Below are positions 1 through 33,575 of a DNA stretch of 33,575 nt, piece after piece. Each line of letters begins with the position of its first letter. The first letter of the stretch is position 1. This DNA is from a virus. Under the pieces are notes generated by a model. That model had not been told where the DNA came from. It ran no database searches and saw only the letters and a program-made list of their open reading frames with translations. The position numbers and the translations under genes were made by a program. The stretch lies in the IMG/VR virus record IMGVR_UViG_3300037502_000552, positions 1 to 33,575 of that record. The stretch is one strand, 5' to 3'.

Positions 1-12
1 AGCCGCGTTACC
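1..12. repeat. Left copy of 12-bp terminal direct repeat (probable cos end)
   Basis: The sequence AGCCGCGTTACC here is repeated exactly as the last 12 bases of the window. When the ends are joined the 12-mer is flanked by TGCG (33560-33563) and CGCA (13-16), a perfect inverted repeat. Lambda-type terminases cut staggered nicks at a partly twofold-symmetric cosN to make 12-base overhangs. Filled-in overhangs would give exactly this terminal repeat. A chance assembly overlap or a prophage attachment core is the alternative. Confidence 0.75.
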
Positions 13-54
13 CGCATCCTAGTAACAAGTTGGAAGGACCCAACACCGGGGGGC

Positions 55-660
55 CTACCGGAGTCCTCGTCCCACCAAAGATTTGATTGCTCGACCGAAT
101 TCGAGAGGGAATCGCTCGTTCACTATTCTCTGCACCATCTCGTCTAGTTTGTGTTGACGCTTGGCGGTTGGGACATAGGGTCCAAACAGTTTCTTGATGG
201 GCAGTTCGGGTCGGTAGGTCTTGCCCACATTCTTTCCGGTCATAACTTTGCGCTTGGCTCCCCTCCGTCCACCGATAAGGATGAAAACATCGCGCTTTGA
301 GTTGGGCATGGTGGCGATGAATGCGCCTTGATACCGTTGCTTCTTCCCCCATGCTTTGACAGTCACCCCGGTCTTGCTTTGCACCGCGCCCATTTGGTAG
401 AGACTTGCCGACTTCTTGGCGAAATAGATTTCGTAATACTCACGATTCTTTGTCGCCTTCTTCTCGATTATGTATTCGCTTCGCTTGAAGTCCGCAAGAC
501 TCATATTGAAGTCTTTGCGAATCTCCCTGCGTGATTGGCTTGCCGCCGTTGCGCCAACCCTGTTGAGGGCTCGGACTGTTGCCTGTGGAATAAACTTTTT
601 CTCAAGATAGTCCACTTGTCTGGACAAGTCCTTGAGGTTGGACTCGACCGAGATTCTCAT
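55..660 (-). CDS. GpZ-like minor tail / tail completion protein
   Basis: The 201-residue basic protein resembles the prophage minor tail protein Z family. Family members help complete the tail end that meets the head, as gpZ does in lambda. Recognisable parts are an N-terminal alpha-helical stretch containing ALNRVGATAASQSRREI (about residues 31-47) and a central region ending in FILIGGRRGAKRK. The ATG at 660 overlaps the stop of the upstream winged-helix gene as ATGA, so the two are probably translationally coupled. In lambda, Z sits among the head-tail joining genes. Here it is the last gene before the cos junction, on the far side of the map from the tail module unless the genome is circular. 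It would then lie about 280 bp upstream of terS and could belong to the late transcript. The family call is from sequence appearance only. Confidence 0.72.
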   Translation of the reverse strand: MRISVESNLKDLSRQVDYLEKKFIPQATVRALNRVGATAASQSRREIRKDFNMSLADFKRSEYIIEKKATKNREYYEIYFAKKSASLYQMGAVQSKTGVTVKAWGKKQRYQGAFIATMPNSKRDVFILIGGRRGAKRKVMTGKNVGKTYRPELPIKKLFGPYVPTAKRQHKLDEMVQRIVNERFPLEFGRAIKSLVGRGLR

Positions 661-860
661 ACGCTCAAGCGGTAACAGTATGCGGTCTTTGGCCCCTTGC
701 CTGATCTGTCGATCCGATCCCGGGCGACCATTCCATTCTTGACCATTGCGACCAGAGCGACCTTGACTGCCCCCCTGTTAACTCCAGTCGATCCCGCAAT
801 CTCTGTCGAGGTCTTAGGCCCTGTCTTGAGTTGCTCTAGGATTTGCTCACGCACCGTCAT
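657..860 (-). CDS. Small winged-helix DNA-binding protein
   Basis: This 67-residue protein starts MTVREQILEQL and carries a helix-turn-helix with a short wing: TSTEIAGSTGVNRGAVKVAL at about residues 18-37, then NGMVARD. This is the pattern of small MarR/ArsR-like or DUF-type winged-helix proteins. I chose the ATG at 860, not an in-frame start near 902, because AAGGGG lies just upstream and the longer form would run through an intrinsic terminator. It lies between a promoter-terminator pair and the GpZ-like gene, so it may be a late regulator or a terminase/packaging accessory. Neither role is shown by the sequence. Confidence 0.68.
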   Translation of the reverse strand: MTVREQILEQLKTGPKTSTEIAGSTGVNRGAVKVALVAMVKNGMVARDRIDRSGKGPKTAYCYRLSV

Positions 861-874
861 TTCATACCCCTTAT

Positions 875-900
875 AAAAAAAGACCCGCGATTGGCGGGTC
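875..900 (-). terminator. Intrinsic terminator
   Basis: On the minus strand a 7-bp GC-rich stem (GACCCGC paired with GCGGGTC, loop of 5) is followed directly by seven T residues. It lies after the gene ending at 971 and before the winged-helix gene starting at 860. It is only about 40 bp downstream of a candidate promoter, so it may stop early transcription, attenuate late transcription, or both. Confidence 0.85.
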
Positions 901-948
901 AAACAGGCTCGGTGGCCTGAAGGAGAGACACCAATCTATCCGCAAACA

Positions 949-976
949 ATTGTAACAGTAAGACAAACAATCACAA
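949..976 (-). promoter_or_regulatory. Candidate sigma70-type promoter (possible late promoter)
   Basis: On the minus strand TTGTGA (971-976) and TACAAT (949-954) are separated by 16 bp. The -35 overlaps the stop codon of the zinc-ribbon gene. Transcription would start near 942 and meet the terminator at 875-900 within about 40-65 nt. The leader contains a small hairpin CAGGC-CACCGA-GCCTG. The -10 matches 5 of 6 consensus bases and the -35 only 4 of 6, so this is a moderate prediction. Confidence 0.45.
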
Positions 977-1138
977 TCCCCCACGGTTTTTAATGCAGTC
1001 CGCACAAATCCATCGCGTCCGGTTATGGGAGCGCACCGCTTTCAGTTTCCCGCCCTCTATCGGCCTTTCCTTCTGGCAATGAGTGCAGAATCGCTTGCCC
1101 GTCAGACCTTGGACTGTTTTGGTTAGTTTCCTGTTCAA
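971..1138 (-). CDS. Small zinc-ribbon protein
   Basis: The protein is basic, about 55 residues, with two CxxC knuckles: CTHC at about residue 17 and CADC near the C-terminus, 26 residues apart. This fits a treble-clef or zinc-ribbon fold. The chosen TTG at 1138 overlaps the upstream stop as TTGA and has a GGTGG-like sequence before it. An upstream TTG at 1165 would add nine residues but overlap the previous gene by 31 nt. Its place immediately upstream of a promoter-terminator pair is where lambda carries its antiterminator Q. No Q homology is visible, so a regulatory role is only a positional guess. Confidence 0.6.
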   Translation of the reverse strand: MNRKLTKTVQGLTGKRFCTHCQKERPIEGGKLKAVRSHNRTRWICADCIKNRGGL

Positions 1139-1443
1139 GATACATCCACCACCCTTTCGACCCAATATCTTCCCTTCTTATGCCATCCAATGACCCAGAG
1201 AGCCCATCCAGCGTCCCGCAATGTTCTCAGGTGAGGCGAGTCCTCGATCTTATGTATCCGCGCACTCATGTTCGAGTAACTGGTCGCTTGGACCCCGAGC
1301 GTCGTTCCGTCCTTAAGGGCGACGATGTCGATAAAGCCAAAGAGGTCTTTGCGAATGTTTGCACCGGGAATCCACTTTTCGACCACCTCTGCCGTCCATC
1401 CTTCTCGGCGGAGCTTGCGGAGTGTGAGTTCGGTTGGGCTCAT
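1135..1443 (-). CDS. Small PD-(D/E)xK-like nuclease candidate
   Basis: The 102-residue protein has the layout RREGW...VEKWIPG....RKDLFGFIDIVAL..GTTLGVQATS, followed by HLRTLRDAGW and a tryptophan-rich C-terminus. It resembles small resolvase-like PD-(D/E)xK proteins seen in phages: the D of FGFIDIVAL would be the metal-binding acid. The usual E-x-K is replaced by Q-A-T (GVQATS), as in some degenerate or variant members, so catalysis is uncertain. The ATG at 1443 overlaps the stop of the 28-codon gene as ATGA. No Shine-Dalgarno sequence is visible, so translation probably depends on coupling. A Holliday-junction or recombination-intermediate role is inferred from the neighbourhood. Confidence 0.55.
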   Translation of the reverse strand: MSPTELTLRKLRREGWTAEVVEKWIPGANIRKDLFGFIDIVALKDGTTLGVQATSYSNMSARIHKIEDSPHLRTLRDAGWALWVIGWHKKGRYWVERVVDVS

Positions 1444-1526
1444 ATCGCAAACAGTTTATTACATGGCGAACAGTATTTCCTACCCGCCGCCTTGCGAATC
1501 TTGCGGGCGCATCTCTTACAGGTCAT
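1440..1526 (-). CDS. 28-residue CxxC-CxxC microprotein
   Basis: This short frame starts MTCKRCARKIRK and ends with YCSPCNKLFAI. It is a very basic peptide with two CxxC pairs 13 residues apart, enough to bind one zinc ion. Its ATG overlaps the upstream HNH stop as ATGA, and its own TGA overlaps the next gene's ATG as ATGA. It thus fills the interval between the two genes exactly, which is strong positional evidence for a real coupled gene. The frame is open further upstream inside the HNH gene, with an alternative TTG preceded by AGGAG, so a longer form is possible. The function is unknown; small zinc knuckles of this sort often bind nucleic acid or a partner protein. Confidence 0.55.
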   Translation of the reverse strand: MTCKRCARKIRKAAGRKYCSPCNKLFAI

Positions 1527-1807
1527 CCACGCAAACTTATTCTCTCCGTCTTTAATAACGCACCAATTGTTTCGTTTAACACCGACTGCTCTGTTTTCTT
1601 TAACACATTCCAAATTGCTCTCCTGCCATGTATTCCATTGTGACTACCTTGGTGACAATCCTTGCATAGTGGTATGCATAAAAAATGCAAACCTTGTTCT
1701 ATATGGTGAGCATCACTTGGGCCAAGAGCCCCACAAACACCGCAGTTCATTTGCTTAACTGATAAGAGGTGCTTGCGTTGAGCTGAAGTAAGATTTTTAC
1801 TATTCAA
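1523..1807 (-). CDS. HNH nuclease, Ref-like
   Basis: The 94-residue protein has CGVCG, then DAHHI, then PLCKDCHQGSHNGIHG: a zinc-bound HNH (beta-beta-alpha-metal) nuclease core. The layout resembles the phage P1 Ref family, RecA-dependent HNH nucleases acting in recombination. The N-terminal segment KNLTSAQRKHLLSV precedes the first Cys pair as in relatives. The start is a TTG at 1807 overlapping the end of the upstream gene; an ATG at 1750 would remove this segment. It sits in the recombination/replication block, which supports a role in DNA processing, but an ordinary homing-type HNH cannot be excluded. Confidence 0.72.
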   Translation of the reverse strand: MNSKNLTSAQRKHLLSVKQMNCGVCGALGPSDAHHIEQGLHFLCIPLCKDCHQGSHNGIHGRRAIWNVLKKTEQSVLNETIGALLKTERISLRG

Positions 1808-2396
1808 TTTTTTCTATCTTCCCCAAAGCTAACCAGCGAGAAATTGTTGACTTTGAAACATTCATAGCTTTTGCAACATCTGAGGCAATCATTTTTTTGC
1901 CTTGATAAAGAACCCAAATGTTTGTTGATCTGTTTTGAGCCTGTTCTCTCGCGGTGGCCCAGCGAACATTGCCGGGGAAATAGCCTTTGTTGTTGTCAAT
2001 CCGATCAATTGAATGTTTTTCACTAGGCGGTTGACCAACATCTGCCGCAAAGTTTTCATATGTTAACCATTCGTTGCAAACAGTAATTCCGCGACCACCG
2101 TATCTATGAAAATGCGTTGATGTCGGCAAAGTTGTGCGTTCTACTATGCCCCTCCAAGTTCTCCACAATTTAGTCTCCGTCTCTCCATGTCTAAAATTTA
2201 AGACCTTCATTCTTGAAGAACAATTTTTTCTCCTAAGACATCCACAAGATTTGCTATTGCCTTTTTTTAGATTGCCAGACAAAACTCTTGTTTCTTTGCC
2301 GCACGAACATCTACAAAGATAAATTTTTTGCTTGTCTTTGCTTGTTCCGCTTCGCTCTAAAACTGTGAGCTCTCCATAAACATTTCCGATCATCAT
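1800..2396 (-). CDS. HNH-like/homing-type endonuclease with C-terminal helix-turn-helix
   Basis: The protein is 198 residues from the ATG at 2396. The N-terminus GNVYGELTVLERSG with CRCSCG and KSCGC is a zinc-binding module. The centre has HG.T.T..W..W, then RYGGRGITVCNEW and SIDRIDNNKGYFPGNVRWAT, typical of a widespread phage HNH-related family. The C-terminus (about residues 168-198) is a helix-turn-helix, ASDVAKAMNVSKSTISRWL. The start has a strong AAAGGAGG six bases upstream. The gene is visibly richer in A+T than its neighbours and has a TATAAT just upstream, as expected of a selfish mobile gene with its own expression. It probably cuts DNA and spreads as a free-standing homing endonuclease. 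Confidence 0.75.
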   Translation of the reverse strand: MMIGNVYGELTVLERSGTSKDKQKIYLCRCSCGKETRVLSGNLKKGNSKSCGCLRRKNCSSRMKVLNFRHGETETKLWRTWRGIVERTTLPTSTHFHRYGGRGITVCNEWLTYENFAADVGQPPSEKHSIDRIDNNKGYFPGNVRWATAREQAQNRSTNIWVLYQGKKMIASDVAKAMNVSKSTISRWLALGKIEKIE

Positions 2397-2416
2397 TGCC
2401 TCCTTTGTTGGTTGCA

Positions 2417-2422
2417 ATTATA
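2417..2422 (-). promoter_or_regulatory. Perfect -10 hexamer before the HNH-like gene
   Basis: TATAAT on the minus strand lies 20 bp before the ATG at 2396, in a 47-bp AT-rich gap. No TTGACA-like -35 is present at 16-18 bp, so this may be a weak or factor-dependent promoter, or chance. Confidence 0.3.
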
Positions 2423-2446
2423 CATCGTAGTTTCATCTTTTGCGGA

Positions 2447-2599
2447 CTATTTCGAGGAGCCGTTTTGATCTAAACAATAGACCTCCCGAAACTCCTCCCA
2501 CCTCTCATCTGCGTCGGCCTCGTTGGTTTCGTCCTCGTCTCGCGCTTGCGGTTCGGTCGTCTGGATTTGGTCATAGAAGTCAGTCCCGTGTTTGCTCAT
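2447..2599 (-). CDS. Small acidic hypothetical protein
   Basis: A 50-residue protein starting MSKHGTDFYDQIQ, rich in acidic residues in its middle (EPQARDEDETNEADADERWEE). The ATG at 2599 has GGGAGA six bases upstream and follows the previous stop by 10 bp, so it is well placed in the operon. A longer reading to 2836 in the same frame is out of phase with the zinc-knuckle gene covering that stretch and is not supported. I do not recognise the family. Short acidic phage proteins may be DNA mimics or inhibitors, but nothing here shows that. Confidence 0.6.
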   Translation of the reverse strand: MSKHGTDFYDQIQTTEPQARDEDETNEADADERWEEFREVYCLDQNGSSK

Positions 2600-2609
2600 G
2601 TTCTCTCCC

Positions 2610-2846
2610 TTAAGCGTAATTTTGTTTGATCCGCGCCCGTCGTTTGCAAACCTTCTCGCATCCGCAATGGGGCTCATCTTGCCATCCAGTCGTGTCGCCC
2701 CACTTGTCCAGCATTCCCTCGACCATCTGTTTGCGGATGACCTTGCATGGCTCCGAGAGCGCAATGGCCCGACGACAGTCCGGGCAGGCGATGTTGAAAA
2801 GCCCTCCATACTCGGTCCCACGATTTTGGCATTCAAGACAGTCCAC
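2610..2846 (-). CDS. Small zinc-binding protein
   Basis: The 78-residue protein is cysteine-rich: CLEC near residue 3, CPDC at about residue 21, and a later HCGCEKVCKRR. The first two pairs form a rubredoxin/zinc-ribbon-like pattern. The start is GTG at 2846 with AAGGA nine bases upstream, overlapping the end of the previous gene by 14 nt. It belongs to a run of small zinc-binding proteins downstream of the replication genes, comparable in position to the small nin-region genes of lambda. No precise function can be assigned. Confidence 0.65.
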   Translation of the reverse strand: MDCLECQNRGTEYGGLFNIACPDCRRAIALSEPCKVIRKQMVEGMLDKWGDTTGWQDEPHCGCEKVCKRRARIKQNYA

Positions 2847-3180
2847 CTTTGATTTCCTTGAGAAGGGTTGACATCACTCGATGATAGTGGAATGAGGGGA
2901 ATCCGCGCTCATCCACGGTCATATTTCCCAAATTGACCGCCTTGCCTGCCCGCAAGTCTGGTCGGCCCTTCTTGATCGCCACCCCGTCGAATACCAAATG
3001 ACCGTCTCTCAGAGTCTCTGCGGCGAGTATTAGTTCGAGGTTGCGCCTGAGTCGAGCGGTAATCTCATCGTTCTCTCGCGAGGTCTTGCCGTAGTGGAAT
3101 CGGCAGTAGTAGGTCGCCCCTTCCCCGTTGGAAGATGAGATAGTGCCTTCGAGAGGGCATCCGTGCGCTGGACAGTTCAT
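2833..3180 (-). CDS. Hypothetical protein with zinc-binding N-terminus
   Basis: The 115-residue protein begins MNCPAHGCPLEG and continues with YYCRFHYG, so C/C/C/H residues near the N-terminus could bind zinc. The remainder is alpha/beta with FHYHRVMSTLLKEIKGG at the end. The ATG at 3180 overlaps the upstream stop as ATGA and has AAGGAG eight bases before it; a GTG six bases earlier is less likely. Proteins with this CPxHGCPL...CRFH start occur downstream of phage replication initiators, which fits this location. The biochemical role is unknown. Confidence 0.65.
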   Translation of the reverse strand: MNCPAHGCPLEGTISSSNGEGATYYCRFHYGKTSRENDEITARLRRNLELILAAETLRDGHLVFDGVAIKKGRPDLRAGKAVNLGNMTVDERGFPSFHYHRVMSTLLKEIKGGLS

Positions 3181-3536
3181 TTCCACATCTCCTTCATTGC
3201 CTGCTTAAACCGTTTGTAAGCCTCCTGCCTGCGTTGCATCGCCTCTGGCCCATCGCCCAAGTCTTGAGGGGGTGAGATTGCAATGCGTTGCGTGGGCTCG
3301 ATTTGTGTTGCGGGGGCCTTCCAACAGACCTCTTTGAATTGAGTTGCGTTGGGTGGATGTTCAGGGAGATTCTTGAGCGCAAACATTATCTGCCCCGGAG
3401 TCACCGTCCCAAGATATTCCCGCCACTCATTCATCACCATAGACTGGTCCAAGACTCCCCATTTCCGATTCCACGCTTCCCCGTAGTGAATGTTCAATTT
3501 GACCCAGAGTTGTTCCATTTGCATTTGATTGAGCAT
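3177..3536 (-). CDS. Lambda P-like helicase loader candidate
   Basis: The 119-residue protein has the layout LWVKLNIHYGEAWNRKWG, then MNEWREYLGTVTPGQIMFAL, then LPEHPPNATQFKEVCW, and a charged C-terminal helix. This matches the N-terminal region of phage replication protein P-type proteins, which deliver the host DnaB helicase to the initiator at the origin. It directly follows the initiator gene as P follows O in lambda, but the two frames overlap by 110 nt, far more than usual. The ATG at 3536 has GAGGAAC eight bases upstream. It is shorter than lambda P (233 residues), so it may be a minimal loader. Confidence 0.62.
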   Translation of the reverse strand: MLNQMQMEQLWVKLNIHYGEAWNRKWGVLDQSMVMNEWREYLGTVTPGQIMFALKNLPEHPPNATQFKEVCWKAPATQIEPTQRIAISPPQDLGDGPEAMQRRQEAYKRFKQAMKEMWK

Positions 3537-4299
3537 TTTTTAAGTTCCTCATTGTCTTGCTGACCAATTCCAAGTTTTGCATTCGAGTCTTGTCGAGAGC
3601 ATCCCGCAAGGTTTTGCTCTCCCGTACCCATTCCGCTTGGAATGAGGCCCATCCCCTCTCGCAACAGGTCTTTATCGCCTGATCTAAAGTCATCCCGGCC
3701 TGATTCGCTTGGTTTCTTATGCCGTCAATGGCGGTCTTTGTTGGAGCCGCTCTTTTGGCTTTCCTGACCGCAACCCAATCAATCGCCGTTTGCTCATTGA
3801 CCCCTTGATCGACAAGATAAGAAACAGGATCAAAACGCGGAGCGTTTGGTTTTTTCTTCCCTTCCTTTCCCTGTTCCCTGTTCCCTGTTCCCACCTGAAC
3901 CTCTCCAGTATCATTCCCGGAGGATTCCGGGAGTTCTATCGGAATTGTCGTGTATTCGATTGGGGCATCGATCATTGGCTTGATTTTGCTGGGATTTTTC
4001 TTGCTTATGACCTGATGCTTCTCAAAGTTGACAATGTGACCGTATCGCTTTCCATCAAGACCGACATAGAGCTCTATGTATCCAATCAGATACAGGTCAT
4101 TCAAGAGCGAATCAGTTGTCTTGCTTAGCTGTCTCAATGGGAATACATCCGATTCAATGAGCTTGGGGTTTGCGTTGAAATATCCCTGATCGTCGGCATG
4201 ATTGAGTAGGCCAATCGCCAACAAGGTAGCCTCTGGACACAAAGACGATAAATCCTCGTCCCTCCAAAATTCTGGTTTGATTGTGCGAATCCTAGCCAT
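3427..4299 (-). CDS. Replication initiator / replisome organiser (lambda O-like role)
   Basis: The 290-residue protein begins MARIRTIKPEFWRDEDLSSL and continues with ATLLAIGLLNHADDQGYF, the N-terminal winged-helix layout of a large family of phage replication initiators. A basic low-complexity linker (about residues 137-160) is encoded by a tandem DNA repeat. The C-terminal part has helices of the type GMTLDQAIKTCCERGWASF, which in relatives contacts the loader or helicase. The ATG at 4299 has GGAG at ideal spacing and overlaps the HNH stop by 8 nt; upstream in-frame ATG (4311) and TTG (4332) lack a good ribosome site. By analogy with O it would bind origin repeats within its own gene. Confidence 0.7.
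   Translation of the reverse strand: MARIRTIKPEFWRDEDLSSLCPEATLLAIGLLNHADDQGYFNANPKLIESDVFPLRQLSKTTDSLLNDLYLIGYIELYVGLDGKRYGHIVNFEKHQVISKKNPSKIKPMIDAPIEYTTIPIELPESSGNDTGEVQVGTGNREQGKEGKKKPNAPRFDPVSYLVDQGVNEQTAIDWVAVRKAKRAAPTKTAIDGIRNQANQAGMTLDQAIKTCCERGWASFQAEWVRESKTLRDALDKTRMQNLELVSKTMRNLKNAQSNANGTTLGQIEHSLRGSVESEMGSLGPVYGDE
3868..3892. repeat. 7-bp tandem repeat in initiator gene (candidate origin)
   Basis: TCCCTGT occurs three times in tandem plus a partial fourth copy. On its left (3850-3872) is a 23-base uninterrupted pyrimidine run on the + strand. It lies in the coding linker of the initiator. Lambda and relatives place origin iterons inside O, so this is the best origin candidate. 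The 7-bp unit is short for iterons and could simply be a slippage-prone low-complexity linker. Confidence 0.45.
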
Positions 4300-4633
4300 T
4301 GAAAACTCCATTGCAAAACTTTTCTCTGACAACGCTTTCCAGATAGGAAAACTCGCTAGAAGTTCTTATGCCGACTTGCGCCATTGTTTTGATAAGAGAC
4401 GCAACAGAAGCCTTGAGTGCGTCGTGTTCGTATTCGTGGCATTCAGCACATAGAGTAATTAAGGCGTAATCTGGGTAGTCCCAAGGATCGTGACCCGCTT
4501 CATAGAAAATATGATGGGCGTGAAGCGTGTTATCTTTGTTGCCGCAAGAAACACACTCCCAATCGTCTCGCTTAAAAATTGACAACCGCTTTTTTTGCCA
4601 ACGGGGGTCGAGAAGTTTTTCTCTGTAATTCAT
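4292..4633 (-). CDS. HNH endonuclease
   Basis: The 113-residue protein starts MNYREKLLDPRWQKKR and shows CVSCG, LHAHHIFYEAGHDPWDYPD and LITLCAECHEYEH: a complete HNH core with two zinc-binding Cys pairs. This DPRWQKKRL...LxxHH family is widespread in bacteria and phages. The ATG at 4633 is preceded by GGAG six bases upstream. The frame stays open to about 4750, encoding a proline-rich segment, but no start codon follows the AGGAGG there. Its position directly before the initiator could reflect homing-type insertion or a packaging/recombination function. The sequence does not decide between these. Confidence 0.8.
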   Translation of the reverse strand: MNYREKLLDPRWQKKRLSIFKRDDWECVSCGNKDNTLHAHHIFYEAGHDPWDYPDYALITLCAECHEYEHDALKASVASLIKTMAQVGIRTSSEFSYLESVVREKFCNGVFNG

Positions 4634-4674
4634 GCCAATCTCCATCGGTGCTGGCCTATCCGGTGGAAATTCCG

Positions 4675-4748
4675 GGAGGTCAGCCCCTTTTTGAGGGTTA
4701 GATTCGGTCAGATAGACCAGCCCGATAGAGACTGACTTTCTGACCTCC
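4675..4748 (-). other. Structured intergenic element with 9-bp inverted repeat
   Basis: GGAGGTCAG (4675-4683) and CTGACCTCC (4740-4748) are perfect complements 56 bp apart. Between them are GTCAG/CTGAC (5 bp) and a CCC-TCAAAAA-GGG hairpin, so the minus-strand RNA could fold into a three-way junction. The 5' arm of the closing stem contains AGGAGG, which would be hidden when folded. There is no U-tract, so it is not a normal terminator. It may control translation of the HNH gene downstream. Confidence 0.4.
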
Positions 4749-4775
4749 TATGCGCTTTCCACGGCGCGAGGTCAT
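4698..4775 (-). CDS. Possible 25-residue basic peptide
   Basis: The ATG at 4775 has GAGG six bases upstream and follows the previous stop by 7 bp. The peptide starts MTSRRGKRIGGQKVSLYR and ends after 25 residues. It overlaps the inverted-repeat element, so it could be a leader peptide whose translation opens that structure. The support is only the ribosome site and spacing. Confidence 0.25.
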   Translation of the reverse strand: MTSRRGKRIGGQKVSLYRAGLSDRI

Positions 4776-4782
4776 TTTAACC

Positions 4783-5028
4783 TCAGAATGGGATGTCCGA
4801 GGGAATATCTGGGAAAGTTTCTTCCCTGCGAGCTCCTGCCTGCGGCCTGTCATCCTTGGGCCTTGGGTCCGCAAGAGTAAACCATTGCGGGAAAAGGTCG
4901 AGCTTCATCGCCAGATTGCCATTTGGTTTCTGAATAACGATCCCGCATTTGGCCCATCTCTGCTTGGTCTGCCCGTCCGGGGTTTGATACTCGCCTGTTG
5001 CGACCAGAATCTCTTTGTAAACACTCAT
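4783..5028 (-). CDS. Small conserved protein beside the exonuclease (possible ssDNA-binding role)
   Basis: The 81-residue protein starts MSVYKEILVATGEYQTPDG and has a beta-rich core (RWAKCGIVIQKPNGNLAMKLDLFP). The C-terminal tail is proline- and charge-rich and ends DIPSDIPF. A short acidic tail ending in PF is typical of single-strand DNA-binding proteins that dock partners, and the core length is close to a minimal OB fold. It follows the YqaJ-type exonuclease with an ATGA overlap. An SSB-like role is inference from the tail and neighbours; no family was recognised with certainty. Confidence 0.6.
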   Translation of the reverse strand: MSVYKEILVATGEYQTPDGQTKQRWAKCGIVIQKPNGNLAMKLDLFPQWFTLADPRPKDDRPQAGARREETFPDIPSDIPF

Positions 5029-5678
5029 AGTTCCACCATTTCCCTTCTCGTTATCACCTCGAACATGGCCTCGATCTCCGCAAGAAAATCCTTGGCCTCT
5101 TTTTCTACTGCCTCGATTTGCGCGTCGCTCGGATAAAACCGCCGCACAAACAATCTCTGCTCCTCCGGGAGCCTTGGGTCAAAGCTCACAAAGTCGCACC
5201 ATCCCCTTTGCGTGACCGCGCATTGGAGGGTCATCTGGTCAATATGCTCCTCTGGGATTCCTCCGTCGATCACCCATTGCAAGTGCGTCGCCGTCGTCGG
5301 GCATTTGATCTCGATAAGCCCGTCTCCCACTAACCCGTCCGGGGAGGCCCCTAGAAACTCGATAGAAGGGTGCTGGACGAATCCGACATCTGTGACCTTC
5401 CGACCCGTTGCGGCCTCGTATGCGGCCTTTGCGTTGGCCTCCTGATCGGTTCCCCATTGCATTGCGGCGGTGACATATTTGGGAACAATATCCCCGGTCA
5501 TTCTCTCCGCAAGAATTTCGATCTTGAGGTTGCGACGCTCGCTTGAGTCCTCCCCGTTCTTGAGCCGTTTGCGACTTGCCCGCATCCTGCTCCCGGTTAG
5601 GTGTCCGCATCGGGCGTTGAACCATGCCCCATTCAATTGGTGCGGGTTACTCTGCCGTTCCTCTTGGAAATCACTCAT
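5025..5678 (-). CDS. YqaJ/lambda-exonuclease-like recombination nuclease
   Basis: This 217-residue protein has the YqaJ-family core: WFNARCGHLTGSR (about 19-31), MQWGTDQEANAKAAYE (73-88) and FLGASPDGLVGDGLIEIKCP (108-127). D114, E123 and K125 form the PD-(D/E)xK metal site. Family members such as lambda Exo degrade one strand from double-strand ends, and the exposed strand is used by an annealing protein. The ERF protein encoded upstream is the likely partner, giving a Red-like pair. The ATG at 5678 has GGAGG seven bases upstream and overlaps the previous stop as ATGA. Length is close to lambda Exo (226). Confidence 0.88.
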   Translation of the reverse strand: MSDFQEERQSNPHQLNGAWFNARCGHLTGSRMRASRKRLKNGEDSSERRNLKIEILAERMTGDIVPKYVTAAMQWGTDQEANAKAAYEAATGRKVTDVGFVQHPSIEFLGASPDGLVGDGLIEIKCPTTATHLQWVIDGGIPEEHIDQMTLQCAVTQRGWCDFVSFDPRLPEEQRLFVRRFYPSDAQIEAVEKEAKDFLAEIEAMFEVITRREMVEL

Positions 5679-5878
5679 TTGTTTGCCTCCTGCTTACTTG
5701 CCCACATTCCGACGCAGACTTGCTCAAGTTCCCAATTGGGATTCCCGTTGACCTTGACCTTGAGAGCATCTAATCGGCCCTGTTTGTATGCCTCGACTGG
5801 ATCGGCATCGCTTCCGTATGAGGTGACAACCCAGCCCGCAATAAGACCCGAGACGATTCCGATAATGATTGCTCGCAT
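5675..5878 (-). CDS. Small membrane-anchored hypothetical protein
   Basis: The 67-residue protein starts MRAIIIGIVSGLIAGWVVTSY, a single N-terminal hydrophobic segment (about 2-19) that could be an anchor or uncleaved signal. A soluble part follows, with YKQGRLDALKVKVNG and a tail containing WELEQVCVGMWASKQ. The ATG at 5878 has GGAG six bases upstream and starts 2 bp after the preceding stop; a TTG at 5890 is less likely. The tail has one Cys, so no disulphide is evident. I do not recognise a family. The soluble part could face either side of the membrane. Confidence 0.6.
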   Translation of the reverse strand: MRAIIIGIVSGLIAGWVVTSYGSDADPVEAYKQGRLDALKVKVNGNPNWELEQVCVGMWASKQEANK

Positions 5879-5879
5879 A

Positions 5880-6074
5880 TCAGTCTCCAATCAGGCGGTA
5901 TTTGCAAAAGACTTTTTCGTGCTGGTGGACCTTCTCCGCAACGATATTGTGGCCCGCCCTCTTGAGCTCAAGAATCCGAGCCGCCAGACGCAGGCATCCA
6001 TACTGTTGCAGGGCCTCGATAGGCGTGATCGGGTTTTTTCTCAGGTGAGTGAGGATCGCATCATTTTGTGACAT
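5880..6074 (-). CDS. Helix-turn-helix protein
   Basis: The 64-residue protein begins MSQNDAILTHLRKNPITPIEAL and continues QQYGCLRLAARILELKRAGHNI. This is the compact winged helix-turn-helix seen in many phage early regions (ITPxEALxxYGCxRLAARI). It probably binds DNA as a small regulator or a replication/recombination accessory. The ATG at 6074 has GGGAG eight bases upstream and overlaps the upstream gene by 14 nt. Its C-terminal KVFCKYRLIGD completes the wing strand. Confidence 0.72.
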   Translation of the reverse strand: MSQNDAILTHLRKNPITPIEALQQYGCLRLAARILELKRAGHNIVAEKVHQHEKVFCKYRLIGD

Positions 6075-6333
6075 TGTTGAATCTCCCAAGTGCTGATTTA
6101 AGGTTTGCAAGGGCTCCGGTCATTTGGTGCATAAGCTCTGACCATTCCGCATCGTTTGTTTTCGGACTGCGCTCGATTGCCCATTGCTCGATGAGCCAAA
6201 GTTGAAACTGAGCGTCTCGACTGATCTCGATGATCGATTCGAGGTTTTCTTTGATCGCAGGCCCAAGCTCCTCCCGCAATTTGCGGACGGCGTGTTCGAC
6301 CTTGACCAGTTGGGCAGACGGATCGTTTTTCAA
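6061..6333 (-). CDS. Hypothetical helical protein
   Basis: The protein is 90 residues if it starts at the TTG at 6333. That start has GGGAGG eight bases upstream and overlaps the previous stop as TTGA. An ATG at 6354 lies within the ribosome site region and would give 97 residues. The sequence is mostly helical: VKVEHAVRKLREELGPAIKEN, then QFQLWLIEQWAIERSP, and a C-terminal helix. No family was recognised. It lies among the recombination genes and is probably co-translated with them. Confidence 0.55.
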   Translation of the reverse strand: MKNDPSAQLVKVEHAVRKLREELGPAIKENLESIIEISRDAQFQLWLIEQWAIERSPKTNDAEWSELMHQMTGALANLKSALGRFNNVTK

Positions 6334-6653
6334 GACTGTTTCCTCCCTTTGCATGGATAGTGTTTGCTCAAAATAGCCACGATCAAAACATCTGCGGGCT
6401 CATTGCGGATTTGCGGAGTCCGCTCTAAGGCGACTTGGATCGTGTCGGAGATTTGCCCGATGGTCATTCCGTTTTGCAGGCAGTAGATACTCTGGTCCAA
6501 CCCGTCCGCAACCCCGGTCACATACCCGACCGCAAACATACGGTCCACAATGTTGTCGGACTGGAGCTCCGCGAGAAGTTTGTTTCCAGTCCTAAACTGA
6601 GCATCCGCAGTCCCCGCGAGTAGGACAAGAGCGATTCCCAGAGCGAGCTTCAC
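6330..6653 (-). CDS. Secreted Rap1a/Tai-like protein
   Basis: The chosen start is GTG at 6653, with AAGGAG eight bases upstream and GTGA overlap with the ERF stop. It gives a clean signal peptide, KLALGIALVLLAGTADA, with likely cleavage before QF. The mature part has GYVTGVADGLDQSIYC, TIGQISDTIQVALERTPQ, and ends LSKHYPC. These positions match the Rap1a family, whose best-known members are periplasmic immunity proteins against type VI amidase effectors. The two spaced cysteines could form the family disulphide. A phage copy might protect the infected cell from peptidoglycan attack or delay lysis, but it may only share the fold. Confidence 0.62.
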   Translation of the reverse strand: MKLALGIALVLLAGTADAQFRTGNKLLAELQSDNIVDRMFAVGYVTGVADGLDQSIYCLQNGMTIGQISDTIQVALERTPQIRNEPADVLIVAILSKHYPCKGRKQS

Positions 6654-7204
6654 TTGAGCCGCTCCTTGGCCTCGTCCTTGAGGTCTAGGCATACCGTCCG
6701 CTCCTCGGGCGTGAGCGTCCCCCAGAGGGTTTTGAGGTCATTCAGAGAGGTGAGTCCCGCAAAGACATTCGAGAGGGTCTTGAGACGCTCTGGGTCCACG
6801 GTCTTAGCCTTGGGTTTGGGAGGTGCGCTTGCGGCCTGATTGCCGTCGTCGTCCTCCGGGGCCACGCCAAATGCCGCGCTCAGAGAATAGCGTCGAGCAT
6901 AGGTCATCGCCGAGCCGAATCCCTGCGCGTCGTTCTTGGAGACCGGGACCGCGACCACTCCCGCGGACATTGTTTCCCCAGAGGCGTGGACGATGACCGT
7001 CTCGATTGCCGCGTGGTCCGGGATGTTATGTGAGACCTGACAAAACCAGAGGCCATGTTTGGTGAGCGCGGGCTTGATTGCGTCCACCACATTGCCGAGG
7101 TCCGCATACTTGGTGCGGAAGTGCGGATTGGTCTTGTCTTTTACTGCTCCCTCGATCTCAGGGAATGCCGAGGCCATTGCCTTGGCGAGATTAGCTGAAG
7201 TCAC
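6650..7204 (-). CDS. ERF-family single-strand annealing protein
   Basis: The 184-residue protein has the ERF core: NPHFRTKYADLGNVVDAIKP (about 26-45) and GSAMTYARRYSLSAAFGVAP (97-116) followed by EDDDGN. ERF proteins anneal complementary single strands and, with a YqaJ-type nuclease, carry out phage recombination and circularisation. That nuclease gene lies about 1 kb downstream in the same operon. The start is a GTG at 7204 with GGAG eight bases upstream. The linker after residue 122 (SAPPKPKAKTVDPERL) leads to a short helical C-terminal domain, possibly for protein contacts. Confidence 0.88.
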   Translation of the reverse strand: MTSANLAKAMASAFPEIEGAVKDKTNPHFRTKYADLGNVVDAIKPALTKHGLWFCQVSHNIPDHAAIETVIVHASGETMSAGVVAVPVSKNDAQGFGSAMTYARRYSLSAAFGVAPEDDDGNQAASAPPKPKAKTVDPERLKTLSNVFAGLTSLNDLKTLWGTLTPEERTVCLDLKDEAKERLK

Positions 7205-7301
7205 TTGCGAGTCTCCTTGCGATTCTGAATGAATGTTTGCGTCCGAAACCTAAAGCCCGATACGCCCGATAGTGCCGCCAAAAGTAAATGATCCACTTCA
7301 T
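7191..7301 (-). CDS. 36-residue basic aromatic microprotein
   Basis: The frame starts MKWIIYFWRHYRAYRALGFG and continues with a basic helix to RRLASDFS. The ATG overlaps the stop of the preceding small membrane protein as ATGA, and its 3' end overlaps the ERF start by 14 nt. It thereby fills an otherwise empty 93-bp gap. Small proteins with a WxxYYRAYRALG-like N-terminus and basic tail occur in phage early regions, from memory. It could be an amphipathic membrane-surface peptide. The evidence is the tight coupling and composition. Confidence 0.5.
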   Translation of the reverse strand: MKWIIYFWRHYRAYRALGFGRKHSFRIARRLASDFS

Positions 7302-7402
7302 ATAAAAACAATCACGCCGAGGATCATTGCCAACCCGACCGAGCTCAGAATCTTGAGCCAGAGCGGTTCGTCGTTTTCTTCCGTTTGGATGATGACCTTC
7401 AT
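7298..7402 (-). CDS. 34-residue single-pass membrane protein
   Basis: The frame starts MKVIIQTEENDEPLWLK and ends with a hydrophobic segment, ILSSVGLAMILGVIVFI, long enough to cross a membrane. The ATG at 7402 has AGGGAG four to five bases upstream and follows the lipoprotein stop by 11 bp. The stop overlaps the next small gene as ATGA. This is a typical C-terminally anchored phage microprotein. The function is unknown; a lysis or membrane-signalling role cannot be deduced. Confidence 0.6.
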   Translation of the reverse strand: MKVIIQTEENDEPLWLKILSSVGLAMILGVIVFI

Positions 7403-7413
7403 TGCTCTCCCTT

Positions 7414-7767
7414 TCACTCTAAAACTGTATAGCCGCGACCAGTCAAACACTTGGTCACTATTTGATCCCGGCGTTTGTTGGTATCCCATGCGCCCTTGCC
7501 CGCACCGACAATCGCTCCGCTCGCGGCCCCGACTGCGGCCCCGTTGCCATTGGAGCCCATTGCCGCACCGATAGCCGCAGAGACGATTGACTGGACCAAC
7601 GCGCCCTTTGCCATCTCCGAGCCATAACCGACTTGCTGAGAGATTGCCTCGCATTCCATCTTGTCTGCGTAAAAGTTTGCGGGTGTTTTGCTCGACTTGG
7701 GGTCGATGATCGGCCCCGACGCGCACCCTGCCAATAGCAGGGCCGCGATGATGATTGTTGATTTCAT
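7414..7767 (-). CDS. Glycine-zipper lipoprotein
   Basis: This 117-residue protein has a lipoprotein signal: MKSTIIIAALLLAGC with the lipobox Cys at 15. After a spacer with MECEAISQQVGYGSEMAKGA it has an alanine/glycine-rich stretch, IGAAMGSNGNGAAVGAASGA, of the glycine-zipper type that inserts in or packs against membranes. Two Cys residues in the mature part could pair. The ATG at 7767 has GGAGG four bases upstream and overlaps the previous stop as ATGA. Such proteins are exported to the outer membrane in Gram-negative cells. In a phage they may act in exclusion or in envelope disruption; the sequence does not say which. Confidence 0.75.
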   Translation of the reverse strand: MKSTIIIAALLLAGCASGPIIDPKSSKTPANFYADKMECEAISQQVGYGSEMAKGALVQSIVSAAIGAAMGSNGNGAAVGAASGAIVGAGKGAWDTNKRRDQIVTKCLTGRGYTVLE

Positions 7768-7964
7768 GCGACCTCCATTTTGTCGAGATCATTGCGACGG
7801 ACTGCCATGTGAAACGCAGTTGAGAATTGATGAGCGGTCGCCACGATTGCACCAGTCTCGGAATAGACGACGAAGTAGCAATTTTTGCCAGTACGAAAAA
7901 CCTTGTACTGACCAGCGCCACCCTTGCAAACCCAGTCGGTTGTATCGAATTGATTGGTATTCAT
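7764..7964 (-). CDS. Small hypothetical protein, first gene of the operon
   Basis: The 66-residue protein starts MNTNQFDTTDWVCKGG. It looks like a small alpha/beta protein, with YKVFRTGKNCYFVVYSETG and a helix containing FSTAFHMAVRRNDL. The ATG at 7964 has GGAG eight bases upstream; an earlier ATG at 7983-7985 precedes that site and is unlikely. It is the first gene after the promoter at 8016-8044, with a leader of about 45 nt, and is probably expressed early. No family was recognised. Confidence 0.6.
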   Translation of the reverse strand: MNTNQFDTTDWVCKGGAGQYKVFRTGKNCYFVVYSETGAIVATAHQFSTAFHMAVRRNDLDKMEVA

Positions 7965-8007
7965 TTGTGCTTCTCCTTTTTTCATCCGGTCTAGGAGTAA
8001 TTCGACC

Positions 8008-8051
8008 GTGAAAACAGTATAAACCTATTTTCGGGAAAGTGCAAACAGTAT
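8008..8051 (-). promoter_or_regulatory. Operator-like direct repeat over the promoter
   Basis: Two 13-mers, ATACTGTTTGCAC (8039-8051) and ATACTGTTTTCAC (8008-8020), differ at one base and are 31 bp apart, three helical turns. One covers the -35 and the other the -10. The arrangement suits a dimeric regulator, but the ACTGTT core also recurs in coding sequence, so it could be partly chance. Confidence 0.4.
8016..8044 (-). promoter_or_regulatory. Sigma70-type promoter for the early operon
   Basis: On the minus strand TTGCAC (8039-8044) and TATACT (8016-8021) are separated by exactly 17 bp. Both are close to consensus (4/6 and 5/6). Transcription would start near 8009 and run through the small protein, lipoprotein, ERF and replication genes. 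It is the best promoter seen in the window. Confidence 0.7.
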
Positions 8052-8105
8052 CGTTAGGGATAACCCTAGACTTATTGTGCGGTGCGGAAAGGGTGCGGGA
8101 CTGAC

Positions 8106-8140
8106 CAGATTCGAGGGAGAGTGTGCATTGACCGAATCTG
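8106..8140. repeat. 8-bp inverted repeat in gene-free interval
   Basis: CAGATTCG (8106-8113) and CGAATCTG (8133-8140) form a perfect 8-bp stem with a 19-bp loop. It lies in the non-coding stretch 8045-8167 between a small membrane protein and the early promoter. No U-tract follows on the minus strand, so it is not a standard terminator. A second small palindrome, TAGGG-ATAA-CCCTA, lies at about 8055-8068 next to the -35. Nothing else was found in this interval. Confidence 0.4.
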
Positions 8141-8167
8141 TGGACTAAGGGCCAGCCCCGCAGGAAA

Positions 8168-8311
8168 CTACATAGAGGCCCAGATCAGGCCGACATTGGC
8201 AAAAGCATACCCGAGAAAAGCCACCGCCATCCCCGGTTTACCCTCAAACGCAAAAGATATTGCGACCCCGAGGTAGATAACAGTCACGATCCCGATGAGC
8301 CATGCGCTCAT
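8168..8311 (-). CDS. 47-residue two-helix membrane protein
   Basis: The frame starts MSAWLIGIVTVIYLGVAISF and has a second hydrophobic stretch, MAVAFLGYAFANVGLIWAS, separated by the loop AFEGKPG. It would make a two-pass membrane hairpin. The ATG at 8311 has GAGGAGG three bases upstream and overlaps the metallophosphoesterase stop as ATGA. It is clearly a gene despite its size. It is the last gene before a 120-bp gap and the early promoter. It may be a pinholin-like or other membrane protein, but no family is recognised. Confidence 0.72.
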   Translation of the reverse strand: MSAWLIGIVTVIYLGVAISFAFEGKPGMAVAFLGYAFANVGLIWASM

Positions 8312-9264
8312 ACCTCCTCGCCTCGGAAGTAAGCCTTGCCCGCAATAACCTCGCAGATTTCTGGGTGCAAGAGTTTGCCGTCCTTAAAGGTCAAAACGAC
8401 GAACCCAGAGGCCCACGGGACGGGATTGCCCTCCAGATACGCAAAAGACTCGTGATCGGGCTCCGCAAGAGTTCCTGAGTCCACGCCGTACCGCCGCCCA
8501 TCGTAATCGCCCCACGGGGTTATCTGGAGTTTGTGGAGATGGCCTGTAACGATATTGCGGCCTGATTTAAGGGTGTTGTTGTAGGTCGCATGGATTCCGT
8601 TGTGCCATCTGTGCTTGATGATCGTGTCTTTGTTGATCTCTAAAAGATATCCATGCCTCCAGCCGGGGAAATAGTCAAAAATGTCCGTTCCGGGCAGGCC
8701 AGAGACCTCCGGGGAGTTGACCCGGATATAACGCCATAGCCGCGTGTCGTGATTGCCATAGAGCCAGATCAAGGCCGAGCGGGAAGCCTTCTCGATCTCT
8801 CCGAGCCTCTCCATGCAAACATCGAGCTCCTGCTTAACCGAGGGCGGGTCGATCCCGTAGAGAGGGTCGTGGCGGGAGATTCGAGCCCCGTCGAGAACAT
8901 CGCCATTCAAGACCACGGCCTTGGGCTTGAGCTTCTTAATAACTCGAATGAGGGCTTGATGCGCCACCGTTGGCTCTCCGGGCCAATAGTGACAATCAGA
9001 GGCCACCACCACCGTCCCATTGGGACACTCAAAGTCGAGTTTCTTGGGGGCCATTGTCCGGACAGAGCGGTCCAGTTTGAGAGCGTCCGGGGAATTGTGG
9101 GATTGATGGGAGACCAGACTGATCCCCCTTTTTGCCTCTATCTTGCGGCGACGCAGATATACGCCCCGCACACTCAATCCGGTCGCCTTGGAGATTTTCT
9201 CTGGAGACCCGTAAAGGTGGAAAAGCTCGATTAACTTCTCGTCACTTACTCTTTGCGCGGACAT
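8308..9264 (-). CDS. Metallophosphoesterase with N-terminal helix-turn-helix
   Basis: The 318-residue protein has an N-terminal DNA-binding-like helix-turn-helix (SPEKISKATGLSVRGVYLRRR, about 20-40). A calcineurin-like phosphoesterase domain follows, with SDCHYW (D90, H92), NGDVLDG (D122), YGNHD (N171-H172-D173), HRWHNG and TGHLHK (H242, H244). The dimetal ligands are all present. Substrates in this superfamily range from nucleotides to DNA ends and proteins, so specificity is unknown. The ATG at 9264 overlaps the Ntn-hydrolase gene by 23 nt. HTH-plus-phosphoesterase proteins are common in phages beside lysis or structural genes. Confidence 0.85.
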   Translation of the reverse strand: MSAQRVSDEKLIELFHLYGSPEKISKATGLSVRGVYLRRRKIEAKRGISLVSHQSHNSPDALKLDRSVRTMAPKKLDFECPNGTVVVASDCHYWPGEPTVAHQALIRVIKKLKPKAVVLNGDVLDGARISRHDPLYGIDPPSVKQELDVCMERLGEIEKASRSALIWLYGNHDTRLWRYIRVNSPEVSGLPGTDIFDYFPGWRHGYLLEINKDTIIKHRWHNGIHATYNNTLKSGRNIVTGHLHKLQITPWGDYDGRRYGVDSGTLAEPDHESFAYLEGNPVPWASGFVVLTFKDGKLLHPEICEVIAGKAYFRGEEV

Positions 9265-9676
9265 TCGGAACCCTCATTGTTTCGATTGGGCCACCAGTTC
9301 CGGGGTCGTAAAGCATCGCAATCTCGACCGCCTCCTGCGGAGATTTCCCGAGGTGCATTGCCGCAACCGCATAGGGAGCCCCGGTTCCAATAGCCCAGAA
9401 TCGTTCTTTAATAGGGAATGCCAATAAAGACCCGTCATACACATAGAGCGAGTCTTTCCTCAGTTCTAAAACGGTGACATCGCATTCCCCCTCGATCTCA
9501 CCGTTTGCCTCAAGTGCCGCATAAAACTTGAGAATCTGCTCCCAAGTGCCTGCCGCCCCAAATGCGCTCTGCGGTCCAGCCCTGAGTTTGTGAACATTAA
9601 ACATCCACCCGTCGGTTGAGCAACGGGAGTCGGCGGCGATCATTTGATGGTCCAAAGATGCCGCAATCGTTGTCAC
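9242..9676 (-). CDS. HslV/proteasome-like Ntn hydrolase
   Basis: The 144-residue protein starts MTTIAAS. Removal of Met would leave a Thr nucleophile at the N-terminus. The family landmarks follow: AADSRCS (D16), HKLRAG (K30) and FGAAGT (about 39-44). Proteasome beta/HslV proteins use Thr1, Asp17, Lys33 and a GxxG turn, so the catalytic set is present, although the protein is shorter than HslV (about 175). No partner unfoldase is encoded here. The GTG at 9676 overlaps the endolysin stop as GTGA, and GGAGGG lies nine bases upstream. It may process structural proteins or act with host factors; that is inference. Confidence 0.75.
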   Translation of the reverse strand: MTTIAASLDHQMIAADSRCSTDGWMFNVHKLRAGPQSAFGAAGTWEQILKFYAALEANGEIEGECDVTVLELRKDSLYVYDGSLLAFPIKERFWAIGTGAPYAVAAMHLGKSPQEAVEIAMLYDPGTGGPIETMRVPNVRAKSK

Positions 9677-10137
9677 GCCACCAATCCCTCCAGATAAACA
9701 GTTTTTCCGTCCCGCTTTGTTGCGGTGAGAACCTGTTTTTTATTGTCCTCGGCGACATAAGAAACATGGACCCAACCAGAGTCGGGGATTCCGGGCGTGT
9801 AAAACTCAAGAATCACTTGGCGAAAGTCGAGGTTGTCCACGATCCACTTTGCGAGCTCAGCATTGGCGACACCGGGAATCTCAATGTCTGCGGCCTGACC
9901 GCGACAATGATCGGAAGTCTTAGATCCTCCGACCTTGGCATTCACCTCCGGGTGGCGAAAGCCAGAATTGACCTTCACTCCCTTGCCGTAATGATCCCGA
10001 ATGGGTTGCAAGACCTTCTCGCATAAGAGCTTGAGAGAGGCGATTTCAGCCTCTCCGGGAGTGTTATCCATGTCGTGCCGCAGGGCCGTCTCCGACTTGG
10101 TCATCTCTGCGAGGGTGAAGTTCTTGGTCAGATTCAT
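9673..10137 (-). CDS. M15-family peptidoglycan peptidase (endolysin)
   Basis: The 154-residue protein has KVNSGFRHPEVNAKVGGSKT (about 55-74), SDHCRGQAADIEI with zinc ligands H77 and D84, and WVHVSY with H124. This is the zinc D-Ala-D-Ala peptidase (M15_3) fold found in many endolysins and peptidoglycan hydrolases. It would cut cross-link peptides at the end of infection. There is no signal peptide, so release needs the neighbouring holin. The ATG at 10137 overlaps the holin-like gene's stop as ATGA. Length is normal for a single-domain endolysin. Confidence 0.86.
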   Translation of the reverse strand: MNLTKNFTLAEMTKSETALRHDMDNTPGEAEIASLKLLCEKVLQPIRDHYGKGVKVNSGFRHPEVNAKVGGSKTSDHCRGQAADIEIPGVANAELAKWIVDNLDFRQVILEFYTPGIPDSGWVHVSYVAEDNKKQVLTATKRDGKTVYLEGLVA

Positions 10138-10565
10138 TTCATCAGTTCCTTAATCTTGTTGTCCTTCTCTTTCGAGCCTGCGCTCGATCCAAAGTAATAG
10201 CCCAAAACCATTGTGACCGCAGAGGTGAGTGCGCCCAAGACATAGATCAAAATGTCCTTTGAGTCCGCATCAACATCCACAAAAATGATGACCCCAAACA
10301 GAATGAAGGTCAGGCCAACAGTCCCGAGGGCGAGGATCGGTGTAACAATTTTGTTAATAAATGGGGCCGCATCGCTTGTCGCGATCTCGATCTCCCTGCG
10401 GCGCGCAGAGTCCATTTCCTTAGTCATCGCCTCCAATTCGGCAAGTTGGCCCTTCTGGGCCATTTCCATGAGACTCGCCTGTGCCTTGGCCTTGGCCTCT
10501 GGGTCCGGTAAAACCTTGTCCAGCACCTTCTCTCCGATGGAGAGGATCGCTCCGATTGGCAACAT
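10134..10565 (-). CDS. Holin candidate (3TM GTA-holin family)
   Basis: The 143-residue protein has an N-terminal amphipathic segment, a charged helix (about 20-60), and two to three hydrophobic segments: IVTPILALGTVGLTFILFGV and ILIYVLGALTSAVTMVLGYY. It ends with the tail GSSAGSKEKDNKIKELMK. The layout matches the holin family first noted in gene transfer agents, where the tail reads YFGSSxGSxxKd. It would form membrane lesions that release the adjacent endolysin. The ATG at 10565 has GGAGG seven bases upstream and overlaps the previous stop (TAATG). Confidence 0.78.
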   Translation of the reverse strand: MLPIGAILSIGEKVLDKVLPDPEAKAKAQASLMEMAQKGQLAELEAMTKEMDSARRREIEIATSDAAPFINKIVTPILALGTVGLTFILFGVIIFVDVDADSKDILIYVLGALTSAVTMVLGYYFGSSAGSKEKDNKIKELMK

Positions 10566-10822
10566 TATTTGTCCTCCTTCATCGCGTTAACGGCGGCATA
10601 GGCTCCCTTGCGGCCCACGATCCCGCCGATGGCTCCGATACACAAAAGCATTATGTCCTTCAGGATCGCAAGAAAAGCCTCGTCGATTGGTGCGATTGCG
10701 GTCATATCTTGCTCGACAAATGTTACGGCCCCAAGAATCGCCAAGACAGACATTGCAAGAATCCCGCAAAGAGTCAAGACGATGATTGCCCAGACCCGAA
10801 CCTCAATTTCTTCTGTCGTCAT
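10565..10822 (-). CDS. Two-pass membrane protein, holin-like
   Basis: The 85-residue protein has an N-terminal acidic stretch (MTTEEIEVRV), hydrophobic segments VWAIIVLTLCGILAMSVLAI and FLAILKDIMLLCIGAIGGIV, and the basic tail GRKGAYAAVNAMKEDK. The size and topology suit a small holin or antiholin partner of the 3TM protein next to it. The ATG at 10822 overlaps the previous stop as ATGA and has GAGGG upstream. Whether it is the main holin or a modulator cannot be told. Confidence 0.65.
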   Translation of the reverse strand: MTTEEIEVRVWAIIVLTLCGILAMSVLAILGAVTFVEQDMTAIAPIDEAFLAILKDIMLLCIGAIGGIVGRKGAYAAVNAMKEDK

Positions 10823-11277
10823 TTCAAGCCCTCTAGTATAAAAATCCAGTAAACCATCCAGATCAGCAGGGCCAAGAGAAACGCAATGGCGAGCGAGATC
10901 ATCGTATTGTTAAACAGTTCCTCCAGTTCCTCGCGCTTCTTGATTTCCGCGAGCTCTTTGTCTCTCACCGCCTGATCGCGCTTGCGCTTGGCCTGAGACT
11001 GGAATTTGAGCCAATCGTCCCAGAGACCCGGACGGCCCTGAATAATCATCAAGTCCTTGAGTTCCTGCTCCTTCTTCTTGAGTTCCTCAAGCGCAAAAAA
11101 TTCCTCTAGGTCCGACTTCTCATCGTGCGGGGCCTCATCGAGTTTTTTCTGAATGGAAGTCTTGGCGGTGAAATAATCGACGACCGCTTTGCCCGCAGAC
11201 ATAAGCTCGCCAGAGTTTTGGACCGCCTCTTTTATGACCGCAAATGCGGCGTTGGCGGCGGCGAGTTCTAGCAACAA
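10819..11277 (-). CDS. Coiled-coil protein with C-terminal membrane anchor
   Basis: The protein is about 152 residues from the TTG at 11277, which has AAGGGG seven bases upstream and begins 5 bp after the previous stop. A TTG at 11316 would add 13 residues but overlap the upstream gene. The N-terminus is alanine-rich (LAAANAAFAVIKEAVQNSGE), the middle is long charged coiled coil (EELKKKEQELKDL; REELEELFNN), and the C-terminus is a hydrophobic anchor, ISLAIAFLLALLIWMVYWIF. Proteins of this design lie in lysis cassettes of aquatic phages. A spanin-like or holin-accessory role is plausible, but the membrane segment is at the opposite end from a typical i-spanin. Confidence 0.62.
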   Translation of the reverse strand: MLLELAAANAAFAVIKEAVQNSGELMSAGKAVVDYFTAKTSIQKKLDEAPHDEKSDLEEFFALEELKKKEQELKDLMIIQGRPGLWDDWLKFQSQAKRKRDQAVRDKELAEIKKREELEELFNNTMISLAIAFLLALLIWMVYWIFILEGLK

Positions 11278-11281
11278 GGGA

Positions 11282-11506
11282 TCACCCCTTTTGCGCGAAT
11301 AAGCTCCATATTGCAATTCCAGCCGACCAGATCAGGGAGACCGCAATTGCGATCCCGGCCCCGATCCCCTTCCACTTGGTCAGACTGTCTTTGACTTGGT
11401 GCATTTCCTCGCGCATTGACTTGATCTCATCGCGTGTCTCGACCAAAACCCGCATCAGTTCTTGATGTTGGGCCTCCAGTCGTGCGATTCGCTCTCTTTC
11501 GTCCAT
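11282..11506 (-). CDS. XhlA-like coiled-coil membrane protein
   Basis: The 74-residue protein is an N-terminal coiled coil (MDERERIARLEAQHQELMRV to HQVKDSLTK) followed by one membrane segment, GIGAGIAIAVSLIWSAGIAI, and a short tail. This is the haemolysin XhlA-type layout found with holins and endolysins. It may localise or stabilise the lysis proteins at the membrane. The ATG at 11506 lacks a clear Shine-Dalgarno sequence. A 50-bp AT-rich gap lies upstream, so a promoter there is possible but no convincing hexamers were seen. Confidence 0.68.
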   Translation of the reverse strand: MDERERIARLEAQHQELMRVLVETRDEIKSMREEMHQVKDSLTKWKGIGAGIAIAVSLIWSAGIAIWSLFAQKG

Positions 11507-11556
11507 GCCGAGGTTTTAAGCGATAAACATTGAAAACAATAGTCTTTGCGGACTGT

Positions 11557-11751
11557 TTATGACTCCGCTTGAGCCATAATTTCGTCCAAAGATTCAGTCA
11601 CTTCCCAAGAATTGTTATTGATCCCAAAGGCCACCGTGACCTTAGTACCGTCCTCTTGGGTGTGTTCAAAGAATGACGCAATAAGTTCGGTGTTAAGGAT
11701 TAAACCTTCTCCGATGCGCCCCTTCATGGCGTTGGTCAGTTTAAGCAGCAT
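11557..11751 (-). CDS. FlbD-like small beta protein
   Basis: The 64-residue protein has the pattern LKLTN..KG...LNTELIASF......DGTKVTVAFG....WEVTESLDEIM. This resembles FlbD, a small protein encoded among flagellar genes, and short phage proteins of the same shape. A CsrA-like fold is a weaker alternative. The ATG at 11751 overlaps the upstream gene by 11 nt. Its place after tail-fibre genes suggests a tail-assembly or host-interaction accessory, but no function is established. Similarity is judged by pattern only. Confidence 0.5.
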   Translation of the reverse strand: MLLKLTNAMKGRIGEGLILNTELIASFFEHTQEDGTKVTVAFGINNNSWEVTESLDEIMAQAES

Positions 11752-12145
11752 TGACTTCTACCCATGAGGTTGTTTCCTCATCCCAAGTGTAACGCTTAGG
11801 CGGCTCGCCTGTACCGGCATCTTCTGGCATGGCGACAGGAGCATCCCACAAACAGGTTTCCTCGTTCAGCACCCATGAGTTGTAAGGCTTGGGAGGAATA
11901 AACGCATCCCGACCAGCATCGTAGGTATAACCGAGTCCCGCATAATTCTTGCGGAAAGCCTTGGTCTGATCCTCAGATGGAACCCCATCGGTGTAGTGAA
12001 CGCCGCCACGGGTGTTGTAGGAGGTCTGTTTGTAAACATCCCCCGTCCGAGCAGACAGTTCAGCCTCTCGACCGTCATCTTCCTGTCGGCCTACGGTCAC
12101 AAAGACCACGACATTATTTTGGTCTAGTTTTGCGAAGTGCGAAAT
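11741..12145 (-). CDS. Tail-fibre-associated family protein with probable ATT start
   Basis: The protein is 134 residues if it starts at the ATT at 12145. The body carries TSYNTRGGVHYTDG, FRKNYAGLGYTYDAGRDAFI, PPKPYNSWVLNEETCLWDAP and a C-terminal YTWDEETTSWVEV. This is a family I associate with marine and cyanophage fibre regions. Relatives begin M(S/A)HFAxLDxNN. Here the matching codons SHFAKLDQNN follow an ATT, and GGAG lies exactly eight bases before it. No ATG, GTG or TTG occurs between the upstream stop (12164) and the GTG at about 12112 (giving 123 residues or fewer), which would cut into the conserved segment. ATT initiation is rare, so a point mutation of ATG is also possible. The protein probably binds or decorates a fibre. 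Confidence 0.68.
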   Translation of the reverse strand: MSHFAKLDQNNVVVFVTVGRQEDDGREAELSARTGDVYKQTSYNTRGGVHYTDGVPSEDQTKAFRKNYAGLGYTYDAGRDAFIPPKPYNSWVLNEETCLWDAPVAMPEDAGTGEPPKRYTWDEETTSWVEVNAA

Positions 12146-12163
12146 TTTAAAATCTCCATTTGG

Positions 12164-12631
12164 TTAATGGCGAGCAAACTCGCCGTGGAATTTAGCCCGT
12201 GCCTCTTGAGCAACAAGCCCCGCTAGTTCTACATCGTCAAAGTAACCAAATACACGGCGCTTCCGGTCAATGCTAATTTGCACCGTCCATTTGTTCATTG
12301 CTGAGTGCCAATGAACATTTTTGTACCCAGACTTATTGTTCTTGTGAGCCACTCGATTCAAACAATTTTGTTGCTGAGTTACTTCCCGCAAGTTCTCAAT
12401 GCGATTGTTTGCTCGGTCATTGTCAATGTGGTCAATGATCTTTGGCAAGTAACCCTTGTGGTACAAAAACACCAATCTATGCAATTTTTGATTTACACCG
12501 CAAATGTTAACCCTGACATATCTTTGGGTTCCTTTAATTGGCGTTTCAGTAACCATTGCACCGTTTGACAGTTTGTAAAAATGACCGTCACAGTACTCGA
12601 CTTCTTTTTTCATGGCTTCCTGAGTAAGCAC
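12164..12631 (-). CDS. HNH/AP2-type homing endonuclease
   Basis: The 155-residue protein has LHRLVFLYHKGYLPKIIDHI, then DNDRANNRIENLREVTQQQN, which is the HNH_3 nuclease motif. The C-terminal AP2-like DNA-binding domain is YKNVHWHSAMNKWTVQISID followed by GYFDDVELA. The GTG at 12631 has AAGGAG five bases upstream; an ATG at 12613 with AGGA is also possible. It is AT-rich compared with neighbours and lies between two tail-fibre genes, a common site for free-standing homing endonucleases. Insertion here may explain the odd start of the following gene. Confidence 0.85.
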   Translation of the reverse strand: MLTQEAMKKEVEYCDGHFYKLSNGAMVTETPIKGTQRYVRVNICGVNQKLHRLVFLYHKGYLPKIIDHIDNDRANNRIENLREVTQQQNCLNRVAHKNNKSGYKNVHWHSAMNKWTVQISIDRKRRVFGYFDDVELAGLVAQEARAKFHGEFARH

Positions 12632-12640
12632 CTGTTCTCC

Positions 12641-15170
12641 TTATGCAAGGTTAAATGTGACTGTTTCAGAGGTCGTGCTAGTAGCAGTCACGGTGTAAAT
12701 GTTATAGCCAGAAACCGCAGTTGATACAGATGAGGTCACGCCACCAGAGAAGGTTGCGGTGTGGGTGTTTGGCACTTTTAGGATGACTACGCCTGAACCG
12801 CCGTTAGCCCCCGTGTAACTGTTGGCAAAACTGCCACCACCAGCACCGCCTCCAGTATTAGCCGTTCCAGCAGTAGCCGACCCAGCCCCAGCCGCACCAG
12901 CGCCACCGCCACCTGTACCACCAGAGCCTGCCGTGCTAGTCCCGCCGCCACCTCCACCACCCGCACGGGTTACGCTTGACCCTGTAATCGTAGATGCAAC
13001 GCCAGCACCTCCATCGCCTCCAGCCGTTGCGGAGCCTGAGTTTGAACCTGTTGCTCCCGCACCACCACCACCGCCACCGTTGCCTTGACCGGCCCCAGAT
13101 GTCGTTGAGTTTCCACCCGCATAACCTTGGTTTGCAGTCCCCGCACCGCCAGATGTTCCAGGGTCACCGTTTGCCGTAGAACCCCCGCCACCAGAGCCAC
13201 CAGAAAAACCATTTCCTTGGACTTGTGTTCTACCACCACCAGTTGATGTGACTGATGAAAATACTGAGTCCGAACCATTTGTTGAAGTCGATCCGTTTCC
13301 AGTACCACCAGCACCTACCGTAACTGTGTAAGCCGTACCTACAACAAGACTCAGTGGGTTCTCAGCAGAAGCGCCACCTCCGCTAGTCCCTGCGGAAGTT
13401 CGATAACCACCCGCTCCACCGCCTCCGACTCTTGTGCCACCACCTCCAGCAATCACCAAATAATCTATGGTCACGGCAGGCTTGAAACTCACCGTCTCAT
13501 TGGTCGTGGATGTCGCAGTCACCGTGTAGATGTTGTAACCCGCAACAGAAGTTGAGAGAGAAGATGTGACACCACCAGAGAATGTGGCAAGGTAAGTGTT
13601 CGGGATTTTGATAATGACTACGCCAGAGCCGCCTGCGCCTGATGCGCTTCCCCCGCTACCACCAAAAGTTCGACCGCCACCACCGCCACCACCGCCCGTG
13701 TTAACAGTTCCAGAGGTAGCGGCAGGACTATTAGAATTTGACCCCGCACCGCCGCCGCCTGTGCCACCAGAACCAGCAGAAGTGTCACTACGAGCGCCGC
13801 CGCCACCACCACCAGCACGGGTTACGCTTGTTCCAGTAATGCTAGAGGCAGTTCCAGTTCCACCATTTCCAGAGGTCGGGCCTGATGCCCCCACTGCGCC
13901 TGCACCTCCACCACCTCCTCCTCTTTCTGGGTCAACACTTGTTCCATTGCCACCGTTGTTACCTTGTCCAGACGGAGAAGCAGAACCACCTGTGCCTGCG
14001 GTACTACTTCCACCACCGCCGCCTCCTCCAGAACCACCAGAGCCACCGTTTTGGACTGATGAGGTTTGTTCACCACGACCACCAGCACCACCTCCAGTTG
14101 ATGTCGTGCTACCAAAAACAGAGTTTGAACCTTGGTTTCCAGAAATATCAGTAGAGACAGACGCACCACCAGCACCCACGGTCACCGTGTAAGTTGTGCC
14201 AATGGCTAAAGATTGTGCGGTCAGTTCTTTGTACCCACCTGCACCGCCTCCACCGCCATGTTTGAAACCACCAGAGCCACCCCCTGCGATCACAAGGAAG
14301 TCGGCATCAAAATTAGGAAGGAAAGTAACAGTCTCAGATGTTGTAGAAGTTGCCGTGACTGTGTAGACATTGAACCCAGACACCGCAGTCGATGATGTGT
14401 AAGTCACACCAGACGAAAAGAGTGCGCCATGCGTGTTGGGGATTTTGATGATTACGACACCGGAGCCGCCGTTGCCACCTGTTTTTACACCAGCACTACC
14501 TCCTGCAGCACCTCCAGCACCTCCACCTGTGTTTGCGTTTCCGTTAGAACCATTGGCATCTACTCCACCATTACCTCCACCGCCAGCACCTCCAGTTCCA
14601 GCAACAGGGGTATTACCCGAAAAAGTGTAAGCACCAGCACCGCCTCCACCCGCACGAGTTACGGATGAGCCTGTTATTGACGATGCAGTTCCAGCGCCAC
14701 CATTGCCACCTATTGCTCCACCGCTATAACTTCCGTTCCCGCCAACAGCACTTGCACCACCCCCACCGCCTGATCCATTACCCCCAGATGTGCTGTTGCC
14801 TCCATTGTTTCCTTGAGATGGGTTTGTGGATGGTGTATTTCCTGATCCACCAGTTTGAGAGGCATAGTCACTTCCACCGCCGCCAGAGCCGCCGTTATTT
14901 GGTGTTTCAGCAGTCGATCCATTATGCCCGCCCCCACGACCACCACCAGCAGATGTGTAAGTGGAGAATACTGAATTTGAACCTGAATTGGCACTTGCAT
15001 TTCCACCACCAGAACCACCTGCCCCAACGGTTACGGTGTACGCAGTTCCAACCGCCAAGGTTTGAGCAGTAAATTCTCTGTATCCACCCGCACCACCTCC
15101 ACCAGCGCCTCTTGCGGTGCTTGATTGCACACCACCACCACCCCCACCTCCAGCAATAACAAGGAAGTCA
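12641..15170 (-). repeat. Three tandem ~0.84-kb coding repeats in the fibre gene
   Basis: Landmarks recur about every 840 bp on the minus strand: the FLVIAGGG-coding segment near 15165, 14300 and 13460, and the YTVTATSTT-coding segment near 14350, 13515 and 12680. The units are diverged, so they are old or under selection. They could recombine to change fibre length. Confidence 0.7.
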
Positions 15171-15250
15171 GCGGAGATGGTCTCACCCAAAGAGATACCC
15201 CAGCCCCATGCTCTCGCACAAGCCGCCGCAAGTGTCGTGATTACTGGCAT
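12641..15250 (-). CDS. Giant glycine-rich tail fibre / receptor-binding protein with three repeats
   Basis: The 869-residue protein has three imperfect repeats of roughly 280 residues. Each starts near (D)FLVIAGGG or DYLVIAGGG, then AGGYRE/AGGYKE-like, then YTVTVGAGG, long Gly/Ser/Ala runs, SSITGSSVTRAGGGG, and closes with VVIIKIPNT, a TFSGGV-like strand and a YTVTATSTTxETV strand. Phage glycine-rich proteins of this design form polyglycine-II helix lattices or adhesin tips that contact receptors (known for some T4-like adhesins). The ATG at 15250 has AAAGGA upstream. High glycine makes the opposite strand look like proline-rich reading frames. It is probably the distal fibre or host-range determinant, as the last large tail gene. 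Confidence 0.78.
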   Translation of the reverse strand: MPVITTLAAACARAWGWGISLGETISADFLVIAGGGGGGGVQSSTARGAGGGGAGGYREFTAQTLAVGTAYTVTVGAGGSGGGNASANSGSNSVFSTYTSAGGGRGGGHNGSTAETPNNGGSGGGGSDYASQTGGSGNTPSTNPSQGNNGGNSTSGGNGSGGGGGASAVGGNGSYSGGAIGGNGGAGTASSITGSSVTRAGGGGAGAYTFSGNTPVAGTGGAGGGGNGGVDANGSNGNANTGGGAGGAAGGSAGVKTGGNGGSGVVIIKIPNTHGALFSSGVTYTSSTAVSGFNVYTVTATSTTSETVTFLPNFDADFLVIAGGGSGGFKHGGGGGAGGYKELTAQSLAIGTTYTVTVGAGGASVSTDISGNQGSNSVFGSTTSTGGGAGGRGEQTSSVQNGGSGGSGGGGGGGSSTAGTGGSASPSGQGNNGGNGTSVDPERGGGGGGAGAVGASGPTSGNGGTGTASSITGTSVTRAGGGGGGARSDTSAGSGGTGGGGAGSNSNSPAATSGTVNTGGGGGGGGRTFGGSGGSASGAGGSGVVIIKIPNTYLATFSGGVTSSLSTSVAGYNIYTVTATSTTNETVSFKPAVTIDYLVIAGGGGTRVGGGGAGGYRTSAGTSGGGASAENPLSLVVGTAYTVTVGAGGTGNGSTSTNGSDSVFSSVTSTGGGRTQVQGNGFSGGSGGGGSTANGDPGTSGGAGTANQGYAGGNSTTSGAGQGNGGGGGGAGATGSNSGSATAGGDGGAGVASTITGSSVTRAGGGGGGGTSTAGSGGTGGGGAGAAGAGSATAGTANTGGGAGGGSFANSYTGANGGSGVVILKVPNTHTATFSGGVTSSVSTAVSGYNIYTVTATSTTSETVTFNLA

Positions 15251-15259
15251 GGTTATCCT

Positions 15260-15952
15260 TTAAGCGAAATCAACAATAGAAGCAAAGACCGTGAAGGTCG
15301 CTGAACCAGTCTTAACAATTACATAAGTGTAAGCATCAATGCTACTTGCGTTTCCTGCGGTCGGGGCCGAGCCTCCTTGCCACTTAGGAGTAACAGCATT
15401 TCCGTCTACTTGGAAAGCAGAGTTGTAGTAAGCAGTCGAACCTTGCGTGACCAAGAAAACTACAGTCAGAGATTCACCCGTTGCCATCATAGTGTTAAGC
15501 GAAGTCCCAGAATCACCTCGGACATTCAGCGTCCAGTTTCCAGAAGCATTGGTCGTGTAGTAAAGCGCACCTTGGGTCAGAGCATCAAAGTTAATCGTTC
15601 CCGTTGCCGCAGTTGCAGACACCGTGATCTTCTCTAATACTTCCTCGATCTTTGTGGTCGTGCCAAAGGTTTGTTTTGCGGTAAAGGTTTGAGCGACATT
15701 TTTGACCGCGATATTCGACAGATCATTGGTCTGGTCGAGTTGAAACAATGTGATCCATGCGTCGTTATCTGCATTCCTTACTTTGACCACGCTTGGGTCT
15801 GAGGCCGTGTCTACCCAGATCATGTGCGCGAAGGTCGTGGACGGTGCGGTCGCGCTTGAGTTGTTGGAAACAATCGCCGCAAGTGCGTCGTTTAGGTCCG
15901 AGCGAAATGCCGGGAATCCTTGGTTTGCGATCACATAGTCATGCGTAGCCAT
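15260..15952 (-). CDS. Tail fibre protein
   Basis: The 230-residue protein starts MATHDYVIANQGFPAFRSDL with NDALAAIVSNNSS, an N-terminal segment found at the head of many phage fibre proteins. It then has IWVDTASDPSVVKVRNADND and a beta-rich C-terminal region with TATGTINFDALTQGALYYTT and VFLVTQGSTAYYNSAF. It probably joins the tail tip to the large glycine-rich protein. The ATG at 15952 has GGAG five bases upstream and follows the tail-tip gene by 11 bp. No enzymatic motif is visible. Confidence 0.78.
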   Translation of the reverse strand: MATHDYVIANQGFPAFRSDLNDALAAIVSNNSSATAPSTTFAHMIWVDTASDPSVVKVRNADNDAWITLFQLDQTNDLSNIAVKNVAQTFTAKQTFGTTTKIEEVLEKITVSATAATGTINFDALTQGALYYTTNASGNWTLNVRGDSGTSLNTMMATGESLTVVFLVTQGSTAYYNSAFQVDGNAVTPKWQGGSAPTAGNASSIDAYTYVIVKTGSATFTVFASIVDFA

Positions 15953-15963
15953 ATCTGCTCCTG

Positions 15964-18870
15964 TTAAGCGGCGAGTTCGCCATATCCGATTGCGGTGTAG
16001 TCAAAAGTCCTATCGATTACGGTCCCGCCAGAGTTCTTAAATCGTATTGTAAAGCCCGACGCGGATTTTGAGACGATTTCGTAATAGTCACCAGAGGTTA
16101 AATTTTGAGCCGCAATCCCCAAGGCGGGGATCGCTTTAAATGCCGGGGAGAAGTTGACCACTTTCCCGCCTGCCGTCGTAGTCGATGCAATATCGCTCCC
16201 GGAAGCCACTCTGTCTGGCATATCCACGGTCACCTGAAGAACATCGACCGTAGGGCTTGCCTGCCCGTCCTCGGAGGTCAGCACGGCCCGAAAACGGAGC
16301 CCGCGAGCCTTATAGTCGCCCACAAAAAACTTGCGATAGGCAGACCATGTCGGACTGCCTGCGGGGTCATCCTCGGTCACCGAGACCTGAAGTTCGACAT
16401 TTGTGTCGTCGAAAGCATTTGGGTCGCCGTCGAAAGTTCCGAGTCGAGAGTCAAACAGTCCCTCCGCATCATCAAACAGATTGACATAGTCGATCCGTCC
16501 GACCTCCAGATAAGCGGTCACCCGGGAGGTATAGACCGCACCGAGATCGACGACTTGGTTGAAGTCATAAGTCCCGAGGGTTGAGGTAGTGCCGCCGCCA
16601 CCGTCGAAGTCTCCCTCCGCATCATCAAACAGTCCCGAAATATCGTCGAAATCGACTGCGGTATCGAGGACCAGTTTGCCGTCCACCACATTGCACTCGA
16701 CCTTGACTCCGGGGAAGGTTGGGGACTCTGTAACAGTCTCGACGACATTCAGACCTTTAATGTCCTCAATTATTGCGACAACCGAGGTTGCGTTTACTGA
16801 AGCATTGCCGAGTTTGTCAATCGCCTTGATGAAATATGTCCCGGTCATTGCCGGGGCGACCGCAGTCACCGCAGGGCGAGCCACCTTTGTCAGCAGATCA
16901 ATTGCATCCGAATACTCTGCCCCTGTGGTCAGTCGGGAATGCCTGATTTTGTAATGGGAGAGGTCGAGGTCCGGGACCGCCGTCCAAGTGAAATGGGCCT
17001 CGGTTCCGACAATGTTCATGGAAAGGCCAGTTACATCGGAGGGGGGCGCGGTTTTGCCGACGACTTGATGGGCTCCAGTCGTAAACGCGGAGCGAACCCC
17101 GAGACTGTTTATTGATCGAGCGCGGACCTCATAAGTGCCGCCATCGACCACATTGGGGAGTTCAAAGCGGTTCCCGGTCGCCTGCCCGAGGTTTGTATAA
17201 TCCGCAGTCCCAGAGAGTCGCGCTTGGACCTCATAACGGTCTTGGAAAGTGCTGGTCCCAGAGATAGTGACCACTAATTTCGTCAAAACCTCCTCGGATA
17301 TCACCGCAAGTTCGTCTGTGATCGTCATCCCCGGGGGAGTTACGGTGAACGGGTCTGGGAGGTTGGTATTGGGCGCAATGTCGATTTGCGTCTCATTGCC
17401 TGAGTTCCAGTCGTAGACCGCCGAGGCCGTCTCCCGCAGGACTAGATCGACTTGTGGAGTTGGCCCAGAGTCAGCGTCGGCAATGCTAAATGTCCAGTTG
17501 TAAACCTCGAAAACCTTGTTTGTCCAACCATAGCGGGCAAAATTGACATTGACCGTGTCTCCGGGTTGGAGGGCAAATGCGGTCAATTTGCCAGACATTG
17601 TGAAACTTATTTGTTGCCTTGCCGTTTCCAAATCAATTTTGGAGAGTCTTTGGCAAGTTGCCGCAGAGGTGGTGAATGGAAACTGCACATCTTTCCAAAT
17701 GCGCTCGCCATCCTGCGACTCATAAGTTGCATTAGTAACCGGAGGGAATGAGGCGGGTTGATAGAGCGTCCCCGGCTCAGAGTAGGTTCCTTTGACCGCG
17801 TTAAAAATATCTCGACGGGATTGAGACGCTTGCATCGTGACTGGTCCAACAATGTCGTCCTCGGTCAGAGTAATAGTCGGCGAGCGGTAAGCCGCCACCC
17901 TAAGATTCCATTTGCCCCCAACATAAGCCAATTTCCCACCGCAAGCGGTAAGCATCTTGGCTAACACCTCTTTTGGTTTTTCTGCCGACGAAAAAGCCCC
18001 GTTGATGGTGTATCGCTTCTCAGTTCCACCCGCCGCAAGCGCAACATTCTCGTCGCAAATGTCTGCGGCATCCTCGAAGGATTGCTCGTCGATCTCAGAA
18101 ACAGTTGCCCCTAGACCAAAATTTGTGTCTGTTAAGTAGTCTCTTATGCAAAGAGCGGCATTGTTTGAGTAGGCCGTCGTGGTCGTGCGTGGGTCATAAA
18201 CCTTTTTCCCACGGAGTTTGACGGTTATATTTGGTATGCCTTGCGGGAAGGTATCTTGATCGAATACTAATTTTGCCCCTAATGTCGCAATTCCTTTGAA
18301 TGGGTAATTTGCCGCCTTTGTCCCAGAAAAAAAGGCAAGAGGTGTTTGAGTCTCTGACCCTAGCAACCAATTAAAAGACAGAGCATTCGCATTGTTTTTA
18401 TATGTTGTCACATATGAATTGCCAGATAGCGTTAGAGTCAACGCCTCGTCATTGACATAAATCGTTTGTATAGAATCAATCTCATGGCCCGCAAGAGTCA
18501 TGGCCTGATACATGGTTTCGTTTTTTGCGCCTGTTGTTTCAATATAGACAATATTCCCACCCAATCGAGTCTCGCCATAAACGACCCGAGCATCCCCAGC
18601 AGGCACTCTTGTGGTAATCAGTTGTCCGCGAAGTTGATCTCCAAGATCAAAGTTTTTGGGAGTTTCGGCAAGAAGTTGCGAGACCGTTGCGGTGAGGGCT
18701 CCCATAACTGCCGCCGCCGTAGCATATGCCGCTACACCTCCAGCCGCCGCAATACTCGCCGCCGCTCCAGCACCTAAATATCCAGCCTGCGCGATATAAG
18801 CGTAACCAGTAGCAACCGCCGCAACAATGACTGCCGCTTTGAAAACAGACTTAAATGAAAAGCGCCCCAT
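15964..18870 (-). CDS. Tail tip / host-specificity protein (J-like) with fibronectin-type domains
   Basis: The 968-residue protein has an N-terminal hydrophobic/alanine-rich section (about 10-66), then ALIGN-able tail-hub features such as RVVYGETRLGGNIVYIETTG and SIQTIYVNDEAL. Central beta-hub segments (NAALCIRDYLTD, ETARQQISF, LQPGDTVNVNFARYGW) and at least two FN3-like modules follow (KIRHSRLTTGAEY; EVRARSINSLGVRSAFTTG). The C-terminal part includes acidic GLFDDAEGDFDGGG and LFDDAEGLFDSRLGTFDG stretches. It resembles lambda gpJ-type central tail proteins. The ATG at 18870 overlaps the upstream stop as TGATG; a GTG three bases earlier is possible. It likely forms the tail tip that contacts the host surface. 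Confidence 0.82.
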   Translation of the reverse strand: MGRFSFKSVFKAAVIVAAVATGYAYIAQAGYLGAGAAASIAAAGGVAAYATAAAVMGALTATVSQLLAETPKNFDLGDQLRGQLITTRVPAGDARVVYGETRLGGNIVYIETTGAKNETMYQAMTLAGHEIDSIQTIYVNDEALTLTLSGNSYVTTYKNNANALSFNWLLGSETQTPLAFFSGTKAANYPFKGIATLGAKLVFDQDTFPQGIPNITVKLRGKKVYDPRTTTTAYSNNAALCIRDYLTDTNFGLGATVSEIDEQSFEDAADICDENVALAAGGTEKRYTINGAFSSAEKPKEVLAKMLTACGGKLAYVGGKWNLRVAAYRSPTITLTEDDIVGPVTMQASQSRRDIFNAVKGTYSEPGTLYQPASFPPVTNATYESQDGERIWKDVQFPFTTSAATCQRLSKIDLETARQQISFTMSGKLTAFALQPGDTVNVNFARYGWTNKVFEVYNWTFSIADADSGPTPQVDLVLRETASAVYDWNSGNETQIDIAPNTNLPDPFTVTPPGMTITDELAVISEEVLTKLVVTISGTSTFQDRYEVQARLSGTADYTNLGQATGNRFELPNVVDGGTYEVRARSINSLGVRSAFTTGAHQVVGKTAPPSDVTGLSMNIVGTEAHFTWTAVPDLDLSHYKIRHSRLTTGAEYSDAIDLLTKVARPAVTAVAPAMTGTYFIKAIDKLGNASVNATSVVAIIEDIKGLNVVETVTESPTFPGVKVECNVVDGKLVLDTAVDFDDISGLFDDAEGDFDGGGGTTSTLGTYDFNQVVDLGAVYTSRVTAYLEVGRIDYVNLFDDAEGLFDSRLGTFDGDPNAFDDTNVELQVSVTEDDPAGSPTWSAYRKFFVGDYKARGLRFRAVLTSEDGQASPTVDVLQVTVDMPDRVASGSDIASTTTAGGKVVNFSPAFKAIPALGIAAQNLTSGDYYEIVSKSASGFTIRFKNSGGTVIDRTFDYTAIGYGELAA

Positions 18871-19427
18871 CACCTACCCCAAGAAATTTGTCTATCTTGA
18901 AGCGACGCAACATTTTCTAATGAAGCGTCTCCCGGAAACCGTTTTCTTTGTTCTTCATCTGTTAGTTTCCTGATTCGAGGTCTATCCAAGTCAATCAAGA
19001 CATTCTCGACCGAAATGTTTACGGTCGCGGTTTGCCCGTCCTCTTGTATGCTCATAACATCCATGCGACCCGCAAACACTTGATAAAGATCGGATACGGG
19101 TTGGTTAGAGGAGTCGAGTGCGCCGATATAGACCTTGGCAGACCGACCCCGATAATTTTGAGTTAGCGTGACCGCAACAATGCTCGAATCGAGGCCAGAA
19201 AACGAAATGCTAATGCCATCTGCCGAAAGATCGATGTTTTCAGTCGGGCTCGTAATACTGAGGATCGTTCCCGCTCCATCCCATTCCTCACCGCTTGCCG
19301 TAATTGTTCCATAGCCTGTCCAGAATCTAAGGGTCTCAGAGTCAAAGTCTAGTTCTACCGCATAGAAGGGCTTAAGTTGCGCGGCCCCGAATTGTGTTGA
19401 TAGGGCGGCGGGTAAAGATCGAGCCAC
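18870..19427 (-). CDS. Tail tip hub-associated minor tail protein
   Basis: The 185-residue protein begins MARSLPAALSTQFGAAQLKP and has FYAVELDFDSETLRFWTGYG, IDLSADGISISFSGLDSS, QNYRGRSAKVYIGALD and a C-terminal DLDRPRIRKLTDEEQRKRFP. The pattern resembles DUF2163-like and related proteins just upstream of J-type genes, which act in tail-tip assembly. The GTG at 19427 has GGAGG seven bases before it and overlaps the previous stop by 1 nt. Assignment rests on position and family-like pattern. Confidence 0.72.
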   Translation of the reverse strand: MARSLPAALSTQFGAAQLKPFYAVELDFDSETLRFWTGYGTITASGEEWDGAGTILSITSPTENIDLSADGISISFSGLDSSIVAVTLTQNYRGRSAKVYIGALDSSNQPVSDLYQVFAGRMDVMSIQEDGQTATVNISVENVLIDLDRPRIRKLTDEEQRKRFPGDASLENVASLQDRQISWGR

Positions 19428-20047
19428 TAGAGTGCCTCCCGAGCCCCAAATGTCAGACCATAAATAGTGGCCTCATTTATATCCCATGAAGTTTGGGCAG
19501 AGGTTAAACGAAAAGTCGTTTTTGTATTAGAGACAGTTATAGCCGCATTGTCGGACGGGGACGACCGCAAATCAGGCCAAACGGTCAAAGTCGCATTGCC
19601 AGACCCATCGGAATTCACATCATCCAAGACTTTGTAAAGTCTGGAGGTTGCCGCGGTTCCGAGTTGAATGTAGTCTCCAGCCTTGAGGATGCCCGTCTGG
19701 GAAGTCGTCCATCCGTCCGTGACCAGTTCGTTGCCTGCCTGACCAGCACCATTGACCAGAGGGGTTCCAGTTGCGACACCCCTTGGGCTTGTCCCATTTG
19801 GGTCGCCCATCAAAAAGGTTCCATAAGGACCGTTCAGTTTTAGAAGAAACGAAATCCAATATTCTGCATCGGCTCGCTTCATAGGCGGCAGGGTAATGTC
19901 GGCTTCCCAGAATTGCCCCGTGTAGCGATAGACTTGTTGCGCCGCCGTGAAAGGAGACTGAGAAACGCCAACAACATCATTCGCGACCAAACGCACACGC
20001 ATAATTCCAGACGCGGTCGGCAGATTAAGAGGATAAGAAATTGCCAT
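19427..20047 (-). CDS. Distal tail-type minor tail protein
   Basis: This 206-residue protein starts MAISYPLNLPTASGIMRVRL and has WEADITLPPMKRADAEYWIS, FLLKLNGPYGTFLMGDPNGT and a long beta-rich C-terminus ending LTFGAREAL. This type of protein follows the tape measure in many aquatic siphoviruses and probably starts tail-tip assembly. Its ATG overlaps the tape-measure stop as TAATG. No ribosome site is obvious, so translation is probably coupled. It is a structural protein with no enzymatic signs. Confidence 0.7.
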   Translation of the reverse strand: MAISYPLNLPTASGIMRVRLVANDVVGVSQSPFTAAQQVYRYTGQFWEADITLPPMKRADAEYWISFLLKLNGPYGTFLMGDPNGTSPRGVATGTPLVNGAGQAGNELVTDGWTTSQTGILKAGDYIQLGTAATSRLYKVLDDVNSDGSGNATLTVWPDLRSSPSDNAAITVSNTKTTFRLTSAQTSWDINEATIYGLTFGAREAL

Positions 20048-21540
20048 TATGCAAACGCTTTCGCAAAGGTTCCACCACGCCGCTTAGAGTCTGCGACCGC
20101 CGCTTTTGTGGCCTCCGTTATTCTAGGCAACATTGACATGATTTCGGTGCGAACAGTCTGTGACACTCCAGTTGAAATGTTGATGTTTTGCACTATTGTT
20201 GGCGCGCCCTGCCCCATCTTGTCATTCGGGACAATGGTTCCGCTTGCATTGGGAATAAACATCTCCGGTCCACGCTCGCCGACCATATAGGTCGCTCCCG
20301 CAGAGACGGGTCCACCGATTGCTCTCTGTCCCGTTGGGACTGCAGGGGTTGACATACTAATCGGCGCGGCGGGTGCGGTTGTAGACCCGAAAAACGCATC
20401 GAATAATGGTTTGGTGATCTGATAACGGATATACATCCGTAAAAGATCATTCATTATGCTGATCGCCATCTCTTTGAATGCGTCTTTGACCGATTTTGTG
20501 CCGTTCATCAGACCGAGCAAGGCATCCTCTAATGACATGACCGCATTCATTCCGAAGTCGGTGAAAGTAATCGAGGCCATCTTGACCCCCTCCTGCACCG
20601 CATTCATTTCCTCATTGAATTTTTTATAGTCGAGGTCGTCGATCCGTTTCTTGATTTCTTCCTGAAAGGTCACAAAGTCTGCGACCTCTTGCTTCAGGAC
20701 AATTTTGTTTTTCTTTGCGCTCTCTACCACTTTCCCGGTGGCCTTTGCCGCCGCGCTTGCGGCCTGTTCCGCTCTTTGTGGGAAGTCATCTAAGAATGGA
20801 TCAAATGTTCCTGCAAGGGCCTCTTTTTTCGCCCCACGCTCAATAAGTTCAAAAAACTTATTAAATCCAGAGACGACCGGTCCCAAAAGAGTCGCCGCAA
20901 GCGATTTGAAGTTCTTTTCGAGTTTGTCGAGGTTGTCGTTAAACTCCCCGGCCTGCTTCACAAAGTCATCGCTGAAACTTGCCTGATACTGTTTGAGCGC
21001 GGCAGACCCTTGATTGAGAACCGGGATCAGATTCGCGCCAGACTTGCCGAGAAGGTCTTGAGCAATCTTGACCTTTTCCGCGCCGTCCTCGGCCCCGGCG
21101 AAACGATCTGAAATCTGCTCAAAAATCTGGATAGTTGGCAGAAGGTTGCCGTTTGCGTCCTTGATCGAAACCCCGAGGGCCTCGAATGCGTCCTTCTGAG
21201 ACTTGGACCCCATGCTCGCCTCAACAATCGACTTTTGAAGTTTTACGATTGATGAGTTGAATTCTTCTGCGGTCGATCCGTTTAAGGCCGTCGCATTTTG
21301 AAGTCTGGAGAGTTCGCTTGCCGAGATTCCGGTTTTCTCGGATAGGTCTCCAAGTGCGTCTGCGGCATCAATAATCGACTTGGAGAACCCGACAATGGCG
21401 ACGGTCGAGAATGCCGCCGCAAGCGGTCCAGCGATCCCTTTTAGACTGCCTGTGAGCCCGGAGATATTGCTCTGGACCGAGCGGAAAGCCTCACGGGTCT
21501 GGTCAATCGCGCTTATTCGGATCGTCGTATCATTTGCCAT
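20047..21540 (-). CDS. Tape measure protein
   Basis: The 497-residue protein starts MANDTTIRISAIDQTREAFR and is mainly helical, with SVQSNISGLTGSLKGIAGPL (about 22-41), then a hydrophobic stretch AAAFSTVAIVGF. Helical heptads follow, and the C-terminal motif AIGGPVSAGATYMVGERGPE before MFIPNASGTIVP is typical of lambda-type tape measures. At about 1.5 angstrom per residue it predicts a tail near 75 nm, rather short for a siphovirus. The ATG at 21540 overlaps the GT chaperone frame and has AAGGACA before it. It sets tail length and is ejected with DNA. Confidence 0.88.
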   Translation of the reverse strand: MANDTTIRISAIDQTREAFRSVQSNISGLTGSLKGIAGPLAAAFSTVAIVGFSKSIIDAADALGDLSEKTGISASELSRLQNATALNGSTAEEFNSSIVKLQKSIVEASMGSKSQKDAFEALGVSIKDANGNLLPTIQIFEQISDRFAGAEDGAEKVKIAQDLLGKSGANLIPVLNQGSAALKQYQASFSDDFVKQAGEFNDNLDKLEKNFKSLAATLLGPVVSGFNKFFELIERGAKKEALAGTFDPFLDDFPQRAEQAASAAAKATGKVVESAKKNKIVLKQEVADFVTFQEEIKKRIDDLDYKKFNEEMNAVQEGVKMASITFTDFGMNAVMSLEDALLGLMNGTKSVKDAFKEMAISIMNDLLRMYIRYQITKPLFDAFFGSTTAPAAPISMSTPAVPTGQRAIGGPVSAGATYMVGERGPEMFIPNASGTIVPNDKMGQGAPTIVQNINISTGVSQTVRTEIMSMLPRITEATKAAVADSKRRGGTFAKAFA

Positions 21541-22017
21541 TGTCCTTGCCCTTCACCCGGAAATAAGCCACCCATTCGTGAAACTCGTCGAGAGAAATTT
21601 CCTCTATTTCCTCGATTGTCTTGCCTAGCCGATCCGCTAAGGCGATGAGGTTAAACCTCAACGAATCGGCCCTTAGTTTTTTTCGGCCTCCTCCACCGAA
21701 ATCACATTGCCAAACACTTCAGCCGCAACCCGAGACATTAGAACGATGGGCTCGCGCATCAAGAACGGTTTGTCCTCTAGCGTAAACATCTTTTCGCCGT
21801 CTTTCGTCTCGGCCTTGAGGATCAAGAGGTCAACCATTGCCTCGATCCCCATGTTCGTCAGAAAGTCTTTGTGCCTTTTCTGAAGGCGGTCTACATCGTA
21901 ACAAGTAAGGACTCCCGCAAAAATCTCTAGCGGTTGTCCCTCGTCGCCCCACTCCTGAACCACAATTTTCTTACGGGTTTTTTGCCTCCGAGCGGCAATC
22001 TTCTCTCCCAAACCCAT
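21530..22017 (-). CDS. Tail assembly chaperone GT (-1 frameshift product)
   Basis: G-frame codons to AAC at 21676, then a -1 shift, give a 162-residue fusion: 114 residues of G plus 48 residues encoded from 21676 to the stop at 21530. The T part contains DSLRFNLIALADRLGKTIEE and DEFHEWVAYFRVKG, the typical T-domain pattern. The slippery A_AAA_AAC lies three codons before the G stop. As in lambda, G and GT should bind the tape measure and help tail-tube polymerisation. The T frame has no start of its own and ends 11 nt inside the tape measure gene, as expected. Confidence 0.9.
21673..22017 (-). CDS. Tail assembly chaperone G
   Basis: The 114-residue protein starts MGLGEKIAARRQKTRKKIVV and has EWGDEGQPLEIFAGVLTCYD and HKDFLTNMGIEAMVDLLILK. 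Its C-terminus ends VEEAEKN, where frameshifting occurs. It is the abundant product of the G/GT pair placed between the tail tube and tape measure genes. The ATG at 22017 begins 2 bp after the tube gene stop. It has no enzymatic motif. The call depends on position and on the frameshift. Confidence 0.88.
   Translation of the reverse strand: MGLGEKIAARRQKTRKKIVVQEWGDEGQPLEIFAGVLTCYDVDRLQKRHKDFLTNMGIEAMVDLLILKAETKDGEKMFTLEDKPFLMREPIVLMSRVAAEVFGNVISVEEAEKN
21676..21682 (-). promoter_or_regulatory. -1 ribosomal frameshift site A_AAA_AAC
   Basis: The heptamer reads A AAA AAC in the G frame, immediately before TAA. A slip of one base produces the GT fusion. Efficiency and any downstream structure cannot be read here; the GC-rich segment after the stop (CTAAGGGCCGATTCG) may help. 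Confidence 0.88.
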
Positions 22018-22019
22018 AA

Positions 22020-22409
22020 TTAAACCGTCGTCTCAGAGAGCGCGCCCGTGCCTTGGAAACTAAACGAAGCCTCGACCATGCCATCAAACGAAGCGGTGAC
22101 AGACCTCTCGGTAATAATCACGGAACCAGAATAATACTTGTCTCCAGAGGTTGAGCCCTCGGGATAGACATTGATCGTCACGGTTGCGCCGGGATCGAGA
22201 GTCAATTGCCCGTTGGTGTCAGTCTCGTCCCAGAAACACTCGATGGAGCCAGAAAAAGTCTTGAGCGAGGCGAGATAAGTGCGACTCGCATCGCCCATCG
22301 TCGTATCTTCAAGAGTATCTGCCGTCTCTGTGATTGTGTATGAACGAATCTCGGCAATCGCGTTTGCGCCGCTTTTTACCGTGCCTTCTGAGCCTTTGTG
22401 GGTTGCCAT
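22020..22409 (-). CDS. Major tail tube protein
   Basis: The 129-residue protein starts MATHKGSEGTVKSGANAIAE and is beta-rich: EIRSYTITETADTLEDTTMG, TYLASLKTFSGSIECFWDET and SVIITERSVTASFDGMVEAS. This is the small tube-protein layout, with the FDGMVEASFSFQGTG ending. It stacks in hexameric rings to form the tail. The ATG at 22409 has AGGAGG nine bases upstream. It follows the terminator protein gene after 42 bp, long for this genome, in agreement with separate high expression. Confidence 0.83.
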   Translation of the reverse strand: MATHKGSEGTVKSGANAIAEIRSYTITETADTLEDTTMGDASRTYLASLKTFSGSIECFWDETDTNGQLTLDPGATVTINVYPEGSTSGDKYYSGSVIITERSVTASFDGMVEASFSFQGTGALSETTV

Positions 22410-22451
22410 TTGGGAAATCCTCCTGTGGTAGTGGCTTGCTCGATTCTAGGG

Positions 22452-22895
22452 TCAAACTGGGGTTTCTGCATCATTTTCGACGGTTGCATAAATAACCGCA
22501 AAAGTCATCCGCACGATTCCTGCCTGAGTCTCGCCCTCTCCGACTTGCTCAATCTCGACCGAGGTCAGTTCCGTGTCTTTTGCCTTGCCGCCGCGAGTTA
22601 CATCTGTGACCATCGCCTCCTCGACCTCCAGACTGATCTGGTCCAGAGTGTCGTCGAGGTTACTGTTTGCCAGAGCATATCCCTCGATCACTACATCAAG
22701 AGTCCGCAATTTGGTGCGTTGTCGAGCCAGAGTCCCGCTCTCGACCGTCTCGGATTGTGTATATACACAAAGGCCGGGGAGTTTCCCCGAGGCGATGGGA
22801 TAAACCCGTGAGCGATAAACACGGGTCGAGGTGGTGGTCAGTCCGGTGACCGTTGTAATGACATTGTCCCGAATCTGTTTGCGGACATGGGCCAT
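22452..22895 (-). CDS. Tail terminator protein (gpU-like)
   Basis: The 147-residue protein starts MAHVRKQIRDNVITTVTGLT, with RVYRSRVYPIASGKLPGLCV and VDVVIEGYA-like strands, then IVRMTFAVIYATVEND. This alpha/beta layout matches tail terminators, which cap the finished tail tube and join the head connector. Position between the joining protein and tube gene fits. The ATG at 22895 has GGAG eight bases before it and overlaps the previous stop as TAATG. Confidence 0.72.
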   Translation of the reverse strand: MAHVRKQIRDNVITTVTGLTTTSTRVYRSRVYPIASGKLPGLCVYTQSETVESGTLARQRTKLRTLDVVIEGYALANSNLDDTLDQISLEVEEAMVTDVTRGGKAKDTELTSVEIEQVGEGETQAGIVRMTFAVIYATVENDAETPV

Positions 22896-23203
22896 TATTG
22901 TTTCTCCAGAATGAGATTTGTCATTCCCGTTCCGTCGTGCTGGACCACTTTGATTTTGTAGGTCGTCCCAGAGATTGCCAGAGTGTCGTCCTCGACCGCA
23001 GTTGCAACATCAAGAGTCCGGGCCAAGAAACGGGGTTGTTGCATCGCAAATGGAACCCCGCCGCCTGCATCGACCTCAATAAAGTCGTTGTCAAAAATGC
23101 CTTGGATCGTGGTGACTGTTGCGCCCCGGGTAAAGGTCACGGAAACGCCGAAATCATCTGCCGACAGGAAAATTGCGCGGTCTGCGTTGCTCTCGACTGC
23201 CAT
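22895..23203 (-). CDS. Head-tail joining protein (gpFII-like)
   Basis: The 102-residue beta-rich protein has AIFLSADDFGVSVTFTRGAT, TIQGIFDNDFIEVDAGGGVP, and a C-terminal YKIKVVQHDGTGMTNLILEK. This is the pattern of lambda FII-type proteins (head-tail stopper/joining). The ATG at 23203 has AAGGG eight bases upstream, two bases after the stop of the methyltransferase gene. A capsid-side connector role is inferred from order and shape. Confidence 0.7.
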   Translation of the reverse strand: MAVESNADRAIFLSADDFGVSVTFTRGATVTTIQGIFDNDFIEVDAGGGVPFAMQQPRFLARTLDVATAVEDDTLAISGTTYKIKVVQHDGTGMTNLILEKQ

Positions 23204-23205
23204 GT

Positions 23206-23853
23206 TTATGCCCTTGTGAAGATTACATCCCGGTGGATGCGGGTTGCCTCTTTATAACCCAAACCCGCAAGAAAATCGACTGTTTGAGAGTCCTCCACGC
23301 CGTATCTCTTGCCCAGACCCTTGAGTTCGAGACAGATCACCGGACTGCATCGGTCAATCGTATCCTCGGCCCCTTGCACCGCAAAATGCTCAAAGCCCTC
23401 AATGTCCAGTTGGATCAGGTCAACATCGTCATATTCAAAAGAGTCGATTGGCATGATCTGGAATTCATTGCCCTCTTTGATCTGGTGGGCTCCGATATTG
23501 TCCGGGTCGATATGGTCAATCGCGCCAGAATCGAAACAGTCTCCGAGGCCACCTCTGGTCCGCAGGATGTTTACAATCCCCGCCGTGTTTTGGATCAGGG
23601 CCGCATAATTATCGCCGTCGGGCTCGAAGGTATGCACCGACCGAAACTTCTCCGCGAGAGCCTTGGGCCAGACCCCGACATTGCCTCCAGCCTGAACCAC
23701 CCGACGATATTGTTTGCAGAATGGGAGAATTGTGGATAAGTCTGCGACCTCCCGCAGGATTATGTCGAGGGCGACTTGGTCTTTAGCCGGAACCCACCAC
23801 CCCTTTCGCTGGATAAGGGACGCGAGTTTGTTCCCAAGGTCGAGGTTTTCCAT
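23206..23853 (-). CDS. FkbM-family methyltransferase
   Basis: The 215-residue protein has RVVQAGGNVGVWPKALAEKF as the SAM-binding motif, VHTFEPDGDNYAAL, and IDSFEYDDVDLIQLDIEGFE followed by HFAVQGAEDTI. These match FkbM-type O-methyltransferases, many of which methylate sugars. The chosen ATG at 23853 gives a start MENLDLGNKLASLI; earlier in-frame codons extend further into the glycosyltransferase gene. It overlaps that gene by 71 nt. With the neighbouring genes it forms an insert between capsid and connector genes. It may methylate a glycan on virions or host surface. Confidence 0.82.
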   Translation of the reverse strand: MENLDLGNKLASLIQRKGWWVPAKDQVALDIILREVADLSTILPFCKQYRRVVQAGGNVGVWPKALAEKFRSVHTFEPDGDNYAALIQNTAGIVNILRTRGGLGDCFDSGAIDHIDPDNIGAHQIKEGNEFQIMPIDSFEYDDVDLIQLDIEGFEHFAVQGAEDTIDRCSPVICLELKGLGKRYGVEDSQTVDFLAGLGYKEATRIHRDVIFTRA

Positions 23854-24400
23854 GAAATATGACCACCTTTCCGTTTGCGTTGCGGGCGAGAACATCGGCC
23901 TTAAAACTGACAATCTCGTCTGTGAAGTCTTGAAAATAGGTCGCGGTGACCGTCTGCTCTAAGTATTGCTGGTCGCCGTGCGGGAGGTCAAAGACGGGTT
24001 TCTCGGCATACTTCTCATAAAGCCAAGTCATATCTTTCGACCAATACATTATGCTCGACTGCATTGCCTTTGGATTGGCCTTGCCCCGGTATACATCCCG
24101 AAGGATTACAAATTCCTCGTCCGCAATGGTTTCCAAGAATGAAACCGGACCCTGAATAATCGTGTCGAGGTCCATGTATAGGATGGGCGGTTTAAGCCTG
24201 AAAATCTCCATCTTGGACCACCACCCGGGCCACTTGTGGACCATCGGGACATAGTCCGCTTTGACCACCTGATCGGACACGCAAACGAATGGGAGTTCCA
24301 ACCGCTTCTCGACCATAAACTTGAGAGCGGCAACATGGTCGGGAGTGTAGTCACCCCCGCCACGCAAGACACACGCTACTCGGAGTCCTTCTTTTTCCAA
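23783..24400 (-). CDS. Glycosyltransferase-like protein (DxD)
   Basis: The 205-residue protein begins LRVACVLRGGGDYTPDHVAA and has LPFVCVSDQVV, WSKMEIFRLKPPILYMDLDT with a DLDT metal-binding motif, and IFHGKPRPWEQ at the end. This resembles family-8-like and similar GT-A folds that transfer a sugar from a nucleotide sugar. The start is uncertain: TTG at 24400 has no clear ribosome site, whereas relatives would begin near RVACVLR, where only GTA lies after AAGGA. It overlaps the small upstream gene by 25 nt. It acts in the cytoplasm, with an unknown acceptor. Confidence 0.78.
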   Translation of the reverse strand: MEKEGLRVACVLRGGGDYTPDHVAALKFMVEKRLELPFVCVSDQVVKADYVPMVHKWPGWWSKMEIFRLKPPILYMDLDTIIQGPVSFLETIADEEFVILRDVYRGKANPKAMQSSIMYWSKDMTWLYEKYAEKPVFDLPHGDQQYLEQTVTATYFQDFTDEIVSFKADVLARNANGKVVIFHGKPRPWEQTRVPYPAKGVVGSG

Positions 24401-24600
24401 GTGCGTTTTGTCAGTTTGGGTTGCTCCGAAGCCTCAACCTCGACCACCCTGTTCACGATTGGGGCCGTGTCGCCGTCATACTTCTTGGCCTTGTTACGCC
24501 CGATCAGCCACGATGCGTCTGCGTCTTTGACCTCGATAACATCGCCAACATCGCGATGGTGACCGTCCCAATGGACCGCGCTAGTGATTTCAACCTTCAT
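24376..24600 (-). CDS. Small hypothetical protein in the glycan cassette
   Basis: The 74-residue protein starts MKVEITSAVHWDGHHRDVGD and has VIEVKDADASWLIGRNKAKK, with a basic tail KLTKRTWKKKDSE. The N-terminal pattern resembles a small SH3-like phage protein often near head-tail genes (xVGDVIEVxxxxAxWLIxxxKA). The ATG at 24600 has GGAGG seven bases upstream and overlaps the previous stop as ATGA. It may be a structural connector, unlike its enzymatic neighbours. The function is unknown. Confidence 0.66.
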   Translation of the reverse strand: MKVEITSAVHWDGHHRDVGDVIEVKDADASWLIGRNKAKKYDGDTAPIVNRVVEVEASEQPKLTKRTWKKKDSE

Positions 24601-25130
24601 TGATGCACCTCCTTTAATCGTCCAGAAACAAAGTGTATACGCTCTGGGTGGCGCATTCCACCAATAAATTCCTTCCATCGCCTCAGATCATCTCGGGCCG
24701 AGATATGTTTTGCATGGAATGGCTCAGATTGCGGACCCTGCCACCAATACTCCCGGCCCCCATAATCGGTGTATTGGTCCATCCCGCAAACATATATTGT
24801 CTCGAAGCCCATCTGATCCGCGCACCAAACCGCAAGGCCCCCAGAGAACCCAATTGGCGGGCATTCCCCGGCGTGTATTACATCCCCCTGCTTCCAATGA
24901 GAGAGGTTTGTGATCTTCTTAATATCCCGAAACCCGCCGACATAATTCCACATATGGCGGTCGCAGAAGGCCAAATAATCAAGCGGCAGTATAAGTGAGT
25001 GCTGATTGACCCCCATCAAAATATCGACTTGGGGGATCGCCCGTAGGTCCACGGGCAACATAACGCCACCGCCCAAGACCGCGCAAGTCTGGCCTTTGTG
25101 GTGGTCTTTGTATTGAGAGATTCTGTCCAT
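24597..25130 (-). CDS. DUF115-like/glycosyltransferase-related protein
   Basis: The 177-residue protein has GQTCAVLGGGVMLPVDLRAI (about 13-32) and VDILMGVNQHSLILPLDYLA, a Rossmann-like start seen in DUF115-type (6-hydroxymethylpterin-kinase-like or sugar-related) proteins. It continues with PPIGFSGGLAVWCADQMGFE and IYVCGMDQYTDYGG. The ATG at 25130 directly abuts the T-run of the terminator, and no ribosome site is visible between hairpin and start. Translation or transcription may therefore depend on readthrough. A role in surface sugar synthesis is plausible from the adjacent enzymes. Confidence 0.65.
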   Translation of the reverse strand: MDRISQYKDHHKGQTCAVLGGGVMLPVDLRAIPQVDILMGVNQHSLILPLDYLAFCDRHMWNYVGGFRDIKKITNLSHWKQGDVIHAGECPPIGFSGGLAVWCADQMGFETIYVCGMDQYTDYGGREYWWQGPQSEPFHAKHISARDDLRRWKEFIGGMRHPERIHFVSGRLKEVHQ

Positions 25131-25159
25131 AAAAAAAGGGAGACCCGAGGGCCTCCCTT
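25131..25159 (-). terminator. Intrinsic terminator after the capsid gene
   Basis: On the minus strand AAGGGAG and CTCCCTT form a 7-bp stem around a GC-rich loop that can pair further. Seven T residues run up to the ATG of the next gene, two of them in the stem. It lies 20 bp after the capsid stop. It should reduce transcription of the glycan cassette and tail genes relative to capsid. Confidence 0.88.
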
Positions 25160-25178
25160 ATTTTGCCAGATCAGACCA

Positions 25179-26441
25179 TTAGGCGGTCGTCACATCCTTA
25201 ATTGCGGCGAAGGACTCGGCGTGGCGAACCTTAACATCGACCTCTTGGAAGGCGGCGATGCGGATGGTTCCTGCGCTCGATCCGGTATAGGGATCGACCA
25301 GAACATCTGGCGAGTTCCACATACCGATCATCAGGTCGCTGAAGTTACCGAAGATAACTGCCGAGCAAACACCGCTCGAAGTTCCCTTGGTGAGGTCAGA
25401 CGGGACCAGAGTCGTCGAGGCCACATTGTAGCCGAGCAACACATTGGTGTCGTTGAGGATGAAGTTGCCCTCAACACCGCTCGTCTGGCGGGGACGGTTA
25501 CGCATTGCGGCGACCACTTTGGGGTTGGTCAAGAATGCGAGATTGCCCATCAGAGCATTGTCGATTGCGACTTCACGCTCAAGGTTGACCAGCGAGGCGA
25601 AAGTGATTGCGCCACCGTTGGTTCCGATTGCGACCGAGCCGATCCCGTTGGTTCCGAGGATACCCGTTGGCTCATTTGCGCCGCCGCCCTCGATTGCCAC
25701 CTCGTCGATCTTGCGAGCAAACGACTGGAGAATGTCCTCGCGGATGATCTGCTCAACCGAGGGGTCAGACTGAATCGCCAGTTTGCGCGAAATGTCGGTG
25801 AAGGAGGCCAGAGTCTTGGGAGACATGGTCACTTGGGTGAAGGTCTGAGCGGACTCGGAGGGAGCGGAGTTCTCACCAACGAAGGCCACGGTCGAGCCAG
25901 TTCCCATCTTGGGGATCGCAACATCGCCCTTAAGACCAGTCATCATCCGGGCTCCGAGATTGCCGATCACCAGATTGGCACGGAGGCGGTCGATAAACTC
26001 GCCAGCCATGTAGTCCTCGGCGATGATGTTCGAGCCATTTGCGGGAGAAGTCGTGAGAATGTCGCGCTTGGCGAATACGCTCATCGGGACGAAGAAACCG
26101 CGAGCCTGCTTGCCTGTGTTGCGGGCAATCTCGTCGGAAACCTCGGCCTCATAGCCAGTCACGCGACCATGCTTGGCGATAGAGTCAATGGCGCGCAGGA
26201 GCGAGTAACGCTTCTGCTCGGTCTTGGTCATCTCAACATCGGGGGCGTGGAGGGGTTTGTCGAGGTTGCGCTCCAAGAGGAAACCTTGGAATTCACCATA
26301 AGACATTCCACGCTCAATGGCTTGAGCGACTAGGTTGGTTTTGTTGTGGCGAGCGGCAAGTTCGCTGATCTGCTTGAGTTCAGCATTGCGCTTTGCGATT
26401 GCGGCCTCTGCGGTGACCGCGCCCGTGTTTTCTTGAGACAT
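25179..26441 (-). CDS. Possible separately initiated major capsid protein
   Basis: The in-frame ATG at 26441 starts MSQENTGAVTAEAAIAKRNA. It is preceded by AAAGGAAC with four bases to the ATG, a believable ribosome site. It would give a 420-residue capsid without the protease. The first 100 residues or so are the helical delta region (NAELKQISELAARHNK), followed by the HK97 core (for example VIFGNFSDLMIGMWNSP near the end). The product could supply extra capsid, while the full-length fusion supplies the protease. This is a prediction from the ribosome site alone. Confidence 0.45.
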   Translation of the reverse strand: MSQENTGAVTAEAAIAKRNAELKQISELAARHNKTNLVAQAIERGMSYGEFQGFLLERNLDKPLHAPDVEMTKTEQKRYSLLRAIDSIAKHGRVTGYEAEVSDEIARNTGKQARGFFVPMSVFAKRDILTTSPANGSNIIAEDYMAGEFIDRLRANLVIGNLGARMMTGLKGDVAIPKMGTGSTVAFVGENSAPSESAQTFTQVTMSPKTLASFTDISRKLAIQSDPSVEQIIREDILQSFARKIDEVAIEGGGANEPTGILGTNGIGSVAIGTNGGAITFASLVNLEREVAIDNALMGNLAFLTNPKVVAAMRNRPRQTSGVEGNFILNDTNVLLGYNVASTTLVPSDLTKGTSSGVCSAVIFGNFSDLMIGMWNSPDVLVDPYTGSSAGTIRIAAFQEVDVKVRHAESFAAIKDVTTA

Positions 26442-27797
26442 TTCAGTTCCTTTCGGGTTTGAGATTACTTCTATAACGGGTTGCGAAGTCATCGCCGACC
26501 GACCCACGCCAACCGACGGGTCGGCGGGAATAGATACGACGGAAACCTCTAGTGGTTGCCACGAAGTGGCCCGATAGACTTTGCCATCGGACTCCCGCGT
26601 GACCTTTTTGACATAGTAGCCAATACTCACATTGCCGCGAATACCGTCTACTACATCATCGTAAACCTCGCTCGCCCGTCCGTTTTTTCCAAAACGCACC
26701 GTAGCCCGTAACTTGCGGGCAGACTCATCGAGGGTTACAGATTCGACGACCCCAATCTGTTGAGTGGGATCATGGTCCAGCAGGAGCGGAGCCCTGCCAG
26801 AGTTGAGGAAACTCAGATCAATGCTGGAGGCCGAGTGGTCGAGAATCTCCATCCCGCCCATGCGCTCCACCGGGAGTTCGCTAGAGATTGCCATGCGGAC
26901 CCGACGCTCATCTTCAATCACGGGCTCCATGCTATCGGCCCGCAGAGTCAGGGGTTGGCCCTTGCGGTCGCCATAAGAATTCTCGATCAATTCGACCTCA
27001 ATCTCGTCCTCGACCATTTCCTCGACAAGTTCCTCTGCCTCGGGCATTTCAGCCTTGGCAAACTCGACGACGAAACTGTTTTCGGTTTCGGTCACGGCGA
27101 CAATATGTCTTTGCTCTTGATCCATAGTTTCTGCCTTTCCTTTTCCGGATATTAAGGCCGATTTATTTGTTTGGTCTAGGTCTTGAGAACGAAGATCATC
27201 AATCTTGGTCAGAGTCGAAAACTTATGTCCGACCAAAGTATCGGTCGCCGCCCATCCGTCCTCGCCCTCGCGATATAGCCGAATCAGGGCCGCAGGATCA
27301 TCCGGTGAGCCTGTGATCTCGAAGTCAGATTCGGGGACATTGATAGTCCCGTCGCGCTCGATTCTCTCGATCCGACCTCTTGCCCTGCCGCCGGGGTTGT
27401 CCCAAGAAACAAAGTCACCGACCGCAAGTGCGTCCGGTGCGGCCCGATCCTGATTGTCTGCGGTTTCCATTCTGCTTACCCTTTCGTTTGCCCAAGACTC
27501 GCCGGGATCACCACCCCATAAAGCCCAAGCGATTCGCCCTGCGGATGGATAACCCTCCTCGCCGGGACTGAAACCTTCTGCCTGCTTATCTACTGCATGG
27601 CGCGCAAAGAACGATGCCATGCGTCGGACGGTATCCAGACTAAGTTCTCGACGATTTGCAAGGTCTCGGGCGCGAGCGACTCCAACCTCCGTGCCACCTC
27701 GTCCAAACTCAGCGCGCCAGTCGAGACCGCGTTGAGCCTCCTCTGCCATCGCCTCGGTCGGTTTTGTATCAATCTCGATCCCTTTGTAAGTCGCCAT
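25179..27797 (-). CDS. Prohead protease-major capsid fusion with N-terminal Tudor-like region
   Basis: The 872-residue protein combines several parts. Residues 1-110 carry SLDTVRRMASFFARHAVDKQ and IAWALWGGDPGESWANERV. Residues about 124-180 carry a Tudor-like module with VGDFVSWDNPGGRARGRIER. Residues 295-435 are an S78 protease with LLLDHDPTQQ (H342), GNVSIGYYVKKV (S391) and WQPLEVSVVSIPADPSVGVG. Residues about 453-872 are an HK97-type capsid with KAIDEVAIEGGGANEPTGIL-like core elements. The protease would cut the scaffold and release capsid. The ATG at 27797 directly follows the upstream stop. Internal in-frame ATGs at 27470, 27125 and 26441 have Shine-Dalgarno-like sequences, so shorter products are possible. 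Confidence 0.86.
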   Translation of the reverse strand: MATYKGIEIDTKPTEAMAEEAQRGLDWRAEFGRGGTEVGVARARDLANRRELSLDTVRRMASFFARHAVDKQAEGFSPGEEGYPSAGRIAWALWGGDPGESWANERVSRMETADNQDRAAPDALAVGDFVSWDNPGGRARGRIERIERDGTINVPESDFEITGSPDDPAALIRLYREGEDGWAATDTLVGHKFSTLTKIDDLRSQDLDQTNKSALISGKGKAETMDQEQRHIVAVTETENSFVVEFAKAEMPEAEELVEEMVEDEIEVELIENSYGDRKGQPLTLRADSMEPVIEDERRVRMAISSELPVERMGGMEILDHSASSIDLSFLNSGRAPLLLDHDPTQQIGVVESVTLDESARKLRATVRFGKNGRASEVYDDVVDGIRGNVSIGYYVKKVTRESDGKVYRATSWQPLEVSVVSIPADPSVGVGRSAMTSQPVIEVISNPKGTEMSQENTGAVTAEAAIAKRNAELKQISELAARHNKTNLVAQAIERGMSYGEFQGFLLERNLDKPLHAPDVEMTKTEQKRYSLLRAIDSIAKHGRVTGYEAEVSDEIARNTGKQARGFFVPMSVFAKRDILTTSPANGSNIIAEDYMAGEFIDRLRANLVIGNLGARMMTGLKGDVAIPKMGTGSTVAFVGENSAPSESAQTFTQVTMSPKTLASFTDISRKLAIQSDPSVEQIIREDILQSFARKIDEVAIEGGGANEPTGILGTNGIGSVAIGTNGGAITFASLVNLEREVAIDNALMGNLAFLTNPKVVAAMRNRPRQTSGVEGNFILNDTNVLLGYNVASTTLVPSDLTKGTSSGVCSAVIFGNFSDLMIGMWNSPDVLVDPYTGSSAGTIRIAAFQEVDVKVRHAESFAAIKDVTTA

Positions 27798-28412
27798 TTA
27801 TGCCGCCAATAACCAAATGATTTCGTCGTCCGTTGGGTTGATAATACCCCCGGCGTTTAGTCCCTGAATATCTGTTTGCGCTTGGAGATCAACCACCGAA
27901 GCCAAACCCGAGACAGTCGCCGAAGCCGAGACGGTCTCAATGGAGGATTGCCCGGAGATTCCAAGAATCTCTGCCTTTCCTCCAATAGTCGCTTGGATTG
28001 GTCTCGGATTGAATTCCAGAAACTTAGCATTTGTCTTGCGTCCCTTCCTTACAATTTCAACATCAAAACTCAGATTTGCAATGCTAGAGGTTGCCGAAAT
28101 ACCGGAAACAGTAGCAATCGCATCTCCCTCACCAATTGCGAGAACGGTTCCGAGCGAAGTGGTCACTTCTTGACCAGTAACCGAGGCCACCGCAAAACTT
28201 TGACCAGAGGCGACGACCTCTCCGATTGTGGAGGTTGCGGATAGACCCGTGATTGTTTCTGTTGGGGATTTGACTCCAGCCGCAGAGACCGAGCCGATTG
28301 CCGAGGTTGCGCTCTGGCCTGTAAGTGTAACGCTTGGGTTTACAACACCGCCGTCGTCGAAGTCGCCTGCGGCCTCGTCGAATTGACCGAAGCCTTGGTC
28401 AAACAGAATCAT
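27798..28412 (-). CDS. Repetitive beta-rich structural protein
   Basis: The 204-residue protein starts MILFDQGFGQFDEAAGDFDD. At least four imperfect units follow of the kind TLTGQSATSAIGSVSAAG, TITGLSATSTIGEVVASG, SVTGQEVTTSLGTVLAIG and TVSGISATSSIANL. It ends PTDDEIIWLLAA. The repeat suggests a beta-structured surface or capsid-decoration protein. The acidic FDxxxGxFD start resembles segments of the tail-tip protein. The ATG at 28412 overlaps the preceding stop as ATGA. The lack of Cys and high Ser/Thr/Ala content agree with a virion protein. Confidence 0.65.
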   Translation of the reverse strand: MILFDQGFGQFDEAAGDFDDGGVVNPSVTLTGQSATSAIGSVSAAGVKSPTETITGLSATSTIGEVVASGQSFAVASVTGQEVTTSLGTVLAIGEGDAIATVSGISATSSIANLSFDVEIVRKGRKTNAKFLEFNPRPIQATIGGKAEILGISGQSSIETVSASATVSGLASVVDLQAQTDIQGLNAGGIINPTDDEIIWLLAA

Positions 28413-28822
28413 GCGATGCGGATCAGACTGCTCGCTCCAGCACCCGGGAAGTCAACCGTAAATGTCCCGTTCACCGAGGAAACATTCTGACCAAAGTCAA
28501 AGACCGCAACCGCTTTGTTGCTCTTGCTGGAGTTGTAAATCATGCAACCGCGAGCGGTAATCGTGGAGTCGGCCCAAGACGGGTCCGAAAAGGTAAGGTA
28601 AGCGGTCGAGGTCGAGAGCCCAGTCGTAAAGCCAGACAGAGTTGCGCCGCCTGCCGTGTATCCGGTTCCCGAGACCTCATTCGACGAAGAATATGCGGTG
28701 GTTGAGGCCGAGAGTGTCGCCGCATCGGTATAGAGGGCGATTTTGTAAGTGTCCGTTGAGGCGTGGACCCCCTCAAGAATCTCTTGTTTGAATGAATTAC
28801 AGAGTGCGCTTGTGATTGCCAT
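28409..28822 (-). CDS. Beta-rich virion protein (possible decoration protein)
   Basis: The 137-residue protein starts MAITSALCNSFKQEILEGVH and has TDTYKIALYTDAATLSASTT, SNEVSGTGYTAGGATLSGF and a beta-rich C-terminus, RGCMIYNSSKSNKAVAVFDF. I associate this family with structural genes between portal and capsid in marine phages. It probably forms part of the head surface or connector. The ATG at 28822 overlaps the portal stop as TAATG and has GGAGG upstream. A precise role is not assigned. Confidence 0.66.
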   Translation of the reverse strand: MAITSALCNSFKQEILEGVHASTDTYKIALYTDAATLSASTTAYSSSNEVSGTGYTAGGATLSGFTTGLSTSTAYLTFSDPSWADSTITARGCMIYNSSKSNKAVAVFDFGQNVSSVNGTFTVDFPGAGASSLIRIA

Positions 28823-30474
28823 TATTCCTCCACGGCCCCGGTGACCATGCCTTTAGAGTCCCGCACCAATTTTATAGACTTGGATTCCTTCTTGACCTCG
28901 GTCTCAACCTTGAGATTCAGGTCCATCGGAGCGGATTTGACCTCGAATGTCCCGTTCAGCACGGGGTGGATGTTGATCGTTTGCGACCTTTCCTGATCGG
29001 GAGCGGCCTCGGGCTCCGCGCTTCCCGTGATCGTTGGCACGGCCTGTTGCTTCTGACCGAAAGGCTCGAAAGCCATTTGGACACCATACTGATCGGCGAG
29101 AGTTTTTTCGAGCGCGATTTGCTCAAAGGTTTCCTCCACATCCCTTCCGTAAACATTGGCAATGTCTTGCAGACTAAGAATCCCGTTTTGCAGGCCGATG
29201 ACATTGGCCTGAATCTCTCTTTGCGGATCGACCCACGCAAACCCGCGAGCGCGGAAGTTCGCGTTATCTGCGAATTTGTTGTATTTGGTGATTGGCAGAG
29301 GGAATCTGTTTGCGGTCATCGCTTGGAGCATCCAGCGACGGAATACGGGCTCAACGAAGTGATGGATCATCACATTCTGGAGCATTTTGTAGAAGTCCCG
29401 ATCCGCAAGTTCGCCAGCCCGAATGCTTGAGTAGGAAACGGCGGTCAGATCATTGGCGAGGGCATAGTAAGAGACCCCAAGGCCAGAGGCGATACCGCGC
29501 AAGATTGCCTTCTCGAAGTCACCGAAAGCGGTAGTCGGATGGTTCGGATCAAATGCTTTGAAGTCCACGCCCGCAGGCAATTGGTGGAATGTTCCCGGTT
29601 CGGCGTTCATTATGGGAACGAATTGCTCCTCCATGTCGTCCGGAGTGAATCCGTCTCCCTGCGGGGAAGTGAAAAATCCCATCTTGCTTGCACCCGTCCG
29701 GGCCGCGACCAATTCTGCCTCGCGGTATCCGTGGAGCATCTTGAGACTTTCAATCGCCGGGGCCATCCAAGGGACTCCGCGAGTCTGTTGAGCGCGGTCT
29801 GGAAGGTAGATATGCAGAATCTTGTCAGCAGAAACCCGCTCATGGAATCTGGTCAAACCGCGAGAGTATTCGAGGTCCCCCGGATGTTCGGTGAGCATAT
29901 AGTACGCAATGGGACGGCGGTAATCGTTTAACTCCACGCCCATCCGCACCCGCTTGCCGTCTTTGAGGATTTCGTTCTTTTCCTCATCGAGTTGGTCTGG
30001 CTCGATGAATTCGATTGCGAATTTGTCGTCGTTGTCGTAGTTGACCAGACGCACAATCACCTCGCCGTCTCGGGCCAGAGACTCGATGAACATCCTTTGT
30101 GCATCGACGAAGGTCATCTTGCCATCGACCGTGCAATTCCCGAGTTTGGTCCAGCGAAGCCATGCATTCTCGACGATAGTGTTGCCCACTTTGTCGAATG
30201 TACCGTCCTCATTCTTGGCCTTGACCTGAAGGGTCACGCCCCTCTCGCCGACCACATTGGTCTTTAGGAGGTTGAGGTATCGCCGCGCATACTCATTATT
30301 CCTCGATAAATCACGCGATCTATTGCGTAAAACCTTGAGCGCATATCTGATCTCGGAGTCTGGCGAGCGGGTGGAGGTCAAAAAGTCCGCAAAAAGACGG
30401 TTATTCTGCGCCCCTTGATACATCCGCACCGCTTTGCGGGCCTTCTTGGGCTTGAAAAAATCTAGGAGTTTCAT
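28822..30474 (-). CDS. Portal protein (lambda type)
   Basis: The 550-residue protein starts MKLLDFFKPKKARKAVRMYQ and has LKVLRNRSRDLSRNNEYARR, YLNLLKTNVVGERGVTLQVK, EFIEPDQLDEEKNEIL, VSADKILHIYLPDRAQQTRG, VPWMAPAIESLKMLHGYREA and GIASGLGVSYYALANDLTAV. These are standard lambda portal family landmarks. It forms the dodecameric ring through which DNA enters and leaves. The ATG at 30474 has AAGGTG eight bases upstream and overlaps the previous stop as ATGA. Length is close to lambda gpB (533). Confidence 0.9.
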   Translation of the reverse strand: MKLLDFFKPKKARKAVRMYQGAQNNRLFADFLTSTRSPDSEIRYALKVLRNRSRDLSRNNEYARRYLNLLKTNVVGERGVTLQVKAKNEDGTFDKVGNTIVENAWLRWTKLGNCTVDGKMTFVDAQRMFIESLARDGEVIVRLVNYDNDDKFAIEFIEPDQLDEEKNEILKDGKRVRMGVELNDYRRPIAYYMLTEHPGDLEYSRGLTRFHERVSADKILHIYLPDRAQQTRGVPWMAPAIESLKMLHGYREAELVAARTGASKMGFFTSPQGDGFTPDDMEEQFVPIMNAEPGTFHQLPAGVDFKAFDPNHPTTAFGDFEKAILRGIASGLGVSYYALANDLTAVSYSSIRAGELADRDFYKMLQNVMIHHFVEPVFRRWMLQAMTANRFPLPITKYNKFADNANFRARGFAWVDPQREIQANVIGLQNGILSLQDIANVYGRDVEETFEQIALEKTLADQYGVQMAFEPFGQKQQAVPTITGSAEPEAAPDQERSQTINIHPVLNGTFEVKSAPMDLNLKVETEVKKESKSIKLVRDSKGMVTGAVEE

Positions 30475-31058
30475 AGGAATCGCACCTTAATCGTCGTCCC
30501 GGTGGCCTGCTTCTTGGCAATTCTTTGCTTAGTGACCTCTTTGTTGTATTCCTCTTGATAGTAGTCCCGAGCCTTGATAAGTTCATCAAACGAAAGTTTG
30601 GTCAGACTACGGCCCGCAACAGAGTAGTTCGCAACATCCGCGTCGGCCTTACCCTCCAGCAGACTCTTGATCTTTGCCAACATGATCTCGGCATGGGTCC
30701 GAGGGTCTGAACCGTTTACATCTAGGTCAGGGACCGCCGTAAAAAAACCGCGCTCCAAAACAATTCGGTTTGAATCCGAGGTGCGGATCGCTTCCAATTG
30801 CCAATGATAAAAACCCGGAGTGAAGTTTGCCGAGGTCGCAGAGTTGACCGTGAACAGATAGTCGCTTTGGTATGCCGTCCCGGTTAAGGTGATCTCGCTT
30901 GACCCGCCCGCCGTAATACGGGCGACATATTGCATTGTGTAAGCGGTATTCGGGTAATCTGAGCCGAGATCAGTTCGCCGCCATTGGATATAGTCACCGA
31001 CGACGATGGTCTCGGGCTCTACGGTTGGGGACTGTGCGGGATCAAATAGATTTGCCAT
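30471..31058 (-). CDS. gpW-like head-tail connector with N-terminal beta domain
   Basis: The 195-residue protein has an N-terminal beta-sandwich-like part (about 1-115; WRRTDLGSDYPNTAYTMQYV; FYHWQLEAIRTSDSNRIVLE). The C-terminal helical part (about 120-175) has HAEIMLAKIKSLLEGKADAD, VANYSVAGRSLTKLSFDELI and KARDYYQEEYNKEV. The latter has the gpW pattern: helix, two strands, helix. In lambda gpW (68 residues) lies at this same position between terL and portal, and plugs the portal. The extra domain may decorate the connector. The ATG at 31058 has AGGAG three bases upstream. Confidence 0.68.
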   Translation of the reverse strand: MANLFDPAQSPTVEPETIVVGDYIQWRRTDLGSDYPNTAYTMQYVARITAGGSSEITLTGTAYQSDYLFTVNSATSANFTPGFYHWQLEAIRTSDSNRIVLERGFFTAVPDLDVNGSDPRTHAEIMLAKIKSLLEGKADADVANYSVAGRSLTKLSFDELIKARDYYQEEYNKEVTKQRIAKKQATGTTIKVRFL

Positions 31059-31085
31059 GCGCTCCTCGCATTTGTTTGCCCGATT

Positions 31086-32906
31086 CTAACGCCAAGACTG
31101 CACAAATCCACCAGTTTGCCGAGGATTTCTTTTCTGGGTCGCAGACTGTTTCGGTTCGGGCGGGTTTTCATGCCGCATAAACTCCCGGTCTGCCATCGCG
31201 TTAATGTTTAAGTTGAGTATTGAAAAAGCCGCCATAGAATAGACTCGTACATCGAGAGCCTCATTTCGAGGGCGAACCTTTGTCCATTCGCGCCGTGCGA
31301 ACCCCTTGTGGTATCTGGTGACCAATTTTTCTGCGGTCAATTGTCGGAAATACTCGTCGCTCCGCGAGTGCGGGAAGTGCATATACCCCGGCCCCGGTTC
31401 CACAATCCGCATCCAAGAAAAGAGAACATCCTTGGCGGTATCCACGCCAACCGGAAACAGTTTGATCTTGCCAATGTTGTTGCGGGACGGTTTGCCGACT
31501 AGCGGTTTGCCCTCGCCTCCCACGCCCTTGATCGCAAAAATGCGATTGCCTTCTCTGGGGCGAACATAGTTGTAGACCGAATTCGTATGATGCCCGCCAG
31601 AGTCCACGCAAGCGGCCCGCACCGTGAGAATCTTCCCATCTTCCCTCTCGAATTGTTGCTTCAGGATAGAGTCTAGGTCTTGCCAGACCGCAGGACTAGA
31701 GGGGTCGCCATAAAGGGTCCGGTAGTCCAAAGACCAAGACTCCTGATCTCGGCCCCACCCGACAATCTCGACCTCCAGTCGGTCGTCTTGGCAGTCCACC
31801 CCGGCAGTCAGCAGAAGAATGCCTTGATCGAGTTGCGGCCCAAACTCCTCCCGCCTCTCCGCAAGTTGGAAGTCATCCACGGATTCGCCCTGCTCCTCCC
31901 AAGTCTCCCCGAGGTAAGTGTTGACCCAGACCCGCAGGGTGGCGGGTTGTTTCTTGGCCTCCAGAAACTCCCGCACCGCCGCATCGAGAGGGGTCCACGG
32001 GGAATATAGGCCAGAGAGGTGAAATCCCGCCACGCGCTTAAACTCTGCGGTCGCCTGCCATCTGCCGTGCCTGATCGCCCGGACTCGCTCTGCATCCGTC
32101 CAGAGGGCTCCACACTCCTCGCAGGCGTATTGGGCCGTCTCGGGTTTGTCTTGCTCCCAAGAGACCGAGGACCACTTCAGGGATTGCTCATGCTTGCAAT
32201 GCGGGCAGGGAACGAAATAGTGTCGCTTGTCCGACTCCTCGAATGCCGCCTCGATGCGCGAGTTTCCCTTGTTGGTCGGGGTCGAGAATAGACCGATGCG
32301 CCGATTCCAGAAGGTCGAGGCCCTCTTGCGGGCCAGAGAGACAGGATCACCCTCTGATCCTGCGGAGACCGGATAACGGTCTACCTCATCGCAAAGAACG
32401 ATTCGCACCGGGCGCGAGGCGAGAGACGAAGGACTGTTTGCACCGCAGGCCGTTATATGCCCACCGGGGAAAATCTTGTGAAGGGTCGTGTTCCCAGAGT
32501 CGCGGGCGCGAGGGTCTTTCACCAGACCTTGCAATTGTGGCGTGTCGCGCAACATAGGCGCGAGTCGGTCCTTGGACCATGTCTGGGCCATATCGAGGGT
32601 CGGTTGGACCACCAGCATCGGGGACGGGTCTTGGGCGACATGGTAGCCAATGACATTGTTGAGAATCTCGGTCTTGCCGACTTGGGCCGAGGACATTACG
32701 ACGACCATCTCGACCGCAGGGTCGGAGAATGCGTCCATGATCCCCCTCTGATACTCGGCCCGACTGGTCAACCATTGTCCGGGCTCCGCACTCGCCTCTG
32801 GACTGAGTTTGCGTTCCCTATCCGACCAGTCCGAGACCTTGAGATCAGGCGGTGGCCTGAATGCTCTCAGGGCCTTGCGGACTAATGTCTCGATCTGAGA
32901 GTTCAT
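31086..32906 (-). CDS. terL: Terminase large subunit (lambda GpA-like)
   Basis: The 606-residue protein has VVMSSAQVGKTEILNNVIGY (Walker A at about 72-80), VRIVLCDEVDRYP (Walker B near 167-179), GLFSTPTNKG, a zinc-ribbon CPHC (234-237) with CEEC (262-265), and a nuclease segment LTAGVDCQDDRLEVEIVGWG (D371). The layout matches phage lambda GpA, which pumps DNA and cuts staggered cos ends. The ATG at 32906 has GAGG six bases upstream and overlaps terS by 62 nt. The GpA type predicts cohesive ends, which agrees with the terminal 12-bp repeat. Confidence 0.93.
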   Translation of the reverse strand: MNSQIETLVRKALRAFRPPPDLKVSDWSDRERKLSPEASAEPGQWLTSRAEYQRGIMDAFSDPAVEMVVVMSSAQVGKTEILNNVIGYHVAQDPSPMLVVQPTLDMAQTWSKDRLAPMLRDTPQLQGLVKDPRARDSGNTTLHKIFPGGHITACGANSPSSLASRPVRIVLCDEVDRYPVSAGSEGDPVSLARKRASTFWNRRIGLFSTPTNKGNSRIEAAFEESDKRHYFVPCPHCKHEQSLKWSSVSWEQDKPETAQYACEECGALWTDAERVRAIRHGRWQATAEFKRVAGFHLSGLYSPWTPLDAAVREFLEAKKQPATLRVWVNTYLGETWEEQGESVDDFQLAERREEFGPQLDQGILLLTAGVDCQDDRLEVEIVGWGRDQESWSLDYRTLYGDPSSPAVWQDLDSILKQQFEREDGKILTVRAACVDSGGHHTNSVYNYVRPREGNRIFAIKGVGGEGKPLVGKPSRNNIGKIKLFPVGVDTAKDVLFSWMRIVEPGPGYMHFPHSRSDEYFRQLTAEKLVTRYHKGFARREWTKVRPRNEALDVRVYSMAAFSILNLNINAMADREFMRHENPPEPKQSATQKRNPRQTGGFVQSWR

Positions 32907-33348
32907 TGAGTGCCTCTAGTATTGCCCCCTTCAAGACCGCTTTGACCTCGGTGAGGTTTTCTGCGGCAAACACCTCGGGGGAGGTCTTGGCTGGAATGCT
33001 CAACAATTTGGCCCGACAGTTTGCGACCAGTTCCGTCCATGTCTTTTCGATCTCCTCCATCTCGACCAGAGTCCCGCGCACCTTCTCCAGTTCGACCTCG
33101 GCGAGCGCGGCCTCTGCCGCCATCTTCCGACGCTTGGCCTCTTCAAGATCGATGAGGTCATCATTGCCAATCAGGTTGTCGAGGTTTCTGCGGTTAATCC
33201 ACGCAATCACCTCCGAGGTCTCATAGTCTGATCCAGCCCGACCGCGTCCTTTGCGGATCACCGGGAAGTCCGGATTCTTTTGCATCTGCGTTAACCACTC
33301 CTCAGATTTCCCGAGGATTGCCGCCAATTGGTTTTTGTTGACAATCAT
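32845..33348 (-). CDS. terS: Terminase small subunit (lambda Nu1-like)
   Basis: The protein is 167 residues from the ATG at 33348. It starts MIVNKNQLAAILGKSEEWLT, close to lambda Nu1 (MEVNKKQLADIFG). The N-terminal winged helix-turn-helix has FPVIRKGRGRAGSDYETSEV and a helical linker rich in EAKRRKMAAEAALAEVELEK. The C-terminal part would contact TerL. An in-frame start at 33402 would add 18 residues but lacks the Nu1-like beginning. Nu1 binds repeats next to cos; here the gene starts about 215 bp from the cos junction, as in lambda (about 190 bp). GAGA precedes the ATG. Confidence 0.9.
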   Translation of the reverse strand: MIVNKNQLAAILGKSEEWLTQMQKNPDFPVIRKGRGRAGSDYETSEVIAWINRRNLDNLIGNDDLIDLEEAKRRKMAAEAALAEVELEKVRGTLVEMEEIEKTWTELVANCRAKLLSIPAKTSPEVFAAENLTEVKAVLKGAILEALNELSDRDISPQGPESIQATA

Positions 33349-33563
33349 TCTCAATAAAAAACGGGCGATTTTTTTGGAGCAAAAACAAACAATTTCCCAC
33401 AATGCGAGATTGTTTGACTGTTTGAATCTTGCTCAAAGTTTGACCAGTTTTGCATCGTTGTAAGTGATTGATTTTGTTTGTAAATTTTTGCGTTGTTTTT
33501 GGGCGTTAGTTTTGCTCTATCAAAAGTCTTAAGTTGATCGTCTATCACTATCTGAAAATTGCG
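33349..33563 (-). other. Non-coding cos-adjacent region (candidate cosB)
   Basis: The 215-bp AT-rich interval between terS and the cos end has no convincing gene. GTTTGA occurs at 33412-33417, 33420-33425 and 33438-33443, extended as GTTTGACTG, GTTTGAATC and GTTTGACCAG. These are candidates for terminase-binding R sites; a bent AT-rich stretch (33470-33500) could bind IHF. Spacing and base composition match lambda's cosB role, but the repeats are unlike lambda's R sequences. Confidence 0.5.
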
Positions 33564-33575
33564 AGCCGCGTTACC
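33564..33575. repeat. Right copy of the 12-bp terminal repeat (probable cos end)
   Basis: Identical to bases 1-12. It is preceded by TGCG, which with CGCA at 13-16 makes an inverted repeat across the joined junction. This supports a real biological end instead of a random assembly overlap, which would normally be longer. Confidence 0.75.

Follow-up and report, generated by a model that had tools for sequence, protein, structure and literature searches.

The window, by which we mean the entire stretch of DNA analysed, is a 33,575-base virus record from an uncultured phage whose recognisable genes lie on the minus strand. Recombination and replication genes (ERF, a RecE-like exonuclease and an initiator) precede the locus described here and a GpZ-like gene follows it; the other end of the contig holds terS, terL, portal and capsid genes, with a holin and an endolysin at the far end. 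Along transcription, the junction encodes a 28-residue CxxC...CxxC mini-ribbon protein (1440–1526, on the minus strand like the locus features given below; 57 residues, 1440–1613, if read from TTG), a conserved 102-aa protein (1135–1443) and a 55-aa zinc-ribbon protein (971–1138). A promoter and a terminator come next, followed by the genes for a 67-aa winged-helix protein (657–860) and for the GpZ-like tail completion or neck protein (55–660, phrog_27). Elsewhere in the window, a predicted HslV-family peptidase (9242–9676; phrog_1040, E 2e-27) adjoins the lysis genes.

In contig L003, GpZ (4691–5314), a methylase-like ORF, a terS-like ORF (6734–7273) and terL form an uninterrupted run, which argues that the late block of the window continues across the contig ends, from GpZ to the small (32845–33402, phrog_57) and large (31086–32906, phrog_15) terminase subunits. 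The distance from the GpZ stop to the contig end, obtained by subtraction, is 50–54 nt in five contigs (the window, L100, L101, L102 and L107), which is what a cos end would give. Both observations agree with the initial annotation, in which winged-helix gene, GpZ-like gene, cos and terS were placed in this order on a circular genome.

The promoter-like site and the terminator carry the letters and coordinates first assigned to them. The −35-like hexamer TTGTGA (971–976) overlaps the final codons of the gene for the 55-aa zinc ribbon and is separated by a 16-nt spacer from the −10 hexamer TACAAT (949–954), which is extended by TG at 957–956 and followed by TGTTTGCGG. Assuming a start 7 nt past the −10, +1 would fall near 942. 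The intrinsic terminator (875–900) is formed by a stem at 900–882 (GACCCGC-CAATC-GCGGGTC, −12.4 kcal/mol) and a U7 tract (881–875), with 14 nt from the U tract to the ATG of the winged-helix gene. The predicted terminated RNA is thus about 68 nt long, longer than the roughly 50 nt first proposed.

How far do these elements stand out from chance? By a strict rule (at least six pairs, at least five GC, at least six T of eight), the whole minus strand contains two terminators, where 100 shuffles have a mean of 0.12 and at most one, in line with the original description of this terminator as strong; a loose scan of positions 1–4000 showed no enrichment (six terminators found, 4.5 expected). The second strict terminator (25159–25136) lies behind the capsid gene (25179–27797), which is just upstream, and its U tract enters the ATG of the gene at 24597–25130. 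The promoter score, computed with matrices and a TG bonus of E. coli-like values, is the highest on the minus strand with the bonus (12.1) and the third without it. Shuffled sequences contain a mean of 1.3 sites scoring as high, and the loose scan of positions 1–4000 found three promoters for 3.3 expected, without enrichment. By itself, the promoter score is at chance level and proves nothing, so the promoter call leans on the comparison with relatives; the convincing point is the position of the putative promoter relative to the terminator, which is kept in these relatives. The second-best promoter score on the strand belongs to the −10 TATACT (8016–8021) of a likely early promoter, before the first early gene. 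Two further motifs were dropped: a direct repeat, ATTGTTTG, noted by eye around the −10 of the window with copies 21 bp apart, was not seen in L003 or L099, and CTGTTT, considered as an over-represented word, has near-equal copy numbers on the two strands (21 and 22).

Relatives of the locus were collected with the 102-aa protein as anchor, which returned 24 viral and 3 bacterial loci in a first pass and, starting from a 13-row alignment, 80 viral loci in a second. We defined clusters as loci sharing 12-mers within 400 nt behind the 102-aa gene, and the 79 sequences clustered (76 of the 80 viral loci, the bacterial L121 and L122, and the window, with L118, L181, L182 and L183 left out) gave 44 clusters. 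In 15 of them, window included, the 102-aa gene is followed by a homologous winged-helix gene. Weaker winged-helix matches, which we did not count, lie directly behind the 102-aa gene in L147 (2e-6) and L154 (4e-5) and about 0.8–1 kb off in L172 (1e-4) and L166 (2e-3).

A terminator ending 9–14 nt before the winged-helix start codon, with a promoter-like site upstream, is found in 12 of these 15 clusters (the window, L097, which corresponds to L003, L099, L103, L107, L128, L130, L109, L133, L112, L135 and L098). The terminator-less winged-helix clusters are L100, L126 and L131 (promoter present). Applied to the transcribed strand of the 15 winged-helix loci (138,477 bases), the strict rule yields 12 terminators, 11 of them right before the winged-helix gene; the twelfth is the capsid-side terminator of the window, and the stem of L107, with 5 bp, is too short for the rule. 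Stem sequences vary by lineage (GACCCGC/GCGGGTC, AGCCCGC/GCGGGCT, AAGCCTCG/CGGGGCTT, TGCCCAC/GTGGGCA), and what remains constant despite these changes is the hairpin, the U tract and the short distance to the start codon.

The promoter-like sites upstream of the terminators are less uniform. With the TG bonus, the site ranks first to fourth in its own locus for the window, L003, L103, L107, L112 and L098, and in L099, L109/L111, L129, L130, L133 and L135 the best site comes only 8th to 58th, depending on the scan version; the ranks of L129, L130, L133 and L135 partly refer to a neighbouring site, and the start-codon positions used for ranking are off by a few nt for some loci. Most terminator loci have TGTT or GTTT after the −10, as does the early promoter. 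L003 has the same gene order as the window, with terL 88%, the winged-helix protein 66% and the zinc ribbon 44% identical; its −10 TATAAT is followed by GTTTGCGG, and its terminator, GACCCGCCATTCGCGGGTC, is that of the window but for one loop letter. GTTTGCGG after the −10 is shared by the window, L003 and L099, and L099 also retains TAGACT and GGCCCGCTATTCGCGGGTC.

Several observations were made along the way in these relatives. In terminator-less lineages, a tRNA-Met gene separates the 102-aa gene from a TTGACA-type promoter (L100 and L101, 5307–5380 in each; L102, 769–842; L126, 5310–5382), and the promoter region of L131, before a winged-helix gene that starts at 952, contains a palindrome around GTATATTTAATAC, a possible operator. 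Among more distant relatives, L082 and L086 have a terminator before the small gene that comes ahead of GpZ, for which an ordinary explanation is possible; the same scan found none at this place before GpZ in L084, L085, L087, L088 and L089. Searching for prophage relatives with the winged-helix profile returned none of 399 genomes in one order and one of 288 in another, namely L121's own genome. L121, a contig of an Akkermansiaceae MAG, carries a phage early region with a decayed winged-helix gene, and its similarity to phage contig L107 ends close behind GpZ, near the expected phage end; it is a prophage remnant or an assembly join. Direct searches of viral contigs with the single small proteins returned nothing, or L003 only. 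The Roseobacter phages CRP-811 and CRP-823 are cultured TerL relatives, for which the analysis covered the gene tables.

What is the function of the promoter–terminator unit? Because the terminator lies so close before the first late gene, transcripts into the winged-helix and GpZ genes must cross it, barring downstream promoters. From the observed sequence, order and conservation we infer a start site, termination, read-through and the identity of an overriding factor, which together make up the scheme that we consider probable: an attenuated late promoter, similar to pR'-tR', that works without a sequence-recognisable Q and is overridden by a phage product. The promoter at about 976–949 would drive the late operon, and transcripts would normally stop at the hairpin (900–882), leaving the short RNA. 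Late in infection, a phage product would let RNA polymerase read through the terminator into the genes that lie past it and across the genome ends, whose predicted roles are in packaging, lysis and the building of head and tail. By position, the strongest candidate for this product would be the mini-ribbon, whose gene immediately precedes that of the 102-aa protein; alternatively, the winged-helix protein may feed back on its own operon.

A simpler view is that the terminator is the mere end of the early operon and leaks into the late genes, so that the promoter would be incidental and read-through unregulated. Consistent with this view, the early genes, which start behind the likely early promoter (8021), run toward the terminator, the promoter score is within the shuffle level and three winged-helix clusters have no terminator. 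However, it leaves unexplained why a promoter-like site is found upstream of the terminator in lineage after lineage, with no room between terminator and gene, and why this terminator is nearly the sole strong one in these loci. We regard this explanation as unlikely.

Which product could override the terminator of an attenuated late promoter? The initial annotation had seen no Q homologue, and indeed a PHROGs scan of 30 window proteins gave none, nor did a Q-like HMM find one near the locus. A Q-like gene follows the 102-aa gene in 8 of the 44 clusters, all eight lacking both the mini-ribbon and the terminator–winged-helix unit. Its best Pfam match (Phage_antitermQ, E 5e-4, in L115) is under the family cut-off and phrog_79 matches at 0.055, so "Q-like" is a weak label. 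In L142, L146 and L150, a terminator comes after the Q-like gene, with a U tract touching the next start codon (ATG).

A −10-like pause hexamer in the first transcribed bases is the loading signal of known Q proteins, and AlpA needs it too. The window has a possible hexamer of this type at +5 with four of six letters (TAGATT) and the other 11 terminator clusters have none; on this count, Q-type loading at a −10-like pause was put aside for the group, and the loading step probably differs from that of Q. The −35/−10 spacers of the window, L003 and L099, inspected by eye for a Q binding element, have no common element. Across lineages, the order of promoter, terminator and gene is retained and the Q-loading signal is not.

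Eleven of the 12 terminator clusters have the mini-ribbon gene directly ahead of the 102-aa gene, and the 32 others all lack it. Within the winged-helix clusters, this corresponds to 11 of 12 with a terminator versus 0 of 3 without (Fisher ~0.009, computed by hand and ignoring relatedness); the exception, L109, has the terminator and no mini-ribbon. In a tree of the 102-aa and winged-helix proteins, the three terminator-less clusters fall on one branch, and one or two changes suffice to explain the distribution of ribbon plus terminator. Thus, the link between the two is suggestive only and may be simple co-inheritance: the 28-residue protein, already put forward as a candidate, gains from its distribution, and this gain amounts to one or two events on the tree. 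Aligned mini-ribbons have four invariant cysteines and range from 28 residues in the window to ~60 in relatives, and searches of known families returned only weak zinc-finger or unknown matches.

The other initial candidate, the 55-aa zinc ribbon, fared less well. Its homologues at the locus are limited to the window, L003 and L099, that is, 3 of the 12 terminator clusters, and a ribbon similar to it (by eye) occurs elsewhere in L131, a terminator-less cluster; we set it aside as a general antiterminator. On position, the mini-ribbon would be the better candidate of the two. A published report describes a zinc finger in lambda Q (PMC9371919), which makes a zinc protein plausible in this role, no homology being implied. 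The AF2 model of the winged-helix protein (pLDDT 91.5) resembles ArsR/SmtB regulators and TFE-alpha, and this protein, the first encoded past the terminator, may regulate its own operon.

The predicted leader RNA (875–942) folds with −27.2 kcal/mol (z −3.7) and comprises a CU-rich, anti-Shine-Dalgarno-like stretch, TGTCTCTCCTTC (919–930), and a predicted hairpin, CAGGC-CACCGA-GCCTG (904–919), upstream of the terminator. The leaders of the window, L003 and L099 form three hairpins, the last being the terminator (z −3.3 to −3.7), and several lineages have the CU-rich stretch, one hairpin and the terminator in common; a MAFFT alignment of the leaders misaligns the hairpin of the window group. Many folds have the CU stretch sequestering the winged-helix ribosome-binding site in cis; this was rejected as a specific feature, since swapped pairs did as well as own pairs (P 0.99 over 13 rows, 0.82 over 9 groups). 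In L103, L112 and L098, the leaders share an extra 5' domain (GGGTGG..GCC ... GCC(A)..CCC) from the predicted transcript start, which may be a structured RNA in its own right.

Judged by model score, leaders from several lineages show a sub-threshold likeness to RF02278, the betaproteobacterial toxic sRNA with a double hairpin, a similarity that does not amount to family membership. The window leader scores 27.2 bits and those of its nearest relatives 17.6 (L003) and 16.4 (L099), against a gathering score of 50 bits. When eight loci (61 kb) were searched with Rfam at E≤2, RF02278 was found at the leader in six, with 27–31 bits, and the only other matches were two anti-hemB, at the same leaders. 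A faster, record-by-record search matched the leader in 12 of 16 terminator-bearing records (E 2e-6 to 0.015) and missed the window, L003, L107 and L109. As for controls, matches occur elsewhere in 5 of the 14 records that lack the unit (one of 27.3 bits), and at E≤1 in 10 of 14 control genomes. Full-score copies (61–73 bits) in two of three bacterial genomes searched indicate that the model works. Two RNA matches lie away from the late leaders or belong to other families: a 27.3-bit RF02278-like match at 15896–15955 of G066, the record of L126, and a Betaproteobacteria-1 RNA (RF02932, 61 bits, above cut-off) at 2570–2692 of L099, inside a phage contig.

This likeness suggests that the short RNA may itself act. 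According to published work, RF02278 RNAs inhibit growth when overexpressed (PMC4603805, PMC5688073) and their CU-rich regions are predicted to cover ribosome-binding sites (PMC5688073). The locus could then be an sRNA gene: its RNA, CU-rich and with a double hairpin, would target host or phage ribosome-binding sites in trans, with late read-through as a secondary matter. The recurrence of RF02278 matches at the leaders and this predicted covering of ribosome-binding sites speak for it, as does the precedent of StxS in Shiga-toxin phages, described as a terminated late leader acting in trans (PMC7873438). Against it, every match is under the gathering score, the nearest relatives of the window have the low scores given above, four terminator loci including the window were not returned per record, and records without the unit and control genomes match as well. 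We find this explanation improbable as the main function of the locus; as StxS illustrates, it is compatible with an attenuated late promoter. Finally, it is very improbable that the leader itself, as an attenuator, riboswitch or put-like RNA, sets termination versus read-through with no antiterminator protein. In favour of this, leader folds are better than those of shuffled sequences (z −1.6 to −3.7), L107 and L121 have overlapping alternative hairpins around the terminator, and L103, L112 and L098 have the extra 5' domain. Against it, the lineages do not all share any structure beyond hairpin and terminator, the leader of the window is short and the test of cis pairing by the CU stretch failed.

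The attenuated late promoter thus remains the reading that we favour. In its boldest form, the mini-ribbon would be a new, very small antiterminator and the terminated leader would double as an anti-Shine-Dalgarno sRNA imitating host RF02278-type RNAs, a combination that we consider quite unlikely. Our search of the literature, which covered mostly open-access sources, found no report of a Q-less late switch of this kind. A dozen uncultured-phage clusters, with no Q found at the locus, have this anatomy of the lambdoid type, and these phages may use an undescribed switch for virion production. If true, this would add an antitermination factor, possibly among the smallest, and explain late-gene timing in a group of environmental phages; the resemblance of several leaders to a growth-inhibiting family of bacterial sRNAs is a second lead.

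How does this locus compare with known systems? Like RF02278 RNAs, the window leader combines a CU-rich stretch, a hairpin and a terminator hairpin with U tract; unlike the published copies, reported as separate small RNAs, it scores below the family threshold and lies inside a phage late leader. StxS and the related dual case IsrK of Gifsy-1 (PMC4825925) are likewise terminated RNAs from a phage promoter, and the trans action described for them is a proposal for the window leader. At the alpB promoter of Pseudomonas aeruginosa, according to two reports, the non-Q DNA-binding antiterminator AlpA overrides a terminator (PMC7969949, PMC9371919). As in the window, that terminator lies directly upstream of the first gene; in contrast, the int-alpA RNA model scores 18 bits here for a cut-off of 35.8, and no AlpA-like protein was identified. 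Terminator-gated late promoters are well described in lambdoid phages with Q. The locus shares with pR'-tR' of lambda, 21 and 82 the promoter, the short leader, the intrinsic terminator and late genes reached across the genome ends, and there, too, the regulator is expected from the gene block just upstream. It differs from them in that no Q and no conserved −10-like pause element were found, in that a winged-helix gene comes first past the terminator, and in that the mini-ribbon gene lies in the region that holds Q-like genes in other phages.

Follow-up and report, generated by a model that had tools for sequence, protein, structure and literature searches.

Evidence for a cos site of lambda-type layout at the ends of a tailed-phage genome record

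The IMG/VR virus record IMGVR_UViG_3300037502_000552 begins and ends with the same 12 bases. This raises the question of whether its limits are the physical ends of a virion chromosome. We analysed the whole record, a stretch of 33,575 bases that we call the window. It very likely (probability about 0.94) represents the entire linear chromosome, as packaged in the virion, of a tailed phage with cohesive ends, whose cos site is cut by a GpA-type terminase. Closed at the repeat, the genome measures 33,563 bp. A first-pass annotation had proposed a cos with 12-base ends, a lambda-like spacing to terS and a Nu1/GpA-type terminase. That proposal is confirmed in substance: the mechanism is an ordinary one and is well supported, also by the contig ends of relatives. 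Our analysis adds the evidence from cosQ and a TAG-containing block, the ends of independent contigs, the rejection of a proposed terminase-binding repeat, and a variation between 12 and 13 bases in which the right nick stays 12 bp from the block.

The terminal repeat and adjoining genes

The minus strand carries the main genes, and the genome is accordingly read right to left. The chromosome begins GGTAACGCGGCTCGCAATTTTCAG on the coding strand and finishes ...GGGTCCTTCCAACTTGTTACTAGGATGCGGGTAACGCGGCT. The features at the joined ends are the following.

55 to 660, minus strand: final gene before the right end, tail-completion or minor tail protein Z-like (Pfam Minor_tail_Z 1.3e-13, phrog_27 1.1e-20)
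32 to 41, minus strand: cosQ-like GGGTCCTTCC; on the coding strand its end is 19 bp ahead of the left nick
1 to 12, minus strand: cosN, copy terminating the chromosome on the right (identical 12 bases), with the right nick after the last base
33564 to 33575, minus strand: cosN, copy opening the chromosome on the left, with the cohesive-end sequence 5'-GGTAACGCGGCT-3' on the coding strand
33542 to 33551, minus strand: conserved block ATAGTGATAG (family CTAGYGACAG), starting 12 bp past the right nick, at the place of lambda I2
33517 to 33528, minus strand: GACTTTTGATAG, a candidate site for TerS binding close to where lambda has R3
32845 to 33348, minus strand: terS, small terminase subunit of 167 aa with an N-terminal helix-turn-helix-type region
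31086 to 32906, minus strand: terL, GpA-type large terminase subunit (GpA_nuclease 2e-97, GpA_ATPase 2e-94)

The repeat, AGCCGCGTTACC at positions 1-12 and 33564-33575, is exact and confined to the two termini; it is absent elsewhere in the window, even with one mismatch. The chance that two given 12-mers are identical is 4^-12, or about 6e-8. With the ends joined, the coding (minus) strand reads ATGCG^GGTAACGCGGCT^CGCAA, where carets mark the nicks. The TGCG/CGCA inverted repeat described earlier is present at this junction with 4-bp arms. These arms are weak evidence alone, since the right arm varies among relatives (CGC, CCC, CAC or CTC). CG base pairs stand beside both nicks, as ...GCG^GG...CT^CGC... 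in the window and ...ACG^GG...CT^CGC in lambda.

The nick lies 227 bp from the terS start codon (33346-33348, minus strand). Measured from the inner end of the overhang, the distance is 215 bp, which matches the value of about 215 bp given before. TerS matches the terminase small subunit family phrog_57 at 9.9e-33. Its match to Pfam Nu1 is weak (1.4e-4, 22 bits, below the cut-off of 30). The domain matches of terL bear out its description as GpA-like. From cos, the genes run in the order TerS, TerL, head-tail protein and portal.

Prophages are flanked by short direct repeats, and a terminal 12-mer could be the attachment-site core of an excised or integrated one. We give this explanation virtually no weight: no tyrosine-family phage integrase was found in the record, and the repeat sits between the tail-completion gene and terS, with no host flank.

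Elsewhere the window encodes an HNH_3 endonuclease amid the tail genes (12164-12631, minus strand), YqaJ (5025-5678), ERF (6650-7204), an M15 peptidase (9673-10137) and a GTA-type holin (10134-10565). The first 20 kb have no close DNA relatives among deposited phages.

Ends of related contigs

Short end overlaps do occur in contigs, and the record alone gives no proof of physical ends; the 12 bases might be a circularising leftover or a short repeat at a contig break. The overlaps that assemblers usually leave are far longer than 12 bases. A scan of IMG/VR with TerL yielded 80 related loci, and their independent contig ends bear directly on the point. Exactly at the homologous GGT, 24 contigs begin, and 3 begin one base earlier; 13 contain an intact cos internally, and 40 begin further downstream or were not placed. 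An assembly artefact is very unlikely, given that the 24 contigs sharing a start base come from many samples, that end repeats measure 12 or 13 bases according to the local sequence, and that the ends are placed within a cosQ-cosN-terS layout.

The nearest relative (L001, TerL 90% identical) starts GGTCACGCGGCTCGCA, at exactly the homologous base. It covers the left end only, and for the right end of the window there is a single observation. A second relative (L002, TerL 88%) spans the site. It reads ...GGGTCCTGTC...GGCGCGGGTAATTCGCGACCCCG, with a gene on one side and, on the other, a methyltransferase-like insertion that precedes terS. Because L002 continues through the site, the sequence beyond is the other side of a cos and not unrelated DNA. 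Related genomes running past these positions into unrelated sequence had been named beforehand as evidence against a cos; in our comparison, relatives stop at the same base or enter the same cosQ-cosN layout. The insertion, an extra gene that is DNA methyltransferase/ParB-like by sequence, lies between cos and terS in L002 (5434-6759), L006, L011, L025, L031, L060 and others. Where it is present, the distance from cos to terL grows from about 0.6 to about 1.8 kb.

Six contigs, including the window, have both ends at cos. The repeat is 12 bases long in the window and 13 in the other five (L047, 23,401 bp; L008, 32,243; L123, 27,994; L139, 31,232; L246, 25,454). The right end of L008 carries an additional A at a position where the template reads C, and the left end of L123 is preceded by an additional T where the template reads G. 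Both fit A-tailing of end-repaired DNA; L008 also has an additional A at its left end, and this one does not fit.

To collect right ends, we used a pattern that halts nine bases into the site, so that overhang length was not presupposed. The pool comprised all loci fetched with this pattern and with two others that were written to end at the expected base. Counted as distinct contigs, 6 right ends fall 12 bases and 11 fall 13 bases after the left nick, a proportion that is not a frequency estimate because two of the patterns presuppose the end base. The exceptions are one end at 14, with an untemplated final A, and one at 41. The 12-base ends read GGTAATTCG(G/A)AC, and the 13-base ends GGTnAyKCGCGA(C/G/T). 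The GGTAACGCGGCT of the window is a 12-base form.

The core GCG^GGTnAyKCG occurs in well over a hundred contigs, and the cohesive end of the window belongs to this widespread type. The first-pass annotation was right that the cos sequence differs from that of lambda (4/12 bases identical), but the site is not private to this phage. An exact search of IMG/VR for the window's own 18-base junction gave zero matches, and no relative of the 55-660 gene was confirmed there that could repeat the window's own right end. Among the 20 text matches listed, of 47, for the cohesive-end sequences there was no published occurrence, and those listed look unrelated to phages. A text search found no paper on 13-base cohesive ends at a cos site.

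The 5' polarity of the ends follows indirectly, from an overhang that is duplicated rather than lost; polarity and exact nicks are read from assembly ends. According to the PhageTerm authors, 5' overhangs are filled in during end repair, which leaves the cohesive sequence at both ends, and 3' overhangs are removed; assemblers then put the ends at the contig limits (PMC5557969). Taken with this behaviour, the duplicated end sequence points to 5' cohesive ends. A terminal repeat alone does not give polarity, and one might think of 3' cohesive ends or of a short direct terminal repeat of another kind, as in T7. Both are extremely unlikely. Lambda GpA terminase yields 5' ends (PMC4669245). Removal of 3' overhangs would leave differing terminal sequences, and the shortest direct terminal repeat cited in the PhageTerm work is 131 bases (PMC5557969).

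Elements on either side of cosN

Physical cohesive ends are further supported by cosQ and the TAG block, two elements that the first-pass annotation does not mention and that are the best added support. The cosQ-like GGGTCCTTCC has its counterpart in lambda GGGTCCTTTCC, which likewise ends 19 bp before its nick. GGGTCCT begins 29 bp before the nick in the window and 30 bp before it in lambda. In nearly all relatives that have this side, GGTnCT is found at a near-fixed spacing (16-20 bp by the measure used).

On the other side, strict CTAGYGACAG is present in 26/41 cos sequences, compared with 0/6080 control windows. Among 171 distinct junctions, TAG forms a sharp peak at positions 26 (43 junctions) and 27 (20 junctions), and lambda carries CTA in the same register (position 25-28). 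TAG is located at 26 in the 12-base forms (21/21 with TAG there) and at 27 in the 13-base forms (17/17); after thinning to <80% identity, 14 and 15 sequences remain (Fisher p = 1.3e-8). This correlation alone is expected, since a one-base indel shifts everything downstream of it. The informative observation concerns the six two-ended contigs, in each of which exactly 12 bp separate the right nick from the ten-base block that follows it: the contig ends shift with the block.

The N15 paper states that termination requires cosQ, cosN and I2 and that both nicks have CG pairs beside them (PMC4669245). By their position relative to lambda, the cosQ-like element and the TAG block would have the corresponding roles. 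We also consider it somewhat probable that the terminase stagger is not fixed at 12 in this large phage group. The left nick would be set by GCG^GGT and the right one by the 12 bp to the TAG block, and one-base changes within cosN would alter the overhang length harmlessly.

Other arrangements exist. A very different group (L112, L117, L121, L127, L129, L133, L138 and L140; TerL about 23-25% identical where matched) carries GGTAATTCGCGACCCC; upstream of it, GGCTCCTGAGGG or GGGCCCCTGAGGG replaces the GGGTCCTTCC cosQ. In L143, L148, L150, L199, L210, L235 and L249, the cosQ-cosN motif is found 4.5-6 kb before a GpA-like terL and does not adjoin it.

GTTTGA repeats between cos and terS had been suggested as terminase-binding sites. 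The copies are present (33412, 33420 and 33438), but comparison with two relatives does not support the suggestion. In L001, whose DNA is 80% identical over the region, the coding strand has TCAAAA, ATAAAC and GTCTTG where the copies would stand, and 0/3 copies are kept. L005 has a very similar TerS N-terminus, 69 bp from the nick, and the whole GTTTGA stretch is absent from it. The cosB comparison, in which GTTTGA is not conserved, leaves one R3-like candidate in the window, GACTTTTGATAG with the element CTTTTGATAG. As a lead, this is a better candidate for the TerS site than GTTTGA. The pattern [CG]TTTTnnT occurs at a fixed spacing from the TAG block in 8 sequences, including the window, that have the same type of TerS N-terminus. 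A similar T-rich stretch is found at nearly the same place in some relatives with another gene after cos. In L049, L053, L033 and L042, 38-57 bp separate the nick from the start of the first long ORF, whose N-terminus is of a proline/arginine-rich GRPP type rather than a helix-turn-helix; so short a gap leaves no room for a lambda-like cosB.

The elements suggest how the ends would be made. A GpA-type terminase would introduce staggered nicks at cos and thereby produce complementary 12-base 5' extensions. These would anneal after injection to give a circular genome, and late in replication the concatemer would again be cut at cos. TerS would anchor the enzyme on the terS side of cos, while TerL would nick both strands of cosN and package toward terL and the portal. 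The terminating cut would be directed by cosQ, cosN and the block after cosN.

Comparison with known phages

The site shares with lambda the 12-base overhang, a GGGTCCT cosQ with 19 bp from the end of the GGGTCCTTYC run to the nick, CG beside both nicks, CTA/TAG at 25-28, and adjoining genes for terS and a GpA-type terL. As differences, the comparison gave one R3-like candidate but no evidence for the R3-IHF-R2-R1 cosB of lambda, and compact relatives have as little as 38-72 bp between the nick and the first long ORF. The 12-base repeat agrees with the 12-base 5' extensions by which lambda-like cohesive ends are defined (PMC4669245), the 5' polarity being indirect, from the duplicated ends. 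Of the lambda-type layout, the window has cosQ upstream, CG at the nicks and TerS and GpA TerL beside cos; judged by position, the conserved block stands in the place and register of I2. The window has a cos of lambda type by layout and a terminase that is GpA-type by sequence; with 4/12 bases identical, it does not have a lambda-like cohesive end in the strict sense.

For Serratia phage vB_SspM_BZS1, 12-base 5' cohesive ends were determined by PhageTerm, from reads, and by PCR (PMC7556043). It resembles the window in its GpA TerL (43% identical), in GGGTCCTTCC upstream and in CTAG downstream. It differs in being a myovirus and in its overhang, GCATTGCGCGCC, and its two nicks, as published, are shifted by one base to the right relative to the register of the window's group, a point against our reading.

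The closest cultured relatives are Roseobacter phages of the CRP-822 type (TerL 61-63% identical, capsid 43-48%, same gene order), with 63% identity to the TerL of CRP-811 and CRP-823. The best matches of TerL and capsid, two of the three hallmarks of this type (TerL, capsid, DNA helicase), are CRP phages. In CRP-406, the order minor tail, cos, terS is the same and cos is recognisable; with the junction GGTAATTCGGAC^CCCG, it should have 12-base 5' ends, as expected from the TAG register. In contrast to the window, these phages have circular records and differing cos sequences, and a search of the text of the paper on them found no description of termini or cohesive ends (PMC12629253). Among the cultured GpA phages checked (Arya, S-CBS1 and Bas97), the records of Arya and S-CBS1 contain GGGTCCTTCC close to their end but have no obvious start at a cosN of the GCG^GGTnAyKCG type.

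In genome_contigs, TerL relatives are mostly MAG contigs. The best one (81% identical to the TerL of the window) lies at the end of a scaffold from an Akkermansiaceae MAG (L297 1-600, JAGYIT010000017.1, 582 kb), which ends a few dozen bases from the phage cos end and may be a joined phage contig or a prophage. The host is not settled by this match.

Although this record has no long repeat at its ends, our results identify it as a complete chromosome whose physical ends are known. The combination of cosQ, GCG^GGTnAyKCG and the TAG block provides a rule for recognising complete genomes of cos phages among metagenome contigs, and the rule covers uncultured relatives of marine Roseobacter phages. 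The variation between 12 and 13 bases, with a right nick tied to the block, makes the positioning of nicks by GpA-type terminases testable.
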